From a virus, in the IMG/VR virus record IMGVR_UViG_3300036851_000660, positions 1-41,906 of that record: a DNA stretch of 41,906 nt; one strand, 5' to 3'. The position numbers were made by a program, and so were the translations under genes. Position 1 is the first letter of the stretch; every line of letters starts with the position of its first letter. This document shows positions 1 through 41,906 of the stretch, in pieces. Under the pieces are notes generated by a model. The model saw only the letters and a list, made by a program, of their open reading frames with translations. It ran no database searches and was not told the origin of the DNA.

Positions 1-127
1 GATTCGTAATGTCCATCAACACAGAGGTATCACTGTTATATTGCGTGATGACCCCCCTGCCTTGTCCCTGGTTGGGCTCTTCGGTAATGACACGATCCAC
101 ATCGGACGGATAGAAGATGCCACCAGA
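1..127. repeat. Terminal direct repeat, left copy
   Basis: Positions 1-127 are identical to 41780-41906. The length equals a common maximum assembly k-mer, so this is most simply the overlap of a circular assembly graph rather than a biological terminal repeat. Joining the ends at this overlap keeps the tail tubular B gene in frame (679 + 2144 = 2823 nt = 941 codons), which supports a circular or circularly permuted genome of about 41,779 bp. Confidence 0.95.
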
Positions 128-679
128 TGACGTGACAGTGACACCATTACCGGTTTGCGCGCTCAACGTCAAAGTGAGATTGTAGGTAATGCCCACTTCA
201 TGGGTAGGGGGTGGGGCAAAGAGGACCGGGCGGAATATCCAACTCGTTGCGGTAATGTGAATCAGCTCTGCAACAGGATGTGATGGGTGCGTGAGTACCA
301 TCGTATGTCCACGTGTGGCCACATGGATCGCGTGCAGTTGCGAGGCGAGGTAGCTCGTTTGAATTTCATAGGCCACACCGGGCGAGGTCTCAACTCTTGC
401 ACTATTCTGGTAGAATCGGATATACCGTTCGCCAAATTCGAGTACGAAGGCCAGCGCGTTTGAGATGACGAATGGAATCACCCGTGTAGCCGTGCTGTTC
501 TTTGCCAGCTTGACAAACCGTGAACCAGGCCGACGCTGCACACCTCCCTGGGGAATGATGAGAAAGTCATCAAGCACCTTTGCACCGTGCTGATACCCTT
601 CATAGTCGTACCGCTCGTGCATAGTGGGATCGAGTTGTCCACTCGTAAAGTTGTTCTGTGCCACATGTACTTTGGTCAT
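1..679 (-). CDS. Tail tubular protein B, N-terminal part (continues across the circular junction)
   Basis: This is the first 226 codons of a 940-aa tail-tube or nozzle protein of the T7 gp12 type; the rest is at 39636-41779. The ATG at 679 overlaps the stop of the tail tubular A gene (ATGA), implying translational coupling. The N-terminus carries the family signature FTSGQLDPTMHERYDYEG followed by GGVQRRPGSRFV, which I know from podophage tail tube and stabilisation proteins. The protein would form the distal tail nozzle below the gp11-like ring. No stop interrupts the frame before position 1, and the frame continues at 41779 after removing the repeat. Confidence 0.9.
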   Translation of the reverse strand, partial: MTKVHVAQNNFTSGQLDPTMHERYDYEGYQHGAKVLDDFLIIPQGGVQRRPGSRFVKLAKNSTATRVIPFVISNALAFVLEFGERYIRFYQNSARVETSPGVAYEIQTSYLASQLHAIHVATRGHTMVLTHPSHPVAELIHITATSWIFRPVLFAPPPTHEVGITYNLTLTLSAQTGNGVTVTSSGGIFYPSDVDRVITEEPNQGQGRGVITQYNSDTSVLMDITN

Positions 680-1248
680 CCAAGTCTCACATCAACAAGG
701 AGATTGGGCTCAAACACTTCATTATTGGGGTAACTCGATGCCGATTCCCCTTCGAGCAGCAACTCACGTACCTTTTGGTGATACATGGTGGCCATGCTCA
801 TCGAACGCGTCAATGGCATAGCCAGTTTCGCAGTCAAGAGGTAGATCAATGCTTGACGAAACAACGGTGTGAACTTCGACGTATCATCCACGCGTTTGAC
901 ATAGACGAAATCGATGGTATCGAGATTGCTGTACACATAGCGTCCTTCGATCTTCCACGGCGTATCATTGGTATTCTCGGCGGCTTCTCGCACCGTGAGG
1001 AAATCGTCTGGCAATTGGAACGCGTTGTCATAGGTGAACGCCGGTGCATCCTGTGCGTGTGCTGTCAGCGTGACACGACCGGTGGCGAATCCCCACGGAT
1101 GGCGCTCCAACAGCTCCTCGACAGAATCACTATAGTGCAAGCGGCACAATTGACCAGCAATGGTGCTATCCGTATCAAAATCCTGAATCAGTTTTGAGCC
1201 AGTCAAAGAGAGTGCCGCATTGCAGATACTAATCTTTGTGGCAGTCAT
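676..1248 (-). CDS. Tail tubular protein A (gp11-like adaptor)
   Basis: 190 aa, mainly helical, beginning MTATKISICNAALSLTG, the typical start of podophage tail tubular A proteins, with HPWGFATGRV further on. It should form the ring between portal and nozzle. An upstream in-frame ATG exists at 1332, but 1248 is preceded by an AGGAG site about 5 bases upstream and matches the family N-terminus. Its stop overlaps the start of tail tubular B. The family is clear from sequence pattern and gene order; function is inferred from T7. Confidence 0.85.
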   Translation of the reverse strand: MTATKISICNAALSLTGSKLIQDFDTDSTIAGQLCRLHYSDSVEELLERHPWGFATGRVTLTAHAQDAPAFTYDNAFQLPDDFLTVREAAENTNDTPWKIEGRYVYSNLDTIDFVYVKRVDDTSKFTPLFRQALIYLLTAKLAMPLTRSMSMATMYHQKVRELLLEGESASSYPNNEVFEPNLLVDVRLG

Positions 1249-1255
1249 AGTACTC

Positions 1256-3091
1256 CTAGAAATGCAGCACGTAGGCGCGAATGGTCCCACTCCCGAGGTC
1301 GATTGCACCGCCTGTCCCGTTGAAGAGCACAAACGTGACGGTATTAGCTACAGAGACATAGCAGGAAAGCGTGATACCTTGCAAATCAAGATTGAAACTT
1401 GCTAGACAGATATCCCCCGGCGCAGCACCAGTCATATCCCCACCACTCAGAACCGTCGTGACTTGCGTGCCGGTTGGAATATTGGCGGGGTCATACGCTC
1501 CACCAACAATCTGATAGGATTTCTTCGGTGTGCCTGTCCCACCCCCAATCGTGAACCCATTCCCGTTTGGTGCAATCTTGAGTGCCGCACCAGCTGTTGC
1601 ACTGTCGATGCCCACCACACGGTCTATCGAAGTAAACGCACCGGTTACTCCATGATAGAGAGTATTTGTGCCATTATCAACGAGACTGCCTGCCACGTTG
1701 ATCCCGTCGAGGTGCGTGACGTTGGCCCCAGCAATAATCGAGAAGTCCTGGCTGTATGTCCCGCCACGAAACAAATTACTATATGATGCGCCTTCGACAA
1801 TCACCTGACCGCTGGAGGGCGCCCCACTTGACGTGATATCGCGAAAGGTATTTGAAAAGCCAAACACGTCAATATTGCTGACCGTGTTCAGCTCAAAGAA
1901 CATCCCATCGAAAATGTTGCTGCTGGAGTTGGTACTGATGTAGAGACCATGGTGATTCCCCTCGGATGCACCCCCCTCAAACATATTCGAGGTCGCTTCA
2001 TTCAAGTAAAATCCATAGGCTCCGACCGCATCCAGCCCTTCGACCATCACATTCTTGAACACATTGCCGGTGGTCGTTTCCCCCGCACCACGCTTATCGA
2101 GGAAGACTCCATACAACATTTCGTTGTAGAAAGGCTTATAGTTCGTACTGATATAGATATTCTCAAACGTATTCAACACTGCATACGCGGTGACGAGGGC
2201 ACCTTTGATAGTGCCTGCACCGGTGATGGCGATATTGGCAAACCGCGACCGTGTGATCCCAGAGACATAGACGCCATGGCGGTCATTGCCGCTCCCCTGT
2301 ACGGTAAAATTCTCAAAGACAATCCCTTGATTGGTTGTTGTCGCAACAAACTTCACAGCGTCTTCGGTTGGATCGACACCCGTATGCACAAGCGTGACTT
2401 CACCAATACCCAACAGTTGGATATAGTCGAGTGCCCAATTGGGCGTGGTAGCATAGGCATAATAGCCACGTTCATTCGTTCCCTTGAAGATATAGCGCCA
2501 CCCTGATACCCAGGGCACTTTGGTATCCCATCCGGTATAAGGCCGGGCAATACTTCCATCACCCGCCGTCGCGTGCTTATGGACAAACACAACACCGTTC
2601 AACGTTCCAAGGGGTGAATCACCGGCATAGAGCGGAACGACGGCACTAATAGCACCTGCGGCAACCGTCACTCTGGCAAATATGCGCCCTTCGCTTGGCT
2701 CAGCAGGAATAGCCGTCACGAACTTCCAGAGGTAATGGGTGTTGTTCTGTCGAGTCCAGCCTGTCACACTCGCGGTCTTGCTGCGGTGGATAGCGAGCCA
2801 ATAGGTGCCATTGCCACTACTGAGTGGGCCAACCGTTGCGGCTGCCTGGTCAATATAGACGAGATCAGCCGTTGTCCCACGGACATACCCCTTGCAGGTA
2901 AAGCTGGCAAAGGTGAGTGATGCTGCTGGAACAAGTGGTTCGCATGTTCCAGGCAACACCGACGTTTCATTCATGTCACCGAACCATGCCTGTTGTTCAA
3001 GCATCACGTCGGGCTTGCCGTGTGTATTGGCAGCAAACACCGAACTCGCCAGGGACAGAATACACAGGAGAACGAGATACAGACTGCGCAT
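1256..3091 (-). CDS. Tail-spike-like beta-helix protein with N-terminal signal peptide
   Basis: 611 aa. Residues 1-20 form a clear Sec-type signal (basic start, long hydrophobic core, VFAA cleavage-like end). Residues about 180-450 carry repeated short rungs rich in N, G, V, I and F (for example GIVFENFTVQGSGNDRHGVY), as in right-handed parallel beta-helix spikes. The C-terminus (PGDICLASFNLDLQG, then VANTVTFVLFNGTGG) resembles a beta-sandwich domain common at the ends of podophage tail proteins. Start: GAGGTAAT directly upstream, 1 bp after the previous stop. A spike or surface adhesin is likely; a signal peptide on a virion protein is unusual. Last gene of the signal-peptide cassette. Confidence 0.75.
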   Translation of the reverse strand: MRSLYLVLLCILSLASSVFAANTHGKPDVMLEQQAWFGDMNETSVLPGTCEPLVPAASLTFASFTCKGYVRGTTADLVYIDQAAATVGPLSSGNGTYWLAIHRSKTASVTGWTRQNNTHYLWKFVTAIPAEPSEGRIFARVTVAAGAISAVVPLYAGDSPLGTLNGVVFVHKHATAGDGSIARPYTGWDTKVPWVSGWRYIFKGTNERGYYAYATTPNWALDYIQLLGIGEVTLVHTGVDPTEDAVKFVATTTNQGIVFENFTVQGSGNDRHGVYVSGITRSRFANIAITGAGTIKGALVTAYAVLNTFENIYISTNYKPFYNEMLYGVFLDKRGAGETTTGNVFKNVMVEGLDAVGAYGFYLNEATSNMFEGGASEGNHHGLYISTNSSSNIFDGMFFELNTVSNIDVFGFSNTFRDITSSGAPSSGQVIVEGASYSNLFRGGTYSQDFSIIAGANVTHLDGINVAGSLVDNGTNTLYHGVTGAFTSIDRVVGIDSATAGAALKIAPNGNGFTIGGGTGTPKKSYQIVGGAYDPANIPTGTQVTTVLSGGDMTGAAPGDICLASFNLDLQGITLSCYVSVANTVTFVLFNGTGGAIDLGSGTIRAYVLHF

Positions 3092-3092
3092 A

Positions 3093-3539
3093 TTACCTCA
3101 CATATCCTACGACAACCACATCAAAGGTATAGGTTGTGGTTGCTACGGCACCTGTTGCAACACGCACAACCAGACTCTCACCTGAGGCAATACGGCTTCC
3201 ACCAGCAACCAGTGTTGGAGCAATCATAGTATTTGCTGCCGTCAGAGCAGTCAGTGCGAATCCATTGACGACATCGGCATACGTTGCCGCTGTTTTTCCC
3301 ACATTCACGACAGGTGGCGTTCCAAGACCAGATACGGTTGTCAGGACAATGTGCACCGCAATTGGATAGAACGCCGATGGATGGTCGTTGGTGAAGAGTG
3401 TGGTATTGCCAACCGTCTTTCCATCAATCCCTGTAACGGCCATCACCGTGAGTGTCTGCGAGTTCAGGGCATCTATGGACGTCCAGGACGCACACAATAA
3501 GCTCCCGATGAGTACGAGGACTACCAACCAGCGTGTCAT
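3093..3539 (-). CDS. Exported beta-rich protein of unknown function
   Basis: 148 aa from the ATG at 3539, coupled as TAATG to the preceding gene; an in-frame ATG at 3548 is the alternative. The N-terminus (MTRWLVVLVLIGSLLCAS) is a signal peptide or possibly a lipoprotein-like signal, since a Cys ends the hydrophobic run. The remainder is Thr/Val/Ala-rich and predicted beta, with no family I recognise. It lies between the beta-helix protein and the GIGT-motif protein. Secreted or virion-surface beta protein is the best description. Confidence 0.7.
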   Translation of the reverse strand: MTRWLVVLVLIGSLLCASWTSIDALNSQTLTVMAVTGIDGKTVGNTTLFTNDHPSAFYPIAVHIVLTTVSGLGTPPVVNVGKTAATYADVVNGFALTALTAANTMIAPTLVAGGSRIASGESLVVRVATGAVATTTYTFDVVVVGYVR

Positions 3540-4216
3540 TAGTTGCATACTCCATCTGCATCAGTGGTGACGGTGAGTACGCCACCGGACCATTTGCCCT
3601 TGCTCCAGTTTGCTCCACCCGTATCTCTCGCAATGTCACACCGACCAGTGGTTCCGTCGCCCTTAAACGTTGCGAATCCTGTACGGATAAGCGTCAGTTG
3701 CTCCGTGGGATTGTTGGTCCCGATGCCCACATTGCCCGTTGTCGCTTGAATACAGAGGCGATAGTCGAGCACGGCGGTTTCATACGCCAGGAAATTGCAG
3801 CTTGTATCACTTCCAATTACCATCGTTTCGGTATCATCACGACGGAAGCCAACATACAATGCACTGGCATTGTTGAAGTTGTAACGACGGCCCATGGTTG
3901 TGGTGCCAAATCCAATATTTCCGGCGTTCAAATAGACCGTGTTTGCCACCGCTCCGGCGTTGACCGACGTAAACGGGACGACGCTGTTTTGTGTGAGGGT
4001 GAAGTTGGCGGCGGGGGTGATATTGGCAATGGCAGGAGAGGTGTTGAAGACGAGGAGCCCGCTGCCGGTTTCATCCGTGATGCCCGTTGCAAGCTCCGCA
4101 GAGGTCAATGGAACAGTCGTCAGCCAGCCAGTAATACTTCGCTTGATATCCTGCGCGTGCACGACCGTAATGGCCACGAGCACACTGAGGAGTACATTCG
4201 CAAGGAGTCGTTTCAT
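3539..4216 (-). CDS. Exported fibre-like protein with GNVGIGT motif
   Basis: 225 aa. Signal peptide at residues 1-21 (MKRLLANVLLSVLVAITVVHA). The body is Thr/Asn/Gly-rich; around residues 165-180 it has GNVGIGTNNPTEQLTL, the GxxGIGTxxPxxxL pattern seen in tail fibres just before C-terminal chaperone or receptor domains. Here no S74-type chaperone follows and the protein ends 45 residues later with two Cys. A GAGGG site precedes the start, 8 bp after the upstream stop. Probably a fibre-like adhesin; why it carries an export signal is unexplained. Confidence 0.7.
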   Translation of the reverse strand: MKRLLANVLLSVLVAITVVHAQDIKRSITGWLTTVPLTSAELATGITDETGSGLLVFNTSPAIANITPAANFTLTQNSVVPFTSVNAGAVANTVYLNAGNIGFGTTTMGRRYNFNNASALYVGFRRDDTETMVIGSDTSCNFLAYETAVLDYRLCIQATTGNVGIGTNNPTEQLTLIRTGFATFKGDGTTGRCDIARDTGGANWSKGKWSGGVLTVTTDADGVCN

Positions 4217-4224
4217 AGGAGCCC

Positions 4225-4587
4225 TCAGCGTGTGGGAAAGCCAAACACACGAACGGTTGATGTGTCACCAGCACCACAGATAATACCAAGAACGGTGATA
4301 TTTTGGCCAGCAGCCGTATGAAGTGTATGGATTTCCCCAGGCAACATCTTCATATTGGCCGTTGTAGCGGTTGCTCCATTGGCATTCACATAGACCGCTT
4401 TTGTGCCATCATTGGCCAGGACGACACTGAACGCCTGGTTGCTGGTGTCGGCAAGTGTAATGGTAACGGTGCTGCTGACATCACTCGCGGAGACCTGGGT
4501 ATAGTAAATAGGGAGACCACTCAATGCCTGCAAGGGAACGAGAAGAAGCAGCACGAGTGGGAGAATAGTGCGTAGGTATTTCTTCAC
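4225..4587 (-). CDS. Small exported beta-domain protein
   Basis: 120 aa from a GTG start at 4587 with GGAAGAGGC just upstream. Signal peptide residues 1-23 (KKYLRTILPLVLLLLVPLQ core). The mature part is a single Thr/Ala/Val-rich domain of about 95 aa with two Cys-Gly-containing turns (IICGAGDTS), compatible with a small beta-sandwich like decoration or fibre-tip domains. No family recognised. It is separated from the next gene upstream by a 66-bp gap holding a 9-bp hairpin. Confidence 0.65.
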   Translation of the reverse strand: MKKYLRTILPLVLLLLVPLQALSGLPIYYTQVSASDVSSTVTITLADTSNQAFSVVLANDGTKAVYVNANGATATTANMKMLPGEIHTLHTAAGQNITVLGIICGAGDTSTVRVFGFPTR

Positions 4588-4602
4588 GCCTCTTCCTTCA
4601 AT

Positions 4603-4640
4603 AGTCTATTGATAGCAAGGAGAGTTGATACCAATAGACT
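4603..4640 (-). other. 9-bp perfect hairpin in the signal-peptide cassette
   Basis: AGTCTATTG (4603-4611) and CAATAGACT (4632-4640) are perfect inverted repeats around a 20-nt loop. They lie in the gap between the 339-aa and 120-aa exported-protein genes, just upstream (minus strand) of the 120-aa gene's ribosome-binding site. No U-tract follows, so mRNA processing or stabilisation is more likely than termination. Confidence 0.6.
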
Positions 4641-4653
4641 CTGTTGTGGGTGG

Positions 4654-5673
4654 TTACTGAAGCATAATGGAGACAGAGCACCAGGCGTCTTGGTCGGTAT
4701 TGTTCGACGACATAACCAGTTTCATCGCTACAGTTGCCCCAGCGGCCACATTGGTCGTACTGCCAACAAGGGACGCACAGCCGGTCTCTCCTGCTGAAAT
4801 GGTACAGGTGACTGTTGGGGTCAGGTCTGCCGCAGCGGAACGCATCGTGAAGATCATGGTCTCCGCAGCTCCGAGCACTTCCGCGCCATTCTGCATGCAG
4901 TACATCCCCATCACCTTGAATGCATTGTTGGGGAAGATCACGATATCCTGGGTGGCTTCGACCGCGCCATCGAGACCATCGCATGTGGCACCAGCGAGTT
5001 CAGGACGTGCACCAATCGTTGCACCGTTGATTCCCGCCGCAGGACTCAAATAAATCGTGCCATTCTCATCGGCCTGACCACAGAAGATCAGATCAAACCG
5101 AACACCAGATACCTCTCCACCACCGATGGAGTTTGCTGGAACAACGAGATCGGCATTCTGTGCACCATCCGCTGTAATAGTGACAGAAGTGGTTGATGCC
5201 CCGCCGAGAACAAGTGCCGCTGCTCCCCCTGGAAGCACCGTCAATGCCGCCGTTGCATCATCATCCGCAGCCGTCACGGTCACGGTGCCTGCATCCGAAC
5301 GGCCAAGCAGCACGGTTCCGTTTGTGCCACTGTTGACCCGCAAGGTACCAGAACTGGTGCCACCCACCACAAGGTTGCCGGTTCCACCCGCCTTCACCGT
5401 CAGCGCAGCATTGGCGTTGTCATCCTTTGCGGTCACCGTGACCGTGCCAGACGTGGTTCGCCCAAGTGTGAAGATACCTTCGCCGTCTGCATCATCAATG
5501 GAGCTGTTATTGGCCAGAGTTGTCAAGCCATCCTGCGAGAGTGACACCCCAGCAATCTTGATACCATTCACGAAATTCCAAATGACCGTCTCGTTGCGGG
5601 TGGTGGCTGCACTCCACAAGAGACCCGCAGTGACCAACACCACGCATACCGTTCCCAGGACAATTTTCTTCAT
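4654..5673 (-). CDS. Exported repeat protein, Cys-rich C-terminus
   Basis: 339 aa. Signal peptide residues 1-22 (MKKIVLGTVCVVLVTAGLLW). Two tandem copies of a Gly/Thr/Val repeat (SGTVTVTAKDDNANAALTV and AGTVTVTAADDDATAALTV) are followed by a C-terminal region of about 150 aa with several cysteines, which could form disulfides if exported. The repeats suggest a beta-solenoid or fibrous fold. Start: GAGAGGGAACC upstream of ATG. First gene of the five-gene signal-peptide cassette, immediately downstream of the compound hairpin at 5699-5739. No family recognised. Confidence 0.7.
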   Translation of the reverse strand: MKKIVLGTVCVVLVTAGLLWSAATTRNETVIWNFVNGIKIAGVSLSQDGLTTLANNSSIDDADGEGIFTLGRTTSGTVTVTAKDDNANAALTVKAGGTGNLVVGGTSSGTLRVNSGTNGTVLLGRSDAGTVTVTAADDDATAALTVLPGGAAALVLGGASTTSVTITADGAQNADLVVPANSIGGGEVSGVRFDLIFCGQADENGTIYLSPAAGINGATIGARPELAGATCDGLDGAVEATQDIVIFPNNAFKVMGMYCMQNGAEVLGAAETMIFTMRSAAADLTPTVTCTISAGETGCASLVGSTTNVAAGATVAMKLVMSSNNTDQDAWCSVSIMLQ

Positions 5674-5698
5674 TGGTTCCCTCTCTGGTCCCGAGCCC

Positions 5699-5739
5699 GT
5701 TCCTGGTCCCCCATATTATATATGGGGGAACCTGGGAAC
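5699..5739 (-). repeat. Compound hairpin element, copy 1
   Basis: Nested inverted repeats: outer GTTCC (5699-5703) with GGAAC (5735-5739), GGT with ACC, and an 8-bp inner stem CCCCCATA (5708-5715) with TATGGGGG (5721-5728) around a 5-nt AT loop. On the minus (coding) strand the loop region contains TATAAT. It lies between the capsid-adjacent gene and the exported-protein cassette. Two related elements occur at 18631-18692 and 36782-36816, with different but still complementary inner stems. No U-tract follows on either strand. Confidence 0.75.
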
Positions 5740-5757
5740 GCGGCTCTCGGTGACGGG

Positions 5758-6255
5758 TTAGTCAAGGTGGGCGTAGACCACCACGACATCAATGATATCT
5801 GTGGCATTGGGCATCGCGGTGTCGATCATCACCACGATACGCAGGCCATCCTGCGCATCAAAGACTGCTGGACGCGCACCGGCAGTCGTCACGCCGGTCA
5901 CGGCAGGCCACAATCCTTGCAAGGCACCACCGCCGACATCCGCGTTGTCCATCCAGAAATTGTCATCCGCAGCCTGGGTATCGCCTGCACTATCGACATA
6001 GGCGCGGTAGCCCAGGTGCAAATCGGCATTCGCATCGGCATCATCCGCTCGGAGCCAGGAGAGCATGGGGTAGACAATGACCTTGCCCGGCAGTAAGGGA
6101 GGCAGCTCACATTCGAGGACGGCCTGCGCGACGGTGGTTGCGTCCTGGGTGAATCGCCCCCAGGTGGCATGCAACCGGCCACCTACCATGAGTCCAGTGG
6201 GGTACTCATCGAGAATCTCCAGGCTTTCATCAGCATATTGCAGGTAGGTCGCCAT
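5758..6255 (-). CDS. Capsid-adjacent protein, possible decoration protein
   Basis: 165 aa, acidic and beta-rich, with no signal peptide or membrane segment. It follows the major capsid gene by 1 bp with a GAGGTGTAAT site, so it is probably produced at high level with capsid. Such a position is typical of head decoration or auxiliary capsid proteins, but I do not recognise the family, so the role is inferred from context only. The compound hairpin at 5699-5739 follows it. Confidence 0.75.
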   Translation of the reverse strand: MATYLQYADESLEILDEYPTGLMVGGRLHATWGRFTQDATTVAQAVLECELPPLLPGKVIVYPMLSWLRADDADANADLHLGYRAYVDSAGDTQAADDNFWMDNADVGGGALQGLWPAVTGVTTAGARPAVFDAQDGLRIVVMIDTAMPNATDIIDVVVVYAHLD

Positions 6256-6256
6256 A

Positions 6257-7132
6257 TTACACCTCCCTCACAAGCACTTCGAGTACGGTATCTTCGTCGA
6301 TCCGGACCGCGTTAAAACTGGCGGTCGTCATGACCTGTAAGCTGTTCATTTTGTCAGCACGGCGGTCCATCTCGGTACGTAAGTCCTGCCCAATAGCGAA
6401 CGCCATCCCATCACGTTGATAAGCAAAGCACGAGCGGTCAAGTGAGCCATCGATGGGGAGAATGTCATCGCTGACACGCACCCATTTGAAGCCCATCCAC
6501 ATATCCCCTTCAATCGTCCCCTGTACCAGTGCCTTCACCGTATTGAAGTCCGAGCTGGTGACCTCGGTGTTCTCCAGCAGGTCTTCCATGGCCTGCGCCG
6601 AGACAACGAAGACGCGGCCCTCATCCATCACATCCTTGCTGTCGAAGATACGCTTGATCTGACGGACACGGCTGATGGTGAGACCGAGGCCACCCGAAGC
6701 GATGGTATTGCCTGCGGGGAGGGCGACAGGCGTTCCACCAAACTGCCCGCTATCGGAATCAGCGGTGAGCGCATTGATAATAGCATAGTCGAACTCGCGT
6801 CCAAAGGTCCGTGCAAAGTTGGACGCATAGAGCGAATCCGGGTTGATAAGCATACGAATCTGGTCTTCACGGTCTACCAGGTCGGCCAGCACATAGTCGA
6901 TCAGATCAACACTCCGCCTGGAGTGGACCTGTTCGGTGAGCGGGGTATCCTGGTGACGGCTGATTTTCACCTGCGGACGTTGCGCAGGGGCCAGCCGATC
7001 AAAGAAGGCTTTCTTGGCGTGGACAGTTTCCTCGCGGATGGTCCCACGAAGTTTGCTGCCCATCTGCTGCGACAGGATATACACATTCCTGTTGAACTGC
7101 TGGATAAAGGCGTTGGTAATTGTTTGAGACAT
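6257..7132 (-). CDS. Major capsid protein
   Basis: 291 aa. The N-terminus MSQTITNAFIQQFNRNVY followed by LSQQMGSKLRGTIR matches a family of HK97-fold podophage capsid proteins that I know only as generic phage capsid proteins. Later segments (DYVLADLVDREDQIRMLI; FGREFDYAIINAL) fit the same family. A scaffold gene lies upstream, consistent with T7-like head assembly. The ribosome-binding site is weak: the purine run GGGGGTG ends 13 bases before ATG, and a hairpin at 7158-7179 lies just upstream, so translation may depend on leader structure. Confidence 0.85.
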   Translation of the reverse strand: MSQTITNAFIQQFNRNVYILSQQMGSKLRGTIREETVHAKKAFFDRLAPAQRPQVKISRHQDTPLTEQVHSRRSVDLIDYVLADLVDREDQIRMLINPDSLYASNFARTFGREFDYAIINALTADSDSGQFGGTPVALPAGNTIASGGLGLTISRVRQIKRIFDSKDVMDEGRVFVVSAQAMEDLLENTEVTSSDFNTVKALVQGTIEGDMWMGFKWVRVSDDILPIDGSLDRSCFAYQRDGMAFAIGQDLRTEMDRRADKMNSLQVMTTASFNAVRIDEDTVLEVLVREV

Positions 7133-7339
7133 AAGGCTTTATGAGCACCCCCTACGTAGTTGCTAGCTCGAATGCAACTGCAAATACGCAAGCATATTCA
7201 TGAGAATTTCCGGGCTATCCTTTATAGACCCGAACATGGTCTTCCCACACTTCTCCTCATAAGGCTGCCCATCTCTGGACCCATGACTCAAAGGTACGAC
7301 AGTGCGGACATTACAGCTACCCGCATATCAACTCGGCTA
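7133..7339 (-). other. Leader between tRNA-Met and capsid gene, with hairpin
   Basis: About 207 bp with no confident gene. It contains AGTTGC/GCAACT (7158-7163 and 7174-7179), a 6-bp hairpin 26 bp upstream of the capsid start, and a shorter AGACC/GGTCT hairpin near 7228-7244. A 24-codon ORF starting at 7237 is annotated separately with low confidence. The segment is probably the 5' untranslated region of the abundant capsid mRNA, possibly left after tRNA processing. Confidence 0.5.
7163..7237 (-). CDS. Possible 24-aa leader peptide before capsid gene
   Basis: ORF of 24 codons (MFGSIKDSPEILMNMLAYLQ, then LHSS) between tRNA-Met and the capsid gene. Composition is protein-like with an amphipathic helix. 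GGGAAG precedes the ATG closely and GAGGAG lies 15 bases upstream. Its stop codon falls inside the 7158-7179 hairpin. It may be a translated leader, a mini-protein or chance. Confidence 0.3.
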   Translation of the reverse strand: MFGSIKDSPEILMNMLAYLQLHSS

Positions 7340-7409
7340 TTGCGGGAGTGAGAGTCGAACTCACAACGTTCTGGTTATGAGCCAGAGAGCCAACCATTGG
7401 CTTCCCGCA
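7340..7409 (-). tRNA. tRNA-Met (anticodon CAT)
   Basis: Cloverleaf on the minus strand: acceptor TGCGGGA (7409-7403) pairs with TCCCGCA (7347-7341), discriminator A at 7340, no encoded CCA. The anticodon arm is TCTGG-CTCATAA-CCAGA, the variable loop ACGTT, and the T arm GTGAG-TTCGACT-CTCAC. The D arm is short (CCA(A)/TTGG around ATGG). Anticodon CAT could also be read as isoleucine tRNA requiring lysidine, but the sequence looks like phage elongator Met tRNAs. It lies inside the late transcript, 7 bp after a Cys-rich mini-gene, so it must be processed from mRNA. Confidence 0.85.
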
Positions 7410-7415
7410 GCACTA

Positions 7416-7523
7416 TCATCCACACGCTCCATCACTACATGATGGGATATATCCACACACCTGACATCGAAACTTGCACGATGCACACAGAACCATCTCA
7501 TTCTGGCAAATTGGACAGCACAT
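7416..7523 (-). CDS. 35-aa Cys-rich zinc-ribbon-like protein
   Basis: Very short ORF, MCCPICQNEMVLCASCKFRC then QVCGYIPSCSDGACG: ten cysteines in 35 residues, including CPIC, CASC and CQVCG knuckles, as in zinc ribbons. AAGGAAACGTGAT gives a good ribosome-binding site before the ATG at 7523. Cys spacing of this kind is unlikely in random sequence, so I consider it real although the ORF is tiny. It is placed between the 7541-7616 repeat structure and tRNA-Met. Function unknown; metal-binding nucleic-acid or protein contact is plausible. Confidence 0.65.
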   Translation of the reverse strand: MCCPICQNEMVLCASCKFRCQVCGYIPSCSDGACG

Positions 7524-7540
7524 ATCACGTTTCCTTCGAG

Positions 7541-7616
7541 GATCGTCCAGGTTCAACGATCATACCCAACCGCTTGTCTTCGTACTCCCCAGGAAAAATA
7601 ATGGAACCTGGACGAT
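7541..7616 (-). promoter_or_regulatory. Mutually exclusive inverted repeats in leader
   Basis: ATCGTCCAGGTTC (7542-7554) and GAACCTGGACGAT (7604-7616) form a perfect 13-bp inverted repeat with a 49-bp spacer. The 7541-7561 arm can instead fold locally: GATCGT (7541-7546) with ACGATC (7556-7561). The two structures share bases and cannot coexist. This is an attenuator-like arrangement in the leader of the Cys-rich gene, tRNA and capsid genes. Confidence 0.6.
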
Positions 7617-7626
7617 TGTGGACGGT

Positions 7627-7809
7627 TTATACAGGTTTTGGGAGGGCTGCCGTCTCGTCGGCGATTCCCTGACGAAGCGCCATCAGTCCGGCACCTGTCA
7701 GCAACCCGACAAGCGCTTCATGCGTCTGCCAGTCAATGAATCCAAAGTAGCGCGCTGCACTTAACGCTGCAAGCAGCGCACCAACAATATAGGTCTTATA
7801 TCCACGCAT
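7627..7809 (-). CDS. Small membrane protein, holin candidate
   Basis: 60 aa with a hydrophobic segment at residues 6-22 (YIVGALLAALSAARYFG) and a second, weaker hydrophobic stretch at 32-45 (ALVGLLTGAGLMAL). Short basic N-terminus. A GGGGG purine run precedes the ATG, which follows the previous stop as TAGATG. Small two-segment membrane proteins in late phage operons are often holins, but no endolysin lies next to it, so the call rests on topology alone. Confidence 0.6.
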   Translation of the reverse strand: MRGYKTYIVGALLAALSAARYFGFIDWQTHEALVGLLTGAGLMALRQGIADETAALPKPV

Positions 7810-8193
7810 CTAGTACCCCCCATTCACGTCTGATACAGGCCGTTCTTTTGACTTCTTCCACTCCGCAACGACTTTCGCTGTCTCGTCTTCCAACTGACGA
7901 TGCAGGAGTTCCTCTGCTGCTTCGGCTTCTTTGCCGGTCTTGAATTGCGGAAAGGGCTTGCGTGTGTACGGATCACGGAGGTTCGATGTGCGGGCACGAG
8001 CAATCGCCTGCTCGTCGCTTAACTCTTCGCCTTCATACATCGTGGGAATGATGGTCTCCATTCCGTCAAAGTTCACGATGATATTCTTGTGGGTTGAAAC
8101 CTCTCCACTTGCGTTGAGCATGACTGGGCGTCCGGTGGAGAGATAGCCAATAATCGTGTTGCGCCCTGCAAGTACTGTTGGCTTTTGTGGCAT
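7810..8193 (-). CDS. Conserved phage virion-module protein
   Basis: 127 aa. Pattern: STHKNIIVNFDG, IIPTMYEGEELSDEQAIARA, then PFPQFKTGKEAEAAEELLHR. This VPTIYDGKxLSxEEAxxx...FxTxxEAExxA layout is one I know from many phage structural-module proteins of unknown role. Hydrophilic, ending in a charged helical tail. AAGGAATG lies upstream of the ATG. It sits between the two small membrane proteins. Confidence 0.65.
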   Translation of the reverse strand: MPQKPTVLAGRNTIIGYLSTGRPVMLNASGEVSTHKNIIVNFDGMETIIPTMYEGEELSDEQAIARARTSNLRDPYTRKPFPQFKTGKEAEAAEELLHRQLEDETAKVVAEWKKSKERPVSDVNGGY

Positions 8194-8196
8194 ACG

Positions 8197-8406
8197 TTAC
8201 ATTCCTTTTGCCTGTTCTTCCTTTTCTTCGAGCTTTCCCGCAGCATGAGCGGCCTGGCGTGTCAGCTCCAGCAATTCCGTCATGCGGTGGTTGATCTCAA
8301 TTTTGAGTTGCCGAGTGCGGTACAACCCGAGCCAGCCAACCGCCGTTGCACTTGACCCGACAAGAATGGCGATGCAATTGGCAAGGCTCAGATCAGCAAG
8401 CGTCAT
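8197..8406 (-). CDS. Membrane-anchored coiled-coil protein, spanin- or holin-like candidate
   Basis: 69 aa. N-terminal transmembrane segment at residues 8-27 (LANCIAILVGSSATAVGWLG) followed by a charged helix (IEINHRMTELLELTRQAAHA and KLEEKEEQAK) likely to form a coiled coil. One membrane helix plus coiled coil resembles inner-membrane spanins or lysis-module proteins, but no outer-membrane partner is evident. Start is coupled as TAATG to the scaffold stop. Confidence 0.6.
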   Translation of the reverse strand: MTLADLSLANCIAILVGSSATAVGWLGLYRTRQLKIEINHRMTELLELTRQAAHAAGKLEEKEEQAKGM

Positions 8407-9236
8407 TAGTTATACACGATCTCAAAGAGTTGCTTTGCCCGTTTGACAGCGGCTTCGTGGCCGGGATGCCGAGGTTTCAGATAGGCTTCCGAAGCGGTTA
8501 GTGTGTTGATCTCTGTCTGGGCATCTTCCTTTGTGGTCCCACCGTCTGGCCCATGACCCACAATCAGCCCTTCTTCCGCCATCGCTTTGGCAACAGACAC
8601 CATCATACGAATGTAGCCTGCATCATTACCGAGGGCACTCTTCGACAGTTTCTCCCAGGTCTCTTCACCTCCATGGGTGCGGATCAACCGTTGAACCATC
8701 GCCAGGTTGCCGTCGAGCGCTGCTCCATATTCACCACTCAGCTCTTCCAACGTTGCGTCTCGTTGCGCGGCGGTGGTCCTGGCCTGCTCTGTTTCAATGC
8801 GGTCAAGTCCAGTCTGGAGCGTGTCCCACTGCGCTGCGGTCAGTCCAGCAGTATGCGCGACACTTTTCATTGCCTGAACAGTTGGGCTCTCCTTCAGCCG
8901 GTCGCTGACCGTATAGGCTTCGGGACTCTCCGGGCGACCGAGCTTACGATAGTAGGCATCCCAATCCTGTGGGGTAGCATCCTTGCTGGGAATTTTGATC
9001 GCCCCAATATTGTAGCGTGCGGCGTCGGCATAGGCTTTGGTGAGTGTCTTAACATCAGGAACACTCTTCCAGACCTCATCGTTCTTCACGTCTGGATGAA
9101 TATCAGTATGCCAATCATAGGGCTGCTGAGTAACCGCACCACTTTCGAGAGTGGTGGGAGATGTTGGATCACCTCCTCCCCCTGTACCATCTGGGACACC
9201 TTCCTCGGGAGCCATATACTGAGGAAATAATCTCAT
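8406..9236 (-). CDS. Capsid assembly scaffolding protein
   Basis: 276 aa from the ATG at 9236 (a GTG at 9239 is the alternative; GGGGGAATA precedes both). Low-complexity GTGGGGDPTSPTT N-terminus, then the scaffold signature WKSVPDVKTLTKAYADAARY, IKIPSKDATPQDWDAYYRKL and GRPESPEAYTV, which I know from podophage scaffolds. The rest is highly helical and charged. It should fill the procapsid and be lost on maturation. It lies between portal-side genes and the capsid gene, as expected. Confidence 0.8.
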   Translation of the reverse strand: MRLFPQYMAPEEGVPDGTGGGGDPTSPTTLESGAVTQQPYDWHTDIHPDVKNDEVWKSVPDVKTLTKAYADAARYNIGAIKIPSKDATPQDWDAYYRKLGRPESPEAYTVSDRLKESPTVQAMKSVAHTAGLTAAQWDTLQTGLDRIETEQARTTAAQRDATLEELSGEYGAALDGNLAMVQRLIRTHGGEETWEKLSKSALGNDAGYIRMMVSVAKAMAEEGLIVGHGPDGGTTKEDAQTEINTLTASEAYLKPRHPGHEAAVKRAKQLFEIVYN

Positions 9237-9238
9237 CA

Positions 9239-9445
9239 CTATTCCCCCTTCTCAAGTAATGCACGTACAAAGCAATCTTTGGCTTCAAGCAGTTTGCGGA
9301 GGCCAACAGTCAATTCGACAGATGATGGGAGCATTTCAACCATATCATCAGCCAAAAATTTACAGCGTCGAACGACCGTTTGTAGTGGCTCTGGAAGGTG
9401 ACTGTCGCTGAAAAACTGCAACATCCGTTCAGTTGGTATCTTCAT
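9239..9445 (-). CDS. Small helical-hairpin protein (possible Acb2-like cyclic-dinucleotide sponge)
   Basis: 68 aa: FFSDSHLPEPLQTVVRRC, FLADDMVEMLPSSVELTVGL, RKLLEAKDCFVRALL. This belongs to a widespread phage family with an HLPxxLQxV start and an xLRKLLEAKDxxVRA end, predicted as two long helices. The pattern resembles the helical hairpin of Acb2-type anti-CBASS proteins that bind cyclic nucleotides, but I cannot align it securely, so the function is a hypothesis. AGGAG upstream of the ATG. It overlaps the Bbp19-like gene by 17 bp. Confidence 0.7.
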   Translation of the reverse strand: MKIPTERMLQFFSDSHLPEPLQTVVRRCKFLADDMVEMLPSSVELTVGLRKLLEAKDCFVRALLEKGE

Positions 9446-9713
9446 GATTCTCCTGCGGCTGCCCCTCTGTACTCTCTTCTGGGACCGCTTGTGGGTTCTC
9501 CAGTGCGTCTTCCACCATCGTACTCAACCAGATACCTACCTGTCTACTTCCCTCCCGAGCAGCAAGTTCAAGTTGATCCATACCAGGAGCATACAACGCT
9601 GTATAGTAGTTGCACTGCTCTAGGATGTCCTGGAGTACTCGTTGGCCACATGGATGACCAAATACCGTGGCATAGTCCATCAAACTGATTGGTGGGTTAA
9701 GGGGTCGTGGCAC
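9429..9713 (-). CDS. Bbp19-like phage protein
   Basis: 94 aa from a GTG at 9713 (GAAAGG 5 bases upstream); GTG 9719 and ATG 9680 are alternatives. DYATVFGHPCGQRVLQDIL, followed by YAPGMDQLELAAREGSRQV, matches the Bbp19 pattern (FxxPxGxRVLxDL, then REGxRxV). Members lie next to portal genes in podophages; role unknown. Its end is acidic and Gln/Glu-rich. It overlaps the portal stop by 17 bp and the following gene by 17 bp. Confidence 0.65.
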   Translation of the reverse strand: MPRPLNPPISLMDYATVFGHPCGQRVLQDILEQCNYYTALYAPGMDQLELAAREGSRQVGIWLSTMVEDALENPQAVPEESTEGQPQENHEDTN

Positions 9714-11328
9714 CGGCACCTTTCTGCATCACTTGCGCCGCTGCAAGCATATTGTTCAGTTGGGTTTGCTTGGCGGCTTGTTCTTGCTGAGCAGCCCGAA
9801 TTGTATTCGCCGCTTCTCGGCTGCGGATAACGTTTGCGGGGACTGCCGTGGCTTTCGCAATTTCCTCAACCACCTCGTCTGGATCAATCCGAGTGAGAAC
9901 ATCAGGTAGTACCTCACCCACTGGGAAGAGCAAAGCCATAAACTGATTAATTGCCTCAACATTTGCTGCCCTTTGCACCCGAGAGAGTGGTCCTTCAAAG
10001 ATCAATTCGAGCGAGACGTTTGTATTGGTCAGGGCTGCCGGTATGTCAGGAAGTGCCCCCGGTGCTCTCGACATGATAGCAAGTACTCGTTGAATAAGCG
10101 GTGCCAGGAATTCGCTCTGGAGACGTGAGACGACTGGCCCAAGAATCTTCTGCATGGTCTGGAAGCGGATACTCGCTTCCGTTGCACTGATCGGCGTGCC
10201 TTGCTTTGATTGGAACTGCAAAAGATCGACGAAGAACCCTGCTTGTATGGCTCGCTGGAGACGGTCCTCGCTGAAGTTTGCCACGTCGAAATTGGCCGGT
10301 ATCTGCAACGCCTTTATTTCTGCGCCTGGACGGACGTACATACGGGCAAATGGCTGGAGGCGTATCTGACCAACCACCCCACGATCAGGGGCAACAATCG
10401 GTGGTGCAATGGCCAACGTCCATGCCTTGAGACGTAATTCCACTGCCTGGTTCAACGTGCGGACATCAGGGAGGACGAGCATCCCTGGGGACCGGCCATA
10501 GGTCTCACCACTGATTTTGCGCCACCGTGGGGCCATGACCGGCATTTCATCCATGCCTTTTTCTTCCAGAAGGTGGAGCGCACCGCCGGTACCAGTCATA
10601 CATTCTGCCCAGACGGAGGCAATACGCCGTCTGGAGGGTGCAAGATATCGCTTGGTTGCTATAGATCGTGGATAGACACAATGGACGACTTCGCGCATTT
10701 CCTCTGGTTTGTCTTGCTCCATCAACTTCTGCGTATTTTCACTGACTTTCGATAATCCCCACCGGCTTACGAGAGCAGAGGCCCGCATGGGAATTGTACG
10801 GAATATCGTATCTACTCGACCATCCGCACCTTCTGCAATGACAAAACTCCCCGGCTGTTGTGTATGAAATCGCACGCCGGTAAATGTAAGACCAGAATGA
10901 AGCGGTTCTTCTTCCGCAACCATGAGCCCTGTGCCAAATGCGAGCAGATCGGAGTAGAGTTCTTGGGCTTCAGAATTGAAATTGCTATTGGTGATCGCAC
11001 GGAAGACCCGATTGGCAACTTCATCCAGCCAGGCCATCACACCTTCTTGACGGAGCAGTGTTACATCGTCAAGGGAGAATGAGAACCAGCGCAAGTTGTC
11101 TGGCGTGACACTTGAATGAATCGCACTGGCTGCTGTCGTGAGTGCCTGGGGGGCGGTTGCATCGAATATTTTGTCTGTGAGCTTGGTGCCAGGCGTGATC
11201 TTGGTAATGATCGTGTTGCGCCAGGGGACCATGTAATCGCCAATCTCCTGCCAGAGTGTCAGCCAGTTGCTTAACTCTGTGCGCAGCCGGTCGTGCAATT
11301 GTTTCAGGCTCTTGAGATCGGCAGCCAT
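9697..11328 (-). CDS. Portal (head-tail connector) protein
   Basis: 543 aa, the usual size for T7 gp8-type portals. Typical features: DLKSLKQLHDRLRTELSNWL, then DYMVPWRNTI, FDATAPQALTTAASAIHS and LTPDNLRWF-like segments near the N-terminus; a long helical C-terminal barrel region rich in Ala and Gln. It forms the dodecameric DNA channel at the capsid vertex. Start coupled as TAATG to the preceding small virion gene. Confidence 0.9.
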   Translation of the reverse strand: MAADLKSLKQLHDRLRTELSNWLTLWQEIGDYMVPWRNTIITKITPGTKLTDKIFDATAPQALTTAASAIHSSVTPDNLRWFSFSLDDVTLLRQEGVMAWLDEVANRVFRAITNSNFNSEAQELYSDLLAFGTGLMVAEEEPLHSGLTFTGVRFHTQQPGSFVIAEGADGRVDTIFRTIPMRASALVSRWGLSKVSENTQKLMEQDKPEEMREVVHCVYPRSIATKRYLAPSRRRIASVWAECMTGTGGALHLLEEKGMDEMPVMAPRWRKISGETYGRSPGMLVLPDVRTLNQAVELRLKAWTLAIAPPIVAPDRGVVGQIRLQPFARMYVRPGAEIKALQIPANFDVANFSEDRLQRAIQAGFFVDLLQFQSKQGTPISATEASIRFQTMQKILGPVVSRLQSEFLAPLIQRVLAIMSRAPGALPDIPAALTNTNVSLELIFEGPLSRVQRAANVEAINQFMALLFPVGEVLPDVLTRIDPDEVVEEIAKATAVPANVIRSREAANTIRAAQQEQAAKQTQLNNMLAAAQVMQKGAGATTP

Positions 11329-11669
11329 TAGCGTCCTAGAACAGTTGAGGTAGCACCCGTTGTTGCCGGTGCAGATATACCCAATGGAGCACTTAAAACA
11401 GTGGATGGAGCTGATTGCCGACTTGCAAGGTCTTTGATGCGTCGTGCAGCACGAGCACGGGCCTTTTGTTCCTCAGTTTCTATCGTTTTATCTGGGGCAG
11501 CAGGCGGAGAGAGTGTTGGCCGAGGTGGACCGGGTGCTGGACCTTTTGGTGCCAATGCACTCAAATCCGGTTGATCTGGTGATCCCTGCGAAATGGTATA
11601 GGCTGTGCTACCAACAGCTGCGGCTGCTGTTACTATTGCTGCAATCGTTGGTGCTTCTAGTCCTGACAT
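11328..11669 (-). CDS. Small Pro/Ala-rich virion-module protein
   Basis: 113 aa. A hydrophobic stretch at residues 7-26 (PTIAAIVTAAAAVGSTAYTI), a Pro-rich linker (PAPGPPRPTLSPPAAP) and a basic helix (KARARAARRIKDLASR), ending in APSTVLSAP. Short proteins with an alanine-rich hydrophobic start, Pro-rich centre and ASTxL end occur next to podophage portals; their role is not known to me. AGGTGAT upstream of the ATG. Overlaps the GNAT-like gene by 13 bp. Confidence 0.65.
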   Translation of the reverse strand: MSGLEAPTIAAIVTAAAAVGSTAYTISQGSPDQPDLSALAPKGPAPGPPRPTLSPPAAPDKTIETEEQKARARAARRIKDLASRQSAPSTVLSAPLGISAPATTGATSTVLGR

Positions 11670-12043
11670 GGGATCACCTGTGTCAAAAGTGTATAGTTGC
11701 CTGACTCAACTCGTGCTCCGAAACGTTTTGCGCCCTCAATCCATCGTTCATCTTTTGCTGTCCATATGCACGCCACTTTCGTGTGAGCAATGCACCACTC
11801 TTCGAGACCTTCGAGCAATCGATAGGCAACATACTCCTGCCGGTGCCCTTCAAGAACGCTTAGGTGGGCAGCATAGATCACTGGATGTCCAGAGTCCCAG
11901 AAAATCACTGCCCCAATAACGGCGTTCTCTTCAACGAAGACCATCACGTTGTCGCGATTCCAGTTAATCTTCCATTCACCGTTTGGATAGACAGCGGTAA
12001 GGTCATCATATACATTCGCTGTTCTAACGTTGTACTCGGCCAC
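11657..12043 (-). CDS. GNAT-fold acetyltransferase-like protein
   Basis: 128 aa from a GTG at 12043 (GGAGGTTGA upstream). Sequence order fits a small GNAT fold: IGAVIFWDSGHPVIYAAHLS (core strands), EGHRQEYVAYRLLEGLEEWC (helix after strand 4) and WTAKDERWIEGAKRFGARV. The pyrophosphate loop is not a clear RxxGxG/A, so catalysis is uncertain. GNAT-like genes between terminase and portal are frequent in podophages; their substrate is unknown. Confidence 0.6.
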   Translation of the reverse strand: MAEYNVRTANVYDDLTAVYPNGEWKINWNRDNVMVFVEENAVIGAVIFWDSGHPVIYAAHLSVLEGHRQEYVAYRLLEGLEEWCIAHTKVACIWTAKDERWIEGAKRFGARVESGNYTLLTQVIPCQD

Positions 12044-13502
12044 TCAACCTCCACTCATCTTCATCATAGTGGCCGCTATAGCTCAACTCATTGGGCTCAT
12101 CGGCTTCCCACCGTGCAATACGTGCGGGATGACGATATTCACGAGTCGTTGGTTCGGCCTGTCCATATGTACGGTCACGGGGATCAAAGCTGGCATACTT
12201 GTCATACGTGCGTGGGTCAAACGCACCGATAGACGAGGAAAATCTCCGTTGGTCGTTGCCAATCAGGTCGATACCACAAGCAAGGACCATGAACGCATCG
12301 GCAATGTGACTCGCCCAGTTGTGCTTTGGCGTGTTACTGAAGACTTTGGCGACACGATCCCACTCGCGCTCATACCCACGAAGACCGGCAATGCCCCGCT
12401 CGCAATGAAGCGCATCGAAATACGTCCGGGGAATGAGTGCGTGTGCTGCGGCATGCTGTGCCTTCTTATCCGTCCGTTCAACAGTCGTGAAGTCGATGCC
12501 GAGGTTGAAGCCTGCCTGACGAATCTGATCGCCCGTACCAAACTCCCGTTTGGCAATATCATGAGGCCCCAGGTGTGTCCCATAGAAATACCCACGCTCT
12601 TGGAGCAATCGTGCAAAGTATGGTAAGCCTTCGTTATTGGCTTTGTCGTAGAAATCAATGCACCATACCGTTCGGCCATCGGTCTGGATGAACCAGATGG
12701 AACAGGAGTCGTTGACGCCGATATCCCATGCCGTGTGGACTGGAAAGCGTGGGTCATAGGGGACACGACCAATGCGGTCGCTCATTTCAGCCTGAAGCAT
12801 CTGCTGACCGAAATAGCTGCCCTCATTGCTGATCTCAAAGTCGCACCAGAACTCTTGCTGGATGATCTCCTCTGGGACACCAGTTGCACGGATATCGTCT
12901 ATTTCATCCATCGAGATCAGATGCGTGTCGTCCACGGTTAAGAGTTCGGTGAACCACCCGTCTCTGTTCTTCATTCGACTATAAAGTTCATAGCCATGAT
13001 TGTGACCGCGAGGTGTGTAGACGAACGCTGCCCACCCACCGTTCTTCGCAAGAATGGGACTGATGAACCGCCAACCAACCGGGTCTTGCAGCGCGTATTC
13101 ACTGAAGACACAGCCGACTGGGTTGGTGCTCATGATGCTGTCAACATTGTCAGAACCAATAAGTTGTAGTATTGATCCATTGGTGAAGTGTACCCGCATA
13201 TCCGTATCGTGGGTACTTTCGATGAGGGTACGCGGAATGTAGTCCAGAAAGCGTACACCTTTTTCATCCATGCCATACCAAATCGCCTTCTTTGCCTGGG
13301 AATAGGTTGGGTAGAAATAGTAGTAGATGCCTATACGTTCTTGGGCTTTGGCCCATGTCAGGTTCCAGAAGGTGATATCCTTACCACTCCGACGATGCCA
13401 TACCAATAATGCGCGCTTGCCACCCTTCATCATATAATCGACCACACGCTGCTGATGGGGGAGTGGTGTATAGCGGGGGGCAATGGTTTCAGGGGCGATC
13501 AT
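12024..13502 (-). CDS. Terminase large subunit
   Basis: 492 aa from the ATG at 13502, which overlaps the previous stop (ATGA); an in-frame ATG at 13532 lacks this coupling. ATPase: Walker A-like LLVWHRRSGKD at about residues 32-42, Walker B-like GCVFSEYAL near 130. Nuclease: AWDIGVNDSCSIWF (RNase H-like, first acidic residue) near 270, and HIADAFMVLACGID near 430. It packages DNA into the procapsid with the portal. Packaging strategy (cos, pac or repeat) cannot be read from the sequence. Confidence 0.92.
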   Translation of the reverse strand: MIAPETIAPRYTPLPHQQRVVDYMMKGGKRALLVWHRRSGKDITFWNLTWAKAQERIGIYYYFYPTYSQAKKAIWYGMDEKGVRFLDYIPRTLIESTHDTDMRVHFTNGSILQLIGSDNVDSIMSTNPVGCVFSEYALQDPVGWRFISPILAKNGGWAAFVYTPRGHNHGYELYSRMKNRDGWFTELLTVDDTHLISMDEIDDIRATGVPEEIIQQEFWCDFEISNEGSYFGQQMLQAEMSDRIGRVPYDPRFPVHTAWDIGVNDSCSIWFIQTDGRTVWCIDFYDKANNEGLPYFARLLQERGYFYGTHLGPHDIAKREFGTGDQIRQAGFNLGIDFTTVERTDKKAQHAAAHALIPRTYFDALHCERGIAGLRGYEREWDRVAKVFSNTPKHNWASHIADAFMVLACGIDLIGNDQRRFSSSIGAFDPRTYDKYASFDPRDRTYGQAEPTTREYRHPARIARWEADEPNELSYSGHYDEDEWRLSGRVQR

Positions 13503-14380
13503 AAGGTGGTCCGTGCAGTATATGTTTTCCAATACACACTGAGAATCGCTTGGCCACTCCCCCCAAATGGACCGCCGTTCGCGGAGAGAATAATATCGCC
13601 AGCCGTTTGCATCGTTGGATGGTCTCCGCGTCGTCTATTCGCCGGTGTTGTTATGGTTCCGGCAGTGATCCCAATCGTTTGGCCCCATCCATCGGTAATC
13701 CCCAATCCTCCAATATCCACACTACTCAAACCGTTTGATGTATCAAAATCAATCGCACAGTAGTACAACACCTCGGCAATCTCGGTTCCAACGGGAAGAC
13801 CGGCTGAGAGGGTGATGATCCACTGTCCAGCGTTGGGGGCTGCCAGTGCTTCAATAGTGGTGATACCTTCCGAGATACCACTCACCGGATCGGGTGTGAC
13901 CTGGAAGAGCGCGGTATCAAACAATGTGAGACCTTCAATAGCGTCCCAACCAACGACTTTCAGTGCGCCTGGCTCGGGAAATGCCAGGTCTCTACGGAGT
14001 GCTTTGGCCCCTGGTGGGAAGCCAATCTTGCGAGACAGCTCTTCGTCATGCTGCTGGATCATCTTGACGATTTGATCCAACCGCAGTGAGAGCGCTTGTG
14101 ATGGGAGTGGACCGTTGGCGGTTATTTCGAGCAATTGCTCATGTGGAACGACACGCCGGAGGGCAATCACCGTTCCTGACGCAGGCGCACTGTAGTACGT
14201 GATTGTTCCTGCATCGTTGCCAACACCAGCCACAGAGTAATCGACTGTTTCGGTATCAACCGTTCCACCCCGTCGTACTTCCAGTTCGCTGCTCGATGCA
14301 ATCTTGAAGTCATAGACGAACGTGACCGTTGCTCCGTCCCCTGTGTATTCGTTGTGCGAGGGTGATGCTGGAACGGTCAC
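13499..14380 (-). CDS. Tail fibre with T7 gp17-type N-terminal domain
   Basis: 293 aa from a GTG at 14380 (GGAGAAAG upstream; GTGA overlap with the previous gene). Residues 1-150 show the tail-attachment domain: NEYTGDGATVTFVYDFKI, SSSELEVRRGG, VDYSVAGVGNDAGTITYYSA, ALRRVVPHEQLLEI and a helix LSLRLDQIVKMIQQHDEEL. Residues 150-293 are beta-rich and end with a short distal domain. It is shorter than T7 gp17 and lacks an obvious receptor-binding shaft, so separate adhesins (perhaps the exported cassette) may complete the fibre. Confidence 0.8.
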   Translation of the reverse strand: MTVPASPSHNEYTGDGATVTFVYDFKIASSSELEVRRGGTVDTETVDYSVAGVGNDAGTITYYSAPASGTVIALRRVVPHEQLLEITANGPLPSQALSLRLDQIVKMIQQHDEELSRKIGFPPGAKALRRDLAFPEPGALKVVGWDAIEGLTLFDTALFQVTPDPVSGISEGITTIEALAAPNAGQWIITLSAGLPVGTEIAEVLYYCAIDFDTSNGLSSVDIGGLGITDGWGQTIGITAGTITTPANRRRGDHPTMQTAGDIILSANGGPFGGSGQAILSVYWKTYTARTTL

Positions 14381-14634
14381 GTTGTTTCACTTTCTCCGGC
14401 GACGAGCAGACGGCGCTCGATGATGGAGGTCAATGGAATGGAGAAGGGGCAGAGGCAGCCGTCTTCAGAGATCGTAGCACTCATATAGAGAAAGGTGGTA
14501 TCTTCGGCGAGGACATAACCGACTGAGCTACAATCCTCGCTCTCCAACTCTTCAATGACATCCTCCACTGCGATCCAACCACCACGACACTTACTATCAA
14601 TCCATTCCACCTGTTCAATGTCCGGGCGTAGCAT
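14377..14634 (-). CDS. Small conserved phage protein
   Basis: 85 aa from the ATG at 14634 with GGAGGTGATTG upstream (a TTG at 14637 is also in frame). Pattern: VEWIDSKCRGGWIAVEDVIE, VGYVLAEDTTFLYMSATISE, FSIPLTSIIERRLL. A WxDxxxxGGWxxxxDxxE...SVGYLxxE...IPxxxIxxRxxL layout is common in phage small proteins; function unknown. Lies between the small-terminase candidate and the tail fibre. Confidence 0.7.
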   Translation of the reverse strand: MLRPDIEQVEWIDSKCRGGWIAVEDVIEELESEDCSSVGYVLAEDTTFLYMSATISEDGCLCPFSIPLTSIIERRLLVAGESETT

Positions 14635-15031
14635 CAATCACCTCCAGGTCCGTTGTGGTTGGTGTTTGAACGGTCCAACCGCTCAGGTCAATATGGACGG
14701 CTGGAGGAGCGGGTGTATCGTTGGTGGAGCGTCTGCGAAGGGCCATAACATCCATACCAATATCTGCAAGCGCTTTCGCAGCAGCTATCTGTGCCGTTGT
14801 GTCTTCAGTTACCCGTTCATCGGTGACGACACCTTCATGCGTGAAATATTGGACTTTGGTCGCATCGAGCTTCTCAAGCAGTTTGTCCGTTGAACGACGG
14901 ACGAATGTGCCAATTTCAACAGGATCGAAACCAGCGGCGTCGAGCGTCATCTGGCGTGCATCGGCAATGGAGATGGGATACTGGTCCTGGTTACCACCAC
15001 GCTTCTTGAGTTCGTCTCGACGCTTGGCCAT
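14615..15031 (-). CDS. Terminase small-subunit candidate
   Basis: 138 aa. Mostly helical, starting with a basic MAKRRDELKKRGG and an ADARQMTLDAAGFDPVEIG segment, then KLDATKVQYFTHEGVVTDER, as seen in podophage small terminase-like proteins (xKVKxFxHxGxVTDxRxx). Preceded by GGAAGCTG and coupled to the preceding gene (TGATG). Its position two genes before the large terminase supports a DNA-recognition role, but the assignment is by pattern and context. Confidence 0.5.
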   Translation of the reverse strand: MAKRRDELKKRGGNQDQYPISIADARQMTLDAAGFDPVEIGTFVRRSTDKLLEKLDATKVQYFTHEGVVTDERVTEDTTAQIAAAKALADIGMDVMALRRRSTNDTPAPPAVHIDLSGWTVQTPTTTDLEVIDATPGH

Positions 15032-15342
15032 CAGCTTCCATCCTCAGCCATTGCTCGTCTGGTTCGGTCAGGATTCTTGAATCGGAGAATACGGGATCGA
15101 ATCAATCGAATCTCACTTCCTGAGAGCATACGGTGCAGCCGACGTTGCCGATCTCGGCGGTAGCGGCGGGAGAACTCCTCTTTGTGGGAGATCAAGTACT
15201 GGCGCAGCGCATCGTGCGACATGGGTATTAGTTGTGCTGCGAGGCGGAGGTCGTATAGTGGCTCGACCGGGAGTACATATGGGATACGGTTGAGACAAGT
15301 GGGGCATACGGCTATTCCGGCTGCACTGTGATTATCATACAC
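15031..15342 (-). CDS. Putative DNA-binding protein, first gene of the late block
   Basis: 103 aa. CPTCLNRIPYVLPVEPLYDL gives a CxxC near the N-terminus, followed by LRLAAQLIPMSHDALRQYLI (helix-turn-helix-like) and a very basic tail (RRYRRDRQRRLHRML). AAGGAG lies 10 bases before the ATG. As the first gene after the divergent promoter region, it could regulate transcription or take part in packaging recognition. Family not recognised with certainty. Confidence 0.65.
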   Translation of the reverse strand: MYDNHSAAGIAVCPTCLNRIPYVLPVEPLYDLRLAAQLIPMSHDALRQYLISHKEEFSRRYRRDRQRRLHRMLSGSEIRLIRSRILRFKNPDRTRRAMAEDGS

Positions 15343-15365
15343 TCTCGGCTCCTTTTTTCGTCTTT

Positions 15366-15395
15366 ATAATATATATGAAATGGAAATTCTGACAA
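15366..15395 (-). promoter_or_regulatory. Candidate late promoter (sigma-70 type)
   Basis: Minus strand: TTGTCA (15395-15390), 18-bp spacer, TATTAT (15371-15366), followed 24 bp later by the late-block start at 15342. Good match to the host consensus; activity not shown. Confidence 0.5.
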
Positions 15396-15512
15396 CATAT
15401 TGATATTGTTGATGTTTAGTTTTGGGAAAGTTTGGAAATAGGTATGGTCGATGAGAGGGAAGAGATAGTCCGATTAGGACTAGGCTTTTAACCCCCACCC
15501 CTTTTTGGCGTA

Positions 15513-15540
15513 ATACTATCAGTACAGTGAGCAATATCAA
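15513..15540 (-). promoter_or_regulatory. Candidate late promoter (sigma-70 type)
   Basis: Minus strand: TTGATA (15540-15535), 16-bp spacer, TAGTAT (15518-15513). A second possible start for the late block upstream of the one at 15366-15395. Confidence 0.4.
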
Positions 15541-15598
15541 CAGTTTATACATAGTACGAAGTGGACAGGACGCTTCCTAAGTCGCCTGGTTCTGTTCA

Positions 15599-15694
15599 TA
15601 CTAGTGCTATCATGACAGTCACTAACGACGTAGTGTCCATTCTGAACTACTTACACACCCGTTCACCATTGATAACGTTCACTTAGCACTAGTA
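15599..15694. repeat. 11-bp inverted repeat flanking a plus-strand promoter
   Basis: TACTAGTGCTA (15599-15609) and TAGCACTAGTA (15684-15694) are exact reverse complements 74 bp apart. The right copy overlaps the spacer and start of the -10 of the candidate promoter 15669-15698. The arrangement suggests paired operator sites or a DNA loop. Confidence 0.6.
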
Positions 15695-15698
15695 CTAT
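15669..15698 (+). promoter_or_regulatory. Candidate plus-strand promoter
   Basis: TTGATA (15669-15674), 18-bp spacer, TACTAT (15693-15698). The second inverted-repeat copy (15684-15694) overlaps its spacer and -10, so binding there would block it. Confidence 0.4.
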
Positions 15699-15880
15699 TT
15701 ATGTGCTTATACTCTTTATATCATCTTTTAATCATCATTATATCAATTGCTTATCATCATTAATAGCCACGTGGAGACCATCAAAAGGAAGAGAGAGACA
15801 TTCATGAGAACTTTATAACGCCCGTAACGTCAATCAAAACAGCTACTTATCCTCAATCATATACGGCAGTGCCGTACCGC

Positions 15881-16126
15881 ATGCGTTCAAATTGGACTCA
15901 CTTTTCACAGCTCACAGGTGACCCGTTATACGCGCCGATTTCCCCACTCCTCGATGAACCTGCCCAACGACCCCCATGGCCATACCCCAAAAAACGCCCC
16001 AGGGTGCCCCAGGATCCAATGAGGCATCCGATACGGGCCAACAGACCACCGACCACACTCGAATGGAAAACGGCGTCACCGCTGGGCAAAATGGTGGTAC
16101 TGAAAAATAATCTGCAATCCGGTTGA
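15881..16126 (+). CDS. Doubtful 81-aa Pro-rich ORF
   Basis: ORF of 81 codons (MRSNWTHFSQLTGDPLYAPI, then a Pro/Arg-rich middle such as RPPWPYPKKRPRVPQDP). No ribosome-binding site precedes the ATG or the in-frame GTG at 15869, and the 15862-15876 palindrome lies where one would be. It ends 3 bp into the -35 box of the early promoter. It might be a real small early protein or chance in non-coding DNA. Confidence 0.3.
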   Translation: MRSNWTHFSQLTGDPLYAPISPLLDEPAQRPPWPYPKKRPRVPQDPMRHPIRANRPPTTLEWKTASPLGKMVVLKNNLQSG

Positions 16127-16151
16127 CATCCTTTTCGCTGCGAGGTACTGT
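16123..16151 (+). promoter_or_regulatory. Strong early promoter (sigma-70 type)
   Basis: TTGACA (16123-16128), 17-bp spacer, TACTGT (16146-16151): near-consensus host promoter. Expected transcription start is about 16158. It would drive the structured segment and the first early genes. A palindrome overlaps the -10. Confidence 0.75.
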
Positions 16152-16160
16152 TTTAGTACC
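16144..16160 (+). promoter_or_regulatory. Operator-like palindrome over the early -10
   Basis: GGTACT (16144-16149) and AGTACC (16155-16160) around GTTTT form a perfect inverted repeat covering the -10 box and the start point. A protein bound here would shut off the early promoter; the binder is unknown. Confidence 0.55.
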
Positions 16161-16860
16161 GGATGGGTACGGTACGCGGGACGGGCACCGCAGGGGCAGC
16201 CAGCCAAGGGGCGCAGGTGGACGCCACTCAGAGATGAGTGAGAGCAGAATCCACCAACGGCTTTCTCTCCAAGCCTACAATGGCCGCTGCAACCAGACCA
16301 CGAATATGAGGATACCGTTGCCACAGTACCATACACTTACTCCATAGGGAGCAGCGCGCCACCACATGCCGCACACCGTAACCAGTCGGGAGTGCCTGCA
16401 TACCATACCGTGAAATAGGCAGGGGCAACTACCCTACGGCACAGCGTAGGCCAAGACGCCCCAACAACCGACACTCTACGCAGCTCTGAGCAAGCAGAGT
16501 GGCCCTAGACGTTGCCTGCATAGCACTTGTCCCACGAGTGGATACCAATGGGTGCTACTACAGCTAGAGCGTTAGGCGGACACCTATCATAACGTAAATG
16601 TGTGGTCAAGCGGACCAGCCATAGGCACCGAAATGCTACCCAGCAATGGGCAAGTCGAGCGTAGCATAGCAACCTACGCTTGGACGCTGCGAACCCGTAC
16701 CCTTGAGAGCGTGAACACTGAGCCGCGAGGGTAAGACGGGACACGACGCACAGATACAGTAGCAGCAGCGTATATCGGCAGGCAGTACCCCGGCATGGCA
16801 ATCTCGCACAGGCGCTATGCCGGATGCCCCCAGCGGCTAACCTTCTCGTGGTGGGGGCGT
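16158..16860 (+). ncRNA. Candidate large structured noncoding RNA (~700 nt)
   Basis: This GC-rich segment after the strong early promoter has no credible ORF on either strand. Perfect or near-perfect stems include GGTGGA/TCCACC (16216-16221, 16250-16255) enclosing CACTCA-GAGA-TGAGTG (16225-16240, GNRA loop); CAACGG/CCGTTG (16255-16260, 16315-16320); CCTACG/CGTAGG (16433-16450); CTCTG/CAGAG (16484-16499); CACTTGT/ACGAGTG (16524-16540); GGTGC/GCACC (16551-16555, 16625-16629) closing a multiloop with CGTTA/TAACG and TGGTC/GACCA; ATGCTAC/GTAGCAT (16633-16667) around CCCA-GCAA-TGGG (GNRA loop); CCCGT-ACCCT/AGGGT-AAG-ACGGG (16694-16740); CCGGCAT/ATGCCGG (16790-16823); GCCCCC/GGGGGC (16826-16858). 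Size and phage context recall giant RNAs such as GOLLD or ROOL, but no homology is claimed. A long structured 5' UTR or DNA-level origin structure are alternatives. Confidence 0.5.
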
Positions 16861-16908
16861 CAGCAGTATGCCAATAGCCAATGTATACCTCTATGCGGAG
16901 GACAGTGG

Positions 16909-17124
16909 ATGGCAGCAATCATTGAATCGTGGTATGAAAGCCCAGTACGGTGGGGATATGACGTGTTTATCGAATCCTATCGTGCGTGCAGACCCTCACA
17001 ACGGTTTGTTGGGGGTTTTACCGACTACCGCAGTGCAATGGCATGTGCGGCGCACGTGGCAGTAGTGCAAGATCGAGCCTGTGGATGGCCAAGGGGAACG
17101 AAATGCTCTGGAAAAAGCGCGTAG
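16909..17124 (+). CDS. Small early protein of unknown function
   Basis: 71 aa. Start chosen at the ATG at 16909 because GGAGG (16897-16901) lies 7 bases upstream; the frame is open to 16795, but that region belongs to the structured segment. Aromatic-rich: WYESPVRWGYDVFIESYRAC, then FVGGFTDYRSAMACAAHVAV. The xVGGFxDxxxA pattern is seen in small phage proteins. Overlaps the next gene by 22 bp, so translation is probably coupled. First confident gene of the early block. Confidence 0.6.
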   Translation: MAAIIESWYESPVRWGYDVFIESYRACRPSQRFVGGFTDYRSAMACAAHVAVVQDRACGWPRGTKCSGKSA

Positions 17125-17276
17125 TCGAGCTGATTTTTGATGAAAGCGAAGCAGACGCCTTGCTTGACGCAATTCAAGCGCTCGTAGCAGGTGTCCCGCT
17201 TGCTCATATGTCTCAGGATGCCGAAATACTCATTCGTGAATTGCTGGAGCTTGCTAAAAGGAGAAGTAATGAATAG
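17103..17276 (+). CDS. Small acidic helical early protein
   Basis: 57 aa: MLWKKRVVELIFDESEADAL, then IQALVAGVPLAHMSQDAEIL. AGGGGAACGAA precedes the ATG at 17103; an in-frame ATG at 17085 has a poorer site. Predicted short beta strand followed by helices. Unknown family; overlaps both neighbours, indicating a tight early operon. Confidence 0.65.
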   Translation: MLWKKRVVELIFDESEADALLDAIQALVAGVPLAHMSQDAEILIRELLELAKRRSNE

Positions 17277-17418
17277 GCGTGAAAAGCGAGCGGCACGTCT
17301 ACGGTTGTTCGCCCAGCGAGAGTACCTCATGCTGGAACACGGTGTGCGATTTGCGTTGTGGAACCTCCGAGTCTTGACAGAGCTTCAGCGCTTTGTTGAG
17401 ATTTTGGATACTTTCTAA
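17269..17418 (+). CDS. Small basic early protein
   Basis: 49 aa beginning MNRREKRAARLRLFAQREYL, Arg-rich at the N-terminus with an amphipathic C-terminal helix. AGGAG lies 7 bases upstream of the ATG, inside the end of the previous gene. Possibly nucleic-acid or RNA-polymerase binding, but nothing specific can be recognised. Confidence 0.6.
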   Translation: MNRREKRAARLRLFAQREYLMLEHGVRFALWNLRVLTELQRFVEILDTF

Positions 17419-17432
17419 AAACAGCAGAGTCA

Positions 17433-17454
17433 CATCTCCTCAGACGAGGAGATG
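17433..17454 (+). other. Stable 9-bp hairpin burying a Shine-Dalgarno sequence
   Basis: CATCTCCTC (17433-17441) and GAGGAGATG (17446-17454) pair perfectly around AGAC. GAGGAG and the ATG inside the 3' arm would form an initiation site for a 7-codon ORF, hidden when folded. No U-tract follows, so it is not a standard terminator; RNase III processing is possible. Confidence 0.6.
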
Positions 17455-17514
17455 GTAATGCGGCAGCGTGTATGACAAGCGCACGCAGAGGACAACCTAC
17501 AGGGAGGAGACCGT

Positions 17515-17667
17515 ATGCAATTTAAGATCACTAATATGTATTACGTACAGCACTATCCAGAGTGGGTGGTGCAAGTACGTACTCCCACAGGCGAGTTGCT
17601 CGGTATGTGGGGATTTGTATGCCATCAAACGGCAAAGGAGTTTATTGCCTGGAAGGCCACGGCATGA
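17515..17667 (+). CDS. Small early protein
   Basis: 50 aa: MQFKITNMYYVQHYPEWVVQ, then VRTPTGELLGMWGF, then CHQTAKEFIAWKATA. GGGAGGAG just upstream of the ATG is a very strong site. A beta-strand-rich N-terminus followed by one helix. It ends with an ATGA overlap with the next mini-gene. Function unknown. Confidence 0.65.
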   Translation: MQFKITNMYYVQHYPEWVVQVRTPTGELLGMWGFVCHQTAKEFIAWKATA

Positions 17668-17744
17668 ACGAAGAGTTAGCTACGGTCATTCTGTTTTGTC
17701 TGAGTGTTGGTATCACGCTCTATATACTATTTCTTCAGGAGTAG
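17664..17744 (+). CDS. 26-aa single-span membrane protein
   Basis: MNEELATVILFCLSVGITLY then ILFLQE: one transmembrane segment with acidic ends. GGAAGG is upstream and the start overlaps the previous stop (ATGA). AGGAG for the next gene lies within its end. Such mini-membrane proteins occur in early phage operons, for example host membrane-protein inhibitors; the role here is unknown. Confidence 0.6.
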   Translation: MNEELATVILFCLSVGITLYILFLQE

Positions 17745-17746
17745 CT

Positions 17747-18097
17747 ATGCAGAATCAAGTCGCGCGTGTCAGCAGGATTTTGGAGCATGTTCAGGCGAGC
17801 GTGCTCGGATGCGACCTGTTTTTCTACGTCAAACCAGACCCCTTCAATAAAACTATTGCCTGGGTGCAGCCCAGCGCGGTCACACTGGACAGTGTCGGCG
17901 GAGGTACCGCAGAGTTTACCGGGCGAGAATACAAAGTAGACGGCACGATGACCGACGATGAAGTGCTGCATACGTTGTACATCGCGTACAAAGTGTACGC
18001 TGAGCATGAGCTGATGGAGGGATTCAAATTCCGGGGAGTCTCGGTGTTCAGTCCGCATTATCGGGTCGATGATCTGGTCAAGCTCTGGGAGAAGTGA
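17747..18097 (+). CDS. Early protein of unknown function
   Basis: 116 aa from the ATG at 17747 (AGGAG 6 bases upstream); longer in-frame readings lack a site. Alpha/beta character: VARVSRILEHVQASVLGCDL, DPFNKTIAWVQPSAVTLDSV, MTDDEVLHTLYIAYKVYAEH, ending YRVDDLVKLWEK. No recognised family. One base separates it from the next gene. Confidence 0.7.
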   Translation: MQNQVARVSRILEHVQASVLGCDLFFYVKPDPFNKTIAWVQPSAVTLDSVGGGTAEFTGREYKVDGTMTDDEVLHTLYIAYKVYAEHELMEGFKFRGVSVFSPHYRVDDLVKLWEK

Positions 18098-18098
18098 T

Positions 18099-18590
18099 AT
18101 GCACCTTTATATCAATTTCCCTGCTCGTGATTTCCCCAACCTGTGGGAGGACCATCCCGTACAGGTTGGTCGGCCAACGTTCCAGTACAATTGTTATGCT
18201 TGGGCCTATAACAAACTGCGATCAGTCTGGCTGGACCCCACTCGGGGACCATGGCCGTGTCCCCCGAGTGAAACGCCAGACTGGCGCAGCGTGCAGAATG
18301 TCTGGCAAGCGGTAGGGTATCATCCCACTGAGCACGAATACTACCGCCCTGGATTTCATACAATAATCCTGTATGGGTTTTCACACTACGTTCTGCACGC
18401 CGCCCGATTTCGACCAGATGGTTGGGTGGAATCAAAACTCGGGGGAACCGAACGTATCAAGCACAAAACGGTCAAGGGACTCGTTGGTCCATTCTATGGC
18501 GACGTGCTTGGGTTTCTCGCACGGCCCTATTATCAAAAATGGCCATCACTTACCTTGAAACGGGAGTTGACGTGGTTCCCGTTCCCTTAG
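18099..18590 (+). CDS. Early protein with NCYAWA and HAAR motifs (DUF7689-like)
   Basis: 163 aa from the ATG at 18099 (GGGAGAAG upstream). Motifs: YNCYAWAYNKLRSVW near residue 33, GYHPTEHEYYRPGFHTIILY, HYVLHAARFRPDGWVESKLG and RIKHKTVKGLVGPFYGDVLG. This matches a bacterial and phage family with NCxAWA, HAAR and WxSKLG-IxH blocks that I recall as DUF7689. The ordered Cys, then His, layout resembles papain/NlpC-like folds, so a cysteine hydrolase is possible but unproven. It is followed by compound hairpin copy 2. Confidence 0.65.
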   Translation: MHLYINFPARDFPNLWEDHPVQVGRPTFQYNCYAWAYNKLRSVWLDPTRGPWPCPPSETPDWRSVQNVWQAVGYHPTEHEYYRPGFHTIILYGFSHYVLHAARFRPDGWVESKLGGTERIKHKTVKGLVGPFYGDVLGFLARPYYQKWPSLTLKRELTWFPFP

Positions 18591-18630
18591 GCGCGGAACC
18601 TGGGGACGGCTCAGGGTTGTCGTCCGTCTC

Positions 18631-18692
18631 TTGTCCTCGTCCCAGGTTCCCCACTATATAATAGTGGGGACTGGGGACGGGACAGGGGACAA
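18631..18692 (+). repeat. Compound hairpin element, copy 2
   Basis: Outer TTGTCC (18631-18636) with GGACAA (18687-18692), middle CGTCCC and CCAGG blocks with CTGGGGACGGG, and a perfect inner stem CCCCACTAT (18649-18657) with ATAGTGGGG (18661-18669) around ATA. TATAAT is at 18657-18662. A competing 10-bp stem GGAACCTGGG (18595-18604) with CCCAGGTTCC (18641-18650) shares bases with it. Lies between two early genes; no U-tract follows. Related to 5699-5739 and 36782-36816. Confidence 0.75.
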
Positions 18693-18710
18693 CGGAACAA
18701 AAGGAATGTA

Positions 18711-18736
18711 TATAGGTATATAGCTATCTACCTATA
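18711..18736 (+). promoter_or_regulatory. AT-rich inverted repeat before the kinase-like gene
   Basis: TATAGGTA and TACCTATA flank TATAGCTATC, making an imperfect palindrome just upstream of the GAGAGGTGG ribosome-binding site of the gene at 18754. It could be a protein-binding site or an mRNA hairpin. Confidence 0.4.
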
Positions 18737-18753
18737 AACTAGAGAGGTGGATA

Positions 18754-19263
18754 ATGGATGAAACATTGTGGGAGCAATTGAGTCGATTGAATAATTCCGA
18801 GCGTCCCCTCTGGGATGCGAACGATTATTGGCCACTGCTCGCAACCTCGTCACGGGCTGTTTTTGCTGTGTCAGAGCAGTATGTGCTGAAACTCGACCAG
18901 AACGGAGGGGATCAAAACTTCAACGAGGCATTTCTGGGGCGACAGCGTGAACTCTGGCCAGCGGTGGCGAAAATAATATTAATTGGGCGACACTATCGCT
19001 GGATTTTGGTGGAGCGGTTGGTGCATGATCGTGACCTGCTTGCGCAGTATATTCCGGGGTTGCTAGACGTATGTGGTCTCTTTGGCCCGGACTGGGAAAA
19101 CGCCATACGGTTGTTGTTTGGTCCAAAATATCGCATTGGTGATGGCGCGGGCTATCGACTCGACCAATGGGGCCTGCGCGATGGTGTACCCGTGTTATTG
19201 GACATGGGGATCCATAGTGCAATGAATAGCCCACTACACTATCGAGGGTACTTTGATGTATAA
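18754..19263 (+). CDS. Protein-kinase-fold-like early protein
   Basis: 169 aa with AGAGGTGG upstream. Order of elements resembles a reduced kinase lobe: SSRAVFAVSEQYVLKLDQ (VLK like the beta-3 lysine), FNEAFLGRQRELWPAVAKI (helix C), ILIGRHYRWILVERL (hinge) and YRLDQWGLRDGVPVLLDMG, the last like the DxWGxxDGxPVLxDxG end of bacterial kinase-like proteins. The canonical HRD and glycine loop are absent, so it is a degenerate or non-catalytic member if it belongs. Stop overlaps the next start. Confidence 0.5.
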   Translation: MDETLWEQLSRLNNSERPLWDANDYWPLLATSSRAVFAVSEQYVLKLDQNGGDQNFNEAFLGRQRELWPAVAKIILIGRHYRWILVERLVHDRDLLAQYIPGLLDVCGLFGPDWENAIRLLFGPKYRIGDGAGYRLDQWGLRDGVPVLLDMGIHSAMNSPLHYRGYFDV

Positions 19264-19825
19264 AGAAGATCAGCATACTATCGAGCGGTATGCCTGGAGT
19301 GCCCCAGAGCATATACGAGATGTACTGATGTTTGCACGGTTGACAGTGCGGCGTACATTGCCGCGAGCGATCTGTTTGGCACAAGCAGTCTACACAAACG
19401 GCGTGTCTGCTATCCCCGATCGCATTGGAAAACGTGCGTATCACGCGGCGATTGATGCGAGTCATACGCTCTATGTCGGTGGTGGAAACTCAGAGATGGT
19501 ATTCCGTCTGATATTGAGTCTGCCTGGTTTTGGTATGGCAAAAGCAGGCTTTGCTACACAAATGCTTTGTGGAGACTTGGGCTGTCTGGATGTACACAAC
19601 CTGAAACGTTTCGGGTTATACCAGGAACAGTTTTCAATGAAAGGACATTGGGTCAGGGTTGAGAAGCGCATCTTGTTGTATAAAAGTATCTGCCGTGGTC
19701 TTGGAAGTGGATACCTGTGGGATTCGTGGTGTGAGCATATCGCAATGCTCTATCCAAAAGTCTACACAAACGCGGATCACGTGTCGAAGCTGCACCTAAA
19801 GGGGATCATTCATGAAGGTCATTAG
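19256..19825 (+). CDS. Helix-hairpin-helix DNA glycosylase-like protein
   Basis: 189 aa from the ATG at 19256 (GAGGG upstream; overlaps the previous stop). Residues about 86-117 read LILSLPGFGMAKAGFATQML then CGDLGCLDVHNLKRFG, matching the LPGVGxxTA hairpin and the VDTHxxR segment with the catalytic Asp of HhH-GPD glycosylases. The position that is Lys in endonuclease III is Ala here, so a lyase step is unlikely. It lacks the Fe-S cysteine set. It may excise or bind modified bases; substrate unknown. Confidence 0.6.
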   Translation: MYKEDQHTIERYAWSAPEHIRDVLMFARLTVRRTLPRAICLAQAVYTNGVSAIPDRIGKRAYHAAIDASHTLYVGGGNSEMVFRLILSLPGFGMAKAGFATQMLCGDLGCLDVHNLKRFGLYQEQFSMKGHWVRVEKRILLYKSICRGLGSGYLWDSWCEHIAMLYPKVYTNADHVSKLHLKGIIHEGH

Positions 19826-20120
19826 TGTCTATGTTCCAATGGGGCTTGAGAAGAGCGAGTACTGGCTCAATATCGTTGAACGGTCCATGGTCACCTGGTT
19901 TGGTGGTGCGACAACAAGTGATGCACATGGTCTCTATTTGAATGCGTCACAGGTTGTTGTACACGATACCATCACAATTGTGACATCGTTTGAGCCAAAG
20001 CCTGGCATGATTGATGCGAAGATTGAGAGCCTTCGCGGAATGTTAGCGTGTATCAAGCACGCACTACATCAGGAGTCAGTGGTGTTTACCATTCAAGAGG
20101 GCAACGCCCTGTTTGTATAG
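19812..20120 (+). CDS. Small conserved phage protein (WFGGATT family)
   Basis: 102 aa: MKVISVYVPMGLEKSEYWLN, SMVTWFGGATTSDAHGLYLN, DTITIVTSF, LACIKHALHQESVVFTIQEG. The VYVPxGL...WFGGATxxxAxGxY...QESVxxTI pattern is one I have seen in phage hypothetical proteins, suggesting a ferredoxin-like fold. Overlaps the HhH gene by 14 bp. Function unknown. Confidence 0.65.
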   Translation: MKVISVYVPMGLEKSEYWLNIVERSMVTWFGGATTSDAHGLYLNASQVVVHDTITIVTSFEPKPGMIDAKIESLRGMLACIKHALHQESVVFTIQEGNALFV

Positions 20121-20130
20121 GAGCTATGAT

Positions 20131-20325
20131 ATGGGAATTGTTCCGTTTATTATCTATTCCGGGCGAGCGGCCCATGCTCCCGACCCAGACCAGAAGGACA
20201 AACCGCTGTGTGGACAGAGAAATCCCAACCAATATTATCCGTTGAGAATCTCTGAACGTTTTGTCACGTGCAAGAACTGTCTGAAAATGCGAGCGGAGAA
20301 TGAACGATCTAAAGCGGGAGAGTAG
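20131..20325 (+). CDS. Small Cys-containing early protein
   Basis: 64 aa from the ATG at 20131 (GGAGCTATGAT upstream). KPLCGQRNPNQYYPLRISER then FVTCKNCLKM: a Cys, then CxxC, compatible with a small zinc site together with a nearby His. Last gene before the sigma-like operon promoter. Confidence 0.6.
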   Translation: MGIVPFIIYSGRAAHAPDPDQKDKPLCGQRNPNQYYPLRISERFVTCKNCLKMRAENERSKAGE

Positions 20326-20411
20326 TCGGTTGGGGTATGGGCCATCATGCACTTACATGATGCTTGAAATGTTGCGCGTCGGTGTTGGCCGACCGAACGT
20401 TCACCGCAAGG

Positions 20412-20440
20412 TTGACAAACAGACCAAAACGAACTATACT
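20412..20440 (+). promoter_or_regulatory. Near-consensus sigma-70 promoter for the sigma-like operon
   Basis: TTGACA (20412-20417), exact 17-bp spacer, TATACT (20435-20440), within the 161-bp gap before the sigma-like gene. Expected start is about 20447. It gives the replication module its own host-driven transcription. Confidence 0.75.
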
Positions 20441-20486
20441 ATGAGAAAGGAGCGAAAGAAGAAACGATACAGAGTACGAGGAAGTC

Positions 20487-20768
20487 ATGGAAAATTGGGA
20501 ACTGGAAGTTTGGTACAAGAACAACCGTAGGAAGGTGATCCGGCACTTTGCGGGGAAGTATGGCACGGAGACGGTGAGCGCAGAAGACGCATTGCAGGAT
20601 GTTATGGTGCGTCTTCTGGCCCTTGAGAGACCATTACGTACCAAGACAGTTGATGAGGTTGAGAAAATTATCTGGGTGGCGGTTGACAATGCCTTGAAGC
20701 AACAATACAATACCTATAAAAGGAGATGTGAAGGAGAACAAGCCTATGCAAAAAGAGACCTTGAATGA
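20487..20768 (+). CDS. Sigma factor region-2-like protein
   Basis: 93 aa. Residues about 13-80 fit region 2 of ECF-type sigma factors: a helix ending IRHFAGKYG, then VSAEDALQDVMVRLLALE (DxxQDVxxRLL), then VEKIIWVAVDNALKQQYNTY followed by KRR (the WLxxVAxNxAxxxxRRxRR helix). Region 4 (the -35 reader) is missing; the protein ends 13 residues after KRR. It may recruit host RNA polymerase to phage -10-like sites, or act as an anti-sigma mimic. The start at 20487 has GAGGAAG upstream. The stop overlaps the helicase start (ATGA). Confidence 0.55.
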   Translation: MENWELEVWYKNNRRKVIRHFAGKYGTETVSAEDALQDVMVRLLALERPLRTKTVDEVEKIIWVAVDNALKQQYNTYKRRCEGEQAYAKRDLE

Positions 20769-21682
20769 TCCCCAAATCACTGAGTATTGCCGAGCTGCTT
20801 GCCGAGAATCCCACACCAATTGCCTGCATTGTCGAGGATTTTTTACCTGTGGGTGGTTTGAGTTTGCTCGTGGCGCATCCCAAGGCTGGTAAATCAACAT
20901 TTGCACGGAATTTGATGTGTGATGTCGGCCTGGGAAAGCCATTCCTCGGTCGGCATACCACCCAGGTTCCTATTGTCTATTTGGCCTTGGAGGAGCCAAA
21001 AGAACACGTTGCGCATGAATTTCGGCTGCTGGGAGCAGATGTCCAACCAATTTATACACGAGTTGGGCATATTCCAAAACCCCAAGTCGCAGAGGTATTG
21101 ACAAGCGATATCATTGAGCGGGGGGCAGGATTGGCGATTCTTGATCCCCTGTTTGACGCGCTCAGTGTGGATGATGCCAATAGCTACAATCTGATGAATG
21201 AGGCCATGAAAGAGCTATTGTATATCGCCCGAAAAACGGGGTGTCATATCATGGCATTGCACCATACAAACAAAGGGGGTGCTCATGGGGGATTGTCCGT
21301 CCTGGGAAGCCAGGCGACATCGGGTGCGACAGATCACAATGCGTTTCTGACGATGCGTCGAGACGGCACGCGATTATTTGAGAGTCAGGCGCGTGTCGGT
21401 GTGGCATTTGAACTCGCAGAACTTGGTTTTGATCCAGACACACATCGGTTATGGATTGCCGAGGAAGTCGCCGCGTTGAAGCAGTCACACCTGACAGAAG
21501 AGCTGCTCGAAGCGCTTGCCTCGTGTACGCTGACAACGACCGACTGGCGGTCACGAGTGCGGGGAAGAAACAGTGATAAGTCTGCGGCAATACACAAACT
21601 GGAAGCAGACGGACGGATTGTACGTATCAACAATGGCCGACACACGTTCTGGAAACGGAGCACCCATGTTGAGCAAGAGTGA
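20765..21682 (+). CDS. RecA-fold replicative helicase / RepA-like ATPase
   Basis: 305 aa. Walker A AHPKAGKST at residues 37-45; Walker B GLAILDPLFDAL near 122-133; LHHTNKGG near 165; QATSGATDHNAFLTM motif near 185. This is the AAA_25/RepA pattern of hexameric helicases. The C-terminal 60 residues form a winged-helix-like domain (LTTTDWRSRVRGRNSDKSAA, then IHKLEADGRIV). It probably unwinds DNA at the fork; no primase domain is present, and no primase was found elsewhere. Coupled to the sigma-like gene. Confidence 0.8.
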   Translation: MIPKSLSIAELLAENPTPIACIVEDFLPVGGLSLLVAHPKAGKSTFARNLMCDVGLGKPFLGRHTTQVPIVYLALEEPKEHVAHEFRLLGADVQPIYTRVGHIPKPQVAEVLTSDIIERGAGLAILDPLFDALSVDDANSYNLMNEAMKELLYIARKTGCHIMALHHTNKGGAHGGLSVLGSQATSGATDHNAFLTMRRDGTRLFESQARVGVAFELAELGFDPDTHRLWIAEEVAALKQSHLTEELLEALASCTLTTTDWRSRVRGRNSDKSAAIHKLEADGRIVRINNGRHTFWKRSTHVEQE

Positions 21683-21860
21683 GATACCCACGCACGTATT
21701 GAATGGACCAGAAGGATTGACGGGGGATATCGAAGGGTTCATGGAGCTATTCTCACAGGGATATCTGGCGAAACACTACGATGCTCTGGTTGCTCAGAAT
21801 GCGCTGGATGATAACAAGATTTTTCTCTGGATGCGGAGCTTAAATGCCCAAAGTGTATAG
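21666..21860 (+). CDS. Small acidic protein in replication operon
   Basis: 64 aa from the ATG at 21666 with GGAG 8 bases upstream, overlapping the helicase by 17 bp and the nuclease gene by 17 bp. MLSKSEIPTHVLNGPEGLTG, then FMELFSQGYLAKHYDALVAQ. Mostly helical and unrecognised; its position suggests a helper of the helicase or nuclease. Confidence 0.6.
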   Translation: MLSKSEIPTHVLNGPEGLTGDIEGFMELFSQGYLAKHYDALVAQNALDDNKIFLWMRSLNAQSV

Positions 21861-22689
21861 TCCGAGTGCCACACTGACCTTCCAGCGGTGTCCACAACTC
21901 TGGTGGTGGCAACGACATGGCTGGAGAAGCAAGATCATTGGAAAGCCTGAGATTGCGGCGGCGATTGGTCTGGGTGTCGCACGAGGGATGGAGGTCTACT
22001 TTACACGACTGGGGGGAGAACAACTTCACAGTCCAACACTTGAACAGGTGGTGGGTGCGGCACAGGAAACAGGGATTGCTTCTATTCAGGAACGATTGGA
22101 CCAGGGAGCAGCCCTCGCGCCGTCGGTTGAGAAATCCTGGGAGCTGCTCCCAACACGCATTGAGAAAGCGCTTCGACGATTTCACAAGGAGCAACCATTG
22201 CCTGCTGACTGGCATACCTTCCAGCCAGAATTGGTGTTCCCGGATCATGGGCAATGTCGTGTGGACTTGCTGCATCAGAGTGCTCTTGGTCCGTGCATTA
22301 CCGACTTCAAGACCAAGGTGACCGCAGCCGAGTACATTGTTGACAGTTTCCTGTTTGATGCCGAAACGAGTTGGCAGATGGCGCATTATGTGTGGGCAGC
22401 GCGGGAGATGGGCATCCGTGTCGATAGTTTTGCGATCTGCCTGATTGTCATTGAGCCATTCCATGTCTATCTGGAGCAGTGGCCGATTGATGAGGTGAAT
22501 CAAACCCGCTGGTTGGTTGACGCGAAGAACTGGTGGAAATTGATGGAACTCACCGAAACGGGGATTGTCGCACCGATGCGGGTGGGCGATCACCGGGATA
22601 AGTATGGACTGTGTAGTATGCATAGTTTGTGCTATGGTGAGAGCTATCATATGTATACACGAAAGGATCGTGATGGACACATCAAGTAA
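21844..22689 (+). CDS. PD-(D/E)XK nuclease, Cas4/RecB-like
   Basis: 281 aa. Starts YSPSATLTFQRCPQLWWWQR, the usual opening of Cas4/AddB-type nucleases with Cys16. Catalytic set: Glu129 (FQPEL), Asp141 (CRVDLL), Asp154 and Lys156 (TDFKTK), then QMAHYVWAA as the motif-IV helix. The C-terminus has YGLCSMHSLCYG, so Cys16 with two later Cys could hold an Fe-S cluster, though the fourth ligand is unclear. Likely a 5'-3' exonuclease in recombination or host DNA degradation; it lies near the Sak4-like gene. Confidence 0.8.
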   Translation: MPKVYSPSATLTFQRCPQLWWWQRHGWRSKIIGKPEIAAAIGLGVARGMEVYFTRLGGEQLHSPTLEQVVGAAQETGIASIQERLDQGAALAPSVEKSWELLPTRIEKALRRFHKEQPLPADWHTFQPELVFPDHGQCRVDLLHQSALGPCITDFKTKVTAAEYIVDSFLFDAETSWQMAHYVWAAREMGIRVDSFAICLIVIEPFHVYLEQWPIDEVNQTRWLVDAKNWWKLMELTETGIVAPMRVGDHRDKYGLCSMHSLCYGESYHMYTRKDRDGHIK

Positions 22690-22888
22690 ACGAGTGAGAA
22701 TTACCGCAGTGCATCGCAAGGATGCCTACTATCCGAGTGCTGGGATCCTCATTGGCCAGACAGGGAAGTTCTGGAAAGAAAGAGAGATCATTCCTGGATG
22801 GTTTGCTGGCGAGTGGGCGGGAGATCAACTGATTGACGATTCTCGATTTGCCGTGTTCTATGCCATTCAGTATGAGGAGATAGGATGA
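22673..22888 (+). CDS. Small conserved protein, SH3-like candidate
   Basis: 71 aa from the ATG at 22673 (AAAGGATCG upstream). Pattern RVRITAVHRKDAYYPSAGIL, FWKEREIIPGWFAGEW, RFAVFYAIQYEEIG: beta-rich with YYP and GxFxGEW turns, as in small phage SH3-barrel-like proteins. Overlaps the nuclease by 17 bp and the next gene by 4 bp. Function unknown. Confidence 0.6.
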   Translation: MDTSSKRVRITAVHRKDAYYPSAGILIGQTGKFWKEREIIPGWFAGEWAGDQLIDDSRFAVFYAIQYEEIG

Positions 22889-23049
22889 CGAAACGCGAGC
22901 TGATTACAGCGTTAGAAGCCCTTCCGGTCTCTGACTCGACCGAAGTGTATGCAAAGAAGCTCATTGTGGTCGATGGACGAGTCGTTGAGGTTGAGGTGGT
23001 CATTGCAAACGATCTGTTTCCTTCTGCGGCATATATTCAATTGAGTTGA
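22885..23049 (+). CDS. Small protein of unknown function
   Basis: 54 aa: MTKRELITALEALPVSDSTE, then VYAKKLIVVDGRVVEVEVVI. GAGGAGATAGG gives a strong site, with ATGA overlap to the previous gene. A helix plus two beta strands. It comes before the Sak4-like gene and may be co-translated with it. Confidence 0.6.
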   Translation: MTKRELITALEALPVSDSTEVYAKKLIVVDGRVVEVEVVIANDLFPSAAYIQLS

Positions 23050-23056
23050 GGTGTCC

Positions 23057-23779
23057 ATGCGACGTATAGACCCCAATGAGCCACCCGAAATTGGCTCCCT
23101 GCTTATCCATGGGCTGAACAACGTTGGCAAGACACACATTCTTGCCTCGTTGCTCGCGCATGAGAAGCAGTATGGCCAGGTCATGTATGTCAATATGCGA
23201 GGAGAACCCCACGCAACGATCTTTGCGCATGATATGGCTGGTGTGGAACTGGTGGAGTTGGAGAAACTGGAGGAAGTATCGGACCTTGCTAAGAGTATCG
23301 ACCACGTTCATGCCATTGCACTGGATTCGATACAACGATTGGGAGAGTTGGCCGGTGTGAAAGTAACGGGTGGCTCCTATATCATTGGAGCGAAGGAGGA
23401 TCACGGTAAGGATTGGAACAAGTTAAAGGGTGAGACGTTTCGGGCCATCGCTGCACTCCAGCAACGGTGTGAATTGTTTGTTGCGGTCTGCCCGAGTAAT
23501 TTGCATGAACACGCGATCACGCATGAGTTGCGGGTTGTCCCGGACGTGCCTGGGATTGGGGAGAAGCTGGTGGGGCGTTTCAATTTCGTGGGGTATCTCA
23601 CCGCCCGCACCATTACTGAGTCGGTGACAACACGACTGCTGGACTTCCAGCCGCGCCTCGATGCAGTCACGCGGTGGAATGCCAAAGGTCCAGTGCCGAA
23701 GCCACTTACGGTGAAACAGGGGCTGGGCGGTTGGCTCCCAATCAAACTTCTTTTGGAGAAAGGACTTGATGGAGAATAG
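23057..23779 (+). CDS. Sak4-like RecA-fold ATPase (single-strand annealing)
   Basis: 240 aa from the ATG at 23057 (GAGG upstream; a GTG at 23051 is also in frame). Walker A LLIHGLNNVGKTHILASL near residues 17-30; Walker B-like HAIALDSIQRLG near 85-97; AICPS-type strand (LFVAVCPSNLHEH) near 140. This single-domain P-loop core of about 240 aa is typical of Sak4-type phage recombinases and is followed by an SSB-like protein, a common pair. Likely anneals ssDNA in replication and recombination. Confidence 0.7.
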   Translation: MRRIDPNEPPEIGSLLIHGLNNVGKTHILASLLAHEKQYGQVMYVNMRGEPHATIFAHDMAGVELVELEKLEEVSDLAKSIDHVHAIALDSIQRLGELAGVKVTGGSYIIGAKEDHGKDWNKLKGETFRAIAALQQRCELFVAVCPSNLHEHAITHELRVVPDVPGIGEKLVGRFNFVGYLTARTITESVTTRLLDFQPRLDAVTRWNAKGPVPKPLTVKQGLGGWLPIKLLLEKGLDGE

Positions 23780-23792
23780 TAGTCTGGTCAAT

Positions 23793-23820
23793 TTGACAAT
23801 GCAACAGACGAGAGTATACT
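23793..23820 (+). promoter_or_regulatory. Sigma-70 promoter for the SSB-like gene
   Basis: TTGACA (23793-23798), 16-bp spacer, TATACT (23815-23820) in the 73-bp gap before the SSB-like gene. This provides extra transcription of a protein needed in quantity. Confidence 0.7.
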
Positions 23821-23852
23821 GTCTATAGAACATGAAACAAGGAGTGACATGG

Positions 23853-24539
23853 ATGGCACGACGCGAACAACCGAAAATAGATGGACCAGTCGAAGCGGTT
23901 GATGTTTCAACTGACAGCGGGAGCTTTGATGCGCTGTTCCATGAGACGACCAACGAACTCATGGCAGCGTATGCCAAAGAAACACTCGTCTACACAGGCG
24001 CGTACCTCACCAAGGTACGCGCGCAGTATGAAAAGTGTAATCCAGAGGATGCCGAGTTTGATGCGGGTCGACGGGTCATCAATCTCGCCGTGTCGTACTA
24101 TCTGGTCGATGCACCGCTGGATCGTGTCGGCGATGGCTTCATCAAGACCTCGCCGGTTGCACGGTATACGCCGACTGGCAAGTTGGACAATGCCTGCAAG
24201 CGCTATGCTGAACTGGCGAAAGCGCTCGGGCTCTCTGGTCGAGATGCGGATGAGGTCTATGAAAAGGCAAATCGAGTGATGTTCATGACGAAGGTGCGAG
24301 AAGTCTATGTAGTGCCAGAGGAGGAGCTGCTCCCTGAACATCAGGACAAGCGGATCGGGCCAGATGGCAATGCCTGGGTTGCACTGCAACGGGAAGACAC
24401 CGATGCACGAGAACATTACCTGGATATTGGCCTGGAGCCACGAGTAATGGTGGATCGTGTCTACAAAGTGAAAGAGCCAGTGAACCGACCAGTTTCCGCC
24501 CGTACCGTCGTTGTCGCAGACGATGCGGTTCCTTTCTAG
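23853..24539 (+). CDS. Single-stranded DNA-binding-like protein with SSB-type acidic tip
   Basis: 228 aa from the ATG at 23853 (AGGAG 8 bases upstream; the in-frame ATG at 23832 lacks a site). The last six residues are DDAVPF, closely matching the DDDIPF tip by which SSBs recruit partner proteins. The core (DRVGDGFIKTSPVARYTPTG, then LDNACKRYAELAKALGLSGR) is a phage family often next to Sak4 genes. Own promoter at 23793. It should coat ssDNA at the fork and contact polymerase or nuclease; a canonical OB-fold signature is not obvious. Confidence 0.65.
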   Translation: MARREQPKIDGPVEAVDVSTDSGSFDALFHETTNELMAAYAKETLVYTGAYLTKVRAQYEKCNPEDAEFDAGRRVINLAVSYYLVDAPLDRVGDGFIKTSPVARYTPTGKLDNACKRYAELAKALGLSGRDADEVYEKANRVMFMTKVREVYVVPEEELLPEHQDKRIGPDGNAWVALQREDTDAREHYLDIGLEPRVMVDRVYKVKEPVNRPVSARTVVVADDAVPF

Positions 24540-24561
24540 CCAATTGCCTCGACGATGGCCT

Positions 24562-24622
24562 AGGTTGAACGATCTCATGGCAACCCATATGGGAAGTCAC
24601 GGAGGCTGTGTGCGTTCAACCT
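24562..24622 (+). other. 10-bp inverted repeat with inner palindrome after the SSB-like gene
   Basis: AGGTTGAACG (24562-24571) pairs perfectly with CGTTCAACCT (24613-24622). Between them lies CCCATATGGG, itself a palindrome. The 121-bp gap holds no confident gene. No U-tract follows, so RNA processing, attenuation or a protein-binding site are options. Confidence 0.6.
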
Positions 24623-24660
24623 GGGCGATCCTGACGCGAAATAAGGGGTATTCTACACGA

Positions 24661-25122
24661 ATGCTTGCGAAGCCAGAGACCTGTATCGGATGCCCACTTT
24701 ACGGAGATGGGATGGGTTTTGTTCCACCTGATATTCCCAAGGATGCCGAACTGCTCGTAGTTGGTCAGAATCCAGGCAAGCAGGAGGAAGCCATTGGACG
24801 ACCATTTGTTGGTGCGACTGGAAGCGTTCTTACTAATACGTATGTTCCTCTTACTGGCGTCGATACTGAATTAGTAGGAAAAGATAATGTGATCCGATGC
24901 CGGTGGCAGCCACCGGGAAGTAAAGTGAAGACAAACGAGCTGCCCCAAGGTAAGATGGTGGAGGAGGCGATTGAGCACTGCAAAATATATGATACTGTTC
25001 CTTCGACTGTACGTTTGGTTATCTGTATGGGCGTGCTCGCTCTTCACCGGTTTGCGGTAGGATTGAAGCAACACGAATGGCGAGGTCATTTATTACCGAT
25101 GATGGAGGAGGTTTCGGCATGA
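24661..25122 (+). CDS. Truncated family-4-type uracil-DNA glycosylase
   Basis: 153 aa from the ATG at 24661; the frame is open upstream to 24511 but lacks family sequence. ETCIGCPLYGDGMGFVP has Cys8 and Cys11, and Cys80 and Cys107 complete a 4Fe-4S set. Motif A VVGQNPGKQEEAIGRPFVGA is intact. After VRLVICMGVLALHRF and WRGHLLPMM the protein stops, where full family members continue to the HPS-like motif near the C-terminus. It may be a non-excising uracil-binding or replication protein, or simply truncated. In some phages this domain is fused to DNA polymerase; the polymerase lies about 1 kb downstream. Confidence 0.7.
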   Translation: MLAKPETCIGCPLYGDGMGFVPPDIPKDAELLVVGQNPGKQEEAIGRPFVGATGSVLTNTYVPLTGVDTELVGKDNVIRCRWQPPGSKVKTNELPQGKMVEEAIEHCKIYDTVPSTVRLVICMGVLALHRFAVGLKQHEWRGHLLPMMEEVSA

Positions 25123-25337
25123 TCGTCCTACCCAATGGGGACATGGAGAGCAAGGTTGAAGCACTTGCTCGTGGAGTGATCCGTGAGATCACCGAAAAGT
25201 TTATCACGGAGATGACCGTGCACTTTCCAGGGCGGTTTGGCTCGTTACTCCATTCAATTACTGCGGAAGTCGTCACGATACGTTTGTTTGATCGTCCTGA
25301 GACACGACAGAGGGTACTGGAGGTGACGATTGGATAA
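25119..25337 (+). CDS. Small protein of unknown function
   Basis: 72 aa from the ATG at 25119, with GGAGG 9 bases upstream and overlap with the glycosylase stop (ATGA). MIVLPNGDMESKVEALARGV, IREITEKFITEMTVHF, then AEVVTIRLFDRPETRQRVLE. A helix and beta strands; not related to the missing glycosylase C-terminus as far as I can see. Confidence 0.6.
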   Translation: MIVLPNGDMESKVEALARGVIREITEKFITEMTVHFPGRFGSLLHSITAEVVTIRLFDRPETRQRVLEVTIG

Positions 25338-25473
25338 CGCAATACTGGCTGATCTTGAGGAAGGACGGTTGCACTTCTGTGAATGGTGTGACGTGTACCT
25401 CGGGAGCGATGATGCGACCGGTATCTGCGGAGAGTGTCTGAGTGCGTGGGGGCATGAGGTGAAGCATGATTGA
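25330..25473 (+). CDS. 47-aa zinc-ribbon protein with TTG start
   Basis: TTG start at 25330 directly after a near-perfect GGAGGTGA site. LDNAILADLEEGRLHFCEWC, then DVYLGSDDATGICGEC: two CxxC knuckles 14 residues apart, a classical zinc ribbon. Overlaps the previous gene by 8 bp and the dCTP deaminase by 8 bp, so it fits a translational-coupling chain. It would be missed by ATG-only or longer-ORF searches. Possibly a nucleic-acid-binding accessory. Confidence 0.65.
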   Translation: MDNAILADLEEGRLHFCEWCDVYLGSDDATGICGECLSAWGHEVKHD

Positions 25474-25909
25474 GCCCTATCAGTGGTTGATGTTTCACTT
25501 TGAAGAGTACGGCTACAATCCCGCGAATGTTGGTCCGGCGAGTGTGGACCTGACGCTTGGGGCACTCAAACCAGAAACAATACGACGGGGTGATAAGCTG
25601 GTGCTCTACCCTGGCCAGTTCTTCCTCGGTTCGACAGCGGAGTATATTCGTGTCCCCGATACCCACTGTGCCATGATCCAGATGCGCAGTAGCCTTGCCC
25701 GTCGTGGTCTTGGACATAAGATGGCGGGATTTGTTGATCCAGGGTTCGAGGGACAGATCACGCTGGAGCTTGAAACGGCACAAGTGATGGAGACGTTTCT
25801 TGGCGAGCGTATTGTCCAGTTGATCTACATTCGACTCACGGAGCCAACACAGAAGCTCTATCGTGGTCGCTATCAGGGCCAACAGGGTCCAACGGAGGCA
25901 TATCAATGA
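25466..25909 (+). CDS. dcd: dCTP deaminase family protein
   Basis: 147 aa. GPASVDLTLG near the N-terminus, MRSSLARRGL (catalytic Ser/Arg helix), AGFVDPGFEGQITLELE with the catalytic Glu, and a C-terminal YRGRYQGQQGPT lid. These match dCTP deaminase, which makes dUTP from dCTP; bifunctional forms give dUMP. GAGGTGAAGC upstream. No thymidylate synthase or dUTPase is recognisable in this genome. The adjacent uracil-glycosylase-like gene suggests uracil or dUTP handling. Confidence 0.85.
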   Translation: MIEPYQWLMFHFEEYGYNPANVGPASVDLTLGALKPETIRRGDKLVLYPGQFFLGSTAEYIRVPDTHCAMIQMRSSLARRGLGHKMAGFVDPGFEGQITLELETAQVMETFLGERIVQLIYIRLTEPTQKLYRGRYQGQQGPTEAYQ

Positions 25910-26202
25910 AGACCATCCTCTTTACCGCTGGCCGCTACTCCTCTTATCAGATATATGGCATGAGGAGTGTTCCTGATACCTTCGATATAGCAGTAACATT
26001 TCGAGAGTGGCAAGCCCAGCATCCAGAGTTCGTCAAGAAACAAGACGATGGGCAGACTTATTGCGACATAACTGCGTTCCTTCAATGGGTCCGTAGTACC
26101 AATGGACCAGGCGTACCAGTTGCCTATACAGAGGTTCATTGTGGAGTCTATGATGCACCCCATGAGTGGATAAGTGAGAAGGCGATTACATGTGCGAGTT
26201 GA
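25906..26202 (+). CDS. Protein of unknown function before DNA polymerase
   Basis: 98 aa: MKTILFTAGRYSSYQIYGMR, TFREWQAQHPEFVKKQDDGQ, AFLQWVRSTNGPGVPVAYTE. ATGA overlap with the dCTP deaminase. Alpha/beta, aromatic-rich, not recognised. Ends inside the polymerase start region. Confidence 0.6.
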   Translation: MKTILFTAGRYSSYQIYGMRSVPDTFDIAVTFREWQAQHPEFVKKQDDGQTYCDITAFLQWVRSTNGPGVPVAYTEVHCGVYDAPHEWISEKAITCAS

Positions 26203-28249
26203 TTATTGCACTTCCCCTGCTCCTAACGGTGCTCCTGTGGGACAACCTCGGGTCTTAAGTACGCTCCATCTGGCAGAGCTGTTTCACCAGCCAGAGAATA
26301 CGGAGGTGGCGAAGAGTGATTGGGTACGAGCGGGGAAGTTTATGCGTGGGGAGTGGCCACGTCCACTCCCGCTCATTCGTGAACGAACCAGACGAATCAA
26401 CTGGCGTGCTGACCTGGAATGTGCACCCTATCTGGTCATAGATACCGAGTACGTTCGTGAAACACGGCACATGTGGTGTCTGGGCATTGGTGGGCCAGGC
26501 ACAGCGATCTATCAATGGTGGCCTGACCATCCAGAGGCAGGAACACGAACAAGCGTGCGAGAGGACCTCCTCTGGTTGCTTGGCCATAAGCCGATTGTAT
26601 TCCAAAACGCGATGGCAGATTTGCCAATACTGGAATACAACCTCAACATAAAGTATAGTGATTTCAAGCAGATTGAGGACCTGCTCTTTGTCCATTCATT
26701 GCTTTGGTGCGAGCTGCCACACACACTGGAGTTCATTGCGTCCGTCAGCGGGTGGTACGAGAAGATGAAGCACCTGCCAATGAGTGATCCTCAGTATAAC
26801 GCCGGTGATGTGGCAGAAACTATTGCGGGGTGGGAGCAGTATGGTATCAAGGAGATGGGACGTGACCCGCAGACTGCTTGGGTGTATCGAGAGTGTATGC
26901 TTCCACTTATCCCTATTATCCTTGAGAGCCAGCGTTTGGGCCTGCGCATCGACCGCTCAGCCGTGGAACAGGCACATCGCCAATACACTCGCAACCGCGA
27001 ATATGCTCAAACGCTTGCGCAAAGCTATGCAGGGTATCCTCTCAATCTCGGCAGTCAAGGCGGAGGGGGACAGGTAGGTCAGTTGCTCGCTGCTGACCTG
27101 AAACACTGGCTCGCAGTGCCACCGAAAAAGATCAGTTCGGTGGATGAAGATGCTATTGCAGAGTGGCGGGGTGCGATTCTCCCATTTGATCCGCAGCAAG
27201 AAGTGACCATGGCATCTACTCAGCAGCGTATAGAGGAAGGGGGGCATCCGATTCTGGAAGCGCGGGTATTGTATGCCCGTGCAACCCAGTATCTCTCGCA
27301 CTATATCAAGCCGATGCTTGAGAGTGCCGATGGACGCGTGTATGCGCAGTTTCACCCATGGACACAGCACACGGGTCGCTGGTCAACGGTTGATCCACCA
27401 CTCGCCCAGTTGCCTGCGAGTCTGCGTCATGCACTGATACCTGATGAAGGGTGGGTATGGTTCGAGTTCGATTGGGACCAGATAGAACTGCGATTGATTG
27501 CAGCCCTCGCTCATGATGAGAAGCTGCTGGAAGTCTTCAGAATGGGCTATGATCCACACACACTGAATATGTGTGACTTCTTTGGATACGAATGGCCACC
27601 ATTGAAGGACAAGAGGAGTATCAATCGCCAGTATGACTGGTCGAAACATGAACTTGTGGATATAATTGGGCAGGAATTGTGGGCATACGCGCATGGGTGG
27701 ACCGATACCGACGATCCAAGAAGGGTGTTCGGGAAGACAGGCGTCTATCGGTTGTGCTATGGTGGCCGACCTGAAAGTGCGCCTATTATTCCTGGTGCCA
27801 AAGCGTTAGGTCTTCCATCAGCGGTGCTCATTGCTGCCTCGAAACGGTGGATTGCCTCGCATCAGCCGGTCAAACAGTTCTGGAAGCGTATCGAGCGGGA
27901 CGCATTGATGAAACGGCAGTTACGCACGTTTCTAGGCCGCCGATGGAACTTCCTTTCCCACGACAAGAAGCGCATCCTTCGGCAGATGTACGACTTCCCG
28001 ATGCAGGGAGGTGTGGCAGACATTATGAACCTGACGCTGATACGGATCAAGAACGCACTCGGAGACCGTGTACGACTGAGCTACACCATGCACGACTCCA
28101 TCAAACTCCAGGTCCGGGAAACCCCAACATTACGTACCGACCTTGAGACGATTCGCACTATTGCCCAAGCTGAGTGGGATGTGGAAGGCCACACTATGGC
28201 GTTTCCTGCGGAGTTTAAGAGAAGGGACAGACATGGCAGTACCATATAA
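26192..28249 (+). CDS. DNA polymerase, family A with 3'-5' exonuclease
   Basis: 685 aa from a GTG at 26192 (GAAGG 10 bases upstream; a GTG at 26174 is also possible). Exonuclease: IDTEY (Exo I, near 84-86), FQNAMADLPIL (Exo II, near 139-143), YNAGDV (Exo III, near 206). Polymerase: FDWDQIELRLIAALAHD (motif A, near 427), R511 and K515 in RRVFGKTGVYRLCYGG (O-helix), MHDSI (motif C, near 634). The O-helix residue equivalent to E. coli Phe762 is Tyr (codon 27746-27748), as in T7. It replicates the phage genome with the RecA-fold helicase and SSB-like protein. Confidence 0.92.
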   Translation: MRVDYCTSPAPNGAPVGQPRVLSTLHLAELFHQPENTEVAKSDWVRAGKFMRGEWPRPLPLIRERTRRINWRADLECAPYLVIDTEYVRETRHMWCLGIGGPGTAIYQWWPDHPEAGTRTSVREDLLWLLGHKPIVFQNAMADLPILEYNLNIKYSDFKQIEDLLFVHSLLWCELPHTLEFIASVSGWYEKMKHLPMSDPQYNAGDVAETIAGWEQYGIKEMGRDPQTAWVYRECMLPLIPIILESQRLGLRIDRSAVEQAHRQYTRNREYAQTLAQSYAGYPLNLGSQGGGGQVGQLLAADLKHWLAVPPKKISSVDEDAIAEWRGAILPFDPQQEVTMASTQQRIEEGGHPILEARVLYARATQYLSHYIKPMLESADGRVYAQFHPWTQHTGRWSTVDPPLAQLPASLRHALIPDEGWVWFEFDWDQIELRLIAALAHDEKLLEVFRMGYDPHTLNMCDFFGYEWPPLKDKRSINRQYDWSKHELVDIIGQELWAYAHGWTDTDDPRRVFGKTGVYRLCYGGRPESAPIIPGAKALGLPSAVLIAASKRWIASHQPVKQFWKRIERDALMKRQLRTFLGRRWNFLSHDKKRILRQMYDFPMQGGVADIMNLTLIRIKNALGDRVRLSYTMHDSIKLQVRETPTLRTDLETIRTIAQAEWDVEGHTMAFPAEFKRRDRHGSTI

Positions 28250-28532
28250 GCAGCGGAATTTGATCCGTGATCGTGGGGGGCATGAGCTACGGAGGGGGGA
28301 TTTGGTCATGGTCCCCCTTCCAGATTACGACCCGGAGAGGGGGTTCAAGTATAGCTTTTCAATAGGCACCGTGATCGAACTGTTTCCACAACTGGTTGGA
28401 CCACATCAGGTCAAACGACCGGGAGTCAATGGAGATATGGTCCGTGTGCATACGAAATGGGAATCGCCCCGAGTCCTCTCCAAGCGTGTGGTACGATTAG
28501 GCCACACCGGACTTGTGGGATTACCACAGTAA
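28233..28532 (+). CDS. Small beta-rich protein, KOW/SH3-like candidate
   Basis: 99 aa from the ATG at 28233 (AAGGGA upstream), overlapping the polymerase by 17 bp. HELRRGDLVMVPLPDYDP, FSIGTVIELFPQLVGP and SPRVLSKRVVRLGHT suggest an SH3-type barrel (GDLVxVP, then GTVxxL). Function unknown; may contact the polymerase or ligase. Confidence 0.6.
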   Translation: MAVPYKQRNLIRDRGGHELRRGDLVMVPLPDYDPERGFKYSFSIGTVIELFPQLVGPHQVKRPGVNGDMVRVHTKWESPRVLSKRVVRLGHTGLVGLPQ

Positions 28533-28543
28533 GAGGAGAAACA

Positions 28544-29092
28544 GTGCGCACAGCATTCTGGGACTTAGAAACGACCGCGTTGCGAGCAAGCTTCGGGCAG
28601 CTCCTTTGCGGGGTGATTGGAGAGTTTGATCCGGTGCGTCCGCTTGAACCGAAGCTGACGGTGTTCCAGCTTCACAAGTATCGGACACCGAAAGAGCGGT
28701 GTGATGATAGTGGCCTTGCACTGGACCTGGCAGCCGAACTCGATCAGTACGATTTGGTCATCGGCTTCAACAGCATCATGTTTGATAAAAAGTTTCTCGA
28801 TACGCGGCTTGCGAAATATGGCTATCCGGGCAGCCATATTGCCCGGCACAAGGACTTGCTGTATGTTCTGCGCTACAAGTTCAGCTTGCAGTCGAACAGT
28901 CTGAAGAACGCCGCAAAGTTCTTCTTTGGTTCGACATTGAAGACTGATCTCAGTTGGGACACGTGGCGGTTGGCGCATGCAGGGGACCGTGAGTCGTATG
29001 AGATGGTCATTGACCATTGCAAGTGGGACGTGCTTGAGCTTGCACGCATCTGGGACCGTGTGAAGAGTGTCGCGGGGGATTTACGAGCATGA
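28544..29092 (+). CDS. RNase H-like 3'-5' exonuclease (DEDD)
   Basis: 182 aa from a GTG at 28544 (GAGGAGAAACA upstream). Residues 6-10 WDLET (Asp7, Glu9), LVIGFNSIMFDKKFLDTRL (Exo II with FD), SLKNAAKFFFG and HCKWDVLELARIW (Exo III Asp) define a DEDD exonuclease like the YprB/RNase_H_2 group. It is a separate enzyme from the polymerase's own exonuclease; a role in DNA recycling or repair is likely. Confidence 0.75.
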   Translation: MRTAFWDLETTALRASFGQLLCGVIGEFDPVRPLEPKLTVFQLHKYRTPKERCDDSGLALDLAAELDQYDLVIGFNSIMFDKKFLDTRLAKYGYPGSHIARHKDLLYVLRYKFSLQSNSLKNAAKFFFGSTLKTDLSWDTWRLAHAGDRESYEMVIDHCKWDVLELARIWDRVKSVAGDLRA

Positions 29093-29103
29093 GAGGAGGA
29101 GGC

Positions 29104-29202
29104 ATGGATAATTTTGTCAATTTTGCGCTCGGGTTTGCCATCCTTATCGTTGCCGCTGCCTTTGCAGGAACGATCCTGGCAAAGTTTCTCGGTTGCCTAT
29201 AA
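29104..29202 (+). CDS. 32-aa single-span membrane protein
   Basis: MDNFVNFALGFAILIVAAAF then AGTILAKFLGCL, one transmembrane helix. GAGGAGGC lies just before the ATG. Unknown role; similar in type to the 26-aa protein at 17664. Confidence 0.6.
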   Translation: MDNFVNFALGFAILIVAAAFAGTILAKFLGCL

Positions 29203-29222
29203 CAACGTTCAAAGGAGTCGGT

Positions 29223-29675
29223 ATGAAAGCGACGGACATCAAAGCTGGAGAGATTCTCTCCAAAATACTCTATGCCCGAGTGCAGCGTGTGGGACGCCAG
29301 ACTGGTTTTGGTCAACTCCATGTGGCGTGTGTCGATCTCGATGATGGCACGGAGTTCTTTATGGAGGGGGAAGAGTTACTCGGGACATGCCTTTCCGCAA
29401 CACAATACGACCATGATGAAGTGGTGTCGCTGGCCGAGCTGGCGACGGAGTTTGTCAACGTGGGTACACGCCCGTTCACGGTGACGTTTCGGAAGAAGAA
29501 TGGTGCTGAGCGCGTCTTGGTAGGACGCATGATTACACCGGATACGATTCTTGGGCGTTCGACAGTACTTGACTTCGAGGCTGATACGCCGAGTCCCCTC
29601 CGTCAGGTCGATCATCGCACCATCACCACGTTGATTGTGAGGGGCGTGCGGTATATGGTGAAGAGAGGGCGGTAA
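29223..29675 (+). CDS. Conserved phage protein with GRSxVxDxE...VDHRTI motif
   Basis: 150 aa from the ATG at 29223 (AAAGGAG upstream). N-terminal half (MKATDIKAGEILSKILYARV, then LDDGTEFFMEGEELLGTCLS) and C-terminal half (FRKKNGAERVLVGRMI, LGRSTVLDFE, RQVDHRTITTLIVRGVRYMV) match a frequent phage hypothetical family with WYL/SH3-like character. Function unknown; may be a DNA- or RNA-binding regulator. Confidence 0.7.
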   Translation: MKATDIKAGEILSKILYARVQRVGRQTGFGQLHVACVDLDDGTEFFMEGEELLGTCLSATQYDHDEVVSLAELATEFVNVGTRPFTVTFRKKNGAERVLVGRMITPDTILGRSTVLDFEADTPSPLRQVDHRTITTLIVRGVRYMVKRGR

Positions 29676-29941
29676 TGGCACTAACAAGTAGACCACTGGA
29701 TGTCCTAGTGCATCCATCCCTGTGGGATGCAAAGCCTGTTGAGGAATTACGTGCGAAGGGGAATAACGTTGAGTCAATGCTGGATGACGATATAACGGGC
29801 GTTGCGTTGTTTGATCTGATCCTCGGCCCGAACTGCTGGCGGATTCTATCAAGTTCAGCCGAGGATGCGATGATTGCATTGGCGATCAAAGCTGCACGGA
29901 GGCAAAAGTATGGGCGAAAAGCCGACGAGTATCAAGAGTAG
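29675..29941 (+). CDS. Protein of unknown function
   Basis: 88 aa: LDVLVHPSLWDAKPVEELRA, NVESMLDDDITGVALFDLIL, SSAEDAMIALAIKAARRQKY. Shape suggests a small Rossmann-like segment (VLVHP, LFDLILGP). Starts at the stop of the previous gene and overlaps the next by 32 bp. Confidence 0.6.
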   Translation: MALTSRPLDVLVHPSLWDAKPVEELRAKGNNVESMLDDDITGVALFDLILGPNCWRILSSSAEDAMIALAIKAARRQKYGRKADEYQE

Positions 29942-30107
29942 GATACACCTAGTACTCGAGGTGACGGGTACTATCCACCATGGAATGGACATGAACCCGA
30001 TTGAAGTCATGGTCGAGGACATCACGTACAGCTTGAATGACTATAGTAAAGTGAAGATTGCGGTAATCACTGCGGACTCAACAGTCATTTCGACTATAAA
30101 GGAGTAA
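29910..30107 (+). CDS. Small beta-rich protein
   Basis: 65 aa from the ATG at 29910 with GGAGG 10 bases upstream. MGEKPTSIKSRIHLVLEVTG, then MNPIEVMVEDITYSLNDYSK. Alternating beta strands; no family recognised. Confidence 0.6.
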   Translation: MGEKPTSIKSRIHLVLEVTGTIHHGMDMNPIEVMVEDITYSLNDYSKVKIAVITADSTVISTIKE

Positions 30108-30109
30108 CA

Positions 30110-30334
30110 ATGGAGACATGCTATCACGAAGTACGTGTCAAGTTACGTATTGATGGACCAGATTGGGATGGGTCTGAAGGACGTATACAGGAAGAAAAAA
30201 TCGTTACATATATGGTCTGTACCGAAGAAGGTTGTCAGTTCTGCGAGGACGATCTTGACCGGCTCGCAGCAAACTTTGCGACCGAGCTGTATGATATCGT
30301 GTATGGGTGGGAGATTATTGGTGGTGGCCACTAA
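30110..30334 (+). CDS. Small protein with CxxxxCxxC motif
   Basis: 74 aa with AAAGGAG upstream. YMVCTEEGCQFCEDDLDRL carries three clustered Cys, and CYHEV near the start could add ligands for a zinc site. Overlaps the RNA-ligase gene by 14 bp. Function unknown. Confidence 0.6.
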   Translation: METCYHEVRVKLRIDGPDWDGSEGRIQEEKIVTYMVCTEEGCQFCEDDLDRLAANFATELYDIVYGWEIIGGGH

Positions 30335-30869
30335 TTTCGAGAGTTTCCCCAAAATACCCCGCTACAAGGGCGTTGGTGTTGTCATTACCGAGAAGATCGA
30401 CGGGACCAGTGCGCAGGTGTATATTGATGACGAGGGAAACTTGTGGGTAGGGAGTCGATCACGGTGGATCACACCACAGGACGACAACTATGGATTCGCA
30501 CGGTTTGTTTTGGACCATGAGGAGCAATGTCGTCAGTTGGGCCCTGGCCGACACTTTGGCGAGTGGTGGGGGTGTGGTATCCAGCGGGGGTATAATGAAC
30601 GGGAGAAAATCTTCTCGCTCTTCAATATCCATCGAGCAGATGATGTGAGCGAGACGACCGGGTGTGACCGTATCCGCACTGTGCCGGTACTCTACGAAGG
30701 GCCATTCACCGACTTCATTGTGGCAGAAACGATGAGGACGCTTGCAGAAAATGGCTCAGTCGCAAGTCCGAAGTATGTCCGCCCAGAGGGGATTGTGATA
30801 TATTTTCCAAGTGCACGGACACGGTTCAAGTGGGCGTTTGATGATGCGCATAAAGGAAAGCAACGATGA
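30321..30869 (+). CDS. RNA ligase (nucleotidyltransferase superfamily)
   Basis: 182 aa from a GTG at 30321 (GTG 30324 is an alternative; GGGAGATTATT upstream). Motif I EKIDGTSAQVYI with Lys25 as AMP acceptor, motif III-like FGEWWGCGIQRGYNER, motif IV PEGIVIYF and motif V FKWAFDD. The small size and GEWWGxGIQRGY block fit Rnl2-like RNA ligases rather than ATP DNA ligases. It may repair tRNAs cleaved by host anticodon nucleases. Confidence 0.8.
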   Translation: MVATNFESFPKIPRYKGVGVVITEKIDGTSAQVYIDDEGNLWVGSRSRWITPQDDNYGFARFVLDHEEQCRQLGPGRHFGEWWGCGIQRGYNEREKIFSLFNIHRADDVSETTGCDRIRTVPVLYEGPFTDFIVAETMRTLAENGSVASPKYVRPEGIVIYFPSARTRFKWAFDDAHKGKQR

Positions 30870-31297
30870 TCCGCACCTATATCGCAGCACCATATGATAT
30901 GCAGTACCGTGCGATTGCAGTTGCGAGTGAGCTGACAATAATGGGATTTCAGGTCAATGCGCGCTGGCTCACTACACCGGGGTATCCCTATCCAGGTGGC
31001 TTGAGCAACCCAGACAACCAGCAGTATGCACGAGAAGCTGCCTACCGTGATATTGATGATATACATGAGGCGGACCTGATAATTCTCCTCGCCCCAGGGG
31101 GACTGACACCTACCCATGGACGGTTTGTCGAGTTGGGATTGGCGATAGCCAGAGCAGAAGCATCAAACGATGTGTCGATATGGTATGTTGGGCCATATGA
31201 CAACATCTTCTGCACGTTGCCATCCGTTCATGTCTTCCCAACAATCACTGCAATGCTTGAATACGCAGCAGCTCTCAGAGGAGTCATCCATGACTGA
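30866..31297 (+). CDS. Nucleoside 2-deoxyribosyltransferase-like protein
   Basis: 143 aa, ATGA overlap with the ligase gene. TYIAAPYDMQYRAIAVASEL (the YIAGPY-type loop), RDIDDIHEADLIILLAPGGL (DxxDIxxAD), GRFVELGLAIARAE (acidic catalytic helix) and VGPYDNIFC follow the deoxyribosyltransferase fold. It would exchange or hydrolyse nucleobases from deoxynucleotides; similar folds also cleave NAD. Substrate cannot be told. Confidence 0.75.
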   Translation: MIRTYIAAPYDMQYRAIAVASELTIMGFQVNARWLTTPGYPYPGGLSNPDNQQYAREAAYRDIDDIHEADLIILLAPGGLTPTHGRFVELGLAIARAEASNDVSIWYVGPYDNIFCTLPSVHVFPTITAMLEYAAALRGVIHD

Positions 31298-31631
31298 TAG
31301 CTATTATGAAATGAAGTTCCCCGACCAGCAGGCCGACGTATACAAGTACATTCTGTCGGCCTGGGTTGGACCAACCCGTATGTCCTATGCTGTGGACAGC
31401 GTGATCGTCACTGAACATTGTGTGACAGGGTATGATAGCGAGGGCACTGTCATCACCGTGTTCTCGGTCCATATGCCGTTCATCCTCACCCCCCGAGATC
31501 GGGTTGACGTGATCAGTGACGAGGCAGCGTTTGAGCGCTCATTGGAGTACGCACAGGCGCAGAAGATGCGTATGGAACGTAGCGCGGCGATCCTTGGTCC
31601 AAAGGAGAAGCATGACGAGCGCTATCTCTGA
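31290..31631 (+). CDS. Protein of unknown function, last early gene
   Basis: 113 aa from the ATG at 31290 (GAGGAGTCATCC upstream). YEMKFPDQQADVYKYILSAW, YAVDSVIVTEHCVTGYDSEG, ending AILGPKEKHDERYL. Beta-rich with no recognised family. Its end faces the stop of the giant internal virion gene only 8 bp away, where the early and late blocks converge. Confidence 0.65.
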   Translation: MTDSYYEMKFPDQQADVYKYILSAWVGPTRMSYAVDSVIVTEHCVTGYDSEGTVITVFSVHMPFILTPRDRVDVISDEAAFERSLEYAQAQKMRMERSAAILGPKEKHDERYL

Positions 31632-31639
31632 GCACACTC

Positions 31640-34600
31640 CTATTGAACGCCCTGAATAGGTAAGAACCCTGTCTGCATCGCTTTGGTTGTGAGACGTGTG
31701 CCGATGTCCCGGCGCTCTGCAAGCAGCACAGCACGCGCATACTGGGTATAGGACGAAATCTGCTGCTTCACAAGTAGATCGGCAGTGCCGTCTGGTCCAG
31801 GCGTTGTCTGCTTCCAGTACTCGGTTTTCGCCAACGCAAGGATCACATCCTTTAACGGAGGGAGGCCAGGCGGTTGTGCAATCAACTCGCGCAACCGCTG
31901 GCGTTCCTCATTCGTAATAGGAACCGTCGTATGCCCTTGCGTATAGTGTGCAGGCGGATCGTTGATGATGATACCCTTGTCGGTGAGCACCTTGCTCAGT
32001 TCATCAACCGGGAGCATCTCGACCGGCACCCCGAAGATAACCCGCCCAACATTATCGACGGTATCTGCGGAGAGTCCACCCCCCATATACCGTGGCCGAC
32101 CAAAGATATCCGTTTCCTGTTTCAGCCCCTCGGAAAACACTGGTAACCGCGATTGGACCTTCTGCAACTCACCATCATACACCCGGCGATACGGATCAAG
32201 TACCTGCTCGAATTGCTGAATAGCTCGCAGTGGGAGGACGGCCCGCAAGTAGAGATCATCAATCGTCTGTACGACGGCCTCGATGGGTCCCTCCCGCATC
32301 GCACGGTATGTCAATCGTCTATCTTCAAACTCCGACCACAGTTGAAACAACCGCCCCGCAAAGGTCTGATTCTTGAGCAGCTCACCCAGGCCAAGCAATG
32401 CCGCATGGACCGCATTGTTCTCCGCAGGATTGGCTGGTCCTTGTGCGGCTGCACCAATCGAGGCGAATATACTCAACAGGGATCCCAGTGGTTGGCTGGT
32501 ATCAATGCCAATACGCATCCCATCAAAGTACATACTGTTCGGTGCACGGCCTGCTCGTGCCAATTCCTCTCGGTATCTTTTATCACTGGTGATATTTCCT
32601 ACCACAAGGCCCGTAGCGCCCATTGCAGCAAAGAGGCTTCCCAAAGTATAGCTCATCATCAATCGGCCTTCTGCGGCAGCCCTGATGGCTGGATCACTGT
32701 GTTTCAATTCGCTGCGGAAAGCCTCAGACAATTGGTTCAGCAGTGGGAAGTGCTCTGCGGTATAGGTGAAGATATTGGTCATAGCACGCAGGAAGGGAAA
32801 CGTGACGCGTAGTGTGGCACTCTGGTTCATCGCGGATTCAACCTGGCCAGTGAGATGTCTGATCGCCGCGAATCCCCCCTGTTCATCCATCAAATCATTC
32901 ATGAACGTCACCACCTTTTTGTCCCGGCGTATCTGCGCGAGTACATCATCTGGTGGCCGCTCTCGAAATTTCGCAACGGCTTCCTCGGCTTCTGCCTGAG
33001 TTCGCCAGAGTCCTTGTGCTTCCCCCTGGACACGATACCGATGCGCTCGACCGGCGAGTGCTGCTCGCTCCATCAGAAACGAGGTCAGCTCATCAACCGT
33101 CACCAGCGCACGTGTACCCAGTACATCAGCAAAACTTCCTATCCACGACAGAATATTCCCTGCATGGGGTACATCGACCAGTGAACCGATGCCATCGAGT
33201 GACGCAGCAAGCCGGGGGAATGCATCTCTGGTGAATGCCGGACCAATACTGTGTGTTGCACCCAGTTCGGCAAACTCGGTCTTACCGGTTAGGGCTGTTC
33301 GTGTCACGACACGTGCAAGGTCACCAAACGACTCTCTGATTGCACCAAGCATCGCCGTCGCCTCACCCACCTCTGGACTGCCTACCTCGTACTCACCAAG
33401 CAATCGTCGTAAACCTGGCGTTCGTAGTCCATTGGCAACCATGCCGGTCTCAGCAATCTGTAACGCAAGTGCACTCGTGTTGCCAAGGAGGGCTTTGGTT
33501 GGGGTGGTAATAGCTCCAACCAGATTACTCAAGAACAGCTGGACAACACCATCCCGACCTCGGACCGTCGTTGCGCGATGAGCGACACCAAGTAGCTCTT
33601 CTTCTGGTGTGGCGAGGATCAATCGTGCCAGGCGTTGGGTACTCGCAGTGGCCGGTTCACGGATGCCTGTTGCCGTGCCCTCGTTGACCAGTTGAGTAAA
33701 CTCACCATATCCCGCTGCCCGGAACCGATCCATTGCCGCACCAAACGTCCGTCGAGCGGTATCGAGTCCTTCGCCAATGCCCCCTGCGGTGTTCCAGTGC
33801 CGCAACAATTCCGTCCCAACAGGCTCACCCAACAATGCACGTGTTGCCAGCTCATTCAACGCTTTTGGTATTTCCGTCGCCAATGCCACGAGCCCATCGA
33901 CCCGCTTGGCGAACTCTTCGGGAGTCTTTGCCAGTTCACGCGCATATGCCACCTGGGCCTCTCGGCCACCAATACGATCAGCAATCGCGGCATCCGAAGC
34001 AATATCGACGCCTAACCGTTCAGCGGTCCCTCGTGCAACACTGGCCTCTTTTGCATGCACCAGCTCGCGTAAGTCCCGCGCATCGTTGACAAGATCAAAA
34101 CGTGTCTGTCCACTCCGTTCCACAAGCGCCTGCCCAGCTATACGTGTACGCGCAGCGGGTGCAAGGCGCACGGTACTAATTGCTGAGCGGAGTTCTGGTG
34201 CAAGTTCCGCACGCATGGCACGGAGGCCCATTGCTGCCCCTCGAAAACTTTTCCCACCCAGGCCCATACCAAACAAAAATGCCGCGCCTTTGACGACATT
34301 GGGGTCCATGCCCATTGTATCAACCTGCCCGCCTTCTTCCGCATCAAGCATCGCAGACGCTGCACCAAGCCCAATACCCCCTTGCAGTAATCCCATCACC
34401 ACTGCCCGGCCCGTTTCTGTCCCAAACTGCTCGCGGAGTCCTTTGAGAAAGGCATGCAATCGTGGTGTCAAGCCAGTTTCTGCAAGGGGCTTGTCAATGA
34501 GTTTGAATAGCTCATCTGTGCCTTCGAGCAGTTCAGCAGGCAGAGAAGTAGGAAATTGTTCGACAGGAGGTGGTGTGGGTACTGAAAGTTCTTGCTGAAT

Positions 34601-36754
34601 TTCCTCCGCGTTGATTCGATTTTGTTGAGATTTCTTCACAAGACGTGTCGAAGGCTTTCCTTTGCGAACAATTTCTTCTGTCTCTCCTTGGATTTCATCA
34701 AGAAGCGAGTCCATCCACCGTGTTGAACGCGGGAGTCCCTCCGCAGATATCAGGGGGTCCACATGCCCTCGCTGTATCCGTTCGGCAACTTGCTCCGCGA
34801 GGGTCGTTACCCGCGCCATATTCTCAACTTTTTCCACCGCCCTTTGGTATATTTCAAGTTGTGTTTGTACAGCTGCTTGCTCTATTTCGCCTGGAGTATT
34901 GGTGACAAGTGCCTGGAGGCGTTGGATTTCTACACTTTGTTGAGCGGGAGTTTGTAAACGAACCTCCCGAATTGTTGTCTCTTCCATCAGTTCTCGGGCG
35001 AGTGTCCGTTGTCGGAGTGTTGGCTGACGAGCTATATCTTCGGCTGCCTGAAGTTCGACGGTACTTTGACCCGGTGGGAGTGGATTCCCAGCCGCATCTA
35101 CTCCTTCACCAAGCGTCGGTTCAAATTCTGGCCGAGCGAGTTGTTCTGCCTGACGAGCCAACCGTTCAGCTTCCGTTGCGCGGTCAAGACGACCAGCTTC
35201 CGTCCGTAATCGTGTCTCTTCTGCAAGGCGTACTCGACGAGCATGGCTCAGTCCTTTGAATACTTCAAAGACTCCATCAAAGAGAATTCCTACGTCGGTG
35301 CCCTCGACTCCATGCAGAAATCGAGTCGCTAAGCGTGCTTTGGCCGTTTTAAGATCAGTCTCACCTGATAGTATGCGCACCAATTCAGCTTTGAGCGGCT
35401 CGGGATCTTGGGGATCAATACCACGTGCAAGCGCATCAATCGAGTCAATCCAGAGCTTCTCGTCGGGATTGATACGAATTGCTTCGGCAACGCCAAACGC
35501 ACCCACTCCTGCAAGAAATCGCCGGAAGTGTTGTTCGGCTGCGGACATCACTGGTTGGTCGGCAAGGTTGAACACGCGGCGAGGCACCCCGGCTGCTCGA
35601 ATAACTTCACCGGCGTCATCATACAATTTGCCTGACTCTTCAAAGAGAAGGAGCGGTTTCTGAACACTCCCCACAATGCGTCTCGTTGTCTCAGGAATAA
35701 GTCGTGTTGCGGCAAGTTGGAAGAGTTTTCGTGCGAGAAAGAAAAATCCCGCGAGACTTCGTGCGAATCCTGCTGTGCCTGTTTGAGCTTCTGCAAGAAA
35801 CTCACCACCCTTTCCCATATACTTATCAACAACGGTATTCAGTTGCTCATTGTCAAGATTGAAAGAGATACCACCAAACGTGTACGTGGGGTGAGGAGTG
35901 GTATCTAATCCGGTCGCTTTGATGATATCTTTGCCGACTTCAAACAGGCCACTGATATTATCAATCGTCATCCCTTTGACAATGGAGATGGGCACGTTGA
36001 CCAGCTCACCAAAGGTATGGGGGAGGATATTCCGTGGTGGCTTTGGCTTCCCTGGTGCTTCTCCCGCGAGACTGCTCGGTGGACCAAGAAGATAATTGGT
36101 CGGGTCTTTTGTCGCCTCCGTGAGTGTCGCGGTATATGCATCAAGTCCAGAGCTGAGGCGCAATTTGGGATCGAGTCGCTCGGCACGCCGCAGGCCACTG
36201 GCAAACAGCCGCTCCTGCGCTGCCGGATCATTCATCGCTTGTTTGAGCGAATCTTCTTGCAACCCACTCAACACGCCCTCGAGTTGAATGATGGGTGTAC
36301 GGGGATCAAACTTTGCGAGCTGTGGACGAAGGGCATCAACCGTTGATCCAATTGGAGCAGGTGGCGTCTGTTGGTTCAACAGTGCCATTACTTTCCGCAC
36401 GTATTGTTGGGTCTCAGGATATGGTGGAATACCGCCATACCTCTCAACCGTTTCTTCTCCTGCATTATATGCCGCAAGAGCAAGGTTCCGATCTCCCTTA
36501 AATTTATTCAAGAGAAATTTGAGATACCGCGTCCCACCGCGAATATTCTTCTCTGGAACAATGAGATCACTCTCACCCACGCCATACTGCTTGCCGGTCT
36601 CTGGCATGAGTTGCATCAAACCAACTGCCCCCTTTGGGGAGACAGCCGTAGGATTGTATCCCGATTCTGTACGCACCACCGCATTAATGAGCGTAGGATC
36701 AACGGTCTCTTCTGTCCCAATTTGCTGAATCAGGTCTTGATAGGTTTCTGCCAT
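31640..36754 (-). CDS. Internal virion protein with lytic transglycosylase (gp16-like)
   Basis: 1704 aa from the ATG at 36754 (AAAGGAACG upstream; an in-frame ATG at 36772 is less likely). Residues 1-130 form an SLT domain: NAVVRTESGYNP with catalytic Glu30, GAVGLMQLMPETG, and LALAAYNAGE. The rest is long and helical with hydrophobic segments such as MGLLQGGIGLGAASAMLD, FLFGMGLGGKSF and YTLGSLFAAMGATGLVVGN. As with T7 gp16, it is probably ejected to cut peptidoglycan and span the envelope. It is larger than T7 gp16 (about 1318 aa). Last gene of the late block, preceded by compound hairpin copy 3. Confidence 0.85.
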   Translation of the reverse strand: MAETYQDLIQQIGTEETVDPTLINAVVRTESGYNPTAVSPKGAVGLMQLMPETGKQYGVGESDLIVPEKNIRGGTRYLKFLLNKFKGDRNLALAAYNAGEETVERYGGIPPYPETQQYVRKVMALLNQQTPPAPIGSTVDALRPQLAKFDPRTPIIQLEGVLSGLQEDSLKQAMNDPAAQERLFASGLRRAERLDPKLRLSSGLDAYTATLTEATKDPTNYLLGPPSSLAGEAPGKPKPPRNILPHTFGELVNVPISIVKGMTIDNISGLFEVGKDIIKATGLDTTPHPTYTFGGISFNLDNEQLNTVVDKYMGKGGEFLAEAQTGTAGFARSLAGFFFLARKLFQLAATRLIPETTRRIVGSVQKPLLLFEESGKLYDDAGEVIRAAGVPRRVFNLADQPVMSAAEQHFRRFLAGVGAFGVAEAIRINPDEKLWIDSIDALARGIDPQDPEPLKAELVRILSGETDLKTAKARLATRFLHGVEGTDVGILFDGVFEVFKGLSHARRVRLAEETRLRTEAGRLDRATEAERLARQAEQLARPEFEPTLGEGVDAAGNPLPPGQSTVELQAAEDIARQPTLRQRTLARELMEETTIREVRLQTPAQQSVEIQRLQALVTNTPGEIEQAAVQTQLEIYQRAVEKVENMARVTTLAEQVAERIQRGHVDPLISAEGLPRSTRWMDSLLDEIQGETEEIVRKGKPSTRLVKKSQQNRINAEEIQQELSVPTPPPVEQFPTSLPAELLEGTDELFKLIDKPLAETGLTPRLHAFLKGLREQFGTETGRAVVMGLLQGGIGLGAASAMLDAEEGGQVDTMGMDPNVVKGAAFLFGMGLGGKSFRGAAMGLRAMRAELAPELRSAISTVRLAPAARTRIAGQALVERSGQTRFDLVNDARDLRELVHAKEASVARGTAERLGVDIASDAAIADRIGGREAQVAYARELAKTPEEFAKRVDGLVALATEIPKALNELATRALLGEPVGTELLRHWNTAGGIGEGLDTARRTFGAAMDRFRAAGYGEFTQLVNEGTATGIREPATASTQRLARLILATPEEELLGVAHRATTVRGRDGVVQLFLSNLVGAITTPTKALLGNTSALALQIAETGMVANGLRTPGLRRLLGEYEVGSPEVGEATAMLGAIRESFGDLARVVTRTALTGKTEFAELGATHSIGPAFTRDAFPRLAASLDGIGSLVDVPHAGNILSWIGSFADVLGTRALVTVDELTSFLMERAALAGRAHRYRVQGEAQGLWRTQAEAEEAVAKFRERPPDDVLAQIRRDKKVVTFMNDLMDEQGGFAAIRHLTGQVESAMNQSATLRVTFPFLRAMTNIFTYTAEHFPLLNQLSEAFRSELKHSDPAIRAAAEGRLMMSYTLGSLFAAMGATGLVVGNITSDKRYREELARAGRAPNSMYFDGMRIGIDTSQPLGSLLSIFASIGAAAQGPANPAENNAVHAALLGLGELLKNQTFAGRLFQLWSEFEDRRLTYRAMREGPIEAVVQTIDDLYLRAVLPLRAIQQFEQVLDPYRRVYDGELQKVQSRLPVFSEGLKQETDIFGRPRYMGGGLSADTVDNVGRVIFGVPVEMLPVDELSKVLTDKGIIINDPPAHYTQGHTTVPITNEERQRLRELIAQPPGLPPLKDVILALAKTEYWKQTTPGPDGTADLLVKQQISSYTQYARAVLLAERRDIGTRLTTKAMQTGFLPIQGVQ

Positions 36755-36781
36755 CGTTCCTTTACCGCCCATGCCGTTCCC

Positions 36782-36816
36782 GTTCCCCGTCCCCTATAAA
36801 TAGGGGACTGGGGAAC
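36782..36816 (-). repeat. Compound hairpin element, copy 3
   Basis: Outer GTTCCCC (36782-36788) with GGGGAAC (36810-36816), inner GTCCCCTAT (36789-36797) with ATAGGGGAC (36800-36808), a 2-base loop and one bulged base: 16 paired positions. It lies in the 89-bp gap between the gp15-like stop and the gp16-like start. The inner stem differs from copies 1 and 2 but stays complementary. Confidence 0.75.
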
Positions 36817-36843
36817 TGGGAGTAACGTGCAGATGGGTTGAAT

Positions 36844-38376
36844 TTATGGGGCCGTTGGAAATTGGGAGAACGTCATACTTTCTATACGGTTCTTGGCAAG
36901 GTCAAACGCCGGTTTGCCATAGGTACGGACCTGCTCCTCATCCAAGACACCTTCTGTTGCTTTGGATACGTCAAGCAGATACATGAGAAAGATGCGCTGC
37001 TCTTCGGCATGTGCTTCGGCAATACGATCACCAAACCCTAGGATATTCCGAATGCCGGGTTGCAAGGGGAATACGCGTGTAATATCATGCATGTACTGGT
37101 GAAACATAGCAGTATGACGGAAGCTTTTTTCCTTGAGGAGTGTGTTCCGTAACAAACTCAAGTTTTTGCGGCTTGTTCCATTCACACGATACTCCTGGTC
37201 AATCGCTTCCTGGGGCCATGCGTTGATATCTTTGAGCATTCCGGACACAATCGTTGCTTCACGACGTGGATCATGATACTCTTGTGGACCCGCTTTCATG
37301 ACCTGAATCTGGTGGTTCGCTACCGAAATAACGGCATCAGCTTGTTCAGCCCGTAAAAGACCTGCTGGAACTTTTCCCGGAGCTGCTGAAACACCTAAGT
37401 TCTCGGCTTCATTGATAATCGCTTCTGCTTCGGGAATGGTCTTCACTTCCCGCGCACGGCGTATAAAGTGCACATAGAGCGTATCCTGATCAAACTTGAG
37501 TTGATGGGCAGCAGTGATCTCCGCTTTCCGCTCATCCTTTAAACGATTGCTGATATAGTCCTGGGCAGCATTCACCGCATTTTTACGGTCATCAAGCGAC
37601 AGAAACTTCTCATTGTCTGCCTGTCGTTGCGCTGCTTCGAGATTGGCATCGACCCCTTTTTCAATGACACGATGCTTTCCGGTATCCTTGAGCCAGTTGA
37701 TTTTTTCTTTTGCTGCGGCATCAGGATTGAGTACACCAGTATAGGCAAGAACAGCAAGCTGCCGGAAGACCCGATCCTCAATAATCTCCCGCTTCAATGG
37801 GTCTTTTGTATCACGATAGTCGTTAAATGCCAACTCTTTATAGATATGATAATCTGCAAGTTGTGTATTGAGGTCAACCTTAACAGTTTCAGCCGTCATG
37901 TTTGTGAGCAAGTTCAATCGTTCGGCAGCAAGTTGTTGTGCAACATCAAACCCCGCTGCCGGACTGATTTTCTCCGCAGTCTGTCTCGCTTCTCGTTCCA
38001 CTTCGTCAAAGCGTTTTGCGGCTTCCCCAAGCCATTCAGTATAGGGAATACCCTCCGACTTGACTGCGAGGACTTTGCGTCGGGCGTCAAGTGTCGCATT
38101 CGTGGTGATACTTGCCGCTTGCATCACCTCTCGTGATTGACGGAGTTTTTCGAGAGGTTTGAGTAGCTCGACAGCGAGTTGCTGTGTTTGTTGACCCAGC
38201 TCACCCACTTCCCCTGCGGCACCAATATCCGATTGTACAGCTTGTGCTTCAAGCTCATTCGCCTTCGTTGAGCGAATACCGGTCGCATACTCAGGACGTG
38301 GAGCGATCTCCTCTGGCCGCTGGATATCACGCAGACTACCAATAGCAGGAGCACGTGGAAAGGTAATTGGTGGCAT
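36844..38376 (-). CDS. Internal virion protein (gp15-like)
   Basis: 510 aa, almost entirely helical and charged, with long coiled-coil-like stretches (LDARRKVLAVKSEGIPYTEW; VFRQLAVLAYTGVLNPDAAA). No enzyme motif. Gene order between a gp14-like and a gp16-like gene and the all-helical composition indicate the middle ejection protein of the T7-type trans-envelope channel. Start coupled as TAATG. Confidence 0.7.
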   Translation of the reverse strand: MPPITFPRAPAIGSLRDIQRPEEIAPRPEYATGIRSTKANELEAQAVQSDIGAAGEVGELGQQTQQLAVELLKPLEKLRQSREVMQAASITTNATLDARRKVLAVKSEGIPYTEWLGEAAKRFDEVEREARQTAEKISPAAGFDVAQQLAAERLNLLTNMTAETVKVDLNTQLADYHIYKELAFNDYRDTKDPLKREIIEDRVFRQLAVLAYTGVLNPDAAAKEKINWLKDTGKHRVIEKGVDANLEAAQRQADNEKFLSLDDRKNAVNAAQDYISNRLKDERKAEITAAHQLKFDQDTLYVHFIRRAREVKTIPEAEAIINEAENLGVSAAPGKVPAGLLRAEQADAVISVANHQIQVMKAGPQEYHDPRREATIVSGMLKDINAWPQEAIDQEYRVNGTSRKNLSLLRNTLLKEKSFRHTAMFHQYMHDITRVFPLQPGIRNILGFGDRIAEAHAEEQRIFLMYLLDVSKATEGVLDEEQVRTYGKPAFDLAKNRIESMTFSQFPTAP

Positions 38377-39044
38377 TACAGGGGGTACTCCGCACCACGA
38401 TAGAAGGAATAATCGGTTGCTGGTGCTTTCACCGGCTTATCAAACAGCGAAGAGATTGTTTTCACGGTTGCTGGATTCGTCAGTGGTTCAATACCCGACA
38501 AGATCGTGCGGAGTTGGCGGCGACGAAGAGCGGTTGCCTGCGCATCACGTAGTCGCAGGGTGGACTCGGCCTCTCGTTGGGCTTGTGTACGTGTGTCGGC
38601 TGCGCGAGCAAGTGCTTGTTCTGCTTCAAACTGTAAGCGTTCCTCTCCGTACTTCCGGCGAAGGTTCTGCGTGCCAATCGCCCGACCAACCTCAATACTG
38701 GCGGTCAGTTGGGTGAGCATGGGACTGCCAATTTGCTCGACACCTGATCCCGCATACGCCGCAGCAATCCCACCAGCCGTGGTGTCATCCTGCCGCTCCA
38801 AGGTGCGAATATTTGATGCGGTGACTGCATTGAGTGTCGCCACATCACGCATAGCAGCAGCCGCACGTTGAGTGAGTGCTCGGCTGATGGCTGAGGCCGA
38901 CGCAAGGATATCCTCCGCTTCGGTGACACCCAGATCAGAGAGGTCACCAGCTGCACCACCAAGCTCGGCAGCACTTTGAAATTTGCTAACCGAGCCTGCG
39001 AGTGCAGTGACAAGACTTGCAATCCCCTCGACTTCACCTGCCAT
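38376..39044 (-). CDS. Internal virion protein (gp14-like)
   Basis: 222 aa. Ala-rich helical N-terminus (AGEVEGIASLVTALAGSVSK), a central region with small residues (TTAGGIAAAYAGSGVEQIGS) and a long basic helix of about 60 residues (KYGEERLQFEAEQALARAAD). The pattern and position match podophage gp14-like ejection proteins that open the outer membrane. TAATG coupling to the metallopeptidase-like gene. Confidence 0.7.
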   Translation of the reverse strand: MAGEVEGIASLVTALAGSVSKFQSAAELGGAAGDLSDLGVTEAEDILASASAISRALTQRAAAAMRDVATLNAVTASNIRTLERQDDTTAGGIAAAYAGSGVEQIGSPMLTQLTASIEVGRAIGTQNLRRKYGEERLQFEAEQALARAADTRTQAQREAESTLRLRDAQATALRRRQLRTILSGIEPLTNPATVKTISSLFDKPVKAPATDYSFYRGAEYPL

Positions 39045-39643
39045 TATTGTGGCTCTCTATCAAATGGAGCGATAGTTCCGTACAGACTCTTGAGCAAAAA
39101 TCGGACCTTTTCTAATGATTCTTTTGAGGGTGCTGCTGGCGCAGTTGTTGAGGCATGGCCGAGAATGTCAGCTATTTGCTCGTCATTGATATCGTAAAAC
39201 TGTATAGAGCTGAGTTTTCTCTTTACTTTGAGGAATCTGTCGAGCCAATTCGGCTCCTGCAACCCAAATGCATACAAGGCATGTCCTGCTTCATGACGCA
39301 TGGTATTCTGTTGTTGCTCACGGTTACGCCGAACCGTGTCAATATAGATCGATTGTAATGTTGGAAAGAATACCCCTGCGGCGTTTGAAAGCGAGACAGG
39401 GAAGTCCTGTCCAGGAAGTTTGCGAGTCTTGCTTCCATAGAGCGTTACGTTCTCCTGAACCCGTTCCAATGCTTGCAGAACCGTGCGATTTGCCGCTGCT
39501 TCGGCATACGTACTCTTCGGGTCAGTCATCTCACTGATGAGATCAGCCGCTTCTTGATCGCCAACACGAATCTTGGCCGCTGCTTCACGAGGCGCAACAG
39601 CATCTATCACATATCGTGTTATTGTCTCAACAAAGCTATCCAC
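39044..39643 (-). CDS. Zincin-like metallopeptidase (HEAGH) in virion module
   Basis: 199 aa from a GTG at 39643 with GAGGTGG 6 bases upstream; an ATG at 39691 is in frame but lacks a site. Residues 98-121 have an edge strand (FPTLQSIYIDTV) followed by TMRHEAGHALYAFG: zinc ligands His117 and His121 with catalytic Glu118. The third ligand is unclear (DEQIADILGHAS is a candidate). Overlaps the tail tubular B stop by 8 bp. It could process virion proteins or cut peptide bonds in the cell wall. I know no firm parallel at this position. Confidence 0.7.
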   Translation of the reverse strand: MDSFVETITRYVIDAVAPREAAAKIRVGDQEAADLISEMTDPKSTYAEAAANRTVLQALERVQENVTLYGSKTRKLPGQDFPVSLSNAAGVFFPTLQSIYIDTVRRNREQQQNTMRHEAGHALYAFGLQEPNWLDRFLKVKRKLSSIQFYDINDEQIADILGHASTTAPAAPSKESLEKVRFLLKSLYGTIAPFDREPQ

Positions 39644-41906
39644 CACTTCCACCTCGGGAAACGTCTTCCACTTCGAGATACCTGGTGACATTCAACACTG
39701 TGATAGGATATGGTTGAGGCTGTTCAATGACAATATCAGCATCGAAGTCCCATCCCAACGAATCAACTTCTTTCAATCCGGTATAGAGTGGTTGAGGCGA
39801 ATCAACAGGGGTACTTTCCACCGCAAACTCAGGCAACTCGTTATTCACAGTACAGCCCAATGTGTTTAATAATGCCACATTGATACGAATGTTTGACAGA
39901 TGCAGTCCGGCAAGGGGGATGTTCTGGTATGTCGGGCGCAACGTGGTCAATCGTGGCGTGAATGGTAAGCCGACCTCCACGAGTTTGGCGGGCGGATCAA
40001 TCGCCACCTCCCCTTGCATGACCATACGAATGCCCTGAAACATGCCATCACCGAGTACCGCAACATTCAACTCTTCCAGGTGATCGAGTCCATTCAGTGA
40101 GGCAACAGGGGCATCGTTTGATTCGATGAGTGCAGCATCCATCATGGACTGCCCGTAAAAGCCCCCAGAATCGTCCAGGTACTCAATGGAGGGGGTACTG
40201 CCTGTACGGACCACCAGGAGCCACAACTGGTCTCTATCGCCGTCTGGGTGCGGAATAACGCATACACACAACACGGTGCCGGTTGTCGTTTGTGGTGCCC
40301 ACCCGGCAACCACATGCTCCTTCAAATAGGTCAATGCATGCAATTGGCCAGTATCAGTCACAATCCAAACGACTGGACGGGGTTCTTGCTGGTACGAAAC
40401 CGCAGTAATGCCGTCTGCTGTCAGGTTCTCTGCGGTGATTGAGCGATCTTCCACCTGTCGTGCATCGGTCGTGAAATCATTGATACTCGCACTCTCGTAG
40501 AGACGGACACGGGAGCGGGGGATGAACATCAACGCTTGTGGGGTGCGAGCCGGTTGAATATTTGTGGAGCCATAGCCGGTGGGACTGGTTGCATCCACCC
40601 CAGTAGGTGTAATCGTATGGCCCAATTCCCCACGAATAATAAACTCGTTACGATCTGTTCCAACCACCAGCGATTGTTCGCCTGCCATCCACTGGATCGT
40701 ATTCACTTCGGTGGAGGCCAGATCAAACTGATAGGGATCGCTCGCGTTGACCCCGGTTCCATAATCCGAATAGACACTGATTCGGCTGCCCCATATCCGG
40801 TTGGGAAATGCTGGTGATCCACCAAAATTCAGTCGTCCACCTTGAAAGGTCAATGTGTTGGGATAACCTAAGTTGCTTGACCATTGCGAATCCTCAAGTG
40901 CCCAGGCACCAGGCAAAGCAGCAATAGCATCATCCAGCGCCTTCCGTATGACCCCACGCATCGTTGTTGCCGTCACGAATTCTGTCAGCTCAATAATTCC
41001 ACTATTCACACGAATATAACGCCCGAGGTCAGTCGGACGGAATCCATTGGCATCGTACAGTTTGACCGAGACATTCGTGAGTCCAGCAATCGCATTTTGA
41101 TTATTCCGAAAGGCTCCAACCGATGTCACCGAGGTTGCCGTGAAAAACGCCTCAACTGTATTACCAGGTTGATAGACAAACTCCGCCAGCGCATTGCTCA
41201 AATCAGTGCTATCACCCACCATAAATGAGAGAGGTGCTTCGGAGACATCAAATGTCACACGATAGGTTGCACCAGGAACAGTCGTCCACGCCTGCTCGAT
41301 GTGTGCTAGTCCTTGGATACCACCATCGAGATACACTTTGCCGGGGAACGGGACATAGGCGACACCGGTCTTTCGCACCTCGTAATCGTCCGCTGCAGCC
41401 CATGTGGAGCCATTCTTCGTCGTCACAAGATTGCCCCCGTTGACCGCAACTACTGAGTCTTCGGTTGAGTCAGAGGCTTTGAGGACACGATGGCCTGGAC
41501 GGACACCAGCCGTAATAAAATTGACGGTATCAACGAGCAGCTCATCACCACTTCCAGCTTCGGCTGTGCCAACGAGCACCGTTCGACCAGAGAAATCTGA
41601 CCACTGCAAGAGGTTGGGGAACGTGCCATCGGTTACCAGCTCAAGCGCACTGGGCTGAACCATCTGCGTAATGAGTGTGACACGTGCACCGACAGGTTCA
41701 GCTTTATCAATATGCAATTGGGTATTGGGACTGCCAGAGAGACGCCAGGTGAATCCGTAGAGTACGCCACCAGAAAACGGATTCGTAATGTCCATCAACA
41801 CAGAGGTATCACTGTTATATTGCGTGATGACCCCCCTGCCTTGTCCCTGGTTGGGCTCTTCGGTAATGACACGATCCACATCGGACGGATAGAAGATGCC
41901 ACCAGA
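39636..41906 (-). CDS. Tail tubular protein B, C-terminal part (joins 1-679)
   Basis: C-terminal 714 codons (39636-41779) of the 940-aa tail tube/nozzle gene, plus the duplicated 127-bp end; the frame continues into positions 679-1. Features include LTFQGGRLNFGGSPAFPNRI, WMAGEQSLVVGTDRNEF and SVMMDAALI-like beta segments typical of gp12-like nozzle proteins. The middle is beta-rich, with a carbohydrate-binding-like region at DVSEAPLSFMVG and VTSVGAFRNNQ. An apparent start at 41879 is only an internal Met. Confidence 0.88.
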   Translation of the reverse strand, partial: SGGIFYPSDVDRVITEEPNQGQGRGVITQYNSDTSVLMDITNPFSGGVLYGFTWRLSGSPNTQLHIDKAEPVGARVTLITQMVQPSALELVTDGTFPNLLQWSDFSGRTVLVGTAEAGSGDELLVDTVNFITAGVRPGHRVLKASDSTEDSVVAVNGGNLVTTKNGSTWAAADDYEVRKTGVAYVPFPGKVYLDGGIQGLAHIEQAWTTVPGATYRVTFDVSEAPLSFMVGDSTDLSNALAEFVYQPGNTVEAFFTATSVTSVGAFRNNQNAIAGLTNVSVKLYDANGFRPTDLGRYIRVNSGIIELTEFVTATTMRGVIRKALDDAIAALPGAWALEDSQWSSNLGYPNTLTFQGGRLNFGGSPAFPNRIWGSRISVYSDYGTGVNASDPYQFDLASTEVNTIQWMAGEQSLVVGTDRNEFIIRGELGHTITPTGVDATSPTGYGSTNIQPARTPQALMFIPRSRVRLYESASINDFTTDARQVEDRSITAENLTADGITAVSYQQEPRPVVWIVTDTGQLHALTYLKEHVVAGWAPQTTTGTVLCVCVIPHPDGDRDQLWLLVVRTGSTPSIEYLDDSGGFYGQSMMDAALIESNDAPVASLNGLDHLEELNVAVLGDGMFQGIRMVMQGEVAIDPPAKLVEVGLPFTPRLTTLRPTYQNIPLAGLHLSNIRINVALLNTLGCTVNNELPEFAVESTPVDSPQPLYTGLKEVDSLGWDFDADIVIEQPQPYPITVLNVTRYLEVEDVSRGGSGG
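41780..41906. repeat. Terminal direct repeat, right copy
   Basis: Exact second copy of bases 1-127, lying inside the tail tubular B gene. A genuine packaged terminal repeat inside a coding region cannot be excluded, but the length and the position within a gene favour an assembly overlap. Confidence 0.95.

Follow-up and report, generated by a model that had tools for sequence, protein, structure and literature searches.

Structured 5′ untranslated leaders are known in phage early operons. GOLLD RNAs are frequently, but not obligatorily, located near tRNAs. Many of them exceed 800 nt in length (PMC12286853). Phage ICP1 makes its most abundant transcript, about 800 nt long and devoid of ORFs, from the interval between gp139 and gp140 (PMC7567579).

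The window analysed here, a single virus record of 41,906 bases, contains a T(U)-poor noncoding segment (16160–16868, plus strand) that is proposed to be an untranslated leader or RNA. Like the ICP1 RNA, which has about the same length, it is found in the noncoding part of a compact lytic phage genome and away from tRNAs. However, the two differ in genome place, and expression has been shown for the ICP1 RNA whereas the segment is known from sequence alone; their sequences were compared only through a blastn search of phage records. With GOLLD and ROOL RNAs the segment shares its presence in a phage, a comparable size and the lack of coding capacity (PMC12286853), but it matches neither Rfam model, is not near a tRNA island and has a structure that is only predicted. 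Structured leaders of phage early operons are likewise situated between early promoter candidates and the first early gene, with no terminator and with run-on into the early genes. The simplest reading of the segment, in our view, is an untranslated leader of the early transcription unit that is long and specific to the lineage, and we assign it a probability of about 0.5. With about 750–790 nt such a leader would be unusually long, given that 104–322 nt separate a shared upstream motif from the first gene in relatives.

Genome layout and noncoding status

Late genes of the window lie on the minus strand (a tail protein, the capsid at 6257–7132, the portal at 9697–11328 and the terminase at 12024–13532) and early genes on the plus strand (a helicase at 20765, a Sak4-like protein at 23051, DNA polymerase at 26174 and RNA ligase at 30135). 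Among annotated phages, capsid and terminase are closest to those of Manatee Spring podoviruses and HTVC010P-type Pelagibacter phages. The nearest relative found in IMG/VR alignment searches with portal, polymerase and terminase is L015, with 56% identity in the portal and 60% in the terminase, an 8.5-kb contig that stops short of the segment. Polymerase relatives from IMG/VR are 38–42% identical and none has a sequence similar to the segment. Single-protein IMG/VR searches with portal, helicase and capsid yielded distant kin only, and a terminase scan of genome contigs three distant loci. A single tRNA-Met (CAT) gene is located between the capsid and protease genes (7340–7409, minus strand).

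Late and early genes diverge from a noncoding control gap (15343–16908), which is longer than any other noncoding stretch in the genome. The initial annotation, which described 16152–16860 as free of any credible ORF, was borne out on this point. Codon-usage scores over 16141–16860 fall into the lowest 0.3–12% of the genome's 180-nt windows, and a check for a protein frame also favoured the annotation, every plus frame of the segment being interrupted by 5–11 stops. No coding signal was found on either strand of 16160–16868 and no match to Pfam or PHROGs among the ORFs inside it, so that the segment does not qualify as a protein-coding gene in the sense of an open frame with the codon usage of the genome. 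Its T(U) content of 15% is the lowest of all 700-nt windows in the genome. A low-T stretch in G001 (21700–22400) turned out to be coding.

At the late-side edge of the gap, a small CxxC protein (15031–15342, minus strand) gave no Pfam match. A small CxxC protein of L212 (about 7200–7440, plus strand), likewise at the late-side edge of its control gap, has, by eye, the stretch LPVEPLY in common with it. On the early side, ORF, codon-usage and protein-family analysis identified the first credible early ORF, of 71 aa, at 16909–17124 (plus strand), preceded by the ribosome-binding site GGAGGA (16897–16902).

Promoter candidates and a shared motif

The segment had been placed behind the strongest early promoter, TTGACA-17-TACTGT (16123–16151, plus strand). 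Judged by consensus matches, this rank could not be upheld: the −35 element is perfect, but the −10 element matches at only 3/6 positions, and three better sites with 11/12 consensus matches (20412, 20683 and 23793) occur within 20412–23820. TTGACA followed by TA at the right distance is found five times in the window versus 3.6 times expected. A promoter scan revealed a second promoter-like sequence, TGGGCA-17-AATAAT (16083–16111, plus strand). Both plus-strand candidates match the sigma-70 consensus at 9/12 positions, a level expected by chance. As a side observation, the site at 20412 is directly followed by the gene for a 93-aa protein (20487–20768) that could be a phage sigma factor, given its weak match to sigma-70 region 2 (PF04542, E 3.5e-4, below the cut-off).

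The upstream promoter candidate overlaps GGCAAAATG (16085–16093), a copy of the motif G[GA]CAAAATG, which precedes the first early gene on the early strand both in the window and in three relatives (positions 16085 in the window, 32203 and 32234 in L011, 10356 and 10381 in L271, and 8490 in L272). This location applies to both copies in L011 (41 kb), both in L271 (15 kb), the only one in L272 (15 kb) and one of two in the window, a count that is not an independent test because the motif was spotted while the gaps were being compared by eye. It is absent from the control gap of the related phages L014, L178 and L273. Some copies are palindromic (GGGCAAAATGCCC, GGACAAAATGTCC), and the motif is a candidate operator or activator site. 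For these uncultured podoviruses as a group, it offers a marker of early control that can be put to the test. Between the final copy of the motif and the first probable early start, read by eye except for the annotated start of L011, lie 824 nt in the window, 304 nt in L011, 322 nt in L272 and 104 nt in L271. Thus, the window has about 500–700 nt more between the early control motif and the first gene.

No intrinsic-terminator-like site was found on the plus strand between 16160 and 16909. Hence, any transcript begun at 16083–16160 would carry the segment as a leader. What we infer is transcription itself, its start site and every RNA function of the segment. Transcription would start at one of the two promoter-like sites beside the motif common to relatives, although both are weak, and would proceed through the segment into the first early gene. 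This reading is favoured by the lack of a coding signal, the shared motif, the absence of a terminator-like site, the low T(U) content and the plus-strand lean in folding described below, and disfavoured by the chance-level promoter matches, the better minus-strand fold of domain I and the missing motif in the gaps of L014, L178 and L273. The leader is predicted to fold locally into consecutive hairpin domains, which might protect the early mRNA at its 5′ end or be released as a stable cleavage product. Were it no more than a leader, the segment would be a long but otherwise ordinary control element, marking the start of early transcription in this lineage.

The control gap as a possible DNA element

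A different reading is that the segment is DNA that is not transcribed, or transcribed only incidentally, and represents a rapidly evolving control region (origin of replication, operators, spacer) with no function at the RNA level. In support of this, the relatives with the same divergent layout (L011, L014, L271, L272 and L273) likewise have long control gaps of low coding content, and the gap sequences fail to align. The gaps of the window and L011 (MW202572) are hardly alignable; the short matches between them are few, include three in conserved order and are confined to the part upstream of the segment. One of these is CGCCGATTTCCCCA (15933–15946, plus strand), a 14-nt word identical in the equivalent gap of L011 that is weak evidence alone (E about 0.65). 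The gap 3479–4942 of MW202572 was considered as an RNA and dismissed, as by eye it appears to contain unannotated reading frames.

Further features near the segment would suit a DNA element, namely an inverted repeat read from the sequence (ACTAGTGCTA at 15600–15609 and TAGCACTAGT at 15684–15693) and phased AT-rich tandem repeats of 11 nt (15713–15756), computed from the sequence and possibly an origin of replication or unwinding element. GC skew also turns at the control gap, a turn that gene direction explains as well. Near-chance folding and helix counts, described below, fit the same reading. On the other hand, the 824 nt between motif and gene compared with 104–322 nt in L271, L011 and L272 argue that something was added or kept, and a plain DNA element leaves the depletion of U and the GNRA-capped hairpins unexplained. 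Overall, we regard a pure DNA region as a secondary reading with a modest chance of being correct, about as likely as a discrete structured RNA.

Folding potential of the segment

A further reading of the segment is a discrete large structured RNA, either independent of the early transcript or processed out of it, with a function like that of abundant ORF-less phage transcripts or of GOLLD and ROOL. All stems listed in the initial annotation are present, but in about the measure expected by chance. They include three perfect 7-bp stems (ATGCTAC at 16633 with GTAGCAT at 16661, AGCGTAG at 16658 with CTACGCT at 16674, and CCGGCAT at 16790 with ATGCCGG at 16817), the stem of CCCGTACCCT at 16694 with AGGGT-AAG-ACGGG at 16728, the pairing of GGTGC at 16551 with GCACC at 16625, and two GNRA-capped hairpins with the loops GAGA (16225–16240) and GCAA (16639–16650). 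As proposed, the ATGCTAC/GTAGCAT and AGCGTAG/CTACGCT hairpins are mutually exclusive; they are similar in energy (−9.2 and −10.5 kcal/mol).

The predicted plus-strand fold consists of contiguous, closed domains with high pairing probability, which speaks for a discrete RNA. Domain I (16168–16380) contains the GAGA hairpin (16216–16255); its z-score on the plus strand is −0.5 for 16160–16380 and the minus strand folds better. It is followed by the best-folding part, a three-way junction with an adjacent hairpin (16385–16509, z = −3.6), and by a multibranch domain closed by TGCCTGC/GCAGGCA that contains both alternative 7-bp hairpins (16513–16784). The 3′ end is formed by the hairpin CCGGCATGGC/GCTATGCCGG (16790–16823) and a 10-bp hairpin, GATGCCCCCA/TGGGGGCGTC (16823–16861), with no T run 3′ of it according to the terminator scan.

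Comparison with shuffled sequences gave a borderline result. The minimum free energy of the whole segment has a z-score of −1.6 on the plus strand, with 11 of 200 shuffles as low, and of +0.1 on the minus strand. For 16385–16510, whose borders were taken from the fold itself, the corresponding values are −3.6 and +0.3. This lean towards the plus strand favours the leader. Fifteen perfect helices of at least 6 bp compare with 10.8 ± 2.8 in shuffles, the longest perfect helix has 7 bp versus a shuffle average of 7.7, and the ensemble entropy is ordinary. In 160-nt windows, the mean z-score of the segment is −0.49, a value reached by 36% of other genome stretches, and 12 of 574 other 126-nt windows (about 2%) fold as low as the best domain. 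The two GNRA-capped hairpins occur together in 6 of 1000 shuffles and in 0.4% of genome windows, a feature picked after the sequence had been seen. An exceptional or evolutionarily conserved RNA structure is not shown by these data.

Apart from its domains, a discrete RNA draws on the GNRA hairpins, the lowest U content in the genome and the precedent of the ICP1 transcript (PMC7567579). It is countered by the whole-segment z-score and chance-level helix counts, by the ordinary windows that equal its best domain and true long hairpins of the genome that reach z = −6, by the lack of a terminator that would make a separate transcript, and by the searches described below. Taken together, we think a discrete RNA rather unlikely.

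Homologue and RNA family searches

Rfam cmscan of the segment returned no family at the gathering threshold or up to E = 10, and no tRNA, tmRNA or Rfam family matched inside it. As the segment matches none of the Rfam covariance models of GOLLD, ROOL and OLE, membership in these families is rejected; the only tRNA gene of the window is 8.8 kb away and thus offers no GOLLD-like proximity. Blastn with a cut-off of E = 10 matched phage and plasmid records only at chance level, over 20–37 nt, and among the records searched no homologue was found in phages, plasmids or IMG/VR relatives. A single-sequence covariance model of the best domain (16383–16512) retrieved only itself from 67 records (1.3 Mb), the best other hit having E = 2.9. 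An 80% match over 49 nt in L215 falls within a 771-aa reading frame and was discarded as chance.

Of the interpretation in the initial annotation, support extends to a segment that is noncoding, probably transcribed and located where the early genes begin, whereas a large RNA of the GOLLD/ROOL kind is unsupported owing to the missing Rfam match, marginal folding, the absence of a homologue for covariation, the missing terminator and the weak promoter. It is improbable that the segment is the first known representative of a new class of large structured phage RNAs, about 700 nt long, produced at the onset of infection, excised from the early transcript and switching between the two exclusive 7-bp hairpins at 16633–16682. 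If a stable RNA of such size were demonstrated, it would add to the few large phage RNAs whose function is unknown. A degenerate coding region, or foreign DNA inserted recently, would explain why relatives lack a counterpart, but this is very improbable, as no frame shows a coding signal or matches a protein, phage and plasmid records contain nothing similar and no flanking repeats were found.

Elsewhere in the window, a very long GGGGAC-rich hairpin (18625–18690, z = −6.4) is located between two early genes and followed by the inverted repeat TATATAGGTATATAGCTATCTACCTATA. It is far stronger than anything in the segment. A 15-bp hairpin (22600–22638; z about −6 for 22535–22680) lies inside the 3′ end of a 281-aa reading frame.
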